Of a DNA stretch of 64,000 nt, positions 1-64,000 are shown piece by piece (within the stretch, counting starts at the first letter, position 1; every line of letters begins with the position of its first letter). The stretch is from Umbilicaria muhlenbergii. Its lineage: Eukaryota > Ascomycota > Lecanoromycetes > Umbilicariales > Umbilicariaceae. The position numbers were made by a program, and so were the translations under genes. The DNA lies in the NCBI GenBank assembly GCA_000611775.1, contig KK106985.1:2156291-2220290 (forward strand), given 5' to 3'. The notes beneath the pieces are model-generated. The model was not told where the DNA came from. It saw only the letters and a list, made by a program, of their open reading frames with translations, and searched no databases.

Positions 1-133
1 AGTCTTCACTGGGGACCTCTCAATAGCCCAGCAGTGAAAGGCAATGCTCAAAAATCCTAGGTGTGCAAGTGGGAAAGCTCAGTGGTCCCGGGGTTTGCAC
101 TTGGAGTTCTTCAACATTTCTTTTCCCTGGTGT

Positions 134-2299
134 CTATACGAGAAGGTTCCCTGCTGCAAAGTGCCACTTGTTCGGATAGAGGTTTGCCACTTACCAGCTT
201 CCTTTCTCCGCTTGCGGTGCGGATTTAATTTACAGCAGTTGATGATCGCGTTGACCGCAATCAGGATCGCAAGTGCCGCCGTCAACGCAGATTGGACTCC
301 TATCAAGATGACGCCAGTGATGGTTTTCGTGGTTTGCGCAATACCAAGCTCTTCCACAAACAGCAGAATGCAGATGACGGAGAGCGCCCTGACGACTTGG
401 ATGACGATGTTGATCCAATTGCCGGCTTTGGTCGCGTAAGGCCTGCTCCAAAGTAGAAGAACCAGCATCAGAGACTCGATTATCAGCTGCCCAGCCGTCT
501 GCGCTAGACCGTGCCCGTCACCAGCTGCAAGCACGCAGCCTTTGGCGAACATGTAGACAATAGCCGGCATGAAGAGCCACCAATACCCTTGCTTGTAATT
601 GTCATAGAACAAGCTGTACTTCAGCCAAGTTTCCTTGTCTTCGTAAAGAACTGAGGCATCCCCTTGAGTTTTCTTATGCCTGCGCGCCAGCTGCCAAATA
701 CGAAAGGTGAAGTAGCCCAATATTGCGGTGAAGACCCCCAGGGTAAGACCGGCGAGCAGTTTTGCCGCCCACGAATCGCCTTTGCGGAACTGAAAAATGC
801 AATATAACACCCATACACCATATAGCAAGAGTATCAAGTTGGTGATAGTTTTTGCCAATAAACCCCAATACCGCTTTCGAAAGTTCGTCAGCTTCTTGGG
901 AAATGATCCAAATAGTGCCCATATCTCCAAGGCGACCTTGAACAACAGTATACCAACAGCGATTGCCGCGACAATGATTGCGAATATCAGAAGAACAGTC
1001 ATGAAAGTATTCGCTTGCGGAATAAGAAGCTGCTCCACATAGCCCTCGATTCCGGATACCACGTGAGTGACCTTGTTGCCGGTTACAGTACCCGTACCGT
1101 TGCTGCTAACGCCTCCAACCTGAGTGCCGTTGACGTCCGCGGAGACTTCTCTCGCGCCGAGAGTAGCACCATTAAAAATGAACGTTATGCCACGCTTCGT
1201 TACAGTGCTCTGATTGGAAGCTGATCCATCGCTGTAAACAAGTGTTGCGTTCTCCAAGTATTGTACGCTGTTTTCCGTTAGGTTTCCTCCGGTGGCTTTC
1301 CTGAAGTCATCGATGGAAGTTTGCATAGTTCTCCAAGGTACCAGACCTCCGGAGAAGGCAAAGTTCTTGGTGAAGCTTCGATAAACTGGTGGATAGTTTA
1401 CACTGAGCATCCCGTTCATAGCCACCGATTGGAAGTAGCTCAAGACCTGGCCGAAACTGGGGCTCGCTGCATGACCGCCCGCCCCTCCTGCACTGCCGAG
1501 CGCTGAGACACCCGTGAGGAGCAAGGCTGCGCCAGCAACGCCAACTGCAACATACGAGACAGCAGGAACATCAAGAGTCTTGCCATTTCTAACCGTGGAC
1601 TCTATGCACGCAAGGTCTTTCTTATCGTCGGCGGATTGTAGTTCAACCTTGGCTTGGCCATCGAGATCGGGGACGGAGAATGCGATGGAAGGTATTTCAT
1701 TGACATAGTTCGAAGGTATGCTCTGTGAACCACGGGCTGCAAAGCTTCCAGCGGGGACTTAAGAATCCCAGTTAGTAAAATGAAGGAGTAGAGGATGGAG
1801 CGGGGTTGGGGTGGACACAAATGGCAATTCTCAGCGCGGAGGCTCCAACGATATCCCAACAGCAGAAAGAGGCTTCGCAAGAACTCCCAAGAGAGTAAAT
1901 TGTAGAGGTCTTTCCACTGTTGAGTTATCGAGAGCGTCCTCCATTGAAGATTGTCACCTGTCTCCACCAGTCAGACGTACCAGGACACAATTGTTCGACT
2001 TTCGTTTCTGCAGCACATGGATCAAATCTTGTCTGATAGACCTGCTTGCCGTATGCGGTGATGGACAGCAAAGCGGTCACATTTTGCACCTGCGAGCTGC
2101 TCCCTGCCAAGTCAAATGTCACGGTGTTGTCAGAGCGATCGAATTGCACGTTGACAGTGTTGACGCTAACAGTCGAATTGCTCAAGCATGATGTGAAACC
2201 GGATATTTGTAGGATGTCTGCTCCGAGTACTCTGACCGGCAGAGTCCCAAGAAGGCAAAGTGTGGTAATGGTTTTGTATAGATGGTACCGCAGTCTCAT
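134..2299 (-). CDS. Flc/TRP-like membrane protein (ML-like lumenal domain plus TRP-like channel domain)
   Basis: A polytopic membrane protein of the fungal flavin-carrier/TRP-like family, linked in yeast to FAD transport into the ER, calcium homeostasis and cell-wall integrity. Exon 1 is 2299-1981 and exon 2 is 1757-195. The 1980-1758 intron begins GTACGT, and joining gives the family motif EQLCPVPAG. Residues 1-26 look like a signal peptide. The ML-like domain (about 27-165) has conserved cysteines near 38, 95 and 105 and several N-x-S/T sites. A hydrophobic segment lies near 175-195, and a run of membrane helices starts at about residue 330. A GTAAGT donor at 194 follows KRRKEAG, so a short last exon exists, but its acceptor is not certain. 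Possible stops lie between 136 and 20; the lower limit given is one choice. The start was chosen for the signal peptide; upstream in-frame codons look like leader. Family is firm, transported substrate is inference. Confidence 0.85.
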
Positions 2300-3899
2300 T
2301 GTGCTGGTAATGCGGGCTATGACAGGCCACAACGAGGGCGGGGTTGGGAGTGATGGGATCAAGGGACGTTGCTCTCCAAGAGACGATGTCGATAGCGTTA
2401 CTTCGTTAGTTGTTACACCCACTCCTAGATGGAGAGTTTTCGCATCCGAAGATAAAGGGTAGAGTGTCGGATTAATGAGCGGTCGGGAGCGTATCTCTGC
2501 GTGGGTGTCAAAAGAGCGAAAAGGTAAATAGTCTGACTCGACCTGTCGAGAGTCGAATCGAAGGAAGGATAGAATGTCGAAAGGAACTCAGCAGCAAGCC
2601 GTCCCACAAGCAGTCAAAGAATGAGGTCGGGTCATTTTTCTATTAGGAATTGGTTCACCGTGGGTGGGCTTTGAAAAGACGTTCAAAGCAGTGGGAGCGA
2701 GTGGATGCAAGAACAAAGACTGGAAGCACATCGAGGCGCTCCTTAGCAGTAGATTCCGAGGTCAAGATAGGTGAAGATAAGTGAAGAATGAAGAATGGTG
2801 AAAAGACGTCAACTAAGGTAGTCTAAGGAAAAGAGGGAGGTTTGCAGCTTGGCTATGCCTGAGGTGCGAGTGCTAGGGATGCCTTGTACGCATGAGTGGC
2901 ATGGCAGAGGCGCTTCTAGTCTCATCAAGGGCCCCTGACCCCTAAAAAACGAGGCACTAAAAGAAAAGAGAGAAAAGAGCAAAGAGCAAAGAGAGAGCAG
3001 GGGTCTTGAAAAGCACAGCCACTCAGCGTCCAGCATGCTTTCATCCTAGAGCCGTCCAAGACGGGAAGCCACTTTGCACTAACCGGCCAATGCAGGGACG
3101 CGTGGGGCCCTCGAAGTCGTGTCTATTTCCGGACCATTGTGATGTTTCCATGCATTCACGGGAACACTCAGCTACCTTACCCATTCGAGAGACTTGGAGT
3201 ACAGTGCGTGAGTGCCTTTTGGAGGAATCGATCAAAATGCTCGGGCCACTGAGTACCACAACGACAACCACAATGACATTTACTTATAGACTTCGCACTA
3301 AGGAACCGGGGCCTCGTCGCAGTGAAACGCCCACCAATCCACAATCCCAAATCCCACGGCCCACGGCCCACATGGCCTGCGCCCATGCCAAGAGTCTGGG
3401 AGCATCCTCGCTACCTTACTCCGAGTACTCCAGTGTCTGTAAGGTATCCGTCCAGTCGTATTCGTACTCTACCCTAAGATATGGCCAGTGAAGACTTGCA
3501 GACGTACAGGAACGTCGCAGCAAGTACCTTAGTTCTCCGAGTGGGAAGTCTGGGGACTGTTACGACTGCCCTAACCCACACTCCACACGCAACTTACAGA
3601 CGGGCCTTTGTTGAACACTCGTTATCTCATGTAGCTCCAGGTCATCCGGGTCTACACTTTCCACTCCAAACACCCTGTACTGCTTCCCTTCGTGTACTGT
3701 CGTGGGGCCCGACTCGCGGCGAATGCGGCTTAAGGTTTACGATGCCTAAGTACGCTGTTGACCTTTCTGTACCTTGTCCATTACCAGTCTAGGCAGAATC
3801 CATGTAAGCCGCAGGAGTCGCACTGCACCTTGCATACAGATTGCTGCTTGCCTTGCTCAGGCTTCGAATCGTCGATGTATCGTAAAGCGTTGGGTTTCT
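2300..3899. other. Intergenic: Flc-gene promoter side and DPB2 3' side
   Basis: About 1.6 kb between two minus-strand genes. Open frames such as 3006-3491 (+) show no recognisable domain, no splice-linked partner and low-complexity composition, so I regard them as chance. The purine-rich stretch at about 2950-3000 lies in the presumed promoter side of the Flc gene. I see no RNA gene or repeat. Confidence 0.6.
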
Positions 3900-6314
3900 T
3901 CAGAATGTCGTTTCCCTAGTCTTGCCTCGTCGTGTCCTTGCGTCATACTCCACCCACCGGGCAACACCTCGCCTTCCTTCTGCTACAAGTCTCCCGGGAT
4001 TCATGACGTGACAGCCTTCGTAGGTGACCGCAAATGGAGGGGCTTCGGGGTCGACTAATACCAGTGCAGTCGGAAGTGGGTAGAGCTGCAGCGCATCCGC
4101 ATAGTCCCAAAGTACCGGCCGCGATGTCAACGGGAATGGCGAGAGATATCCTTGATCAAGGACGGTTTTAACGAGCCTCCGTGCTGTAAAGAGGTCGGCG
4201 GTACTTATCGAGCTGGTGCTTCCGGTCGCCTTGCCGGCAGGGATATGGGATTCAGCGGCCTCCACTGTTGGATCTATCTCCATCGATTCGTTTGCTTCGT
4301 TGGCCTCACCGATTGCTGACGTCCCCGGGGAGCATTCCTGCTTGTCGTAGGCATCGCCCACTACTGTTTTTCCTGCGTCCAAAGATTGGAACCGGATGGC
4401 TCCACGACGAAGCCGACTGGACATATCGTCGCGGAAAATAACCACTTCTTGTGCTGGTCCGAAGAGACTCAAGCGTGATGGGTTGCTCGTCCAAACCGCT
4501 TCTCCATCCATCTTCTTGCCCGTTGACTTCTCCACTTCCGCGTTGGCTGTTGCAAACGCTCTCTTAACCCGTGAAGTGAAGAGCTCCGGAATGCCCCTTT
4601 TGGGCACCGGCGTAGCTGCACCAGCAGAAAAGGCTGAAGCCCAGGGGTCGTTGTCTCCCGGCACGAAGATGAAAGTGGCAGCCTGGAGCACTGTCGGGAA
4701 CTCTGAGAGAGTGGAAGCAAGCGAATTCAAGTATTCCTTGTACTCAATGCTGCCACCGCTGCCGCCTCCCGCCATGACCGCATGTTCGACGAAGTTTCCA
4801 ACCAGGACGACGGTCATTGGAGTGTCTTCTGCCGACTCCGCAGCATACAGCGACAAAACCTTTTTCAAAGCCCGCAAGGTCATCGCGTTATCAAGATTTA
4901 GCTCGCCCATGATCACCATTCGACCCCTTCCGTCATTCAATGCGCCTGTCGATGTACGTCTGAGAACACTTTGTTCCAACCTCCTCATTCTCGATCCCGA
5001 AGCTCTTTCGCTTCCTACGCCAAGGAAGTCCACCCAGCCAAAGCCACCACCTGCGCTCACTTCCCCGGTACCGTTGCCAGCGCTCACACCCAACGTTATC
5101 TCTCGGCGTTCACACGGTGGGCCGCCGACGGAAAAGCCAACAAATTTCCCGCCGATAGTCCCACCCACCCCGCCACCTCCACCGAGCCCTGGTCCTGCGG
5201 TTGAACCTTCCTCTTCATAAACCCCGTCTACTAATACTATCATACCCGGCGTAAACCAAGCTCCATCCTCGGGGACCGGCTTCGCATGCTGGAGGTCAAG
5301 TGCTATGCTACCGGTCAAGTCGGTAATGGCTAGCGTCCCCGTGGGGGCTATCGTGAGCAGTCCAAGGAGCAGGTGGCTGCTCCCATTACGGCCTAGCAAG
5401 TTGGCGATCGGTGTGAGCTTGTAGGCTTGCCGCGCAGTCGCCAAGGTCGACGATGACCTCTGAAGGGAATGGGCCCATGATGGGGCTATAGTGGGTGTTT
5501 GAAAGGATTCGTTCCGCAGCAAGCGCTGGTGTACCAGGTTGTAGCGATGCCGGAACAAGTGAGTCTTATGCGACGGAGGAGGTAGCAAGGATGCAGCCGT
5601 TGTAGCTTTTTCGAAATGTTTTTGGCCTACATTGTAGATCAACCGTGGCTGCTTGAACGCCCCAATGACCGTAAGCCACCGCCTCGGATCTCTTTGTTGG
5701 TCCTCGTCCTCAACCTCCTCGACGTCCAGACCTGAAATTCCACTTTGACTATCTTCTCTTCCCAGCAGCCCCGGTCTCTCGTCAAGCCGATTCACCCCTC
5801 CGTCATTGCCTGGCGCTCCAAATGCGAAGCTTTCCTGACGACTCAGTCCCTTTTGTTGCGTGATCTTTCCCCCACTCATGCAACCTTCAAGGTTTCGAAG
5901 TATAAGCTTGAGATCTTCCCCGTCGCCGTCGACAATAATTCCGCCCCCAGCCTTCTTCCAACTCTTTGCCATTTCCTCCAGCACCCTCTCCGCAAGACCT
6001 TCTTCGCGCCATCCCGAGCCGCAGTACTTCCCTATGAACGTTGCGAGGGCTTGTAGAGCAGTCGAGGTGAGTGTCAAATTGTGTTTCTTTGTAAAGGTTC
6101 GAAATGCCAACGGACGGAGTGTAGCAGGCGGAAGTAATATAGGGAGTATTGAAGGCTTTATAGACTGCGGTGGCGGATTGTGAAGTCGGATAGGGTGGAT
6201 GGGTGTACCGAAGGCAGGTGAGGAGGAGGGGATAACGTTCGAATGCGCCGGCGTGGGCGCTGCTTGGAATATGGTCGCCTTACGAATGGTGGTCGAGTTA
6301 TCTGATCTACTCAT
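3900..6314 (-). CDS. DPB2: DNA polymerase epsilon subunit B (Dpb2)
   Basis: Second subunit of the leading-strand replicase Pol epsilon. It links the catalytic subunit to the CMG helicase in the nucleus. One uninterrupted 804-residue frame. Residues 27-45 contain the fungal Dpb2 N-terminal pattern VIPSSSPAFGTPIHP; an N-terminal helical domain follows (about 55-150), then an acidic linker near 196-206. The OB-like part lies at about 310-420. The inactive calcineurin-like phosphodiesterase fold runs from about 460 (VIMGELNLDN at 467-476) through VPGDNDPW (551-558) to TSNPSRLSLFGPAQEVVIFR (609-628). The metal-binding residues of true phosphatases are not conserved in B-subunits, as expected. It is divergently transcribed from the histone-chaperone gene, 370 bp apart, and that spacer carries replication-type cell-cycle boxes. 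The length is typical for filamentous fungi. Confidence 0.93.
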   Translation of the reverse strand: MSRSDNSTTIRKATIFQAAPTPAHSNVIPSSSPAFGTPIHPIRLHNPPPQSIKPSILPILLPPATLRPLAFRTFTKKHNLTLTSTALQALATFIGKYCGSGWREEGLAERVLEEMAKSWKKAGGGIIVDGDGEDLKLILRNLEGCMSGGKITQQKGLSRQESFAFGAPGNDGGVNRLDERPGLLGREDSQSGISGLDVEEVEDEDQQRDPRRWLTVIGAFKQPRLIYNVGQKHFEKATTAASLLPPPSHKTHLFRHRYNLVHQRLLRNESFQTPTIAPSWAHSLQRSSSTLATARQAYKLTPIANLLGRNGSSHLLLGLLTIAPTGTLAITDLTGSIALDLQHAKPVPEDGAWFTPGMIVLVDGVYEEEGSTAGPGLGGGGGVGGTIGGKFVGFSVGGPPCERREITLGVSAGNGTGEVSAGGGFGWVDFLGVGSERASGSRMRRLEQSVLRRTSTGALNDGRGRMVIMGELNLDNAMTLRALKKVLSLYAAESAEDTPMTVVLVGNFVEHAVMAGGGSGGSIEYKEYLNSLASTLSEFPTVLQAATFIFVPGDNDPWASAFSAGAATPVPKRGIPELFTSRVKRAFATANAEVEKSTGKKMDGEAVWTSNPSRLSLFGPAQEVVIFRDDMSSRLRRGAIRFQSLDAGKTVVGDAYDKQECSPGTSAIGEANEANESMEIDPTVEAAESHIPAGKATGSTSSISTADLFTARRLVKTVLDQGYLSPFPLTSRPVLWDYADALQLYPLPTALVLVDPEAPPFAVTYEGCHVMNPGRLVAEGRRGVARWVEYDARTRRGKTRETTF

Positions 6315-6684
6315 CTTTTTCAGTCGCTACTCATATATGTCAGTCAAGTGTTTTCGGGTCGCAAAGAAACCCCACGGCAAGGAAGAGGCCAGAGCCAGGA
6401 CGCGTATAGTGGGATTCGCGCGACGCGAAACTACTTTGTCGCGAAATCTTCGGATTCCAGTGGATTTGCGAGATTTGGTACAGTACCTCTCTATCGCCAC
6501 AATCAGCATCATTAACGGCTAGGTATCCCGTAAAGTGCCTGCGCTCCATCTTCGAACCCAACTCATCATCAGTGCACCCTACACTGCCTCAACATTGAGA
6601 TAATTCGTCCGATCGCGCATTTCTCTAGTCTCCAGTTACGACCACTGCTACTACTGGTCCAGCGGCGAGGTGTAGACCACAACT
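6315..6684. promoter_or_regulatory. Divergent DPB2/histone-chaperone promoter with MCB/SCB-like cluster
   Basis: The spacer holds ACGCGT at 6400-6405 (perfect MluI cell-cycle box). CGCGAAA occurs at 6424-6430 and again at 6440-6446 (SCB/E2F-like), and TTCGCGCG at 6415-6422. All four fall within 47 bp. In yeasts and other fungi such boxes bind MBF/SBF and drive G1/S transcription, which fits a replication subunit and a histone chaperone. Binding here is inference. Confidence 0.6.
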
Positions 6685-8192
6685 ATGGCAGAATCGGCAG
6701 GGCTACGACCCGAACCGGAGACCTTACAAGCTACAGTCGCTGGGGATGCCGATTTGAAAGCCCGTCTCCAGAATCTCATAGCCCAGGCAACCCTCAAATA
6801 TTCGGTGAAAGACTACAGCGCAGCGGCCGAGATGTACTCACAAGCCACCGAATTACAGGCAGAGCTTAACGGCGAAATGTCGCCTCAAAACGCTGACTTG
6901 CTGTATCAATACGGCAGATGTTTGTATCACGTTGCAGTGAGTCACAGCGATGTTTTAGGCTCGAAAGTTGCGGGAGAGAAGCAGCGCGAGGAAAGATCAA
7001 AGACGTCGAAAAGCCAGAAGCAGAACGGTGGTGGTAGCGCAAATGGACTGGCTGATGGAAAAGAACGGATAGCGGAGGAGGCGGTCACTAAGATCGTGGA
7101 GGAGAAAGATGGTGGGGAAGAGCCAAAGGAAAATCGCACCGTGGATGATAAGCCCTACTTTCAGTTTACGGGCGATGAGAATTGGGATGACTCCGACGAA
7201 GAAGCAGACGGAGCTGAGGGCGGTGAGGAGAACGCCGACGAGGAGGAGGACGATGACGACTTCGTCACAGCTTATGAAGTCCTTGACCTAGCCCGGGTTC
7301 TACTGGTCAAGAGGATAGAAGAAATACGTGGGATTGAGGGCAAGGGAAAGGCTACAGCTGACTCGGAGGATATGAAGCAGCTCAAAGAGCGTCTGGCCGA
7401 TACGCATGATCTACAGGCGGAAATATCCCTGGAAGGCGAGAGATTCCCCACCGCGGTGGTAGACTTGCAAGCGGCCCTGAGCCTTAAGAAAGAACTTTTC
7501 CCCCAAGAGTCAAGTCTCATCGCAGAAGGCCACTACAAGCTGTCCTTGGCTCTTGAGTTCTCTTCGGTGACCCAGCAACGTGGGGAGGATGGGCAAGGCG
7601 AAGGTGCCAAGGCGTCACATGTCGACGAGGCAATGAGGGAAGACGCAGCAAAAGAGATGGAAGCGGCAATAGCAAGCTGTAAGCTACGCATACTACGAGA
7701 AGAGGCACGTCTAGTGTCAGATCCAGTATCCAGCGTGGCAACGGGCAAGCACAAGGTTACGAGGGAATCGATCGACGACGTCAAAGAAATGGTGAAGGAC
7801 ATGGAACAGCGGGTAAGTGACGTGACTCGGTAGATTAGCCGGCCAAGCACGAAGTTGATCTTATATCACAGCTCGTCGAACTCCGCCAACCTCCCGTGTC
7901 CATCAGCGACCCCAGCGGCACTGGCGCAATCGATGGCGCAAACCCTCTCAGTGGGATCTTGGGATCAATTCTCGGGGAGACGCAAGAGGCGCAAAAAGCC
8001 AGGTTGGAGGAAGCGTCCAAGAGTGCGAACGATTTGACGAACCTGGTAAAGAGAAAAAAGCCTACGAAGACGCAGAACCAGCTCAACGATGGTGAGAGCG
8101 TCATCACGGTTAACGGGAAACGGAAAGCCGACTTGGCCGAAGAATTAGAGGAAGCAGGGACGGGGAAGAAGGCGAAGATGGAGAATATGTGA
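6685..8192 (+). CDS. NASP/Hif1/Sim3-type histone chaperone (SHNi-TPR protein)
   Basis: Nuclear chaperone for H3-H4 (NASP in animals, Hif1 in budding yeast, Sim3 in fission yeast, where it delivers the centromeric H3 variant). Exon 1 is 6685-7812 and exon 2 is 7872-8192. The 59-bp intron runs GTAAGT to CACAG and joins ...DMEQR to LVELRQPP; 482 residues. A first TPR unit lies at about 25-90. A lysine/glutamine-rich linker leads to a strongly acidic patch at about 168-193 (DDSDEEAD and a run of E/D), the histone-binding feature of this family that interrupts a TPR. SHNi-TPR repeats follow at about 235-295. A coiled C-terminal part carries a basic nuclear-localisation-like GKRKAD and KKAK near the end. 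It shares its promoter with DPB2. Family is sure; H3-variant specificity cannot be read. Confidence 0.9.
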
Positions 8193-8712
8193 GGTTGCCC
8201 GCTCACCTTCGGCTTTTCCATTGTCCCGCATCGCATTTGGAGTTGTGGCACTACTTTCGGATGGTGGTGGAGGGCGGCCTCACGGTTTGGGATATCGGGG
8301 TGGCTCGTGCCTATTTTCGATACCGTACTTGATACCACATCGTCTGTTGATTTGCGCTTTGTGCAGAGAGATGACGCAGCAAAAAAGGACAGAAGCTGAA
8401 TATAATTTCGACTCTTGCTTTGCCAGGATGCATATCATGATTCATTTATTCATCCTTTCCGGTCATACAGACAACGCCCCATCAAACACCTACAGGGGTG
8501 ACCAACACACGCCGAAACCAATTGGGTATTTAGATCTGGAACGTGCTGTGCTAAAGCCATCCGCCGCCTCATTCAGTATGTGAGATGAGTGAGCATTCAT
8601 CGTATTCTCAAGATCCAACCCCATGACTTCGATCCCGGCAACGGCCTCCGCACAAGTGAAACGAAGCTGTCCACTCCTCCAAGATTTCGGTGCCATCGTT
8701 TGGGACCTGCGC
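8193..8712. other. Convergent intergenic spacer
   Basis: 520 bp between the 3' ends of the histone-chaperone gene (+) and the Yippee gene (-). Presumably two 3' UTRs. I see no gene or repeat in it. Confidence 0.6.
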
Positions 8713-9492
8713 TCACCTCCCACCATCGTTTTTGGACCCCTCCGCCACGTCTCTCCCAAATCGTCTCCCTTGCCTCCTCTTCGTTGCCAGCGTTGGACTC
8801 CACACCCCGGCAAACAGGTCTTCACACTCGTCCTCATCTTGACTATCAAACTCCACCACTTCCTCCTTGACTCGAGCCAGGCTTTTGTGGTTTGCTCGAG
8901 ACGGCGGTATTTCGACAACCCAGTCGTCACCATTCCGGTCGGCTGTCTCATTCTCCCAGCAGGACGATGAATATATCTTCTTGGTCTCCAGAATGAACTT
9001 TCCCACCTTGTATCTTTGTGATTCCTCCTCGGCGGCAACGTACTTCCATCCCAGCACTTGGCCGCAGAAAGCACAGCTAACGTCGCTGACTGTGTGAGCG
9101 CCGGTGACCAGTTGCCTCGGTACAGCTTTCAGGGTATGCGTATTGGGTAAAGACGGGGTGTTATTTGCGGTCGTTGTGGGCGACATGCCGCTAGCCACGG
9201 GGGAAGCTGACACGAGATAGGCGCGCCCATGACGACCTGTGAAACCTTTGCTGATGATTTGGGAAGTGAAGCAGAGGTCTGTGGCGCAACGGGCACAGCG
9301 AAGGTGAGACTTGTGACCTTTGAGATACTGATCCGGTGGACCTTTTGTCGCAGCTTCTGGTGACGGGATAGAAGAGTCGCTGTCGTTGGAAGTGGTGGAG
9401 TCTGTGCTGGATTTGCGGCGACGGAAGGGTATAGAAGGAAGGAGGTATGTAGGGAAGACCGAGGTTTGGGAGCCTCGACCGAGGAAGGACAT
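8713..9492 (-). CDS. Yippee-domain zinc-binding protein
   Basis: Single-exon gene of 259 residues. After a serine-rich N-terminal tail (1-60) comes the Yippee fold. A first CxxC pair (LRCARC, near residue 66) and the conserved phrase SKGFTGRHGRAYL occur in the first half. The second half contains VTGAHTVSDVSC and a second CxxC (CAFC) followed by GQVLGWKYV. The four cysteines form the structural zinc site of the Yippee/Mis18/cereblon fold. A proline/serine/threonine insertion (about 96-120) separates the halves, as is common in fungal members. The C-terminal 70 residues are acidic then basic and unique. Fungal Yippee proteins have no well-established function; Mis18-like centromere roles apply to a related family only. 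The gene is convergent with the histone chaperone. Confidence 0.85.
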   Translation of the reverse strand: MSFLGRGSQTSVFPTYLLPSIPFRRRKSSTDSTTSNDSDSSIPSPEAATKGPPDQYLKGHKSHLRCARCATDLCFTSQIISKGFTGRHGRAYLVSASPVASGMSPTTTANNTPSLPNTHTLKAVPRQLVTGAHTVSDVSCAFCGQVLGWKYVAAEEESQRYKVGKFILETKKIYSSSCWENETADRNGDDWVVEIPPSRANHKSLARVKEEVVEFDSQDEDECEDLFAGVWSPTLATKRRQGRRFGRDVAEGSKNDGGR

Positions 9493-10706
9493 GTTAGATG
9501 ACTTGCTACTGTCCAGTATGGATGTCGGATTGAGGCGGCTCAGTTATTGTATACTACGGTTGTTAAGGCTTGAGCATCCGATGAGGATAGAAGAAGCAGG
9601 CCGGTCAAAAGAGACATGGAGACAAAGCGCCGTGTCAACAGCGAGTCAGGGTCATTTCCATGGAGGGAGCAAGTGCTTTGTTCGACAGTACCGCACCGAA
9701 CGATAGCTCGTAGTTGATGCGGTGTTCGGTCCTTTCAAGACAAGGTATATAGCGCAAAGAGGAGTGAGCAGAGAAGGGCGAGCAGGAAAGAAAGTAGGGA
9801 GCAGGGAGCAGATGCAGGGAGCCACCATCCGGGCTGAGGCGGAAAAGAGGAGGTGGGCATTCGAGACAGGCTCGACCGGGTGGGCGACGAGGGGGGTGAA
9901 TGGCGTGAACATGATTGAGTGACGATTATTGCGTGATGATTGATAACTGGTCAGTAATAACTGATGATGATTGGGGAGGGGCTGCAGGCCTCATGATCAA
10001 CCCACTCGTGCCACTTTACCGAACAACGCCTTTCTCGTTCCCCTCCTCGTTCTCCATCCGGTCGATCCCTTATCGCTTATCGATTAGAGTGCTCCGAGTA
10101 CGGTTAGGTGTGCATGAGCATGAGCGTCTCGAACATGCTCAGATAACACTCCTTACCTCGACCTCTACATCTCACATGCTGCACTGAACTACTCCGATAT
10201 GCTGGACTCGTGCCGGGGATGGCCTCAGTGCTTGGCCAGTCAGTAGTACTAGATTCAGCATCTCCTTCGTCCACGCCAACCGCAATACCATGGCCCGGAC
10301 CTGAAGTGGGCTCCTCAGGCAGCTGCCCTCACTCGAAGGCAGCCTCGCCTACCTGATGCATCTACAAGCAAAGATGTAGAACACACGCAGCATGTCAAGC
10401 TCAAGGTAATCACAGAGCGCTAAAACTCCGCCACTTGGGATCATCGAATGTTGCATTGCCATCGTTGACTTCTCGAGGAGCGCGCCGGCAGAAAGCTGCC
10501 ATTCAATCTGGCCCTACTGAATGCATGCAGTTATGTACAGAAAACGCCGATGGTGTGTGAGCAAAGACAAGATAGTTGTGTCTCAAGCGTGCCCTTAAAC
10601 TCGAGAACTCCTCTTAGTGGTCACGCAGTGAAAGTCCAACGCGCCCCCAAACGTCCACCAATCAAATTATCACTGCATTTCGACACACATGAAAACAGGA
10701 CTGCCG
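9493..10706. other. Intergenic: Yippee promoter side and antizyme 3' side
   Basis: About 1.2 kb. Short frames on both strands (for example 9652-9912 and 9915-10187) carry no recognisable domain. A small TGATGATTGATAACT-type repetition lies near 9925-9975. I see no RNA gene or transposon. Confidence 0.55.
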
Positions 10707-11691
10707 CTATACTTCCATCTCCAGGAACAGCCATTCGTCACTCGTGATTTCATGTTGATTCGTCCACGCAGCCAAGGTCACGAGCTCGAAGCCGACCCAT
10801 CGCAGGTCTCTCATCAACCCGTTCATCTCAGCACCATCCGCCAAGCGACTCAGACAGACCACGAGTCGGGTGCAATCGAAGCCGGCAGACGTTGCGAGTT
10901 CGATCAACGCCATCAGCCTACGTAGGTTAGCTAATTCCTTGAATGCCGGGATTAATCAAGAGAGGGGCCCATATGAATACGTACCCTGGCTTAAGGTCTT
11001 TCCCGATAACAGCATCATCAAAGAATGCGAACAGACTTCTCTGATCTCCATGGCCAGCAGCGAACCCTCGGAACCGAAGGCCTCCAACGTAGTCCCAGAT
11101 CTCGATCCAATCACTCACAAGGCTTGTTGTGCTCGTGGGAGAGCTCGCAAGCGGTGATGTTTGCGCACCCGTCACAAGCGAGTCCTGCAGCATCATCTTC
11201 CTCTCACCAAAAAAGATAGTTCGCAGTGTCTCGCAAAAGAGCCTCTCACACTCTTCCGTGATGGTGTACGCAGCCCCCCTTGTCCGCGCTTTCCTGCCTT
11301 TTCCCGGCTGAAAAAGCTCGTCGTTGGCGACGCTGGCGGCCAAGGGGGGACTCAACGGCGGTGAAGGTGATCCCGAGCTGACCCTGTTCTCTTGTCAGTG
11401 GGCCTGATTGAAGGTAGACCCATGGATCATTTCACTCACTCAGGAACGCCACTGTGCCCCTATGAAAAGCGAATGTCAGTTCATGAAGTGAGTGTGTATC
11501 ATGTGACATAACCAAGAGGAATAGCACTCACCGCCAACCCCCGTAGTGGAGTAGTGAAAGCCTTTCAACGCCGTAGTGCTGGCGTTGACGGTGTAGCAGC
11601 TCGCGAGAATGTTCGGGCGAGTTTCCATGACTGCGTTGTAGTAGATAATATCACTACTATTACTGCGTCTACTGCTATTCGGTTTCGGCAT
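10707..11691 (-). CDS. OAZ1: Ornithine decarboxylase antizyme, made by programmed +1 ribosomal frameshifting
   Basis: Antizyme binds ornithine decarboxylase, blocks it and sends it to the proteasome; polyamines raise its own synthesis by stimulating a +1 frameshift. Predicted exons: 11691-11532, 11459-11440 (20 nt), 11383-10985 and 10917-10707. Intron borders are GTGAGT/CATAG, GTGAGT/AACAG and GTACGT/CGTAG, the first two with CTGACA branch points and the third with GCTAAC. ORF1 has 59 codons and ends TGG CGT TCC TGA, with TCC TGA the classic antizyme shift site. Its LASCYTVNAS and KGFHYSTTG are typical of fungal antizymes. Slipping forward one base on TCC reads GAG GTC AGC and opens ORF2 (203 residues). 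ORF2 contains ITEECERLFCETLRTIF, DWIEIWDYVGGLRFRGF, FFDDAVIGKDLKPGLMALIE, then MRDLRWVGFELVTLA and SSDEWLF-like ITSDEWLFLEMEV. The product would be about 262 residues. Identity is firm; the shift is inferred from family and frame. Confidence 0.92.
11438..11448 (-). promoter_or_regulatory. +1 frameshift site (CGT TCC TGA) abutting an intron
   Basis: CGT TCC TGA occupies 11448-11440 on the minus strand; the GTGAGT donor starts at 11439, directly after the stop codon. In the genomic sequence the +1 frame meets a stop one codon later. Only after removal of the 56-bp intron (11439-11384) does the +1 frame stay open. Splicing therefore has to happen before the shift can yield antizyme. Confidence 0.8.
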
Positions 11692-12635
11692 TGTTACAGG
11701 ATGCCACGGTTGCCTTTCGGATCGGATAGTCGAGGCGGAGCACGTCGTACGAGGGCTCTTGGAAATGGAGGCTGCTTTTGACTTTCAAGTTTGAATATGT
11801 CAAGAGCGGTGGAAAAGGTGTTGCTTTGGAGGATCGTGAAGTTTGAGGAACGGGCGAGAAGTGGCGGGGAGAACTTTCCAAGGCGGTCTACATCCGAGCA
11901 TGCTTTTCTTCGCCTTGGCGCCAACGACAGATTCCTTGCGCACCCATCAACCACAGTGCCGACGCTCTCAGTGATGGCACCCTTCGAGACGCTCAGGAAT
12001 TACTCGACAAAGAAAATAAACATGCACTGGCGACAAACATCTATTCCACCTTCTCGAAATCCTTCTCCGCCGTAAACTTATCGCAGGACAACGCGCCACC
12101 ACTCGACTTCAGCTGGGGTGTGTCTGGCCTCCCTCGGACCTATATTTCTGTCACCAAGCCATGACTGATTGCACTCTATTCTGAGCCAACAAAGATGTAT
12201 CAGAGCCAAGGGTAACGGTCCAGGAGCCATGTTCATTAGTTTAAACTTATTCAATTAACACGATATAGGATGCTTGCGTTCAGTAGTAACCCTATGTACA
12301 ATCATCTCCACGACCTATTGCGCCTAACGTATGCGACGAGCATTTGCTCGAAATGCGATCCCTCGTTATCTTACAGGATGCCCATGAACTCAATAACCAT
12401 GTAAATGCCATGCTGTACTGCCCGAAAACTCCACCTCATGCAAACGTTCAGCCCAAAACCCAGTCCTCGGATATCAAGCAAAGCAACAAAATGCGGTACG
12501 CCAAGTTAGTGAAGTCGAAACCGACGAATTTGCCACTGTCACTTCCCGTGATGTCAGGGTACTCATCATGCCCATAAGCAGCCCTAAACTCCAATGCTTA
12601 AACCACCAATCGCACCCTCCATACTCTTCGCCGTC
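11692..12635. other. Intergenic: antizyme 5' region and MPE1 3' region
   Basis: Just under 1 kb. Overlapping short frames at 11675-11954 (-) and 12344-12577 (+) have no recognisable domain. An AT-rich patch lies around 12235-12275. No RNA gene or repeat seen. Confidence 0.55.
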
Positions 12636-14768
12636 CTATATCTCGCGGTAATCCGTCGGTCGGTTGGCGTTGCGCCTTGCCAGATGCCGATGAGGGTTCA
12701 CAGGCTTGCGGAAGTACGCGCTATCCTCCTCGTTTGGAACAGGTGCACTAAAAGTTGTCCGTTGCTGGTTTGCGAAGGATCCCATCCCCTGCCCAGAAGC
12801 ACTCATCCCAGCCACTCCCATGTAGCTATTGCTCATCGGTACGTGCATGTTCGCCTGGCCGTATCCACCATTCATGTTCTGATTGAAGCCCCCTCCATAC
12901 ATGCCGTTTGTCTGTTGAAATCCCATCCCTGGCATGTTACCCCAATTGTTACCGCTAGCGCCTGTAAACGCACCGGACTGCATCATCATCGGATTCATCA
13001 TGCCCGGCGACATACCCATCATAGATCCCATAGTAATGGGCATTCCCATGTAGCCATTCATATTAGGGAAAGTCATCTGATTCATTCCTTGCTGCGTCAT
13101 CAGATTCCCGGTTGCAAATGGCAGAGGGTATTTGAAGGAGGAGTCCATTGGGAATCCAGGCATTGATGACTGCTGAGATATCTGAGCTGTAGAGTGCTCA
13201 GGCTTTTGAGTAGCTTGACCGTTCAGAGCATTGGGACCGGGAGGTACACGCTTGTTTGTGAGTTCGGAATCGGCGGGTCGCTTCTTCGAGTGGCCATCAA
13301 TAGCTGCAGTTGAAGCTGAACTTGAAGCCTGCCCAGAAGCATCCGCAGTAGCTGGAGAAGGAGATTTGGACATAGATTGCTCCTTCTTGACAGGCGGCGA
13401 CTCTCCATTTGCCGACACAGAACCCTTCGATTCCTCTTTTGGACTCTTAGCAGCGGCTTTCTCTTCTTCATAATCTTTGATCTTAGCAACCACTTCATCA
13501 TCAACAATCAAGCTGTCAATAAGAATATCATCGGTGGAGCACTCTGGGCACCGCAGGTCATTCTCGAGCAAGGCGTTGGTGATGCAGTCTTTGCAGAAGG
13601 TTGTCTTACAACAGGGTGTCTTCGTTGGCTCTACGAACATGCGTTTGTCAATCGGACATTCAAGCCCTCTCCTTTGTAATTCTTTGCTACCAAGGACGGC
13701 GGCCTCCTGTGCTGCCGCCGAGATCTTAGCCTTGGCTTGATATTGTTCCCAAGACGCTTTATCGGGCTCTGCAACTACCCATTCCCCGTCAGCGTTAACC
13801 ATTACCCCCGAAGGTCTCGACTCGTCGATCGTGCCATCGTTGGTTAGAGCACTCGGTTTCTCCACTGTTTTCAGGAACGAACGCGGGATCCCAGTGGTGC
13901 GCTTAACACGTGGGCGACCGTCGAAGTTGGGGTCATCATTTGTCGGGCACACATGGATCCAATGACCTAGCACGGGACGTCAGTATTTTGTTAAGAAGCG
14001 CTTGAGTACACATCTACCTTTTTCACCACATCGATAACAAATGTATCCTGGAGGAGGCGGCCGATCAGGAACATTCGCGGGCTTCCCCTTCGGAGGTCCA
14101 CCCCGATAAATTGGTTTTGCGCTAAACAGAACAACGTCAGTCGTATCCCCGGTAGATACTCAACTCCGCCTATGTTGTGCATTGTTCACTTGCAATTTCA
14201 AAGACTGAGACTGGTACACTTACTTGGCCATTTCTTGCTGCTGCTGCTCCCATTGGTCGGCTCCTTGCTTGAACATAGCTGCAATTCGATCCTCCTCCGT
14301 TTGCGCCCCATTCGTATCGGCAAGCCCATTTGTGACGGCGATTCCCTTGCCTTGCGCGGGAGCTTTCGAAATCGAGGACTCGGTTCGATGCGTGTTTTTA
14401 GCATTCTGCGGCATCTTGCCCGACACGTATCTGGCGGCACCGCCTCGTCCCGCCTTGATTGCCGGCAGTCTCTTGGCTATAACTGAGGTGGATCGTGGAA
14501 TAATGGTAGTATCGTCATCGTACTCTACTGCTAGGTCAGTAAGGTACAATGGGTACAGATAGGCCATGCGTAGCGTAGAGCCGGGATTTCGTTTACCTTC
14601 GTTGCTGTCGTCGGAATATATCATAAGTTCAAAGTCGGTGCCGTCTCCGAGGCGATTCATTGTAATGATCTCCCGCTTCAGCTCGAAGACCGAAATGCCT
14701 GTTCCATCGAAGGTAACCCGGGATGGCTCCTTTTGAGATTTAAACTTGAAGAAAACGGAAGAGGACAT
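12636..14768 (-). CDS. MPE1: Cleavage and polyadenylation factor subunit Mpe1 (RBBP6 family)
   Basis: Subunit of the nuclear CPF complex that cuts and polyadenylates pre-mRNA; its human relative is RBBP6. Exons are 14768-14597, 14527-14224, 14121-14018 and 13966-12636, all with GT-AG introns (69, 102 and 51 bp); 636 residues. The DWNN ubiquitin-like domain fills about 1-78, beginning SSSVFFKFKSQKEPSRVTFD. A CCHC zinc knuckle (C187, C190, H195, C200) is formed across the third intron, which splits the codon before HW. A RING/U-box-like domain at about 296-340 begins ECPIDKRMF and holds PCCKTTFCKDCI and RCPEC. The C-terminal third is rich in Met, Gly, Asn and Gln and probably disordered. Order and length match the family. 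Confidence 0.93.
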
Positions 14769-15882
14769 GACGAGAGGATAGATACTGCACGTTATGATCC
14801 GGAAAGCCTAAGGCGAGACGGAGGTAGCAGCTTATAGATGGACTTTCTAGACACGCGGCCTTCGAATCCCACTGCCTTGCCGATCTAATAAGATGTGTGA
14901 GGGCCAAATCTGGTGGAGTTCGTCCTTTGATTTATCGTGATGACAGAAGTACAGCTGGATTCCTGTCAAAGCGTGCAAGCTCAAGGTTTGTCTCAACGAT
15001 CAGTATTCTGGGCTGTAATGAAGCAGGGTTTCTTAGAGTCCCGTTGCTTTCTGTTCTTGCTGACACAAATCTTATTCTTGGTTCTGATGCTGGTGAACAG
15101 AAGCAAAAAGGTTGGCAAATAGCGCTGACTATAAGATACTGAGGCTTGTGTACACCACAATAAGAGAGTTTTATTTGAGAAATCAGGAGGCTGGTGAAAA
15201 GTTTCCCAAAACGTGCAAATCCACACCCGCACCCAACAACAACAGCGATCGCTCTATGTACTTGACATCCACGATTCGAGAAATAATATGCCCTCAGTGA
15301 TCCAGCCTGCAGAGTCACAGTTGCCACAGCGTATCCGGCGTTGCGTGCACGATCCGATGTGAAAGAAGGTCGGCCGGTCTTGACCATACGAAAGCGAGAT
15401 CCGAGATCGGAGAGTAAGGTGTATTTGGTGAGACAGCGATGGTAGGAGTACAAGTCGCGATGATGGTACGAGAGTTGGGTTATGAGTAGTGGATGAAAGA
15501 AGGATGAAAGAACAGATCGTGAGGAAAGGAATCAGGACGTTTCAAGTCCGCCTCGGTTGCCGCGGAACAAGCGACGCTGACGAATCAATGCTGACTAATC
15601 GTAAAATCCTTAGGAGGCGAGAGAGAGTTTCAACATTATTCCGTGCACTACGAGTAGATAACTAATCGGTCACAGGATTAGATCAGGCTAACGGAATGGA
15701 ATTCATTTAATAGTGGCCTGTAGAGTATACGATCTATATGTACATAAGTCTTACCTTCATGCCACTCTGAAAAGAATCTATGGTTATCAAGGCATGCGTG
15801 CTAACTGCTAAATGCTACCCGCTAATCTCATCCATCACTCGCTTTGCTTCTTACTACACTATCGACCGAGTCCGCAAACAGG
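14769..15882. other. Intergenic: MPE1 promoter side and HIS7 3' side
   Basis: About 1.1 kb. The longest frame (14932-15453, minus) is cysteine-rich but low in recognisable pattern and has no conserved motif, so I do not call it. The 3' part (15600-15880) is AT-richer. No tRNA or repeat recognised. Confidence 0.55.
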
Positions 15883-17678
15883 CTATATGTCTTCCTCATA
15901 TGGACGGACAAGAAGACCATTCTCTGCCAAATGTTCTTTCACCTGCTTAACGGTATGTTCGCCACGGTGAAACTGTAAAAGGCTGCGTATTAGCAGTGCT
16001 GGCACAAAGTGCGATTTGCAAGCTCACCATGCCCGCGCCGAGAGCAGCATCTGTCGTGGTTTGCTCGAAGACTTCTTGGAAATGTTTCGGATTGCCGGCG
16101 CCGCTCGAGGCTATCACTGGAATTTTGATGGCGTCTTTAACGTCGTTAATAAGCTCCAAATCAAAGCCGCTGTTACTGCCATCCTTGTCTATGCAGTTGA
16201 GTAAGATCTCTCCCGCCCCCATGGCCTCGACAGCTGTAACAAGTTGCCTGACATCGAAGTCTCGACCCTCACGGCCACCTTTGGCCGTGCATTGATACCA
16301 GCAGTATCGTTCCCCCGACGGCCCGGGATGTCTGGTCTCGATCGTATGATGATCCGTCTCAGCCTTTGAATGAACGTATACCCGTTTTGGATCAACGCTG
16401 ACAACCACGGCTTGATTCCCATACGCCGCCGAAATTGTTTCGATAGCTGACTCTCCAGAAAGTCTCCTGCCTGCCTGGACGTATTCTTCCGCAGCGGTGA
16501 CAGCATCAGAGCCGATGCTAACTTTGTCCGCGCCCGATTTGAAGTACATCGTGGCGACTTCAAGAGCTGAAACCTTCGTGCCGTCGACATCGATAGTGTT
16601 GCGTATACCTCCACCAACGGTCAATGGCACGAAAACGGTTTCGGACGTTCGCCGCAAAATCTCCAGCATGGGCAGATCTGCGAGAGGACAATGACGAAAT
16701 GACGTGATGTTGAGGAATGTGATCTCGTCAGAGCCTTGTTCATAGTACCTTCTTGCCATATCAACCGGCTTTCCCAGATTTCTTACTTGACCGCCAGCTT
16801 GGGCGTCGTCCTTTTCGCGAACATCATACTGGTCTCCTTTTGTTACCACAAGATCGCCCTTGTCATTCGACCGCACATCAAGGCAGGCAATAATCCTACG
16901 GGTGAGTCCAGCATTATCTGGACTGAACAACTGCTTGCCTTCCAAAGACTCCCATTGTCTATCATCGAGAAAGGCTTTCAAAACTCTCAGTCCAGCCGCA
17001 CCACTTTTCTCGGGGTGAAATTGCGTCGCTAATATATTTCCTTTAGCGACCGCCCCGACAAAGTCCTCTTCTCCGTACCTAGCCGTCGCAACGGTCCAGC
17101 CATCCTTTTCTAAAAGCCCTTCACGGTATGGCACCGCGTAGGAGTGGACGTAGTAGTACTTGCTGCCGGGTCGAAGACCGTACAGGCTCCTTACGCTCGT
17201 AGACTCTTTCCTCACAGTACTTGCAGAGTTCCATCCTATATGTGGTACGCTCTTTGAAGTGTCATCAAACCTTGCCAAGCGACCAGGAAGGATCCCGAGT
17301 CCTGGCACTGCTGGATTCTCGGCAGAGCCTTCAAACAGGGCTTGCAAACCAACACAGATGCCCATAAACGGTTTACCGGATTCGATGTGCTTCCTGATAG
17401 GCCCGAGAAAGCCACTATGAGAGAACTGGCTCAGGCAATGACCGAAATGGCCCACGCCCGGCAAGATCAACCTCTAGCAGTTGCAAGTCAGTAGCTACAA
17501 TTTCAAAGGTACTTTGTCAAGAGCTCAACCTTACGGCCATCTAGTAGCTGCTTACCTCTGCTGTTGCAACATCTTTCGGTTCCTTGATCCACTCCACCGT
17601 GTAGCCAATCTTCTCAATCGCATTAACCAGCGACCGCACGTTGCCAGCAACGTAGTCAAGAAGATGTACTGTAGGCAT
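15883..17678 (-). CDS. HIS7: Imidazole glycerol phosphate synthase, bifunctional glutaminase-cyclase (His7)
   Basis: Fifth step of histidine synthesis: ammonia from glutamine is channelled to PRFAR, giving imidazole glycerol phosphate and AICAR. Exons are 17678-17556, 17473-16028 and 15972-15883; introns of 82 bp (GTAAGC/CTGCTAG) and 55 bp (GTGAGC/TTTACAG). The 552 residues equal the yeast enzyme's length. The N-terminal glutaminase has [10 protein letters not shown], the nucleophile C81 in GICVGLQ, and H194/E196 in FHPEKSG. The cyclase barrel starts at about 232 with [10 protein letters not shown] (catalytic D240) and includes TVGGGIRN and [13 protein letters not shown]. The last exon gives the typical end [15 protein letters not shown]. 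Both catalytic sets are complete, so the enzyme should be active in the cytosol. A TGACTCA box upstream suggests cross-pathway control. Confidence 0.96.
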
Positions 17679-17811
17679 GCCGCCAAGACTAGACACGTTG
17701 AGGATCAAGCCGACATCGATAGACTCGAGCGATTGGCGCCTAAATCAGCGTGGAAGAAAGAGCAAAACGTGAGTTATCGACGCGACAACATAGAATGCTC
17801 TCTGAAATTTT

Positions 17812-17833
17812 TGACTCATTCGCGTGTGACGTC
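17812..17833. promoter_or_regulatory. Gcn4/CPC1-type site and CRE-like site upstream of HIS7
   Basis: TGACTCA at 17812-17818 is the palindromic Gcn4/CPC1/CpcA consensus, 134 bp before the HIS7 start codon. TGACGTC at 17827-17833 is CRE/ATF-like. Histidine genes are standard targets of amino-acid starvation control in ascomycetes. Binding is inferred. Confidence 0.65.
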
Positions 17834-18132
17834 GGTTAAACTAGCTTACTTTTGGTCCCGGCAGCTTTAGCACAAGGAGCGCCGCCAAGATAGCTTGCAG
17901 GGCTTGCCGGCCGTGCTCGTTTGATTGTGAAGAAAGTCCCAGTACAAATCCATTTTGCCATGGGCTTGACGATTCCGCGCCGGACGATGGGAAACTGCTG
18001 TACTTGCCCGGTCTTGTTTCTTACTACCGAGGATCGACCAGTTCGGCTTCGGTGAAGATGGCGCTTCACAGTACTGGTACGCACTTCAGTCTCATCTCCA
18101 AAATAAGACCTCCGCATACGATTGCAAGTCCT

Positions 18133-19524
18133 TCATTGCCTGGCGTGTCTGGCTTCAGAGATGTGATCGAGATGGACAAGTCCCTTGCGAGGCTGGTTAC
18201 TGCGTTAGCCTATGGGAACAATGCTATCAATTCCAAGTAGTGGACACTCACTGGAGAGAACTGTCGCAGCAATACGCCTCCCTCGGCGAAAATAGCTGCA
18301 GTCTGATGAAGTCAATATAACGTACGCAAACAAGAAGCGTCGGGTCATACCTCTTGATCCATGCTATATCCCTGGGAGTATACGACCTCTGATATCCCCA
18401 CTTGAGTAATTTTGATGCTACACGTCAAGCACGGACAACTTGCGTCAAGTCTGGTCAGTCATAAGCACCGAGGGTCCTCTGTGTGCCCACTTACGTGTCA
18501 CAGTAGAGGATGGACCCCTCCCGAATCCTTTCTCTCCCTGCTTCCAGTAATGCATTCTCTTCAGCATGGATGCACAAACAGGTCGACAGTCCTACGCCGG
18601 CACCATGACCATCATTACACCTTGGACCTTGATAACGTCAGGGGATATTCATGATCACTTAACACGGAGGCGGAGCCTACATCCACCCTCATTACAGTTC
18701 CTAAGATTCCTCGGTGTGCCATTGTACCCAGTACTTATGACCCGTTTTTCTCTTACCAAGACACAGCCCACTCGTCTCTTCATGCAATTGCTCCTCTGTG
18801 CAGCAAGGGAGGCGAGTTGCATGAAGTACTGATCCCAACTAGGGCGAAGACGCTGTTCGTTTGCCAGGTTGAGATCCTTCAGGGCGTCGTAAAGCTGCTG
18901 CAAAGACGAAGTAGAGTTTACCAGGCGCACCTCTGCCCGGTCAATTAATCTTGCCAGACCCGAAACGGCATTATATAGGTGATCATCGTTACGGACAACA
19001 AATTGTTCGAGTGCTGGAGGTTGCTGTTTGTAGAGCTCACAGCTGAAAAGTGCCAGTCAGCATTGCGGTTTCCGCGACGCTCCATGGATGACTTACCGCT
19101 CCTTGAAGCGCCTCCATCGGATACTTACCGGAGCATCTACACTCACGAGGATGAAGAAGGGCCTCCGTGAAAGCGTTTCCAGCACACCATCATCCCAAAC
19201 ATCCGTGGTCACCCAGCGCTGCTGCCATCGCTTCGTGACAAAATCGATCAAAGCCCCTACAGTAGGGAAGGTCTTGTCGTTGACGTTGGTCTCGCTAGTA
19301 CCACGGTTGAGCACCGGCATACGGGCTTGCGAAGCAGACTTCTCCACCACTGGCGTAGCGGCATTGCGTGCCAGGTACAGTTTGGAGAAGCCCTGCTGTT
19401 CAACGAGGTACTCGGCAACCGAATGTTTACCGGCGCAGATACCTTTGCAGCATTTTAGCGAGTCAGCTCGAGGACGTAACACTTGGGACGAAGTGAACTC
19501 GCCTCCGCATAGTCCGACCAGCAT
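18133..19524 (-). CDS. DCD1: Deoxycytidylate (dCMP) deaminase with N-terminal P-loop-like domain
   Basis: Converts dCMP to dUMP, feeding thymidylate synthase. Seven exons: 19524-19503, 19442-19097, 19042-18681, 18627-18495, 18438-18351, 18302-18252 and 18192-18133; total 353 residues, in frame throughout. The first intron uses a GC donor (AG|GCGAGT to AAAG) and cuts the codon inside GLCGGICAGKHS, a Walker-A-like loop. The N-terminal domain (1-130) resembles a small P-loop kinase. The deaminase domain (about 205-353) has RPSWDQYF, RRSNCMKRRVGCVLV, zinc ligands H264 with E266 (HAEEN) and C291/C294 (PCLTC), and the extra NCNEGGCPRC segment typical of allosteric dCMP deaminases. The end LLRQFSPPRKGL is as in relatives. 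An upstream in-frame start is possible, but MLVGLCGG is the family start. Confidence 0.93.
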
Positions 19525-20046
19525 CTTTCTAAGTGATTCTCGTAACGGCTCGGATAAGGAGCAGGGAACACGGGGGCAGTGAGCGTTGGATGTTGAACAA
19601 TGATCGACTACTCGGACAAGCTTCGTCCGAAAGGGAGAAAGTGGAAGTGGAAGAGGAAGAGGACGAGCAAGAACAATCAATCAACGCGCTCTCGGCACAC
19701 GCGCTCAGCCACGGGAGACTAAAGGCGGGCACTAATGTGTGAGTGTTTCACTGCTTTAGCCCGCCGCGCACGGACGGGAGATCATTGATCGGTGGATCAC
19801 CGTCATCTGGCGCCAAAAGGCTGAGGAGGCTGGCACGCCTGCTTCCAAGAACCCCCGTACCCACTCGGAGTAAGCTTAGATCCAGGTCCACATCGAGATG
19901 CAACGCGCCATCAAGTACAAGTACAAGCACAAGCACACATAGCTGTACGGAGGTACTCCGTACACACTGCCCTTTGCGCCCCCACACGCCACCTTCATGA
20001 CGCACGCAGCCTCTCTTCTTAGACACACGCCCAAGCACAAGGCACA
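19525..20046. promoter_or_regulatory. Divergent DCD1/ATG7 promoter region
   Basis: 522 bp between two start codons. TGGCGCCAAAA at 19808-19818 resembles an E2F-type site and would suit DCD1. ACGCGC-type cores occur near 19683 and 19699. No clear nutrient or autophagy element is recognised. Confidence 0.4.
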
Positions 20047-22605
20047 ATGTTGAAGTTTGCGACCTTCTCTTCCGACATCGAACTCCCATTCTACACGTCC
20101 CTCGCCTCGCATAAGATCAACCATGACAAACTTGACGATTCCGCACGGCGCCTTTTGGGCCTCTATGAACTTCGTCCCGGCGATCCGCCCGAGGCTTCGT
20201 GTCGCGTGCAAATCCGTGGGAACGCCTTGACAAACGATGAGTGGGGCCCCCCTGGAGTGGAAGTTGTTTCGTGTTCTTTGCTGATGCTGAATGTCAAGTG
20301 TTCCTGCCGGCTGTTGTCGAGCTGAAGGCATGATCAAGAACGTCAACACCATCGAGGAGTACCGAAACCTAGACAAATCGATGGTAATACATCGCGCCGG
20401 CCGCACAGTGAGCAGGACATCTTTGCGATCTGGCATCTGCTTCTTCACGCTGACAACAAGGCGAGATCTGGGACGCGATCAAGGACGGTACTATCTATTC
20501 TTGTCCCTCGCTACTGGCTACGTTTTCGGTCATTTGCTTCGCAGACTTGAAGAAATACAAATTCACCTACCAGTTCGCCTTCCCAGCTCTTCACTCTGAC
20601 CCTCCGTGGAGGCTATCTACGGACAATGGGTCAGGTTTTACAAACGGGGAAGAGAGTGCACATCGCGAGAACGCTAATGTGCGCCTAACGGGCTTTGAGA
20701 CAACTGCGTTAGTGGACTGTGTTCAGACGTGGCGGTACCGTGTGGACTCCCGACAACACGGTTTCTTCCTCGCTAAGAAGGTGAAGGCCTCCTCGAATCC
20801 AACATCGAAAGAGCTCGAGGCCGATGGAAGGTATGCCGAGACAGAGGCGGAGGAAGGTACCAGACCAATGACGCCTGGTACTCCAGGCCAGATTCTAGGC
20901 TTCAGCTGGGTAGTTGATTCTCTGGCGAGCTTTGATGCAGGTTTCTTCGATAACACTCATCCCGACGATCGTTTCGTATGTTTTGCTGATCCGTCGACGT
21001 ACTCAACCTACCCCGGGTGGATGTTGAGGAATTTACTCGTCCTGATCCGGCAACGATGGAACTTAGACGCTGTACAGGTCCTTTGCTATCGTGACGTCCA
21101 GGCACGCCGGCATGAGGCACGAAGTATCGTTTTGAACCTAATACTCGAAAAGCAGAACACGGGCAACTCAGTACACCCAACAGGAACTACTGAATCCCCA
21201 ACGATGCCGAAAGTCACTGGCTGGGAGCGCAACGGAGCCGGCAAGATCACCAGTAAGATAGCCAGCCTGAGTGAACACATGGACCCAAAACGGTATGCTC
21301 TATACACCAGCAATATAGCTGATTCCGAGCCCTGGCTGACAAGCACAGTTTGGCTGACCAAGCCGTCGATCTGAACTTGAAACTCATCAAGTGGCGGATA
21401 GCGCCGAGTCTTGATTTGGAGCGGATCAAAAATACCAAGTGCCTTCTTCTCGGCGCGGGAACTTTGGGCAGCTACGTGGCGCGTAATTTACTTGTAAGTG
21501 CGTGGCGAACTGCTAATTATGTTTATGGTTTGATTATGTGGAGCTGAATGGCTTTCCTGACATAGGGCTGGGGAGTACGGAAAATTACGTTTGTCGACAA
21601 CGGGACCGTGTCCTTCTCAAATCCCGTTCGACAACCACTCTTCGATTTCAAAGACTGTTTGGCTGGCGGTACCAAGAAGGCTCTCCGGGCGTCTGAAGCC
21701 TTGAAAGAAATTTACCCCGGGGTCGACTCGGATGGTTATGTAATGTCCGTACCAATGGCTGGGCACCCAATTATTGACGAGGCCAGAACAAAGGCTGAGT
21801 TCGAGACATTGCATCAGCTCGTGGATGAACACGATGTGTTGTTCTTACTGATGGATACCCGAGAGAGCCGATGGTTGCCCACTGTCATGGGAAAGGCGGC
21901 CGGCAAGATCGTCATGAACGCCGCCCTCGGATTCGACACATTTGTGGTTATGAGGCACGGCTTGAAGAATGAAAAGGACCCGCAGCATGAGCTTGGTTGC
22001 TACTTTTGCAATGATGTTGTCGCTCCCGCTGATGTAGGTTATAAGCTCCTCACAACTTTGCTCTTTCAATGTCTGATGGTGATCTGTTACAGTCGGTGAC
22101 GGATCGCACCCTGGATCAGCAATGTACAGTCACACGGCCCGGCATCGCAGCCATAGCTTCAGCTCTGCTCGTTGAGCTTTTAGTCTCCATCCTTCAGCAT
22201 CCCGCCGGCCCTTTAGCACCAGCTCCAATCTCTCAATCAGAAGATCGCAAGGACCACCCTCTCGGCATCGTTCCGCACCAGATCCGTGGCTTCTTGTCAA
22301 GCTTCAACAACATGCTCATCAGTGGTAAGAGCTACGATTGTTGCAGTGCCTGCTCGGACAAGGTAACTCGAGAGTATAAGAAGGACAGCTGGGAATTCGT
22401 GAAGAGAGCATTGAATGAGAGGGGATATGTTGAAGAGCTCAGTGGTCTAGCAGAAGTGAGCAGAAACACTGGCCGCATCATGACTAGACTCCCCAGTACT
22501 GATATAGACCAGGTGCAGCGGACGGCAGAGAAGGCGGCAGCTGATGTTCAATGGGACGATGATGACGAGCTGGGAGAGGACGACGTAGAGGGAGAGATTA
22601 TTTGA
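20047..22605 (+). CDS. ATG7: Autophagy E1-like activating enzyme Atg7
   Basis: Cytosolic E1 that adenylates Atg12 and Atg8 and passes them to Atg10 and Atg3. Exons are 20047-20240, 20299-20407, 20466-21292, 21349-21493, 21566-22033 and 22093-22605; five introns of 56-72 bp; 751 residues. The N-terminal domain starts [19 protein letters not shown] and continues [18 protein letters not shown] and [13 protein letters not shown]. The nucleotide-binding loop GAGTLGS is at 412-418 (many relatives have Cys in the last position), the acidic residue of [15 protein letters not shown] is D436, and the catalytic cysteine is C592 in [14 protein letters not shown]. The acidic tail ends [12 protein letters not shown], as in relatives. 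Domains are complete. An insertion at about 150-230 rich in Glu, Pro and Thr accounts for the extra length over yeast Atg7. The first donor is weak (GTGGGG), but only that splice restores the conserved text. Confidence 0.94.
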
Positions 22606-22823
22606 GCCTGACGTCAGGAAGCCTGTGGGAGCATTCATGCAGTCCTTTTGTGTGCTGGAGTTCTGGAGGTGGAGGCGCATGGCGTTGAAGGGAGCAGGCG
22701 CTAGTGAGCAAGTCACGGAGGCGTGGGGTACAACGACTCAAACTCGATGTTTCACTTTATCGTAGTTCTAGGACGGTTTATTTCCTCCCGCTTCTGACGA
22801 AGCTGGCATCTGTTAGATGATAA

Positions 22824-24156
22824 CTATTGATTCCCCAAAACATCATCCCTTTTCGCATCACCTTTCCTCCTCAAGGCCACGAAGTACGCCTCTTTCGATT
22901 CCTGCACAACGTCGTCAGCATCGTATCAGGGCATCGAAAAAGACAGCAAGATGCCTTACCCCGCGCGATGACTCGGGCTTCTCCCGATGTACCTTGGAAA
23001 AGAGCGTTTTCAATCGAGCTTCGAGAGCCTTCTCCTCTGAACCTTGGTAGAATTTGCAGACAAAGTGGCCACCGGTGCGCAGCGTATCAAAGGCAAACCC
23101 AAGAGCTGCCCCGCACAAGTCCTGCGGGAGGATAAGCAACTCGAGTCTCCAAAATGGATTTGCTGGGGTCAAACCATGCTCCCTACGTGATCCCTGAAAT
23201 TCATGCCGCTGGTGTTCATCATCCTAAAGTACGGGTCACTCAGACTTCTCTTCCAAAAGCCAGTAGTCTGTTCCCAGGGCGCTGACATATCACTCAGGAC
23301 CACGTCCACCATTCTCTCCTCGCCATCCTCCTTCTTTCTTCTGCCGCTAATCTCAGCTTGTGGTCCGTCGCCACTATTATCTAGTGTGGTGGAGAGGAGG
23401 AGGTCAGCCCTCCTCTCCATGTCCACGTAGCCAAGCTCTTCTTCTGCCACCTCGTCCGCTTCTCCCTCCGCACTCACGAGCCCTAATTGCCTTAGTTTAC
23501 CTCGGTCAGGATCGCGCAGGAAGTTCTTCACTTCTTCTTGAACAGTTCGAGAAAGAAAGTTGCCTTGTATCGTGGACACGCCTCTAGGTGGCTGTGCCGG
23601 GATTATATCAATGCCCACGACACGGCCATCGGGAGCTGTGCGGTCAACAGCGACCTACGTCATTGTTAGTATCCGTTTGGTGCGAGAGCCAAAAACATAA
23701 GACAGTACTTGAGACCACGATCCCGGCGCATATCCCTATGTTCCTTAGCGCTGGCCCAGCAACATGGTCAGAGTTCAAGGAAGACCTACCAAGTCTACAA
23801 CAGTCTGGCCCTTCTTGAAGATCTTATACTTCTCATTAATCTAGCTCAATGCATGAGCGAAACGTGCTGGGAAAAATGCACCGTACAGTGCTCATTACCT
23901 CCAAGAGCTTGAAAGCAGCTCGGCTCTTCAAGCCTTGCACTTTGGCTTCCCTCGCAAACTTGTCTCTGCCCTGCCTGTTTTGCCATCGCTTCGACGAGGA
24001 AGAAGAATTCCGAACGGCAGATGTGCATGGCGACGCTCTGTATTGCTGTGTCTGCTGAGTTGGTCCTGGAAATCCACGACTCGATGGCAGTGATCGAGAA
24101 GCGGCAAAACGCGCACTACTGTCTGTCAGACCTTTTAGAGATCGTCTAGACAGCAT
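22824..24156 (-). CDS. MRM2: Mitochondrial large-subunit rRNA 2'-O-methyltransferase (Mrm2/FtsJ family)
   Basis: Methylates a ribose in the mitochondrial large rRNA using S-adenosylmethionine. Exons are 24156-23899, 23840-23790, 23735-23709 (27 nt), 23654-23175, 23121-22960 and 22901-22824; five introns of 53-58 bp. Intron 3 has a perfect TACTAAC branch site and intron 4 an unusual GTTTGA donor. The 351-residue product has a Ser/Arg-rich N-terminal presequence fit for mitochondria. The FtsJ K-D-K-E tetrad is K77 (GLKSRAAFKL), D234 (VVLSDMSAPWE), K295 (GHFVCKFYQG) and E330 (SKEAYFVA). The SAM loop is DLGYAPGSWSQVAV. An acidic insertion (about 150-225) separates the strands and is common in fungal Mrm2. 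It is convergent with ATG7, 218 bp apart. Confidence 0.92.
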
Positions 24157-24554
24157 GAAGTGTCAGGCAAGCATTTCAGTTGACCCAGATGGAGAGGCCT
24201 GAGGAGCTTGAGGAGCTTGAGGGCCCTCGGGCAAAGCGAGAACGTTAGTCCGAGACCTTACCACATTCAGCCCTGTGAAGACTGCATAACCGTACGGCGA
24301 ATGGCAGCGGGCCGTAGGACTCATTCAAACGGTGCGTGTTGGGAATCAGACAGCTAAAGTAGAACACCTTGTAACAAGCCTTGCAAGCCGGCGCTCAATG
24401 ATTTGATAGATCAAAGCTCCAAGGACGGGGCATCGTACGCTATTAACTACTTTGACAAGCCCGCGTGCGAAACGACATAGCCCAAATCGCTGCAGATCCC
24501 CAAAACTCCCTTACATATTTTGCGAGAAGATATCTCTCCATTGATTCATTTCTA
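24157..24554. other. Intergenic: MRM2 promoter side and 3' side of the coiled-coil gene
   Basis: About 400 bp with a short GAGGAGCTTGAGGAGCTTGAG repetition near 24200-24222. No gene recognised. Confidence 0.55.
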
Positions 24555-26311
24555 TCACGGAACCGTGGAACTCTTGCGGTCCTTCTTGAGAGGTGAGAAA
24601 GTCCCAAAACCACCAGCACCCGATCCAAGACGAAGGGCCCCTTTCGGGCGTATGGTCCCAAAGCCTCTGGCGCCGTCTGTATGGCCTTTGTCGCCTCCCC
24701 TTGAGCCCTCTCCGTCGTCATCATCAAACAGAGTCCTGCCAAGACCGCCGCCGAGCATTCGACGCTTCTTCTTTCGCCCTTCCATGTCTTCGCTAAGTGT
24801 GTCGTCAATGTTATTGCCTTTCTTGGGGAGAGGCTTCGTAGCCACCACCTGAGTTGTGACAGAGACCTCAGTGGGAGCCATGTTTTCGTCTTGGTCCTCT
24901 TCCGCCACTTGCTCTAGTGGAGGGCCAGGTTTTAGTTTCCTTGGCGGTGGTCTTTTCGCGTTGGCCTTTCCTGGTTTCGCATTACCGAGAACGTCTAGTC
25001 TTTCAGTGGTACCATTGGGCCTGATAGCATTCGCCATTTGTCCCACGCCCGGAACTACCGAAGGCGATGACCGATTTGGATCAACCTCCGTTGCACTGGG
25101 CGCATTCACTTCGTCTTCATGCTCGCTTTCTTGATGGCCAAGTAGCGGAAGCTCTGGTGGCACACTGGTGCGATTCAGAAAGGGCGTGATGGAAAAGGTC
25201 GACTTGTCGCCAAGAAGCGTTGAGACCTTTTTGCTCTTCTTCGCCACAGGCAAAGCGCCTGGGGTACCAATTGTAGCGTCCTTATCCAACTGAGCCGCAC
25301 TCCGTTTGCGTGAATTACGCGGTGGCTTCTCAATCTCATCGCCGGCCAGCGCCAGTGATCGCGCAGTTTGAGCTGTCGTTTGAGCTGTCTGAAGCTCATT
25401 TTGTGCTTCTTTCAGTTGTTCTTTGGTAATCCTGAGCTTGTTTCGGAACGCATCCAATCTGCCTTCAAGTATGGTTTTCTTGCTTTCCCAGTCAGCCTGC
25501 TCCTTTTGTGCTTCCCGTTCCACTCTTTGGCGTTCCCGTCGTTCTTTAGCTACCTCTTTCCGTAGCTCCTCAAGTTGAGCTTCTAGTCTAGTATCGTGCT
25601 CTTGAGTTTTCCCTTCTTTAGATAATGCACGCTGAGTAGCACGTTTCTCTGTCTCCAGCTCGACTTGGACGGAAGTCAGTTGTCGTTGTAAAGACAGCTT
25701 CTCCGAAAGTAAAGATTGATGCACAGCGACTTGTGATCGCAAGTGGTCTACCTCGGGCTTTAGGCCAGAAAGCTCACGCACCAGAGCCAGCTTCTCCGTC
25801 AGAAGCTTGGTCGCGTCCATGGTCATATGATTCATGGAATGTAGCTCTGCCTATTCCATTGTCAGCTGCTGTTATGATGGGGGCATTCCGGTGCAAGGTT
25901 ACCTTCAAAGTCTCAACCTCCCTTGTCTTTACCCGCAAATCGTTCTGAGCGCGTTGAAGGTTTTCACCTGCAATCTCAAGTCGGTCTTGGACGTCTTGCA
26001 CAGATCTTTCTAAGACATCAATGTGATCATCGCCCAGCGCCAGTTGCTCGTGCAAGTCGTCGTTCTCGTCCTCGAGCATTAAGATGCGCACGCGCAACTG
26101 CCTTGCAATTTCAATTCCATAGATGATATGTGTTTGGCGCAAAGATTTCTCATAAGCCAGCTCTAGTGCCCGCACTTCTAGAAGTTGTTGCATCTGTACA
26201 CATCGAGAATCAGTGGTACTGCTGTCGGCGAGCTGTGTATGATCGACTTGCCTCGGACAAATCTGTAGAAACCTGATCACTGACAGTGTCCATAATCTCT
26301 GCGGGCACCAT
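24555..26311 (-). CDS. Conserved fungal coiled-coil protein, function not recognised
   Basis: Exons are 26311-26252, 26193-25903 and 25850-24555; 548 residues. The first intron has a GC donor (GAG|GCAAGT to TACAG), the second GTAACC/AATAG. Residues about 20-290 are almost continuous heptad-rich coiled coil (MQQLLEVRALELAYEKSLRQ, LTEKLALVRELSGLKPEV, then long E/R/K/Q runs). The second half is basic and disordered, with a nuclear-localisation-like SRKRSAA, a conserved-looking STFSITPFLNRTS, and a tail with GRKKKRRMLGGGLGRTLFDD and FGTFSPLKKD. I recognise the pattern as conserved in filamentous fungi but cannot assign a role. Basic tail and coiled coil would suit a nuclear, spindle or chromosome protein. 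An ACGCGT box in its promoter would fit cell-cycle expression, as inference only. It is divergent from OST3. Confidence 0.82.
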
Positions 26312-26555
26312 AGTAATATCGATTTCATGAAGATGTATCTAGCCAGCGACAGCGACTAAGGTATTGGTGGAGGTTTTTCGTTGCGAGAGGAAACGCGTAT
26401 CGCGACATAAACATCAGCAAGGCTACAGCACGCTTAGTCATCGGACTCACGCAAATGACAACGAAGCTTCATCGCAGAAACGCATTGACTCCCTCAACTC
26501 CTTTGGTCGCAGACCGCCATTACTAGATCTAGGCCGACATTTGGTGCTCCTCAGC
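26312..26555. promoter_or_regulatory. Divergent coiled-coil-gene/OST3 promoter
   Basis: 244 bp. AAACGCGTATCGCGA at 26391-26405 contains ACGCGT (26393-26398) and an adjoining TCGCGA, an MCB-like pair about 85 bp upstream of the coiled-coil gene's start codon. Confidence 0.45.
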
Positions 26556-27727
26556 ATGAAGGTCCTCGCAAAGCTTGCACTCGCGCTGTTACCTTTCAGC
26601 GCTTTCGCAGCGAAGAAAGCTGGAGGTAAATTCGAGGACTACCATACAAAATCTTTGTCTTCGACGCCATTGAAACTTGACGATGGCTCCTACGAAGACC
26701 TGACTGCCCTCCCTCGGGACTACAGTGTGGTCGTGCTCTTGACTGCTCTGGAAGCTCGTTTCGGGTGCCAGCTTTGTCGAGACTTCCAGCCAGAATGGGA
26801 TCTAATTGGCAAAAGCTGGAACAGAGGTGACCGCCGCGGGGAGTCACGGGTTCTATATGGCACACTAGACTTCGCCGATGGGAAAGGGACCTTTCAAAAG
26901 GTTGGTGCTCTCTTTCTTGACGGCAATGTCGCGCAGGGCCCAGGACATCGCTGACCGATGCTCTAAGCTCATGCTGCAAACGGCTCCTGTATTACTGCTG
27001 TTTCCACCGACCGCAGGAATCAATGCAAGAACTGAGGGACAACCAATTCGTTATGATTTCAACATGGGGTGAGACAGGGTCACCCAGCTGCACCACGAAT
27101 ACTAATTGTCGATGCAGCCCGCCAAGCGCTGAACAAGTGTATGGCTGGATCACTCGACACTTGCCGGATGGCCCCAAGCCGCAAATCTATCGGCCTTTCA
27201 ACTACGTACGCATAGTGGCCGTCACAACTTCCATACTAGGTGTCATAACCTTTCTGAGCGTGGCATCTCCATACATCCTCCCTGTAATCCAGAACAGGAA
27301 TTTGTGGGCTGCCATCAGTCTAATTATCATCCTACTCTTTACGAGCGGCCATATGTTCAACCACATAAGGAAAGTACCTTATGTTGCTGGCAATGGCAAA
27401 GGTGGCATCAGCTACTTTGCTGGCGGCTTTTCCAGCCAGTTCGGTCTTGAGACGCAGATCGTGGCCGCAATGTGTATGTTCAAGCGAAACACCTCCCTCT
27501 TACGTTGCTCCACTCATCTGTCGATACTGGCTAACCTTGGTTCAGACGGCGTTCTTTCATTTGCAACGATCGCACTTGCTCTGAAAGTTCCCCGCATGGC
27601 AGACCCCAAGAAGCAACAAGTGGCTGTCTTTGTTTGGGGAGGCGTGATGTTTGGCATGTACAGCTTCCTGATGAGCGTGTTTCGGATCAAAAATGGAGGT
27701 TACCCTTTTCATTTACCACCTTTCTAG
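26556..27727 (+). CDS. OST3: Oligosaccharyltransferase subunit Ost3/Ost6
   Basis: Thioredoxin-like subunit of the ER complex that transfers N-glycans; it holds nascent chains through mixed disulfides. Exons are 26556-26900, 26968-27068, 27118-27473 and 27546-27727; introns of 67, 49 and 72 bp; 327 residues. MKVLAKLALALLPFSAFA is a signal peptide and fixes the start. The lumenal thioredoxin domain (about 20-170) has the redox pair C71-C74 in FGCQLCRDFQPEW. Four membrane helices follow, including VRIVAVTTSILGVITFLSV, AAISLIIILLFTSGHMFN, the third near GVLSFATIALAL and the fourth VFVWGGVMFGMYSFLMSVF, with the conserved IRKVPYV between helices. CxxC presence and length support Ost3 or Ost6; the two cannot be told apart here. 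It is the last host gene before the repeat block. Confidence 0.93.
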
Positions 27728-28200
27728 CTGTGTCTGTCTACTCGGCACACTATCTGTTCGAGATCACTGGTTGTATATTAGATATTCAAGCTTTATGTTG
27801 TGACTAAAAACCCCAGTAGACTTTAACTAGAACTGTACTTCCACTCATATAAAAATTAGTTCCAGGTCGTTGTAATTGCCCTATACCATGCAGTTAAATA
27901 ATATAGTTATGTCATGATGTAGTGACATATCTATTAGTTAAGTAATTTAATAGTACATAGTAAAACTCTGCATCTTTTTCTTTTTTTATTTATTTTATTT
28001 CTTCATTAAGTGTATGCAGTTTAAAACTATGACACTGACTAGTAATTTAATAATACATTTGTGAGAGAAAACTCTCTGATCAGTTTATTTTATTAATTTT
28101 TTTTAGCAGCTGCTATTGATGTCAAAATTACACAATTTTAAATATTTTTTTAAATATCTCCTCAACTCTTTTCTTAATTTTTATCCTCAATCTCTCTCTT
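27728..28200. other. Start of the AT-rich, gene-free block
   Basis: Base composition changes within about 100 bp of the OST3 stop codon to strongly AT-rich sequence. 27,910-27,975 (from TGTCATGATGTAG to AAAACTCTGCATC) resembles the first 80 bases of the E2 LTR found at 39,746, so a decayed LTR fragment is likely. 27,975-28,200 is one copy of a direct repeat that recurs at about 29,016-29,222. No coding frame. Confidence 0.6.
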
Positions 28201-28204
28201 ATGA

Positions 28205-28765
28205 TAATGTTTATGAAAGTTAATCATACATAATAAGCTTCTGAAGTCAACATTTTTAAATTAATATTTGTAAAGACTGATCATATATAATAAGCTTTCA
28301 AAGTCACATTTTTTAATTAATATATGTGAAGATTAATCATACATAATGAGCTTCTGAAGTCAATATTTAAGGCAATATATGTAAAGATTAATCATGTGTA
28401 ATAAGCTTCTAAAGTCACATGTTTAAGGTTAATATTTGTGAAGGCTAATCATATGTAATGAGCTTTTAAAATCAATATTTTTAAATCAATGTTTGTGAAA
28501 GCTGATTATGTGTAATGAGCTTTTGAAGTTAATATTTTTAAGTCAGTGTTTATGAAAGCTGACTATGTGTAATAAGCTTTCAAAGTCACATGTTTAAAGT
28601 TAATGTTTATAGAAGCTGATCATACATAATGAGCTTTTAAAGTTGATGTTTGAGGTTAATGTTTATGAAGGTTAACTATGCATAATAAGCTTTTGAAGTC
28701 ACATATTTAAGGTTAATGTATATGAAGATTAATCATACATAATGAGCTTCTGATGTAAGAGGGTG
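28205..28765. repeat. 57-bp minisatellite, about ten units
   Basis: A tandem array with one AAGCTT or GAGCTT core per unit at about 28235, 28292, 28348, 28403, 28460, 28517, 28574, 28631, 28687 and 28744. The spacing is 55-57 bp. Each unit reads roughly TAATAAGCTTYTGAAGTCA, a T-rich stretch, then TTTGTGAAGRYTRATCATA. Units differ mainly by transitions, and TAATAAGCTT and TAATGAGCTT versions partly alternate. Confidence 0.85.
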
Positions 28766-29015
28766 AGTATACAACAGATCATCATATAAGTGTTGAATAA
28801 AATATTATAAACAATATAATCATGATAAAGTCAATGCAGTGATTATATGTATTCTATTAAGTGATAAAAGTTGATCACTGAGAAAGCAGGTTTTTGAACC
28901 TCTTTGTGAAGAGTTTTCACTTAATGTCAAGGCACTAAGCGCTGAGTCATCATATTTAAGCTATAGTATTGTACTATAGTGTCATATTATAATGTTGTAC
29001 TATAATGTTATACTG

Positions 29016-29222
29016 TTTTTATTTTTTATTTCTTCATTAAGTATATGTAGTTTAAGACTATGACACTGTGTAGTCTACATATGTGAGGTATTTATTACCT
29101 CAAGTCAGCTTATTTTATCAATTTCTTTTGTGACTGTTATTGATGTCAGAATTGCACATTTTTAAATATTTCTTTCAATATCTTCTCACTCTACTTCCTG
29201 ATTTTCATCCTCAACCCCTCTT
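29016..29222. repeat. Second copy of a ~210-bp direct repeat (first at 27,975-28,200)
   Basis: Both copies share TTTCTTCATTAAGT, GTAGTTTAAGACTATGACACTG (as GCAGTTTAAAACTATGACACTG in copy one), GTTATTGATGTCAGAATT and a CT-rich end ATCCTCAA. They lie 1.03 kb apart in the same orientation and flank the minisatellite. They could be LTR remnants or a simple duplication. Confidence 0.6.
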
Positions 29223-29289
29223 AAAAGCCACTTCCATGTAGCTATTTTTGTGTGTTTTAAAAATACTAAAGTATTTTTAATTCCTTCCT

Positions 29290-29866
29290 TTGTACAAAGT
29301 AATGACTGTAATGTTAATTGTGTGAATTCTGCTTTTTATATTTTCTGTTTCAGCTTCTGCTGCTCTTGCCTGCAATTTAACAGTAAATGCTCTGGTGACT
29401 GTTTTACCTTACACTGAAAACATTGATTGTTTTCATATGTAGATAATCTGCAAAGATATGATTTAAAATAGCTGTGTTCTAGTTTTAATTGTGTAAATGT
29501 TGTAAAGGTTAACCTTTCACATTCATACAATTCTTTTGACTTTATAATTAGGTCAGGCCTTGTAGCATATGTCTTGTATTGTTGATCTTGATTTGCATTT
29601 TGTCATTTTATTAATCATTCCTCTTTGGCAACTTCCTCAATATCTTTTTTGATATAAGATAAAGAAATATGCCTTGAGTCTGCATTAATAACTGCATTTT
29701 CTGAGTTTAAAGCTTCTTGTTTGACTGCTTTATCTGTTAATTCATTTCCTGATATTTGACTGTGACTCAGAATTCAGTGTATATGAATTAACTTTTGACT
29801 TTGCTGTAATTCCTGCAGGTTTAACTGAATTTGTTGTAAAACTTCTGTATTTGCAGATTTTTGTAA
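29290..29866 (-). mobile_element. LINE (Tad1-like) 3' fragment: RNase H end and C-terminal Cys/His motif
   Basis: On the minus strand, SGNELTDKAVKQEAL (about 29,705-29,760) is the RNase H motif seen in Tad-type LINEs. An uninterrupted 64-residue run at 29,336-29,530 ends with CFQCKVKQSPEHLLLNC, the CxxC...H...C motif found after RNase H in these elements, preceded by FTQLKLEHSYFKSYLCRL. The 5' side runs into the assembly gap, so reverse transcriptase is not visible. AT-biased like its surroundings, hence an old copy. Confidence 0.7.
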
Positions 29867-30163
29867 NNNNNNNNNNNNNNNNNNNNNNNNNNNNNNNNNN
29901 NNNNNNNNNNNNNNNNNNNNNNNNNNNNNNNNNNNNNNNNNNNNNNNNNNNNNNNNNNNNNNNNNNNNNNNNNNNNNNNNNNNNNNNNNNNNNNNNNNNN
30001 NNNNNNNNNNNNNNNNNNNNNNNNNNNNNNNNNNNNNNNNNNNNNNNNNNNNNNNNNNNNNNNNNNNNNNNNNNNNNNNNNNNNNNNNNNNNNNNNNNNN
30101 NNNNNNNNNNNNNNNNNNNNNNNNNNNNNNNNNNNNNNNNNNNNNNNNNNNNNNNNNNNNNNN
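29867..30163. other. Assembly gap (297 N)
   Basis: Run of N. The true length is unknown. The sequences on the two sides belong to different element types (LINE to the left, Ty1/copia to the right). Confidence 1.
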
Positions 30164-31499
30164 CAACATGATTCAGTTTATGTTGTTGAGTTGATGAGCG
30201 CAAAAGTGACCTTTAAGGTTCAAGTTTATCAAAAATTGATGAGAAGCCTGACAGCCTCAGTGACAGCAGAGAGAGGATCACTTACATCAGAGCTCACTCT
30301 GAAGTTAGTGAGAGCAGTATCAGGCAGCATGATTGCCAGTTTCATTACCCTTTATTCAAAAATGAGTTTAGGGCACATTACCCCTGAAACCCCTGAAAAT
30401 TTCAATTTTTTCACACAGGCTCAATCTGACTACTGGAAGTGACATCAGAGGTTTAATCATGCTGAGGCAAGCTGTATGCAACGCCTCAAGCCGTGTGTGA
30501 AGGGTATAACTCATGAATTACACCCTAATGAGGTGAAGAAAGCCTGCTCAACATGCTTGCATAACAAGATGATACAGGTACAGGTCAAGAAGTTAAAGTC
30601 AATGATTACAAAACACCTGCAATGAGTTTATTCAGACATTTGAGGAGCCTATCATGTCAATACTTTAGGTGAAAACCAGTATTTTGTTATTTTTACAGAT
30701 GAATTTGCCTGATATTCTGATATTTTCTTAATGGCAAAGAAGATGAATATCTATGAAATATTCAAGACTTGAAAGATGAAAGCTGAGAAAGAAACTGATG
30801 AGAAATTGAAGGTTGTACAGGCTGACAATGATGAAGAATATATAAAATTGACAAGCATATAAGGGTCAGAGGGGGTGAAATTTAAATTTATCATCATCTA
30901 CACACCTGAGCAGAACAGCGTCTCTGAACACTTAAATTGTACAATTACAGAAGCAACTAGATGCATGCTTTATAACACTCAATTGTTAATTAAATTTTAA
31001 GATGAAGTCATCAAAATCATCTGTTACCTAAAGAATCACCTTCCTTTAGGAGATGATCATGAAGGAAGAACTTCATATGAATTATATAAGAGGTTTAAAC
31101 CCTTCATTGAACATCTACGCTCATTCAGGTGTGTTGTTCATTGTCATATATTAAAGGAAAAACAGGTGAAACTCAAAAACACGTCTTATAAAGGGGTTTT
31201 TGTGGGTTATTGTAAGAGCAATTAGCAATTTCAGGTCTGAAATCAAGTGAAAAAGCAGGTGAAAATACATACGCATGTTTTATTCCTTGAGGGAGAGAAA
31301 GGTGAAAGCCTACTGGAAAATTCAAAACATTTCAAAGCAAATGAGGACTTCATGAACTCATATATAAATGATGATGATTACTTAGTAGTTTTAACACCAC
31401 AGGAACTTGCTCAGAGGTGTACTGAAAGTGAAAGAGTAATGTCTTCAAGCTCTGAAGGCCCTGAAGCAGTGATGAATTTATCAGAGCCTCTGATGTCAA
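30164..31499 (+). mobile_element. Ty1/copia retrotransposon relic: pre-integrase and integrase region
   Basis: A fossil. Recognisable on the plus strand are a GAG-pre-integrase stretch (CSTCLHNKM near 30,550), the integrase core with the FVIFTDEFA-like start (about 30,690), and the YTPEQNSVSEHLN motif (about 30,900). The copia tail is YLKNHLPLGDDHEG and YKGVFVGY. A 94-codon open run follows at 31,247-31,531. It is cut at about 31,500 by the fold-back element E0; reverse transcriptase is not in this window, and 54,956-55,038 may be the continuation. Broken many times; no LTR seen. Confidence 0.75.
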
Positions 31500-31849
31500 C
31501 ATCTGCAACTTGGCAGCCTGCTCAAAAATAAGATTTTAGTTACTAGTACTTTATGCGCTCAGAGCACTCTCTGAGCAGTAAATGAGCTCATACAAATCTT
31601 ACACTTTAAATAACTATTATACCTTCATGAATAATAAGAAACTTTTTATTGAAAAGTTTTAAATCTCTTTATTCTGTACACTTTACAAATTAAAGATTTC
31701 TTCATAAGTTTTAATTTGCAATAGTTATGAATTAAAAAACTTTTAACTAATTATAAATATATTAGCATATTGAATAACTATTGCACTTTTATACTTATAA
31801 TATAACTTTCAGTTTATAAGTTGTAGAGAATAAGCTGTTTAAAAGTTTT
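31500..31849 (+). mobile_element. Fold-back DNA element E0, left part (interrupted by E1)
   Basis: Starts CATCTGCAACTTGGCAGCC. From about 31,521 it forms the left arm (about 325 bp) of an inverted repeat whose right arm is 54,427-54,750. The arms are nearly identical when one is reversed, for example GAGCTCATACAAATCTTACAC and its complement. No coding capacity. The right part resumes at 54,265 after the E1 insertion. Confidence 0.8.
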
Positions 31850-31988
31850 TGTTGTGACTCTACCAGGGCCTCAGCTCTACCAGGGCCTCATCACCTCTTA
31901 CTTTACCTTAACTTAGTATAGCTTAGTGAAGTCAGCATAAAAGCTGACTTCTTAATAGATAGAATCAACATCTTTATCACTCACAACA
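31850..31988 (+). repeat. E1 5' LTR
   Basis: 139 bp, begins TGTTGTGACT and ends TCACTCACAACA, so the ends are inverted (TGTTGTGA/TCACAACA). Contains an internal duplicated CTCTACCAGGGCCTCA. Confidence 0.9.
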
Positions 31989-34900
31989 AAATGATAGCAA
32001 CATCATCATAAATGATCATTAAAGCATCATAAACTGCTTTAACAGTTAAGTCTTCTTACTTAGCATCAGTCTTATTAAAGCTTTAACTTTATCATGTAAA
32101 TCATCAATCTGGTGTTCATGTTAGACATCAACTGACTGGCTCTAGATCAGACTATGATAGCACTCAGTTATCAACTTCAGGACTTCATCAACTCAGATCA
32201 TCATTAAGTTGAAGACATCTCAGCAGTCAGGAAACAAGTCATCACCTGTGTTGTTCAAGAAAATGTCAGATCAGCAGATGCTCAATTAAAGGAATTCAAT
32301 CAATTCATTAAAGCAGTATCTCAAGAATCCCTCACTTGATCACTTGAGTGAGTCACAGACAAATCATGATTAAATCATGATATCTGCAGGCTTCTAGGAG
32401 CTGTTTCAGCTGCTGCACCCTCTCATACACAATGTCAGAGCTCATGAGAATGAGAACATCATCCCTCAACAAGACATCATCCTGACTCCTTTATTCACAA
32501 CTCATTCACATCAAGATCATTCAATGAGCTCATCACTTGACAAATCACAAGTGAAACTGAGTCAATACATGATGAATGAAGGTCATCTCATGATTCAGGC
32601 ATGACAAACAACAGTGAAGGAATCTCTCAAGAAGAGATGCAGCAGCTTATTCAAGTTAATATTCAAGCAGCAGTAACAGCAGTCATGATTAACATTTAAG
32701 CAGACTCACAAGACTCATCAGGATCATCAAATGAAGTTAAACCTCTTAACTCTGTTGATTTAATAAGTGACAGAATCAGAGGTAACTCAGTATTTAAACC
32801 CTGAGATATCAATTACTTTGACCTCAATTCAGATGTTGAACTAGTTGAAGTCAAGGAGAATCATTAAATTTATCATAATGTGTTCAGCTTCATCAATTAT
32901 TTATGCATCAAAGTGCTCATCATGAACACAGCTTTGCTTAAGCAAAACCTGAATGCCTGCCTTCTAAGAAAGGTGAACATCTGATACACAGAGGAACTCA
33001 CTCACCTTTTTTATATAAGCTTGAGGAATGACAACAATGAGGTATTGAAATGATATAATGCCTTGAAAGTCAGATTTCAGAATAACCTCAGTAGAGCTTT
33101 GACAGCTCTAGAGGCTTTATGATACACTGTTCATGATGTCAAACATCATTAAGATTCAGCCTTCTATATACAGTTCATCATTCTGCATGAAAAGAATGCT
33201 GAAATCATCACAACAGAGGCAGCTCAGGTTTTAACTGCTTATGAACATCTGAACATTAAGCTACACTTACACTTACCTCACCTCACATCAAACTCTATCA
33301 TAGTGACCCTTATCAAGGATGTCATTTACCAGAAAGATATTTAATTTGACATGTACATTAAAGATCAAGGGTTTAGTCATGATAATATCTTCAATGATTA
33401 ATAAGAACATCAGTCAGGCAATCAACAAGACAAGTAACATTTTAATCATTCATCTTAATTTCAATTTCAAGGGAACAATCATTCCTCATTTTTCAATATT
33501 GATTATTCTGTCAATAACTCTTTCTTTCATAATGCTGAGTGATTCAACAAAGGATATGACTGCTATCCTGCATATCAAGATCAGAGAAATTCTAACAATG
33601 CACAAGCACAAGATCAAACCACAGTCACATCTCAGCTTGAAGAGATATGTCAATCACTCATGATCACAAACAGAAATGAAAAATCATCCACTGATGTAAA
33701 TCTACCACTGAATCAAAATGTTGAAAACAAGAACCCTTTTCAACACTGACAGCTTAATCATCCTCAAGCTTATCATGAGAAGCCTGATGAAGATGAGCAG
33801 TCAGCTTATCAGAAGTGAGAAGATGATTTCTACAAGCAGATTTATCAGCAAGATGCTGAGGACATCTACATTTTAAACTTCAACAAATATAATGAGCAAG
33901 ACGGTCAAGCCGTGAAAGAATCAGAAGAGGAATCAGAAAACTTAAACATAAATTATTATACATCCTTCCTCTTCTGCTGAAACTGTCATGAGGAATTTCA
34001 GTTAAATAATAAACTGCATAAGCATGTCTGAAAAGGCTGTCTATCAGTGATCAATCATAAGTTTATTAAGAGCTCACTTAATCACCTTATCATAATGAGC
34101 TCAAGCAAGTCAAAGCAGCCTATGCAAGGATATGCTTTTCAGGGTTGATGATACATCACAGTGAAGATGAGGTTCAGTGAAAAGTCAAATACACTCACAG
34201 AGTCAGTCTGCATTAATAGCAGATGCATTATGAGCCTCATTAATAAACAGTTCTTTCATGAATTAACCTTGAATGAGACTCACAAGGTGAAGTGAACAGC
34301 ATCATTAATCTCAGTCTGCAGCCTTGAGACTGCAACTCATTAAGCAAATGAGTATGTCACTCTGAATATTTACCTCTCAGGCACTGACGGCAGGACAGCT
34401 CACATCAGCAGTGAATTTCACTTAATTAACAACCTCAAAGCAAACATGCTTATTGAGATGAATATATTAACAGCAGAGGAGATCACAGTTAAGCTGTAAT
34501 TAAAGAACTCAGTGACTGTGATAGAAAGCTGCCAAAATATCATCATTTCACTACATATAATGATTAAATTTAACATCTGAACAAATAAAACAGTGACATT
34601 TAATGAGTACACTGTGATTTCACCACAGGTTTAAATTGCAGTACTCATTATCTCATTTCATGAGATTGAACTCCTCAAGGACAGGGACCTCTTATTTAAA
34701 TTTAATGATATTAACATTGAACTCACAGTCTATGCTCACATCATCAATCACATGATGTCTGAAGTACTGATCTATAATGAGTCTGAAAAGCCTGTGATCC
34801 TGCCTCAGAAGACTCACCTAGGTCAGGTAATGAAGTATGAGGCAGATGATTATTACTCAGCTCACTCAAACACCTCAATGCTTGCTGCCTGAAAAACTCA

Positions 34901-37900
34901 CTCAAGAGATAATGAGAGCTGAGCATGCTGAAGTTTTCAAAGCATTCTAGCTGCAGTCATGGCATTCAATGTAGTCATGAACAGCTTATTCACAGGAAAT
35001 CTTTCATTTTCATCATAATCATCTGCAGAGAGCCTGCTATCAAATGAAATCACTGTGTGTGATGATGTGAGCATCATGTACTGAATTACTGAAGTCATCA
35101 ATCAATACCCTCAGCTATGAGAAGATTGAGGCAATGTCATTAATGTTTCAGAGTCAGAGTGAATGAACATATTACTTCTTAATAACTGAAGAGAGCTTTA
35201 CAAGGCTGAGCAAGTCAAGGTGTACTCATTGAGAAAGTAAGACAAAGAGCTCATTAATAAGACATTCAACAAGCTACATGCTGAAAATCACTTAAAATGA
35301 GCATCAATCATCACCCTGTTCACATACCCTTGTTTCATCATGTGAAGAGATACTCAAGAAGGCTGTAAAGACAGAGTTGTCATGAATATATGAGCTTTAA
35401 ATAAAATAACAATGTCAGACGTCTACTCAGTGTCATCTCAAGTTGAAATCCTCACAGCAGTACATGAGTTCAACTACATATTCACAGTAGACTGCAGCAG
35501 CTTCTTTCATCAATAAAGGATAAAATCAAAGGCACATCACAAGCTTATCATATCCTCTCACTGAGGCCAGGAAGTATTCAAAGTGGTGATGATGAAATAT
35601 AAAAACTCATCAGCTTATGTACAAAGAATGATAAACAAAGTCCTTTAAGAGCAACACAAATTCACATGAGTTTATATGAATGACATTGTCATATTCTTCA
35701 ACACGCTGAATGAGCACCTACATCACTTAGATAGTGTATTCAGAGTGTTAACAGAGAAGAATATTTGCCTCTTTCTTAAGAAGTCATTTCTTGATTATTT
35801 CTTAATAAAGCTTCTTAGTCAGAGAGTTGATGCTTTAAAACTAACAACAGTGAAAGAAAAGCTCACAGCAATTACATGATTAAAATTCCCTAAATCACTG
35901 AGCGCTCTTAAGAAATACCTTGATCTTATCAGGTACCTTCAACAATACATATCAAAATATGCAGTTATTTCAAAATCACTTCAAGAACAAAAAACACTGT
36001 TAAACAAGATTATTAAGAAGTGATCAGGTAAATCATTTAAAGGCACAATGAAGAAAAAGATGATTAAAAAAGTAAAGATAAACATGTCAACTTCATAAGA
36101 GCTTCAAGCATTCAATCAACTTCAAGCAATGTTCTCTCAGTTAATTATATTAACTCACTTTAATTTAACCTGTCAGCTGTATGTTGACCTAGACGTGTTG
36201 AAAGAATTCAGGTTCAATGCTCACATTTATCATCATTAAAGTGACAGTGAAACCAAGGCAGAACTGACTCAGGAGGGGAAACAAAAGAAAATGAAGTTTA
36301 TATGTTTCCTCAGCAGGCTGCTTGCAGATGCAGAGATTAAATACTGATTCACTGAGTTGAAGGTGACAGGTTTAATATGAGTTGTTCAGAAAATATGACA
36401 CATGATTGAATCAGTCATCAAGGTCATTATCATATATACTGATCATGCAGCAACAGTCAACATAATATGTTAATCAAGTCTGTCAACAACATTAACTGAA
36501 AAGATGAATCTACAGCTCATCTGAGCATCTGAATATCTTCAACACTTTCAACTTGACATTCACTACAAGCCTGATAAATTCAATGTGATATCAGACGTGT
36601 TATTCAGATTGACAGAGCAAGATTATTATCAAGAGTCAGATATCTCAATTCTTGACATTCTTTACACATCATCAGTCTACAACATGATGACATATCTGAT
36701 TTCACTGATGAAGTTAAACTCAGAGTTTCAAGAGCACCTGATTGCTGAATATGATCAGGACGCTCAGTGAATCAGAGTTAAAATCATGATAAAAGCAAAC
36801 ATCAGATTAAAAGAGAACACCTCAGCTTTATCATATAAAATAATAAACAGCTTGATCTACTACAAGGATCTGAAAATCAGCCTTCATATAAACATTTCAT
36901 CAGTAAATGACTTGAAAAAGGAACTGTTTCAGCAAGCACATGATGAGCTGAGACACCTCAAATATGCAAGGATGCATGAGCATCTCACTGAGAAATTATA
37001 CTTCTTCAACCTCTTTAAAAAGCTTCATGAGTTTATCTGCTCATGCCCTCAATGCCAGTTATGTTAAACACTTAAACATAAATCATACAGTGCTCTTCAA
37101 TTAATTCTGATGTCTTCATGACCTTTTCACATCATTTCATTAAACTTCATACTAGGACTGCCTGTAACACCTCTGCTGAAAGAATACAACTGCATAATGT
37201 CTTTAACAGACAAATTCAGCAAAGTGATAAACTTTATCCCTGACAAAATCACATGAAAGAATACACAATGAGTCATAAAGTTCCTCAACTGTTTAACTCT
37301 TATGAACTGAGGCCTCCTCAAGGCAATCTTGACAGACAGGGACTCAAAATTCATAGCAGGAATGTGAAAAAAAATCTTTAAGAAATTAAAAGTTAAATCA
37401 TTACTATCAACAGCATATCACCCTCAAACAAATGAGAGCTCTGAAATCATGAATCAGACAGCAGAAATTGCACTGTGATACTTTCTGATATCATTGAAAG
37501 ACATTAACAGTTGAGTCATGATATTATCAAGGATGCAGGCAGCCCTGAACAATTTTATAAAATATTTCAGCATCATTAAAACACCAACTGAGGTTCTTTA
37601 TGAATTTTAAACTCATGAAGTCCTCAACCTCTTATGAGTTGATGAGAATAGTGAGCCTACAAATGAGGCAGCCTCAAGGGAAATTCAAGACACAAATCTC
37701 ACAGACTCAATGACAGAAATGATGAAATACAAGCTTACAGCAGTTGACGTGAAAGATGTTATAACTTTCATCATCATTCACATGAAGGAATATTATGATG
37801 ACAGGCATACACTGAAGTTCTTTAAAGTCAACAACATGATCAACCTACAGTTACACTGAGGGTACACTATATCAAGCATTCAGAACAAGAAGATCAAACA

Positions 37901-39745
37901 GCAGTTCATGAACTCATTTAAGATCATCAAGAGAATCAAGTGCTTAACTTATAAGTTAAATCTCCCTCCTCATTAATGAATTCATGATGTCATATCAATA
38001 GCTCATCTGAAAGGTGCAATCACAGCTGACTTATATAATCAGCTGAGGTCAGATCACTCATCATCAGTGATGATGAACAGTGACTTAAATCACTATGAAA
38101 TTGAACATCTGCTCAAGAAGAGAACAAGGTGCTCTGAATGCAATGATTGCAGAATAATCACTGAATACCTTGTATGATGAAAAGGCTACAGCTCTGAACA
38201 TGACATGTGATATAATGTTAAGAATCTGAGGAGCGCAAGAGATCTCATAAAGATGTATAATGACACACATATGAGAGCTCAGGTCAAAGCACTGACAGTT
38301 AGTGATAAAAGTTGACACCTTCAAGAAGAAATCAATAGAAGATTTTTTAAAATCTTTTAAAATCTCATCACATGACCTTGATTGCTCTGCGTGCTATGAA
38401 ATAACACTTAGTGAAGCATACTTATCATATTACAAAGCATCATACATGGCATGCTCAGAGAAATCCCTCACTGAATGACATGTGAAGTCAGAATAATTCA
38501 CTGTCTCACTGCTGAACAGTGAGCTCTACACCTCACTTCCCTCATTACTCAACAAATTATGTCAGAGAACCTCACTTCCTCTGTCACAATTAATTCAGTG
38601 AACCTCCCCTTGTTCACAAATGATACAGCATCATCATATAGTCACTGCTCAACATTTTACAGTGAGTCTCAGATCAACTGTCAGTTACTTATCATTACTC
38701 ATCACTCATAAGGAAGAAATAATCATGATGAAATCACATGATGTTGTGATGAGAGATCAACCCACAGCACGCACTTATCACATGAGCACATTAAGCAGGC
38801 ATAACTTTGAGAACCTTTATTATAACAACAAAGATGAAGTAAACCCTGATGATGAAATTCAGTACTATGCAGATGAAGACAGAGGCTCATGCAACTTATA
38901 TGATAAAGATGATGAGCTCATCAAGATTAGCTGACCTGATGAAATCATGATTAATTCACAGAAAGTTACTGTGAGTGCTTTTATAAAGATGACAGCAGGG
39001 CTGATCACAGCTGATTAAATCACAGAGAACATCAACAATGATGATGACAGCAATGAGTCTTTGAAATTAATTAAAACATCACTCAATATCACCTGTGACA
39101 AAATTAGCCATCATAGAGCCTGATTGAGGGCAAACAGACACAGGGAAGAGGATTTTAATATTAATGAAATGATGCAGATAACAGATGAGGATATGAAGAA
39201 AGTCATTTAAATTCTGATAAATTCATTCTGAAGAATGAACTCAAAGGAAGGAGGATGATCACACACAGATGCAGAAGAATATAAACATGAGTGAATAATT
39301 CAATATTTACCTGATGTATGTAAATTCATGATTATGATACTTTTTCTCCTGCTCAGTCTTTTGTCAGTTGTAATGAAGAATGCCTTGAGGTCTCCTCTGA
39401 TGAAATTAAAAAAAATATAATGATCTTGAGGGTTTCATGCAGTGTTGTTCATGATGAACAAACTCACAAACAATGAAAGGGTCTGAAGAAAGAGGATAAG
39501 AGAGTTATAAAGTATTAAATCCTCACAAGTCATATAACCTATCTAGTTATAAGAGATACAGGGTTTAAGATCATTAGTGAATTTGAGAATTCAGCATGAG
39601 ACATACAAATCACCTGCAAATATCATATATCAGATGTGACAGGATCACTCATCACTGAGAATAAAATCATCTGACTTGTAAGCTTTCAAATCAAGGAAAT
39701 GCACATCACTCACTTCATACAAATGTGCAATGATCATTGCACATG
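31989..39745 (+). mobile_element. E1 internal region: gag, protease, RT, RNase H, integrase, chromodomain and 3' accessory stretch
   Basis: Fossil parts recognisable on the plus strand: gag-like region (about 32,600-33,900), a C2H2-like finger (CHEEF...LHKHV, about 33,975-34,040) and protease-like stretch (about 34,250-34,900). RT lies at about 35,050-35,900, with VYMNDIVIFFNTLNEHLHHL at 35,670-35,730; RNase H at about 36,150-36,600, with the FQLDIHYKPDKFNVISDVL motif. Integrase runs about 36,880-37,950 from the HHCC zinc region (CPQCQLC at 37,045), and a chromodomain-like stretch lies at about 38,085-38,270. 38,600-39,500 has a further acidic open run of 104 codons (38,620-38,934) of unknown nature. 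CpG is almost absent. Broken dozens of times. Confidence 0.75.
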
Positions 39746-39959
39746 TGTCATGATATAATAACACATCTGAGCTAGCGCTTCTTAAGTGACTTAATGATGC
39801 ACATAATAAAACTCTGTGCTGCTTCATCACTCCTTCTTTCACTCCTTAGTTATTAATTTTATATAGTTAAGATCATATAATCTTTATATATTTATATCTC
39901 ATGCTGTCATGAACCTAGACTATACTTCTCTTTCTAGTAAGAGATGCTATAATCTTACA
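39746..39959 (+). repeat. E2 5' LTR
   Basis: 214 bp, TGTCATGATATAATAAC to AATCTTACA. Same length as the 3' copy; differences seen are transitions. Retains AGCGCT, one of the few CpG sites left in the block. Confidence 0.88.
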
Positions 39960-41148
39960 GTTTTAATAACTTTACCTTTCAAAGGATGATGGCCTGAGAT
40001 AAGATGCAGACTTGAAATCAATTACATTAAACTTCTAAAGCAGAATGAGACATGATGATGAAGAATCAACAAAATGATTATGAAACATTACTCATTTCCT
40101 CTGACATCAGTGAAGTGAACCTCATGAATGAAGGATCCTCAGGTGAAACAGTGCACAACATTAATAATGAGATCATGCAAGTGAGATGACAGTGAGATGA
40201 ACTTTTTAAGCAACAAGAGCTGCAGCAGCTTTGAATGAAAGTTTTAACATTAAAAATCAACCTACTCAAAGATCCTGCTACTTATGTTAATACCTCAGCT
40301 GAGAGATTTCTTGACTTTATGAATGTTGAGTTCATAATGAGCAAGCGCTGCGCTGATGAAATGTTGTCAATATAAAATGTATGATTAAGAATTCAGGCAA
40401 AGGAGTTGCTGTTATATCATGATAAGAACATGAAAGAGCACCTGAATTAAATATGAGATGCAAGAAATATCTTTCATTTTAACTCAGTTAATTTCCCTCA
40501 TGAGGAGGATAAGGTGATTTACATCATGTAATATTTAAAGAGTAAATCAAAGGAGGCGTGACTGCAAGATGATGAAATTAAAAATTATTTCACTGTTATC
40601 TGAGATGATTTTATGAAATTCCTGCTCAACATTATTAAAGACTCTGTGAATCATCAGCTTCACATCACTCAGTTGTATAATGATGCTGTTCAACTACCTC
40701 ATTAATCAGTTCAAGCTTTCAATAGTTATTTAAGCACCTTAAAAGCTCAGTTATCTCTCTACAGTGAAGAGCACATGAGGACTCACTTCTTCACAAAATT
40801 GAAGTCTGAGGTCTGAGCAGTCATGATGAATTATCAGAACTTACTCACAACTTGAAAAAGAATCATCACATTAACTGCATGCTTGAAGAATAACCTGCAT
40901 TTGAGAGATGTCATGAAATTGAAAGTAAATGTTAATATGACAATTACCTTCAGCTGTAAACTTAAGCTGTTGTTGAAGCCTGCTGAGAATAAGGATCACA
41001 AGCCTGATGAGGGCAAGAAGAAGAGCAAGTGAGATAATAAACATGAAAGCAGATCACTGAAGGCTCCTGAAATAAAAAACTTATCACACATGACTTGTTG
41101 AAATTGCAATCAGAAGGGACATTATTCCTCTGATTATTCACAATCTGT
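39960..41148 (+). mobile_element. E2 gag region
   Basis: Fossil gag with a CCHC knuckle at about 41,095-41,140 (NCNQKGHYSSDYS). Ends at the E3 insertion. The matching uninterrupted part of E2' (61,250-61,350) shows the sequence across the site. Confidence 0.75.
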
Positions 41149-41582
41149 TGTAACAGGTGATGTCATAATGACAGAGATAATATAATCATTCAATGAATTA
41201 TATCAAGGTACAATCAATCATGTTGCAGGTATGATTATACCACTTGATCACATATAAACTTGAATAGGACTAGAGGCTGTAGACTTATGAGATTGCATTT
41301 AATACATGAGTTGAGCATGAGCTCTTAACTATGAATTTACCTGTGATTATATAATACTTTAAAAGACTCATGTGTGATTGTACTGCTCTGTGTGTATAAT
41401 CTTACTGCTCAGGGTGCTCATGCTCTGAGCATCATGAGTGATCAGATGCTTGAGGTGCTCATGTTTTAAGCATCATGAGTGATCAAGTGCTTAAGGTGCT
41501 CATGCTCTGAGCATCATGAGCAGTATCACATGTACATCTGCTATGTGTATCAATCAGGTATCATTTAGTGAAAGGTGTAACA
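41149..41582 (-). repeat. E3 3' LTR (left copy)
   Basis: 434 bp, reads TGTAACAGGTGATG to GGTGTAACA on the plus strand. Holds three tandem units of about 41 bp (GGTGCTCATG...GAGCATCATGAGTGATCA) near 41,410-41,520. Confidence 0.9.
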
Positions 41583-41629
41583 TTAACTCCCTTTTTAACA
41601 TTTTCATCCTTGAAAACTCAACCTTCCTC

Positions 41630-42200
41630 ATGCCTTCATTTGATATCAAAAAGAAGAAGTCATCTACTTCTCATCATTCCTGTTTAACTGATTTGATCAC
41701 TGAGAATGAAAGAATTATCATGTGAATGTGTAATCACTGCTTAATTGATGACAAGAAGTGCAAGATGTTGAATGATTATGATAAGTGTGACATCTGCATT
41801 CAGCTGAGCATCTCTTGTGACTTGTTCATATCTCTGAAGGAGATCAACAAGGTGAGTGCAGAGATTCATCATCTGAAAAAGAAAAAGAATGCCATCATGA
41901 CACAAAAGTGAGAGATAAGAGTGAAGAAAGAGAGACTTCACAAACAAATTATTTTTCTGAGGAAGAAGCAGTCAGACTTGATCTGTACTGAACTTTGAAA
42001 CATTGAAGAGCTGAAGGTGAATGAGCATGTGACTGTTGTAATTGCTGATTTTTTTAACAGGTCTCTCCTTGACTTCTTCATGCTTAAGGTTTTTAACTTC
42101 AACAGCATGAACTGACTTCCTGCAGATTTCTTTGCTGAAACTGATGCAGTTTTGCTGCACAATGAGTAAGATTCTCTTCTGATTCTCATGTGTTTCCTTC
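41630..42200 (+). pseudogene. Antisense accessory gene relic of E3: Zn2Cys6-spaced cluster plus coiled coil
   Basis: Opposite to the E3 pol strand, between its integrase end and 3' LTR. The open run at 41,726-41,911 (61 codons) starts MCNHC and holds six cysteines spaced C-x2-C-x6-C-x8-C-x2-C-x6-C, the spacing of GAL4-type Zn2Cys6 DNA-binding clusters. A lysine-rich coiled coil follows (EIHHLKKKKNAIM and onward). Before it lies a Lys/Ser-rich run (KKKKSSTSHHS). The E3' copy at 62,000-62,560 keeps all six cysteines. Fossil; host versus element origin is not settled. Confidence 0.6.
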
Positions 42201-45200
42201 ACTGTCATATCCTTTTCATTTGATCAGATAATGTGACTCATCATTTATATCTTGCTGATTTAAAATTTCTTCTACCTTGAATTCAGCATCTTGACTTTTC
42301 AGGTTGATCTCTGATGAATTTTCTTATATTGATGTTTTCAGGTCTGCTGATTTGAGTAGTGATACATGAAATATCAGATGTATTCACATAATGAGTGAAA
42401 GTTTAAGCTCATAGTTGACACTTCTCTTAGTTTTAGCAATTTGAAAAGATTTCAACTTCATGTGATTCAATTTATTGCTAGATCACTTCATCTTGATATT
42501 ATGATGCAAAAGATATACTTTATTCTTCTCTTTGAGAGTAGATCCTTTATCTCTCTTTTTATTATAATATACTGCTGATTTTTTTAAAATGAATTTAATA
42601 TTCTTCTGCAGCATTTTATGCAAGTTCTTGAGGTGATTTACTTGTACTTTTACTTTTTATGTTATCATTACTAGTCCTCTGACCTCATTCATAGCTGAGT
42701 TGAAATCATAATTGATGTAAAATGATGATACTTCAGTTGTCTCTGTTGCTGCTGAATTGTATATTAACTGAGCTATCAGTAAGAGTTCTACTCAATTAAT
42801 TTGCTGATAATTAACATAACATTGTAGATATTATTTTATAGTTTAATTTAATCATTCTGTCTGTTCATTCATCTGAGGATGATATGATGTTGATAACTTG
42901 TGATGAATCCTCAACTGATTCATTAATGACTTTCAGAACTTGAAGGTGAAGAGTTTATCTTTATTAAAGATTATCTTTTTCAGCAGTTCATGATTAACTG
43001 TTATAATTCTTAAAAACATATATGTGAGTTCCTCTGCTGATGATGCTTTATTATAAGGTATGAAGTATTCATACTTCATAAGTCTGTCAGTGATAATTAA
43101 TATTGAATTATAGACTGCTTTCATCAGAGGTTCTTTCAACTTTGATAACTTAATCATAAAGTTTAATGTGATGCTTACTCATGATCTTAATGATGTTCTT
43201 GATGACTTGAATAAATCATATGATTTATGTTGATCTGCTTTGCTTCTTTAATAAATGTTACATTTTTAAATGATCTCTTCAACCTTCTTTCTCATGTGTG
43301 AGAAGTAATATATTCTCATGAGTCATTTTATTATTTTGTTAATTTCCTGATGATTGTGTGTCTTGTTGAAATGACTTTCCTCTATTAGCTTTCATTGAAG
43401 ACTAATAGAAACATAGATCAAGTCTTAAAAAAGTAATAAATCTTTCTCCTTTTTGAAGTTTTCATGATCTTTAATATTCTGAAGAACCTGCTGTGCTAAC
43501 TTATCATTCTTCAACACTTTTTGAATCTCATTTTTAAAAATGTCATCTTTTACTTATATGATGAGGTTGAACTGTTTGTTGAAAGACATGTTCCCTTGCT
43601 CATTCTTCTGAAGGATAGCATGATTGATGATTGACTTATCTTATAAGTAATCAGCTCATTAATTGAGAGTGTCTGCTTTGATGTTCTCTGATTCTTTTTG
43701 ATAATGAATCTTAAAATTATACTGTGACAATTCTTTTGATCAACACACTTGTTTTTGATTTAAGACTTTCATTGTTATAAAATACAACAGATTCTTATAA
43801 TCTGAGTATATCTGAACCTCATGTTTAAATCCTTTCAGATACACATATCATTGCTTAAATGCATCAACAATAATTAACAGCTCCTTGTCATGTATCTTGT
43901 AACTCATTTCAGCACTTGAAAACTTTCTTAAATAAAAAGCTATTAACTGTAAACATCTCTTATCATCTGACTGATTGATGCATGCTCTTATAACTCTGTC
44001 TGACGCATTCATCTTGAGCGTAATAGGTTTCTCAGGGTTGAAACTCATGAGAATGAGTTGAGAAGTGAATCTCTTCTTCAACTTATCAAAGATTTTCTGT
44101 GCTTCAGATGATCATTTAAATTTCTGATCTTTTCTGATCAACTCTGTTAAAGGTGATGTGATTTTTGAATACTTCTTAATAAACTTTTTATAGAAGTTTG
44201 TGAACTCAAGGAAGAACTGTACTTCCTTGATGTTCTTTAATACTGATCATTCAATCACAGATCATATTTTCTTAAAGTTCATTCATAATTCTTCTGATGT
44301 TATGATGAAGTTTAAGAAGTGTACTTCCTTGAAATGAAAAAGACTCTTCTCAAGCTTTACTCACAATCCTGCATCCTGAAGTGCTTATAAAACTTTATGA
44401 ACATGCTGAATGTGCTGCTCCTTTGTCTTGAAGTAGATCAGTATGTCATCAAGGTACATAATCATGAACTGATTTAAGTATTCTCACAGTATGTTATTAA
44501 TAAAAGCCTGAAATGTTGCTGACATGTTTGTTAATCTGAAAGACATTATCAAATACTCATAAAGTCCTGATCTTATTTAAAACACAGTCTTTCATTCATC
44601 TTCTTCTTTAATATGAATCTGATTGAAGGCTCTCAGAATATTGAACTTGATAAATCATTATGCTCTCTGAAACTGATCCTGCAGTTCTGAAATAAGCAGC
44701 AAAGGGTAACTGTTTTTGATGATGATGTTGTTCAGCACTCAGTAGTTGACACACAACCTGAGTGAATCATCTGACTTTGATACAAACAGTATTGAATATT
44801 CAGCTGAAGATTGTGATTCTCATATAAATCCTTTTTATAAGTTTTCCTTTAAGTATTCTCACAAAGCGTTTAACTTTTGAGGTGACAATGAGTAGATAAG
44901 TTGCTTCATTGATGTGTAATCTTTCATGATCTTGATTTCATGATCTCATTTTTAATATTTCAGTAAAGCATCCTGATCCTTCACAGCTGTAAATAATTCC
45001 TTGAAGTCTTTATATTCTTTAAAGATAAATAACTTGATAACAGAGTTTCAGTCATCTTCAATTCATCTGCTTCACAGTATCTTTACATCAGAATTCTTCA
45101 GTTCCTCATGCATCTCTTTTGCTGATATAATGAAGATCTTCACACCTTCAGGTGAGTTCAGGACTGAATATAATTTATTAAAATTATCACTCTTAACAAA

Positions 45201-47313
45201 GTATATCTCATTTTCAGCTCAATCAATCATCAGATTGACTGCTCAGAGTCATGATATTTTTAGAACTATATCACTTCCTGATTGCTTCATTATGTTGAAT
45301 TGAATCTTTTCTCAATGTTGATTTAAATGCATGAGCATGAGAACTGTCTCTCAGTTTACTCATTCATCATTGTGTTTCATAAAGGTTTTATTAAACTCTT
45401 GAAGTTTAAAGGGATTCTGCTTTACCTGTGTTCAGATTACATGTTTTGCAGTAAATCCTGAGTTCATGAAGTTCTCTGTACAGTCACTGTCTATCAGCAG
45501 TCAAGCTGACTGATCATTAACTTTGACTCAGACATGAAAATTACTCATGTCTTTCTGTGCTGCAGCAGTGAACTCTCTCTGATGCATGCTGCTCAGAGAC
45601 TTTAAAATAAGCATCTCTGAGAGCCTCTGACCTGAAGGGCCTTCTAATTTTTTAAATTAAAAGAGAAGAACTTTAAGTTCTTTTTTACATACTTAAAGTC
45701 TTCTGAATTCATCTTCTGAGCTGAATGTTTGTTCAGATCTCTTTTAAAGTATTCATTTCAGAGTTCTCATACTCTCATATGAAGTTCTCATGAAATGTGT
45801 GCTCTGTTAAAGGTAATGTATCCTCCTCTGATGATGAACTGAGAACCTTTCAGTGATGTCTCTTTGATTATATCTTAATAATTGATTTCTTCATGATCTT
45901 GTCTTTGTGTAAATGCATCTCAGATGATGTAAAAAATCTGTTTCTTTATCTCTTCTATCTGCTTCATGTACTCCTCTTTGTTGCTGAGGGCATTAAGTAT
46001 TTCAGTGTATGTTCAAATTCACTTCTCTTCATGATTAAATAATCATTTATCATTATCTTCCTTGATAAGCTCTCCTGAGCTTTCAGAATTTATTATTTTC
46101 ATGAAGTCTTCCTCTTCACTAGATGAGAGTATCATATCATCACTGTTAACATAATTATCTTCTTAATTGAACTGTTTTTACTTGACTTAATGTTCTTTCA
46201 TGTCTGTGATCAGGTCTTAATAAGAGGTTGCAGTGTATTCTTTTGCCTTCTTTGATTAACATGAGAATCATTCAGAGTCATTTTTGTCACTCTGATGAAT
46301 TACACAGCTGTCATCATAACAAGCTGTTTAAGATATAATGTTATGCTGAACTGATTCCTTCAGTGCTGACTTTTTTAACACAGCAGCATATGTCTTCTTC
46401 TTTGATGAAAAGGCTTTCATTGAGATTTAACAGTTGCATGCAAAATGTCCTGACTTTCTGCAGTTATAACAATTTCCTTTGACTCTGATACTCTTTGATA
46501 CTTGCTTGATTCCTCTCTGAAATTGATTCCTTCAGAAGGTCACATTGATTTTCATCAACTGAGAACTGTAATAAAGTTGATTATTATACTGAGTGCTTTC
46601 ATGAGACTTGTTCATCTTCAGTGATACATAATTCTTCTGGCTTTTTTTCATAGATCTTTCATATGCACAGTTGTTGATGATGACTGACTTTTTAATCATT
46701 CTGACTAAGGTACTTGATCACTCTGATCAGAAGATCTCATCTTTGATGAAGTTCTTCAAGCTCTTATAATACTGCGCAGTTAAGGCAGTGTCATCTCAGT
46801 TCATATACATAACATGTCTTTGAAAGTTGACTGCATACATCATGACAGCTTCTTTCTGCATAATGTTGTAGATTTCACGCTTCATGATTCTTTCTTAATT
46901 AATGATCTCAAACATGATTCTTATCTGCTTCTTGAACTCCTTTAAACTGATGAAGATTTCATTTGTCTCATCATCATGATCCTTCTTCTCATTTTTCATA
47001 TAGTCTCAGAGGGTCAGCTTAAATCAATTGAGGACATCAGACCTTAAATAAAAAGATGTATACAACATCTTATCAGCTTCCTTCTTGAACATGATGTGAT
47101 TGAGGTGAATGTAAGTATCAAGTTGAGTGAGAAATGAACTCAACATTCTTCATTCTTTTAAGAACTTGTCTGATGATGAGATCTTGATCTTCATCCCTGA
47201 TGACATCAGACTCTTAATGACTGATGAGTCATGACTGAAGGTTGTCATCCTTTCAAGAGACTCATGAGTCACAGTTCATTTCATGATTGATATTTTAATA
47301 ACAGTGCTCAAAA

Positions 47314-47747
47314 TGTAACAGATGATGTCATAATGACAGAGATAATATAATCATTTAATGAACTATATCAAGGTACAATCAATCACATCACAGGTATGAT
47401 TATATCACTTGATCACATGTAAACTCAGATAAGACTAAAGGCTGTAAACTTATGAGATTGCATTTAATACATGAGTTGAGCATGAGCTTTTAACTATGAA
47501 TCTACCTGTGATTATATAATATTTTAAAAGACTCATGTGTGACTGTACTGCTCTGTGTGTGTAATCTTACTGCTCAGGATGCTTATGCCTTGAGCATCAT
47601 GAGTGATCAGGTGCTCAAGGTGCTCATGTTTTAAACATCATGAGTAATCAAATGCTTGAAGTGCTTATATTCTGAGCATCATGAGCAGTATCACATGTAC
47701 ATCTGTTATGCATATCAATCAGATATCATCTAGTGAGAGGTGTAACA
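47314..47747 (-). repeat. E3 5' LTR (right copy)
   Basis: 434 bp, same length as the left copy and also with three 41-bp units. Differences to the left copy that I notice are transitions. Confidence 0.9.
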
Positions 47748-50700
47748 TCTGTGAAGAACTCAGATCTGAATAAGATCTCAGTTGTGACTGTTTCAGCATT
47801 AAAAAATGAAAACACTTCAGTGAAGGCTTCATGCTGCTGAAGCACTGAACAAAAGTAGCTTTAAAGCTTAATTTAATTGTTGATGAACAAGTTCTTCACA
47901 ATGATGATGTCATACTCATGCAAGCCTTATTGAATACAGGAGCTGAAGTCAATGTGATTTCTCAACATTTCATTATTAAGCATCAATTAACTCAGATGAA
48001 GGACTCATTGCTGTAATTTTAATTCTTGAATGATCAGAAGGCTTACTGCTTCAGTGCTTATCATGTGCATTATCAGCTTATCAACAGTTGAGGACAGTCT
48101 TAAGAATGTGAACATGTGTTTTACACTTTAAATAAGTCAGGATCACCTCTTATCCTTGAACTTTTCACTTTGAAGACTGAACATGTGTGAATCAACTGCA
48201 GAATGAAGGCGTGACGCTTTAACATTAAAAAGCAGTCTATCAAGTTACAGTCACTTGATGAATTCATAAGAGAGATTCAAGATCACTCTGCTGTCTACAT
48301 CATGATATGAATCAGTCTGAGTGATGATGCTGCATCAGAGGTGCACATATAAAGCACTGATATAACACAAGCTTTACCTGAGGAGTACATTGATTATGTG
48401 AATGTGTTTTCAACAGAGAATGCTGACCTTCTTTCACCTCATAAAATCAATGATCATGCAATTGACCTGAACAGCACAGATTCATCTTATGACTCTTTGT
48501 ATAATCTCTTCAATACTGAGTTAAGAGTGTTATGAGAATATCTGAATGATGTCTTAATGAAAGATTGAATTCATCATTTCATGAGCTCTGCAGAGGCACT
48601 CATTCTTTTTGTTTCAAAAAAAGATGAAGGGCTGCGCTTATGCATTAATTATTAAAAGTTAAATAAAATGATCATCAAGAACAGGCACCTGTTACCTTTT
48701 ATAAGTGAAATGTTGAATCAGCTTAATGAAGTTAAGTTATTTATGAAGCTAAATTTAAAGGATGCTTATCATCATATCTGCATAAAAGAGGATGATGAGT
48801 GAAAAACAGTGTTTCACATGCATTACAGTCACTTTAAGTATATGATCATGTCTTTCAGATTGATCAACACTTCAGCTATGTTTCAAGTTTACATTAATCA
48901 AGTGTTAACAGAGCTTGTGAATGTCTTTTGCATTATTTATCTAGATGACATCCTTATATACTCAGAATCATCAGTGAAACACTGAGAGCATGTTAAGCAA
49001 GTGTTAAACAGACTTCATTGATTTCAACTTCACATGAACTTTAAGAAGTGTGAATTCTTCATTATCAAGGTGAAATTCCTAGGGTTTATTATTATCACTG
49101 ACAGCATAGTGATGAATTCATGATGAGTGAACATCATATGAGACTGATCAGTATTAAGAACTTTTCAGGAAGTACAAGTCTTCCTGAGCTTTGTGAACTT
49201 TTATAGACACTTTATTAAGTGTTATTCACAAGTTGCAGCCCCCTTGACAAACCTTATGAAAGATAGCAAGAATGAAAAGAAGTTTAAGTCTTTTAAATTC
49301 TCAAATGACACAAAAGAGGTGTTTAACTGACTTCATGAAATCTTTATAAAGGCGCTCATCCTGATTCACTTTAATTCAAAGTTATGAATACAGGTGAAAA
49401 TTGATGCATTAATCATTAAGCTCATTGATATCCTGTCTCAGTTATTAAATAGTGAGGAGTGACATTTAATTACATTTTAATTGAGAAAGCTGTCTCCTTC
49501 AGAGATTTAATATAAAACTCATAATCAAGAGCTTCTAATCATCATTATAATATTTAAACATTGATGTCACTACCTCAAAGGCAGTTGTCATATCATAAAG
49601 GTATTAACTGATCATAACAATTTATGAGGATTTATGAACATAAAGGAATTGAATGACAGGTAAGCATGATGAGTAATAAAGCTCACTGCTTTTGATTTTA
49701 ATATTTTGCATCAATTTGAAAAAACCAACCCTGCTGATGTGCTGTTGAGGTGATCAGACTACAGGGATGTTGAAGAGGTGAGTAAAATCATGAAAAAATT
49801 ACTCTCAACATTTCAGAGAAAGTTAATCACTCTTGTGAACATATTCTCACTCAGATATGCTCTTATTGTGAGGCAGTTGCTTGCAGAGGTGAAGAGAATG
49901 ATCAGAATTAAAAATCTTAAACTTTAAAAAAAATGCTGAAGAAGTGATGACAAAACAACTGCTCATGATGAATATGATATAACTGTGAAACAGCTTAACC
50001 CTGTCACTGAAACTGTTGATTGCAAACAATTCATTTCACATGTGATGATAAGAGATCTTGTCATTCATGAAACAGCTGATGAAAGCCTGAGTTTACTCTT
50101 AAAAGATTTAATTCAAACTCTACAAAATGATGATTCATTTATAAAAGTGACATGCAACACTGACTGTACATCAGCAAAGTGTAAGATTAAAGCTGAAAAT
50201 CTTTAAAGATTTAACTCTGAAGGCCTTCTGTTTCATGAGGAATAAATATATATTCTGAAAGAAAAGTCAGTAAGGGCAGAGATCTTGAAACATCATCATG
50301 ATGATGCCTTGACAGAGCATTTCAGGGTAGAAAGAACTCTTAAATTGATTAACTGCAAATATTATTGAATTGATATGAGTCAAGATGTTAAAGATTATGT
50401 TGCATCATGTGACATCTGTCAAAGAGTGAAAGTGCTTAAACATCATTTCTATGATGAGCTACAGGTATTGCCTCAGTCAGAAGAATCATGACAGCAAGTC
50501 ATGATAAATTTTATTATTAACTTGCTGTTAAGTAAGTGCAAGAATTGTGTCTATGATGTGATCTTAATGATTATGAATCAGTATATGAAAATGACTCAAT
50601 ATATTTAAATCATGAAAATGATTACAGCAACAGAGTTGACTGACTTGTTTTATGAGAAAATAATATGCTGATTTAATGTACTGAAAGAGGCTGTCTTTAA

Positions 50701-53330
50701 TTAAGAATCAGTTTTCACAAGCACTTTCTGATTGAAAATGTGCTACTATTTAAGGATAAAGTATCAACTAAGCATCACCTTTCACCTGCAGATGAATGAA
50801 CAGACAGAATGACAGAATTAAACCTTAAAGCATTACTTTCATTATTATTGCTCAGATGAACAAGACAACTGAATGAGTCTTTTACCTCTGACAGAATTCA
50901 CTTACAATAACAGAACACAAGCATCAATAAAGTGTAACTCTTTTTATGTCATGTATGCTTATCATCTGAAAATGAGATTTAAAGTCAAGAATGACTTCAG
51001 GAAAGAAGAGGTACCTGCAGTAAAAAATTAAGTGAAATAATTTCATGACATATAAAAAGTGCTGTCACAATGATGAGAAAACATAGTTAAATCTCAGATC
51101 AAATATTATGATGTTAAACATAAACTGAAGACTTATAATGTGAGAGACTTGATAATGCTATTCATAAAAAACTTATGACAGAAATGCTTAAGCAGAAAGC
51201 TGTCTCACAAGTTCATTAAATTATTTAAAGTACAAGATTTGATTAAGAAACAGGCATATCAACTATTCTTATCATTAAATTATTAAATTCACAATGTCTT
51301 TCATGTATTTTACTTAAAGCTGTATGAGTGCTGATATGATGATAAGTTTATGCTGACTTTGCAATCATTAGAGTTGATTGATGATGAAGAGGAGTATGAG
51401 ATTAAAGAAATCTTGAACAAGTGAAAATATAAAAAAGAGATTTGATATAAGGTAAAGTGAAAGGAATGATCAAAAAAGTATGATCAGTGAATTTCAAAGT
51501 GAAACATGAGTGAAGCACATGAAATGCACTTAACATATGAAGCTTCTGTAGAAGGACAGCAGAGGAAGTATTAATGAAAGTTTAAAAAAAAGCTGCAGTA
51601 AAGACACTTTTTCCTGATTTTCCTCATGAGGTTTTACAGGTTTTATTGAGGCTTAATTAACACACTTATCATTGTGACACACTTTATGAGTACAGCTGAA
51701 ACATGATCATGATGACTGAGAAGTGTCAAAGAAGCAATTTCATTACAAACTATTTATCATAAATAATTTTAAGAACTGAGAATATTTATTTTACATGTCA
51801 ATCATCATTCTTCTTCACCTCATTAGAGCTTCATGTCTGACTCATCAGAGGTATTAAGGTAAGAATCATGATCATCATCTTCATTAATATTCAAGAGACC
51901 TGTCAGGTTAATCTGCATCACACTTTTGTCTGATGATTCAGAAAGAATAATCATTTTCTTCTTTTCATCTCTCATGTATCATATACACTTCACCTTCAAG
52001 GTGATGATCTTGAACTTAACTTGCATTAAAACTTAATGATGTTGTCATGAAATGAGATTCAAAAGAGCCTCAATCATGAATGATGCTTCTTTAAGTGTTT
52101 GAATTTGTGCAGCAAGATTCAGCATCTTAATGATGTCTTTTATGCACTGAGACAGGCCTTCCTCAACAATCTGATCATGAGAATCAGCAGGCTCACTGAT
52201 CTCATCAACAGCATCAATATTCTGAGTGTTCAGAAGAACTTCATCATCATTTTTCTTAACATCACTGAGCATCAGAGTGTCAACATGATCCTGTCATTTA
52301 ATCATGAGCTCTGCTGCAGGGGTCAAATTGTTTTAGTTGAGTGTCAGTTGATATCTTAAAGAAATGTCAGGGAAGTGACAGCACAAATATCTGATAATGA
52401 AGCACATCATAAATACTCTTCAAAACCTTATTGATGTGATATCATTCTTTTAACATCAGCAGAGAGATGTTCAACATTGATGTTAACTTTTTGTGTAAGT
52501 CATGCTGCTCAGTGATCCTCAGATGAGTCTTTACATCTTTTATGTACACATGCTGATGCTCTGTCAGCTCATCAGCGCTCACTTGACAGGTTTCATCATT
52601 GAGCTCAGAGTTATGAGTGCAGATCAACAAATCACAGAGGCTGACTACCTCAGAGAAAAACTTCATGAGTATTTAAACTCATCAGTGTTTACTCAGTGCT
52701 TCTAGATGCGTGATGTACAGGTTCACAATACTTTCATTTTTCAGAACAACATGAACAACATCAGTTCTTCTTGACATCACAAATTAAATCTGATTCACTT
52801 GATATCTGCTTTAAATAATAAAGACATCATGATTTCTTCTGATGAAGCACTGAACCTGCACTGCACTTGATGATCAGGGGTGAGGAAGCCTATGAACATG
52901 TCAATAACATCAGGTAAGCATCAGGTGCAGTTTACAAGTGATGTCATCATTAAATGAATTAACTACACTGAAAACATCTCAGGATATTTGAATTCATGAG
53001 GAAGAATTAATGATGATGATTCAAGATGTTATTGATGATAAGATGCTGTCATTGAAAAGCCTGAGAAGATAGACATGAAAGTTGTTGAGATTGAAAAACT
53101 TCACATCAGCAAATTCATTTATCACTGACCTGAATTAGCGCTGAACATTCACAACACACATGTCAGCAACTTTATTTATCATCAATGACATGAGCCTGTG
53201 TTAAGGTCATGACATTCATAAGGAGTTGACAATTTCACATTATCAAAACAACAGCTATCTGCTGTTACATCATATATTATGATATAAGTCAAATGACGCT
53301 GAAGGGCCAGCGCACAAGGGGGGAGGCAAT
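47748..53330 (+). mobile_element. E2 pol region and 3' stretch
   Basis: Fossil parts: protease-like ALLNTGAEVNVI (about 47,925-47,960), RT 48,480-49,120 with LDDILIYSESS at 48,943-48,975, and RNase H about 49,400-49,760. The integrase zinc region is at about 50,280-50,435 (DICQRVKV) with the core to about 51,000, and a chromodomain-like stretch at about 51,385-51,540 (YEIKEILN). 51,600-53,315 has two minus-strand runs (52,045-52,272 and 52,442-52,666) with no recognised domain; this 3' segment does not resemble that of E2'. Broken dozens of times. Confidence 0.7.
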
Positions 53331-53544
53331 TATCATGATATAATAACACATCTGAGTTAGCGCTTTTTAAGTGACTTGATGATGTACATAATAAAACTCT
53401 GCACTGCTTCACTGCTCCCCCTTTCACTCCTTAGTTATTAGTTTTATATAGTTAGGATCATATAACCTTTATACATTTATATCTCATGCTGTCATGAACT
53501 TAAACTATACTTCCCTTTCTAGTAAGGGATGCTATAATCTTACA
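53331..53544 (+). repeat. E2 3' LTR
   Basis: 214 bp, preceded by the purine tract at about 53,316-53,330 and followed by ACATA, the right half of the target duplication. Confidence 0.88.
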
Positions 53545-54125
53545 ACATAACTTTATCAAGCCTACACCAAGTGGCGGAGGGACTGAATCACATTTATTGA
53601 AACATGAATGACTTAAGAATGAAACTTGATGCAGAGGAAGTGAAATGTGAGTCTTCACTGAGTGAAGTTTCTCAGTGATGTAATCAGCGTTAATGTCAAC
53701 ATCTGCATGTCAGATAAGCTTGACTACTGAGTCAGAGTTGCAAGAATCTTCAAAGAAAATGAACACAAGCTCAACAATTCATTCCTGATTTAATCATGCT
53801 GTCATCAGTAATGATCACTGCAAACATCATCAAGCACCTCTCATAGGCTGATAAAGAAGCTGTTGCAAGAAAGTCAGTGAGAGATGAAATCTGAGCATCA
53901 TCTGACATTGTGAACTTCAACCCTCTTCTCTTTCTTCATTTTAATCTTTAATCATTACAACACTCTCTCTTCTACCTCCTGTTTTTCTATGTTAGCAAGT
54001 GAGTCTTGATCAGCATGATATTATCATGCAGAAACCCTGATGACATGTATTTAAATAAAGTGAAACACGCTTCTAGAGAAGTGAAAGGCTCATAGAGGCT
54101 ATGAGCATGTTTGAAAGAGAGCACT
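53545..54125 (+). mobile_element. E1 internal region resumed after E2
   Basis: About 580 bp of E1 3' sequence. No coding stretch recognised. Ends in a purine-rich GAAAGAGAGCAC just before the 3' LTR, a plausible polypurine tract. Confidence 0.7.
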
Positions 54126-54264
54126 TGTTGTGATTTTATCAAAGCCTCAGCTCTATCAGGGCCTCATCACCTCTTACTTTACTTTAACTTAGCATAGCTT
54201 AGTGAAGTCAGCATAAAAGCTGACTTCTTAGTAAATAGAATCAACATCTTTATCACTCACAACA
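54126..54264 (+). repeat. E1 3' LTR
   Basis: 139 bp, TGTTGTGATT to TCACTCACAACA; about 93% identical to the 5' LTR by eye. Confidence 0.9.
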
Positions 54265-54955
54265 GTTTTCTTATACAAAGTTTCTTTTTATGTGTTGTTG
54301 TTGTTGAGTTATTCAAAAAGTCATTAAAAGTCTGTTTATTAATGTTGTGATTTTCATCACTGAAAGTTTGAAATCAATGTAACTTTTTAACAACAACAGT
54401 TATAAAAAAACTTTAAGTTATAAAACTGTTTAATAGCTTCTTCTCTACAACTTATAAACTGAAAGTTATATCATAAGTATAAAAGCGCAATAGTTATTCA
54501 ATATGCTAATATACTTATAATTAGTTAAAAGTTTTTTAATTCATAACTATTACAAATTAAAACTTATGAAGAAATCTTTAATCTATAAAGTGTACAGAAT
54601 AAAGAGATTTAAAACTTTTCAATAAAAAGTTTTTTATTATTCATAAAGGTATAATAGTTATTTAAAGTGTAAGATTTGTATGAGCTCATTTACTGCTCAG
54701 AGAGTGCTCTGAGCACATAAAGTACTATTAACTAAAACCTTATTTTTGAGAACACTGTGTGTGTACTTGTTTAAACAATTGTTTTAATAATTGTTTTTTT
54801 ATCACAAAATTTTGATGTTCTGCTCAAGATTTAAGGTTGAGCTCAAAGCACTCAAAAGGTGCTAAGAGTAGCTGTTAACTGAGACATGAGATCAGAAGCT
54901 CAGAGTGCTCAAAGTGTTAAAAATTAACTCAAAGTTAACTTGCTAAATTGCTGAT
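54265..54955 (+). mobile_element. Fold-back DNA element E0, right part
   Basis: After the duplicated GTTTT comes a central loop (about 54,270-54,426) with GTTGTTGTTG/CAACAAC inverted words. The right arm (54,427-54,750) is the reverse complement of 31,521-31,845. A 205-bp tail ends ...AACTTGCTAAATTGCTGAT. The tail is shared, reversed, with the start of the second copy at 57,228. No coding capacity. Confidence 0.8.
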
Positions 54956-55038
54956 ATGCAGAGAATGTAAATATAACTTGTTTGACTTCATTTTCTGTTA
55001 AGTTTAATCAATTTACATGTATTGTGTTTTAATTATCC

Positions 55039-55266
55039 TGTAAGACTATAGCGTCCCTTATTAAAAAGAGAAGTATAGTTGAGGTATGTGACAGCATGAG
55101 ATATAAATGTATATAGATTATATAATTCTAACTATATAAAACTAATAACTAAGGAATGAAAGTGAGATCAAGCAGTGCAGAGTTTTTATGTGATTCATTA
55201 ACATTGTTAAGCCGCTTGTAAGACACACACTTTATGTAAATCTTAAATTGTCATTAACCTGTGACA
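55039..55266 (-). repeat. E2' 3' LTR
   Basis: 228 bp; on the minus strand reads TGTCACAGGTTAATG to TCTTACA and aligns with the E2 LTR with clear divergence. Flanked on the left by 83 bp (54,956-55,038) that may belong to the copia relic. Confidence 0.8.
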
Positions 55267-55299
55267 ATTACCTCCCCTCTATGCATCAGCCCTTCAGTG

Positions 55300-56365
55300 C
55301 AGAAAGATGAGTGATTGATGAAAAACTCAATTAACTGTTGAATCAGTGACATGACACTGACACTGATTAAGTGAGGTGATAGTGAGGTGAGTTAATCACA
55401 TGAATGTGATAACCCTGAGGAGCAGAGTAGTGGCAGTGAAGTTGCAGCAGTGAAGTTGCAGCAGTGAAGTTGCAACAGTGTTATGATAACACTACTCAGG
55501 TCACAGGCAGTGATATTATAATAAAAGCTTCAAGGTATAAATATTATCAATTTCTCAATCATTTATACACCCTCAAATTGCATTATCTTCATCATCACAA
55601 CATCAGTCATCATGCTTATAAGTTAAAGAAACAGGCTCTGCATATGCATGATTAATGCATGACATCATATAGTGCTCATTCATTGTCAAGCGCTTCACAG
55701 GCCCTCATGTGTAGCTTATAAAGTCATTTTGTCTTTAATGCAGTCACTGTTTCACTGAAGATATCATGCAAGTCTGTGACACTCATTTAAATGTCAAGTG
55801 TGCATATTGTATTAATCTTCATAAAGCTTGTCTTCTGATAAGTTTAACATGCTCACTTATTATACTTCACTGATGATTCAAGGTTCCTGCATGATTTATA
55901 TACAAGATAAACACATTGATTTATTTAATCAACAGAGTTAATATTAACACTCTCTCATCTGCCCTCCTGACTGCCCTCAAGGCGCGTCAAAAGTGTTATA
56001 ACAAGAAGGTGACAGCACATCTTCATGTTCTTAATTATCATCAGAAGTTTTTAAAGTTTAAGTTTTTTATCAAGATCAGCCTTCTGCTTCTTGAGCAGCT
56101 TAAGTGCATCAACATCACCCTTGAAGGTATTTTGAATATCATGAGATACTCAGTTTAATCTCATTCTCTTCACTCCTGCTTTGAAGACTATAATCAGTTA
56201 ATGTGCATTTAATTTTAAAAGCGTCTGCCTACTCTTGTTGATGATGATGATAATGATAATGATGAAGATTTTTCTCCTTTTAAGGAGTCAGAGGGGTCAG
56301 AGAAGTCAAAGAAGAATGATGAAGATAAAGAGAAAAATGATGATGATGATGATGATGATGAGTAA
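55300..56365 (+). pseudogene. Antisense accessory gene relic of E2': Cys-rich motif and acidic tail
   Basis: Opposite to the E2' pol strand, beside its 3' LTR. Open runs at 55,464-55,655 and 55,916-56,158. Between them at about 55,775-55,835 lies CDTH...KCAYC...KAC (C-x7-C-x2-C-x6-C), like the second half of the E3 cluster. The 3' end (56,240-56,365) codes an acidic tail of Asp/Glu/Asn from GAT-rich repeats and stops at 56,363-56,365. Fossil; function unknown. Confidence 0.5.
56240..56362. repeat. GAT-rich microsatellites
   Basis: (GAT)n with AAT interruptions at about 56,240-56,270 and (GAT)7 at 56,339-56,359, both within the antisense acidic tail of E2'. Confidence 0.85.
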
Positions 56366-57227
56366 ATAATGTTTTGTCAGTATTTTGTTGATTTTATATA
56401 ATAATTCTTTCAGCTTGCTCTGATCTGCTGTTGTAATGATAATAATATTATGTTTCTCTTGTGCTTTGCTGATGATTCATCTTTTTTAATGAACTTGTTA
56501 TCCTTGACCCTTGCTGTAGATCACTTATAAAGTCTTAATAAAATTTGTAAAATCTCTTGAGGAAAATCAGGAAAGAGTGTTTTTATGACATCAATTAAAT
56601 CTTTTTAAATCACTTTCTTTTGTGCTTATTTAATTTATTATTAAAGGCTGCTTATATTTCCTGCACACCTTTTAAGTTCTTTTTTAACACTCATTGATTA
56701 TATTCTTCTGATCAACCCTTTCATCTCACTTTGTACAGGATTTCATTCTTGAATTTTCAGCAGTTTTAAATCTCCTTGACTTCATATTTCTCTTCATCAT
56801 CAATTAGCTCTGAAGGTGACAGCAATGATTTAAAGTCATCATCAGCTTTACATTGATACAGCTTCAGATAAAAGACATGAAAGATGTTATAAATTTAATA
56901 AATGAGTAATAAAGTTAACCTGTAAGCCTGCTTCTTTATTAAGTCTTTAATTTAAAATGATTTAATGAATTTGTGAAACAGTTTCCTATTCAAGCACTTA
57001 TGTCATAAGTTCTTCATGAATAACATTATCAAGTCTCTCACATTATAAGTCTTGAGTTTATGTTTGACATCATAATATTTGACTTGAGATTTAATTACAT
57101 TTTTTTAATGTTGTGACAGCACTTCCTGTATGTCATGAAATCATTTCACTTAATCTTTTGCTGCAAGTATCTCTTTTTTCCTGAAGTCATCCTCAACTTT
57201 AAATCTCACTTTCAGATGATATGCATC

Positions 57228-58081
57228 ATCAGCAATTTAGCAAGTTAACTCTGAGTTAATTTTTAGCACTTTGAGCGCTCTGAGCTTCTGATCTCATGTC
57301 TCAGCTAACAGCCGCTCTTAGCACCTGCTGAGCACTTTGAGCTCAACCTTAAATCTTGAGCAGAACATCAAAATTTTGTGATAAAAAAACAATTATTAAA
57401 ACAATTGTTTAAACAAGTACACACACAGTGTTATAATAACAGTAAAACTTATAATAAGTAAACTTTTGCTAAAATTCACTTTTCTGCAATAAAAAATCAT
57501 GATTTGTTGAGTCTGAAAGCACTGTATAAGTGTTGAGTTCTGAATATTTAAAGAACTTCAAGATTTTCATCACTTAAAAATTTACACACTTTAATAACTG
57601 TTGCACCTCAACAGATATGAAGAAACTTTCAATGCATAAATTATAAAAAACAGTATTATCTATTAATGTTAAATTAAAAGTTTCTTCATAACTGCTGTTG
57701 TTGTTAAGTTATATTTAATTCAAGTTTTCAATAGCGAAAAATCTTTCAAAAAAAGTCACATACTTTGAATAACTATTGCGCTTTTATACTTATGATATAA
57801 CTTTCAATTTATAAGTTGTAGAGAATAAGCTGTTTAAGAGTTTTCTGATACAAAGTTTCTTTTTATGTGTTGTTGTTAAAGAAATTTTTAGTTTGTAAAG
57901 TGTACAGAATAAAGAGATTTAAAACTTTTCAATAAAAAGTTTCTTATTATTTATGAAGGTATAATAGTTATTTAAAGTGTAAGATTTGTATGAGCTCATT
58001 TACTGCTCAGAGAGTGCTCTGAGCGCATAAAGTACTATTAACTAAAATCTTATTTTTGAGCGGGCTGTCAAGTTGCAGATG
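57228..58081 (-). mobile_element. Second fold-back-family element E0', inserted in the integrase region of E2'
   Basis: 854 bp from CAGCAATTTAGC to GTCAAGTTGCAGATG. The outermost ends are imperfect inverted repeats (CATCAGCAATTTAGCA against CATCTGCAACTTGACA). The left 200 bp match the E0 tail reversed, and 57,890-58,060 match the E0 outer arm reversed. 57,765-57,885 match the E0 inner arm in forward sense, unbroken where E1 entered E0. 57,430-57,760 is unlike E0. The E2 sequence at 50,940-50,970 shows the uninterrupted target. No clean target duplication found. Confidence 0.75.
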
Positions 58082-61000
58082 ATACATGACATAAAAAGAG
58101 TTACACTTTATTGATGTCTGCATTCTGTTATTATAAGTGAATTCTGTCAAGAGTAAAAGACTTATTCAGTTGTCTTGTTCATCTGAGTAATAACAGTGAA
58201 GGTAATATTTTAAGATTTAATTTTATCTTTCTATCTGCTCATCTGTCTGCAAGTGAAAGACAGTGCTTAACTGATGCTTCATTCTTAAATAGTAGCACAT
58301 TTCTGATCAGAAAGCACTTGTGAAAACTGATTCTTAATCAGAGACAGCCTCTTTTGATACATTAAATCAACATATTATTTCCTTATAGAACAAGTCAGTT
58401 AATTCTGTCATCATAACTGTTTTCATGATTTGAATATATTGAGTTATTTTTGTATATTAATTCATAATCATTAAGATCATGTCATAAATGCAACTCTTGC
58501 ACTTACTTAACAGCAAGTTAATGATAAAATTCATTATAACTTGCTGTCATGATTCTTCTAACTGAGGCAGTGTCTGTAACTCATCATAAAGATGATGTTT
58601 AAGTACTTTCACCCTTTGACAGATGTCACATGATGCAACATAATCTTTAACATCTTGACTCATATCAATTTAATAATATTTGCAGTTAATTAATTCAAGG
58701 GTTTTTTCTATCTTGAAATGCTCTGTCAAGACATCATCATGATGATGTTTCAAGATCTCTGCTTTTATTGATTTTTCTTCTGAAATGTATATTTGTTCCT
58801 CATGAAATAAAAGGCCTTCAGAGTTAAATCTTCAGAAACTTTCAGCTTTAGCCTTGCACTTCATTGATGTACAGTCAGTGTTGCATGTCACTTTTACAAA
58901 TGAATCATCATTTTATAAAGTTCAAATTAAATTCTTTAAAGGTAAACTCAAGCTTTCATCAGCTGTTTCATGAATGACAAGATCTCTTATCATCACATGT
59001 GAAACAAGTTGTTTACAATTAATAATTTCAATGACAGAGTTAAGCTGTTTCACAGTTATGTCACAGTCATCATGAGCAGATGTTTTGTCATCACTTCTTT
59101 AACATTTTTTTTGAAGTTTGAGGTTTTTAATTCTGATCATTCTCTCTGCCTCTGTGAGCAACTGCCTCACAATAGAGGCATATTTAAGTGAGAATATATT
59201 CACAAGAGTGATTAACTTCCTCTGAAGTATTGAGAGTAATTTCTTCATGATTTCACTCACCTCTTTAATATCCCTGTAGTCTGATCACCTTAATGATGCA
59301 TCAGCAGGGTTGATCTTTTCAGATTAATGCAAAATATTAAAATTAAAAGCAGTGAACTTCATTGCTTATCATGCTTGCCTGTTATTCAATTCCTTCACAT
59401 TTATAAATCCTCATAAATTGTTATGATCAGTTAATATCTTTATGATATGACAACTGCCTTCAAGATAATGACGTCAGTGTTTAAACATCATAATAATGAC
59501 AAGAAGCTCTTGATCATGAGTTTTATACTGAGTCTTTGAAGAAGTCAACTTTCTTGATTAAAATGTAATTGAATGTCACTCCTCATTATTCAACAGCTGA
59601 GACAGGATGTCAGCAAGCTTAATGATTAATACATCAGTTTTCATCTATATTTATAACTTTGAATTAAAGTGAACTAGGATGAGTGCTGTCATAAAGATTT
59701 CATGAAGGTGATTAAACACCTTCTTTGTGTCACTTGAGAATTTAAAAGATTTAAATTTCTTTTTATTCTTGTTATCTTTCATAAGGTTTGTCAAGAGGGC
59801 TGTAACTTGTAAATAACACTTAATGAAGCATCTATAAAAGTTCACAAAGCTCAGGAAGACTTATACTTCTTGAAAAGTTCTTAATACTGATCAGTCTTGT
59901 ATGATGTTCACTCATCACAAATTCATCACTACGCTGTCAGTTGTGATGATAAACTCTAGAAATTTCACCTTAATAATGAAGAATTCACACTTCTTAAAGT
60001 TCATATAAAGTTGAAATCAACAGAGTCTGTTTAACACCTGCTTAATGTGCTCTCAATGTTGCATCAGTGATTCAGAGTATATAAGAATGTCATTCAAATA
60101 AACAACACAAAAGATATTCACAAGCTTCATTAATGCTTGATTAATATAAACTTAAAACATAACTGAAGTGTTGATCAATCTGAATGACATGATCATATAC
60201 TTAAAGTGATTATAATGCATGTGAAACATCATCTTTCACTTATCATCCTTTTTTATGCAGATATGATGATAAATATTCTTCAAATTTAGCTTCATAAATT
60301 ATTTAACTTCATTAAGTTGATTTAATATTTCATTTATAAAAGGTAACAGGTGCCTGTTCTTGATGATTATTTTATTTAACCTTTAATAATTAATGCATAA
60401 GTGCAGCTCTTCATTTTTTTTTTAAACAAAAAGAATGAGTGCTCCTGCAGAGCTCACAGAATGATGAATTCAACCTTTCATTAAAACATTATTCAAGTAT
60501 TCTCATAATACCTTTAACTCAGTATTGAAGAGATTATATAAAGAGTCATAAAGTGAATCTGTGTCATTCAAGTCAATTGCATGATCACTGATTTTATGAG
60601 GTGAAAGAAGGTCAGCATTTTCTGTTAAAAACATATTCACATAATCAATGTACTCTTTAAATAAAGTTTATGTTATTTCAGCACTTTGTATGCGCACCTT
60701 CAATGCAGCATCATCACTCAGACTGACTCATATCATGACATAAATAACAAAGTGATCCTGAATCTCTCTTATGAATTCATTGAATGACTGTAACTTGATA
60801 AATTGCTTTTTAATGTTAAAGCGTCACACCTTCATTCTGCAGTCAATTCACACATGTTCAGTCTTTAATGTAAAAAATTCAAGGATAAGGGGTGATCCTG
60901 ACTTATTTAAAATGTAGAACACATGTTCACATTTGTGAAATTATCCTCAACTGTTGATAAGCTGATAATGCACATGATAAACACTGAAGCAGTAAGCCTT

Positions 61001-61557
61001 CTGATTATTTAAAAATTAAAGTTGAGGTAATAAACTCTTCACATGAGCTAATTAATGCTCAATAACAAAGTGTTGTGAAATCACATTGACTTCAGCTCTC
61101 ATGTTCAATAAAGCTTGCATGAGTATGACATCATCATTGTGAAGAACTTGTTCATCAATAATTAAACTGAGCTCTGAGGCTACTTTTGTTCAACACTTCA
61201 GCAGCATGAAGCCTTCACTGAAGTGTTCTCATTTTTTGATGTTGAAACAGCTGCAATTGAGATTTTATTCAGATCTGAGTTCTTCACAAGCTGTGAATAA
61301 TCAGAGGAATAATGTCCCTTCTGATTACAATTTCAACAAGTCATGTGTGATAAGTTTTTTATTTCAGAAGTCTTCATTGATCTGCTTTCATATTTATTAT
61401 CTCACTTGCTCTTCTTCTTGTCCTCATCAGGCTTGTGATCCTTATTCTCAGCAGGCTTCAATGATGACTCAGATTTATAATTGAAGATAACTGTCATATT
61501 AGCATTTGCTTTCAACTTCACAGCACCTCTCAAACATAAATTATTCTTCAAGTGTGT

Positions 61558-61950
61558 TGTAACAGGTGATGTTGTAGTAACAGAGATAATATAATCATTC
61601 AATGAACTATATCAAGGTACAACCAACCACGTCATAGGTATGATTATACCACTTGATCACATGTAAACTCAGATAAGTTAAAAGGCAGTAAACTTATGAG
61701 ATTGCATTTAATACATGAGTTGAGCATGAGCTCCTAACTATGAATCTACCTGTGATTATATAATATTTTAAAAGACTCATGTGTGACTGTACTGCTCTGT
61801 GTGTGTAATTTTACTGCTCAGGGTGCTCATGCCCTGAGCATCATAAGTGATCAAGTGCTCAAGGTGCTCATGTTTTAAACATCATGAGCAATATCACATG
61901 TACACCTGTTACACATATCAATCAGGTATCATTTAGTGAAAGGTGTAACA
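61558..61950 (-). repeat. E3' 3' LTR
   Basis: TGTAACAGGTGATG to GGTGTAACA. It is 41 bp shorter than the E3 LTRs, because it has two rather than three units of the internal tandem repeat. Confidence 0.88.
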
Positions 61951-61999
61951 TTAGTTTTCCTCTTAATGTTTTCATTCTCAAAAACTCAACCTTCCTCAT

Positions 62000-62560
62000 G
62001 CCTTCATTCAGTATCAGAAAGAAGAAGTCATCTACTTCTCATCATTCTCATTTGACTGATTCAATCACTGAGAATGAGAGGATTGTCATGTGAATGTGTA
62101 ATCACTGCTTAATCAGTGACAAGAAGTGCAAGATGTTGAATGATTATAATAAGTGTGACACCTGCATTCAGCTGAGCATCTCTTGTGACTTGTTTATATC
62201 TCTGAAGGAGATCAACAAGGTGAGTGTAAAGATTCATCATCTGAAAAAGAAAAAGAATGCTGTCATGACACAAAAGTGAGAGATAAGAGTGAAGAAAGAG
62301 AGACTTCATAAATAAATCACTTTCTTTAAAAAGAAGCAGTCAGACTTGATCTGTATTGAACTTCAGAACATTGAAGAGCTGAAGATGAATGAGTGTGCAG
62401 CTGCTGTAACTGCTGATTCTTTTAACAGGCCTTCACTCAACTTCCTCATGCTTAAAGCTTTCAGTTTTAATGACATGAACTGACTTCCTGCAGGTTTCTT
62501 TAATGAAATTGACACAGTTTCATCACATAATGAGTGAGATTCTTCTCTGACTCTCATGTG
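62000..62560 (+). pseudogene. Antisense accessory gene relic of E3': Zn2Cys6-spaced cluster plus coiled coil
   Basis: The counterpart of 41,630-42,200. The open run 62,094-62,279 (61 codons) keeps the six cysteines and their spacing as well as the ISLKEINKVS and HHLKKKKNA coiled-coil start. Fossil. Confidence 0.6.
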
Positions 62561-64000
62561 TTTCCTTCACTGTCATATCCTTTTCATTTAATCAGATAAT
62601 GTGACTCATCATTTATATCTTGTTGATTTAAAATTTCTTCTACCTTGAATTCAGCATCTTGACTTTTCAGGTCAATCTCTGATGAATTTTCTTATATTAA
62701 TGTTTTCAAGTCTGCTGATTCAAGTAGTGATACATGAAATACTGAGTGTATTCACATAATGAGTGAAAGCTCAAGCTCATAGTTGATGCTTCTCTTAGTT
62801 TTAGCAATTTGAAAAGGTCTCAACTTCATGTGATTCAATTTGTTGCTAAGTCACTTCATCTTGATATTATAACATAAGAGGTATACTTTATTCTCCTCTT
62901 TAAGAGTAGGTCTCTTATCTCTCTTTTTATTATGATATACTGTTAATCTTTTTAAAGTGAATTTAATATTCCTCTGCAGCATTTCATGCAGATTCTTGAG
63001 GTGATTCACTTATACTCTTGCTTTTTATGTTATCATTATTAATCCCCTGACCTCATTCATAGCCGGGTTGAAACTGTAATTAATGTAAAATGATGATACT
63101 TCAGTTGTCTCTGTTGCTGCTGAATTGTATATTAACTGAGTTATCAGTAAGAGTTCTACTCAATTAGTTTGCTGATAATTAACATAACATCATAAATACT
63201 GTTTCATAATCTGATTGAGTCATTCAGTCTGTTCATTCATCTGAGGATGATATGATGTTGATAACTTATGATGAATCCTCAACTGATTCATTAATGACTT
63301 TCAGAACTTAAAGGTGAAGAGTTTATCTCTATCAGAGATTATCTCTTTCAGCAGTTCATGATTAACTGTTATAATTCTTAAAAACATATATGTGAGTTTT
63401 TCTGCTGATGATGCTTCATTATAAGATATGAAGTATCTGTACTTCATAAGTCTGTCAGTGATAATTAATATCAAATCATAAACTGCTTTCATCAGGGGTT
63501 CTTTTAACTTTGATAACTTGATCATAAAGTTTAATGTGATGTTTACTCATGATCTTGATGATGTTCTTGATGATTTAAGTAAATCATATAACTTATGTTG
63601 ATCTGCTTTGCTTCTTCAACAGATGTTGCACTTTTAAATGATCTCTTTGATCTTTTTCTTCATGTGTGAGAAGTAATATGTTCTTGTGAGTCATTTTATC
63701 ATCTTGTTGATTCCCTGATGATTGTGTGTCTTGTTGAAATGACTTTCCTCTATTAACTTTCATTGAAGATTAATAGAAACATAAATCAAGTCTTAAAAAA
63801 ATAATAAGCATTTCTCCTTTTTAAAGTTTTCATGATCTTTAATATTTTGAAGAACCTGTTGTGTTAACTTGTCATTCTTCAACACTTTTTGAATTTCATT
63901 TTTAAAAACATCATCCTTTACTTGTATGATGAGGTTGAATTATTTATTAAAAGACATGTTCCCTTGCTCATTCTTCTGAAGAATAACATGACTGATGATC

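What the first reader, a model, noticed from the sequence alone, without database searches (positions are those of the whole stretch)
41630..42200. Gypsy element carrying an antisense Zn2Cys6-like cluster gene
Opposite to pol and next to the 3' LTR, E3 holds a 61-codon run with C-x2-C-x6-C-x8-C-x2-C-x6-C, the GAL4-type spacing specific to fungal transcription factors, followed by a coiled coil as in their dimerisation regions. An LTR element that codes its own DNA-binding regulator on the opposite strand is, to my knowledge, not well described. It might control element expression, target choice or host silencing.
Basis: partly seen in the sequence, partly recalled or inferred. Interest (0 to 1): 0.8.

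Follow-up and report, generated by a model that had tools for sequence, protein, structure and literature searches.

The report
Antisense zinc-cluster-like gene in fungal retrotransposon
A decayed jumping gene of a fungus carries, on its opposite strand beside one end repeat, the remains of a small extra gene for a cysteine-rich, probably dimeric protein; extra reverse-strand genes in this spot are already known but their job is not, and this one hints at a DNA- or RNA-binding regulator.

Summary
E3 is a Ty3/Gypsy chromovirus on the minus strand: LTRs 41149-41582 and 47314-47747, target duplication TCTGT, RNase H and chromodomain recognised. Between its pol stop (about 42100) and its 3' LTR lies a plus-strand frame, ATG 41630 to a stop at 42167-42169, 179 codons, with C-x2-C-x6-C-x8-C-x2-C-x6-C followed by a long predicted helix. 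A second copy of the family (from 61558, cut by the window end) has the same frame in the same place with all six cysteines. The frame has too few stops for chance (4 against 14.3 expected) and clear codon periodicity. I read it as a dead accessory gene of the element.

[quoted passage not shown] brtn of Botrytis Boty). Beyond the cysteine spacing little ties the protein to GAL4 factors: no Pfam match above cut-off, other residues no better than shuffles, no lysines at GAL4's DNA-contact positions, no confident zinc-cluster model. No fungal collection could be searched, so spread and selection across families are untested. A 41-bp tandem array in U3, beside the gene, is a plausible target of its product.

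The parts
41144..41148 (.). target site duplication TCTGT, low side
41149..41582 (-). 3' LTR of E3 (434 bp)
   Evidence: direct repeat with 47314-47747, 90.6% identical over 435 aligned columns (one of them flank), 41 of 41 differences transitions
41406..41528 (.). 41-bp tandem array with internal dyads, on the U3 side of the LTR
   Evidence: TRF 2.8 copies, three copies; same array in the other LTR (47571-47693); one unit fewer in copy 2
41630..42169 (+). antisense accessory ORF, 179 codons and stop, four internal TGA in E3
41729..41818 (+). six-cysteine stretch C-x2-C-x6-C-x8-C-x2-C-x6-C
41777..41965 (+). long predicted helix, probable coiled coil (its start overlaps the last three cysteines)
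42099..42101 (-). first pol-frame stop after the chromodomain (TGA; TAA at the same site in copy 2)
42117..42281 (-). chromodomain of pol
   Evidence: PF00385, E 2.1e-17, read with TGA=W
43848..44108 (-). RNase H part of pol
   Evidence: PF17919 E 9.6e-21, PF17917 E 5.9e-13
44388..44483 (-). reverse transcriptase piece with YLDD
   Evidence: PF00078 E 1.4e-5, 25.4 bits, below the cut-off of 29.6; letters
47314..47747 (-). 5' LTR of E3 (434 bp)
47748..47752 (.). target site duplication TCTGT, high side
61558..61950 (-). LTR of the second family copy (393 bp, one 41-bp unit fewer)
61998..62537 (+). same antisense ORF in the second copy, three internal TGA and one TAA, all six cysteines kept (62097-62186)

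Best explanation
The feature is the decayed copy of an accessory gene native to a fungal Ty3/Gypsy chromovirus family, lying between pol and the 3' LTR on the opposite strand (an antisense additional ORF, 'aORF-3R'). SHOWN: position, orientation, presence in 2 of 2 copies, statistical marks of past coding, six-cysteine spacing. SUPPORTED, not proved: a coiled coil after the cysteines. INFERRED: the gene was read from an inward-facing antisense promoter in or near the 3' LTR; the product was a nuclear dimer with a zinc-stabilised head; it acted on the element's own U3, where 41-bp dyad-bearing repeats lie 101-224 bases before its ATG, and so tuned sense expression. C-to-T hypermutation then killed the gene in both copies. 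My odds: accessory gene about 0.85; regulatory role, given that, somewhat under one half.
For: Inside both LTRs' bounds and at the same place in two insertions at different sites. Few stops (P 0.0008 and 0.0018), codon periodicity, shared ATG and shared terminal stop site (TAA and TGA), 540 nt without a gap. E3's internal stops are all TGA; copy 2 has TGA at three of the same codons and a TAA where E3 reads CAA; at codon 123 E3 has TGA and copy 2 CAG: what C-to-T decay gives. Cysteine motif twice in the window, 0 in 200 shuffles. Long confident helix. U3 tandem array next to the gene. A described class of genes in this position.
Against: No selection visible between the two copies (differences by codon position 21/26/27; 44 of 74 changes non-synonymous against 66% for random transitions). 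No relative found anywhere, though fungi were not in reach. Zinc-cluster homology fails beyond cysteine spacing. The cysteine part is modelled weakly (block pLDDT 49-82) and no solved fold matches with E 0.001 or better. Nothing on transcription, localisation or binding. Other Gypsy families in the window lack a homologue.
Confidence: 0.4

Rival explanations
1. Same accessory gene, but the product is a nucleic-acid chaperone, packaging or nuclear-import factor (zinc head on a lysine-rich coiled coil), not a sequence-specific regulator.
For: No lysines at the GAL4 contact positions, many lysines in the helix; non-cysteine residues give no support for a GAL4-type cluster. Import or other retroviral-accessory-like roles are discussed for plant aORF-3R (PMC7264820, passages).
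Against: The motif spacing is that of a DNA-binding class, and a dyad-bearing array lies next to the gene.
Confidence: 0.3
2. The antisense transcript, not a protein, matters: it makes double-stranded RNA with the sense transcript and damps or triggers silencing; the frame is incidental.
For: Antisense promoters and a dsRNA role are discussed for such elements (PMC7264820, passages). No protein-level selection between the copies.
Against: Stop depletion, codon periodicity and the cysteine motif point to a protein.
Confidence: 0.1
3. Capture of a piece of a host zinc-cluster gene by this one family.
For: Zinc-cluster factors are abundant in fungi (recalled), and the spacing fits.
Against: Weak likeness to the general family. 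The gene-rich part of this window gave no match better than the chance level, but no host proteome could be searched.
Confidence: 0.07
4. No gene: an open stretch and a cysteine pattern by chance, or the shadow of something else.
For: 101 of 6984 overlapping window-and-frame combinations in the repeat region have four or fewer stops, not all of which I can name as genes. The TAA/TAG test alone is weak (P 0.04, 0.08).
Against: Stops, periodicity, motif, ATG and terminal stop agree in one frame, in two copies; the copies are related, so they are not independent proof.
Confidence: 0.07
5. The coding frame is on the minus strand (a sense ORF after pol), and the plus frame is its mirror.
For: The codon-aligned minus frame has 5 stops in E3 and 8 in copy 2, fewer than most frames there; a 540-nt minus window at 41680 has 3.
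Against: The plus frame has fewer stops in both copies and carries the motif, a shared ATG and a shared stop.
Confidence: 0.05

Closest known systems
brtn, antisense gene of Boty-like Gypsy elements of Botrytis cinerea (Zhao et al. 2011, Virology 417:248; paper not held, known here through citing papers)
   Same: Fungal Gypsy element with chromodomain; additional antisense gene between pol and 3' LTR (PMC7264820; PMC4227169 passage).
   Different: Sequence of BRTN not on hand, so homology and cysteines could not be compared; nothing in the passages I saw mentions a zinc cluster.
aORF-3R genes of plant Gypsy elements (maize Grande gene23, rice RIRE2, Silene Retand, bean PvRetro13)
   Same: Position, orientation, presence in the copies of a family, function unknown (PMC7264820).
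   Different: No zinc-cluster-like cysteines mentioned in the passages read; plant hosts; Grande gene23 is transcribed from its own upstream promoter.
GAL4-type Zn(2)Cys(6) transcription factors (PF00172)
   Same: Cysteine spacing; helix after the cluster.
   Different: No Pfam match above cut-off, no lysines at the contact positions (recalled numbering), no linker proline, no support from non-cysteine residues.
HBZ of HTLV-1 (recalled; PMC7264820 mentions the antisense promoter in the HTLV 3' LTR)
   Same: Works-like comparison: antisense gene at the 3' LTR with a coiled-coil product.
   Different: HBZ is a bZIP protein (recalled); no homology tested or claimed, no transcript shown here.

Membership tests
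Ty3/Gypsy chromovirus (the element E3) | LTR pair with target site duplication | tested here: met
   434-bp LTRs, 90.6% identical, TCTGT on both sides
Ty3/Gypsy chromovirus (the element E3) | Gypsy-type RT/RNase H and a chromodomain after integrase | tested here: met
   RNase H 9.6e-21, chromodomain 2.1e-17, RT piece 1.4e-5 below cut-off; an integrase-like piece at 42933-43178 had no Pfam match, the order is read by eye
aORF-3R (antisense additional ORF between pol and 3' LTR) | Antisense frame between pol and 3' LTR | tested here: met
   41630-42169 plus strand; pol-frame stop 42099-42101 minus; LTR ends 41582; overlap with pol of about 70 bases
aORF-3R (antisense additional ORF between pol and 3' LTR) | Present in most copies of the family | tested here: inconclusive
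   2 of 2 copies in the window; no genome held to count more
aORF-3R (antisense additional ORF between pol and 3' LTR) | Conserved as protein like the other element genes | not testable with these tools
   both copies are decayed and show no selection; no intact relatives on hand
BRTN (Boty) | Sequence homology | not testable with these tools
   Zhao 2011 not held; sequence not on hand
Zn(2)Cys(6) transcription factor (PF00172) | Six cysteines with family spacing | tested here: met
Zn(2)Cys(6) transcription factor (PF00172) | Pfam Zn_clus above the curated cut-off | tested here: not met
   not listed for E3; 13.2 bits against 21 for a copy-2 fragment; GAL4 control 47.3
Zn(2)Cys(6) transcription factor (PF00172) | Signature residues around the cysteines (PROSITE-type pattern, recalled) and basic contact residues | tested here: not met
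   pattern absent in 2 of 2 copies; D-D (E3) or S-D (copy 2) where GAL4 has its contact lysines (recalled); Cys-fixed shuffles score as high in 202 and 346 of 1000. Decay may have blurred some residues
Zn(2)Cys(6) transcription factor (PF00172) | Zinc-cluster fold | tested here: inconclusive
   cysteine part of the model weak (block pLDDT 49-82), no PDB match with E 0.001 or better; only two sequences in the alignment
Zn(2)Cys(6) transcription factor (PF00172) | Coiled-coil dimerisation region after the cluster | tested here: inconclusive
   confident long helix; heptad score reached by 12 and 36 of 500 shuffles

The most novel reading that the evidence does not exclude
A fungal LTR retrotransposon family codes, antisense from its 3' LTR, a dimeric zinc-cluster regulator of its own, which binds the 41-bp dyad repeats lying between the sense promoter and its own start and so sets up a feedback switch: a zinc-cluster counterpart of HBZ that arose independently in a fungal element.
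Probability: 0.17. Interest if true: 0.75.

Novelty: new variant of a known kind. Interest (0 to 1): 0.42.

Why it matters
The function of antisense accessory genes of LTR retrotransposons is unknown; PMC7264820 says so for plants and Boty (section 5 read). A zinc-cluster-like head plus coiled coil, next to a repeated dyad array in U3, gives a testable guess: a self-coded regulator with a named candidate site. If true, fungal elements would have evolved the layout of complex retroviruses on a protein scaffold typical of fungi.

Tried and rejected
Relatives: the search for related loci with the ORF in viral contigs (13 stretches matched a pattern, none confirmed); with the two-copy alignment in genome contigs (77, none confirmed); with an RNase H piece and two RT queries in viral contigs (9, 9 and 155, none confirmed). 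These are collections of viral contigs and of bacterial and archaeal genomes, so this says nothing about fungi. Metagenome contigs were capped at 0 and not tried. No whole genome is held for the window.

Homology and fold: NCBIfam (best E 0.073) and PHROGs (best E 0.015, unknown function) gave only weak matches. PDB sequences gave no zinc-cluster factor (10, 0 and 3 matches up to E 10). Foldseek: 8 matches up to E 10 for the whole model, best E 5.2, and 0 for the piece. A profile comparison with three recalled yeast factors paired the second half of our motif with the first half of theirs, E 0.067, probability 0.8%. Pfam's Myco_arth_vir_N (E 0.0084, below its cut-off) covers 11 lysine-rich residues and was rejected as compositional.

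Selection between the two copies: no signal. Codons 34-93 differ at 10 of 180 sites and codons 123-180 at 41 of 174, which looks like conservation of the core; I do not count it, because decay depends on local sequence.

Mutation context: I first took the decay for CpG loss alone. Of 41 LTR differences only 10 fit that by a strict test; C-to-T also hits CpA, CpT and CpC, with CpG already nearly gone. So TGA may stand for a lost CGA or TGG; reading it as R is an assumption.

Other families in the window: the best matches of the ORF outside its two copies have E 0.30 or worse.

Papers: ten searches counted (on antisense or zinc-cluster genes in elements; on the mutation pattern); two listings were capped (20 of 63, 10 of 145). 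Nothing in the titles and abstract starts listed showed a zinc-cluster antisense gene in an LTR element. PMC3248453, a survey of LTR elements in fungi, has no 'antisense' or 'zinc' in its main text (word search). Passages of PMC3538342, PMC4522978 and PMC5408684 did not bear on it. Not proof of absence: most subscription papers, Zhao 2011 among them, are not held.

Full report
WHAT IS THERE. The window looks like a contig of a filamentous fungus (my judgement from its genes; species not determined). Positions 1 to about 27,700 are gene-rich, GC near 52%, CpG near expectation; the 2-kb bins from 28,001 on have CpG at 0 to 0.16 of expectation and low GC. E3 is an LTR retrotransposon on the minus strand. 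Its LTRs are 41149-41582 and 47314-47747, 90.6% identical, 41 of 41 differences being transitions, with TCTGT on both sides. A related stretch on the other strand near 61290 shows the sequence without the insertion. Pfam recognises RNase H (9.6e-21), a chromodomain (2.1e-17) and, below cut-off, a 32-residue RT piece (1.4e-5). So E3 is a chromovirus. An integrase-like piece at 42933-43178 had no Pfam match.

THE ANTISENSE FRAME. On the plus strand an ATG at 41630, with 47 bases between it and the LTR, opens a frame of 179 codons that ends with TAA at 42167-42169. The first stop of the pol frame after the chromodomain is at 42101-42099 in E3, and copy 2 has a stop at the same site; the two genes would converge and overlap by about 70 bases. 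The 61-codon run of the finding is the part between the first two TGA codons. The second family copy has its LTR from 61558 and runs off the window; it has the same frame at 61998-62537, equal length without gaps, 86.3% DNA identity, ending in TGA, with all six cysteines.

IS IT MORE THAN CHANCE? Four internal stops in 179 codons compare with 14.3 expected in E3 (4 of 5000 shuffles as low) and 4 with 13.5 in copy 2 (P 0.0018); TAA and TAG alone give 0 against 3.1 (P 0.04) and 1 against 4.1 (P 0.08). Among 6984 overlapping window-and-frame combinations of 540 nt in the repeat region, 101 have four or fewer stops; the ORF is among them, with pol frames and some I did not identify. Base use differs strongly by codon position (A: chi-square 31.3 and 29.2; LTR control 3.6), though the truly coding RNase H stretch gives only 3.1. 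The six-cysteine pattern occurs in the window only in these two copies and in none of 200 shuffles. The codon-aligned minus frame is the runner-up (5 and 8 stops); I prefer the plus frame for its fewer stops in both copies, its shared ATG and stop, and the motif.

WHY IT IS BROKEN. The four internal stops of E3 are TGA; copy 2 has TGA at three of the same codons and a TAA where E3 reads CAA; at codon 123 E3 has TGA and copy 2 CAG, as when a CG is lost in opposite ways. TG-for-CA swaps between the copies number 13 in the ORF and 27 over 2049 aligned columns, against 1 and 2 for AC/GT, 4 and 10 for TC/CT, 5 and 9 for GA/AG. Changes are not confined to CpG. This is RIP-like C-to-T hypermutation. 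Between the copies there is no trace of selection on the protein (codon positions 21/26/27; 44 of 74 changes non-synonymous against 66% for random transitions), as expected for two dead copies and no help in proving the gene.

WHAT THE PROTEIN MAY BE. The cysteine spacing is that of Zn(2)Cys(6) clusters. A long helix overlaps the last three cysteines and runs on, modelled with block pLDDT 94 to 98 over residues 41-80 of the piece; its heptad score is reached by 12 and 36 of 500 shuffles in the two copies. But membership in the GAL4-type family fails: Pfam Zn_clus is not listed for E3 and gets 13.2 bits (cut-off 21) for a copy-2 fragment, GAL4 giving 47.3. Against a rough profile of six recalled yeast domains the scores are 8.0 and 6.2 bits; whole shuffles reach these in 0 and 5 of 1000, but shuffles that keep the cysteines in place in 202 and 346 of 1000: the signal is the cysteines alone. 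The positions of GAL4's contact lysines (recalled) hold D-D in E3 and S-D in copy 2. Decay may have blurred residues, but C-to-T changes do not turn lysine into aspartate (inference). So: a zinc-cluster-like, probably dimeric protein, whose DNA binding, if any, is not of the standard kind.

HOW IT MAY WORK. An antisense gene beside the 3' LTR must be read from a promoter in or near that LTR pointing inwards (inference). On the U3 side lies a 41-bp tandem array with internal dyads: about three units in both LTRs of E3, one unit fewer in copy 2 (TRF itself did not report the 41-bp period in copy 2). It ends about 100 bases before the antisense ATG and would lie upstream of the sense start too (inference; no start was mapped). 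A dimeric product binding the array and damping or boosting sense transcription is the simplest model, alike in layout to HBZ of HTLV-1 (recalled). Shown: gene remains, motif, array. Inferred: transcript, nuclear site, binding, effect. The main rival keeps the gene but makes the product a nucleic-acid chaperone or import factor.

WHAT IS KNOWN. [quoted passage not shown] PMC4227169 describes a Boty-like element with gag-pol, chromodomain and brtn (passage); PMC8365987 mentions brtn as the additional ORF of BcGypsy1 (passage); PMC5987419 reports a Monilinia transcript similar to truncated Pol and BRTN (passage). Zhao 2011 is not held, so I cannot say whether BRTN has the cysteines. [quoted passage not shown] orientation is not given in the text.

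VERDICT.

Noticed in passing
39748-53544: E3 seems to be nested, in opposite orientation, in the gag (zinc-knuckle-like letters by eye) of another Gypsy family: its flanks 40882-41142 and 47749 onward match one uninterrupted stretch around 60438-61552 on the other strand, and LTR-like repeats lie at 39748-39959 and 53333-53544.
   Followed up: partly
27700-64000: A sharp border near 27.7 kb separates gene-rich DNA from 36 kb of repeats with CpG almost gone, CpA and TpG enriched and TpA not enriched: RIP-like decay with an atypical mark, which also hits other C contexts.
   Followed up: partly
35373-38228: A third, more distant Gypsy pol on the plus strand (22% identity to E3 pol over 965 columns) with some fairly open frames; no homologue of the antisense ORF seen.
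   Followed up: no
28195-28768: An array of about 57-bp units, copies 60-76% alike, at the border of the repeat region.
   Followed up: no
29870-30160 (about): A run that translates as X in all frames listed, i.e. an assembly gap or masked stretch.
   Followed up: no
41406-41528, 47571-47693, 61815-61888: The 41-bp U3 repeat differs by one unit between family copies.
   Followed up: yes
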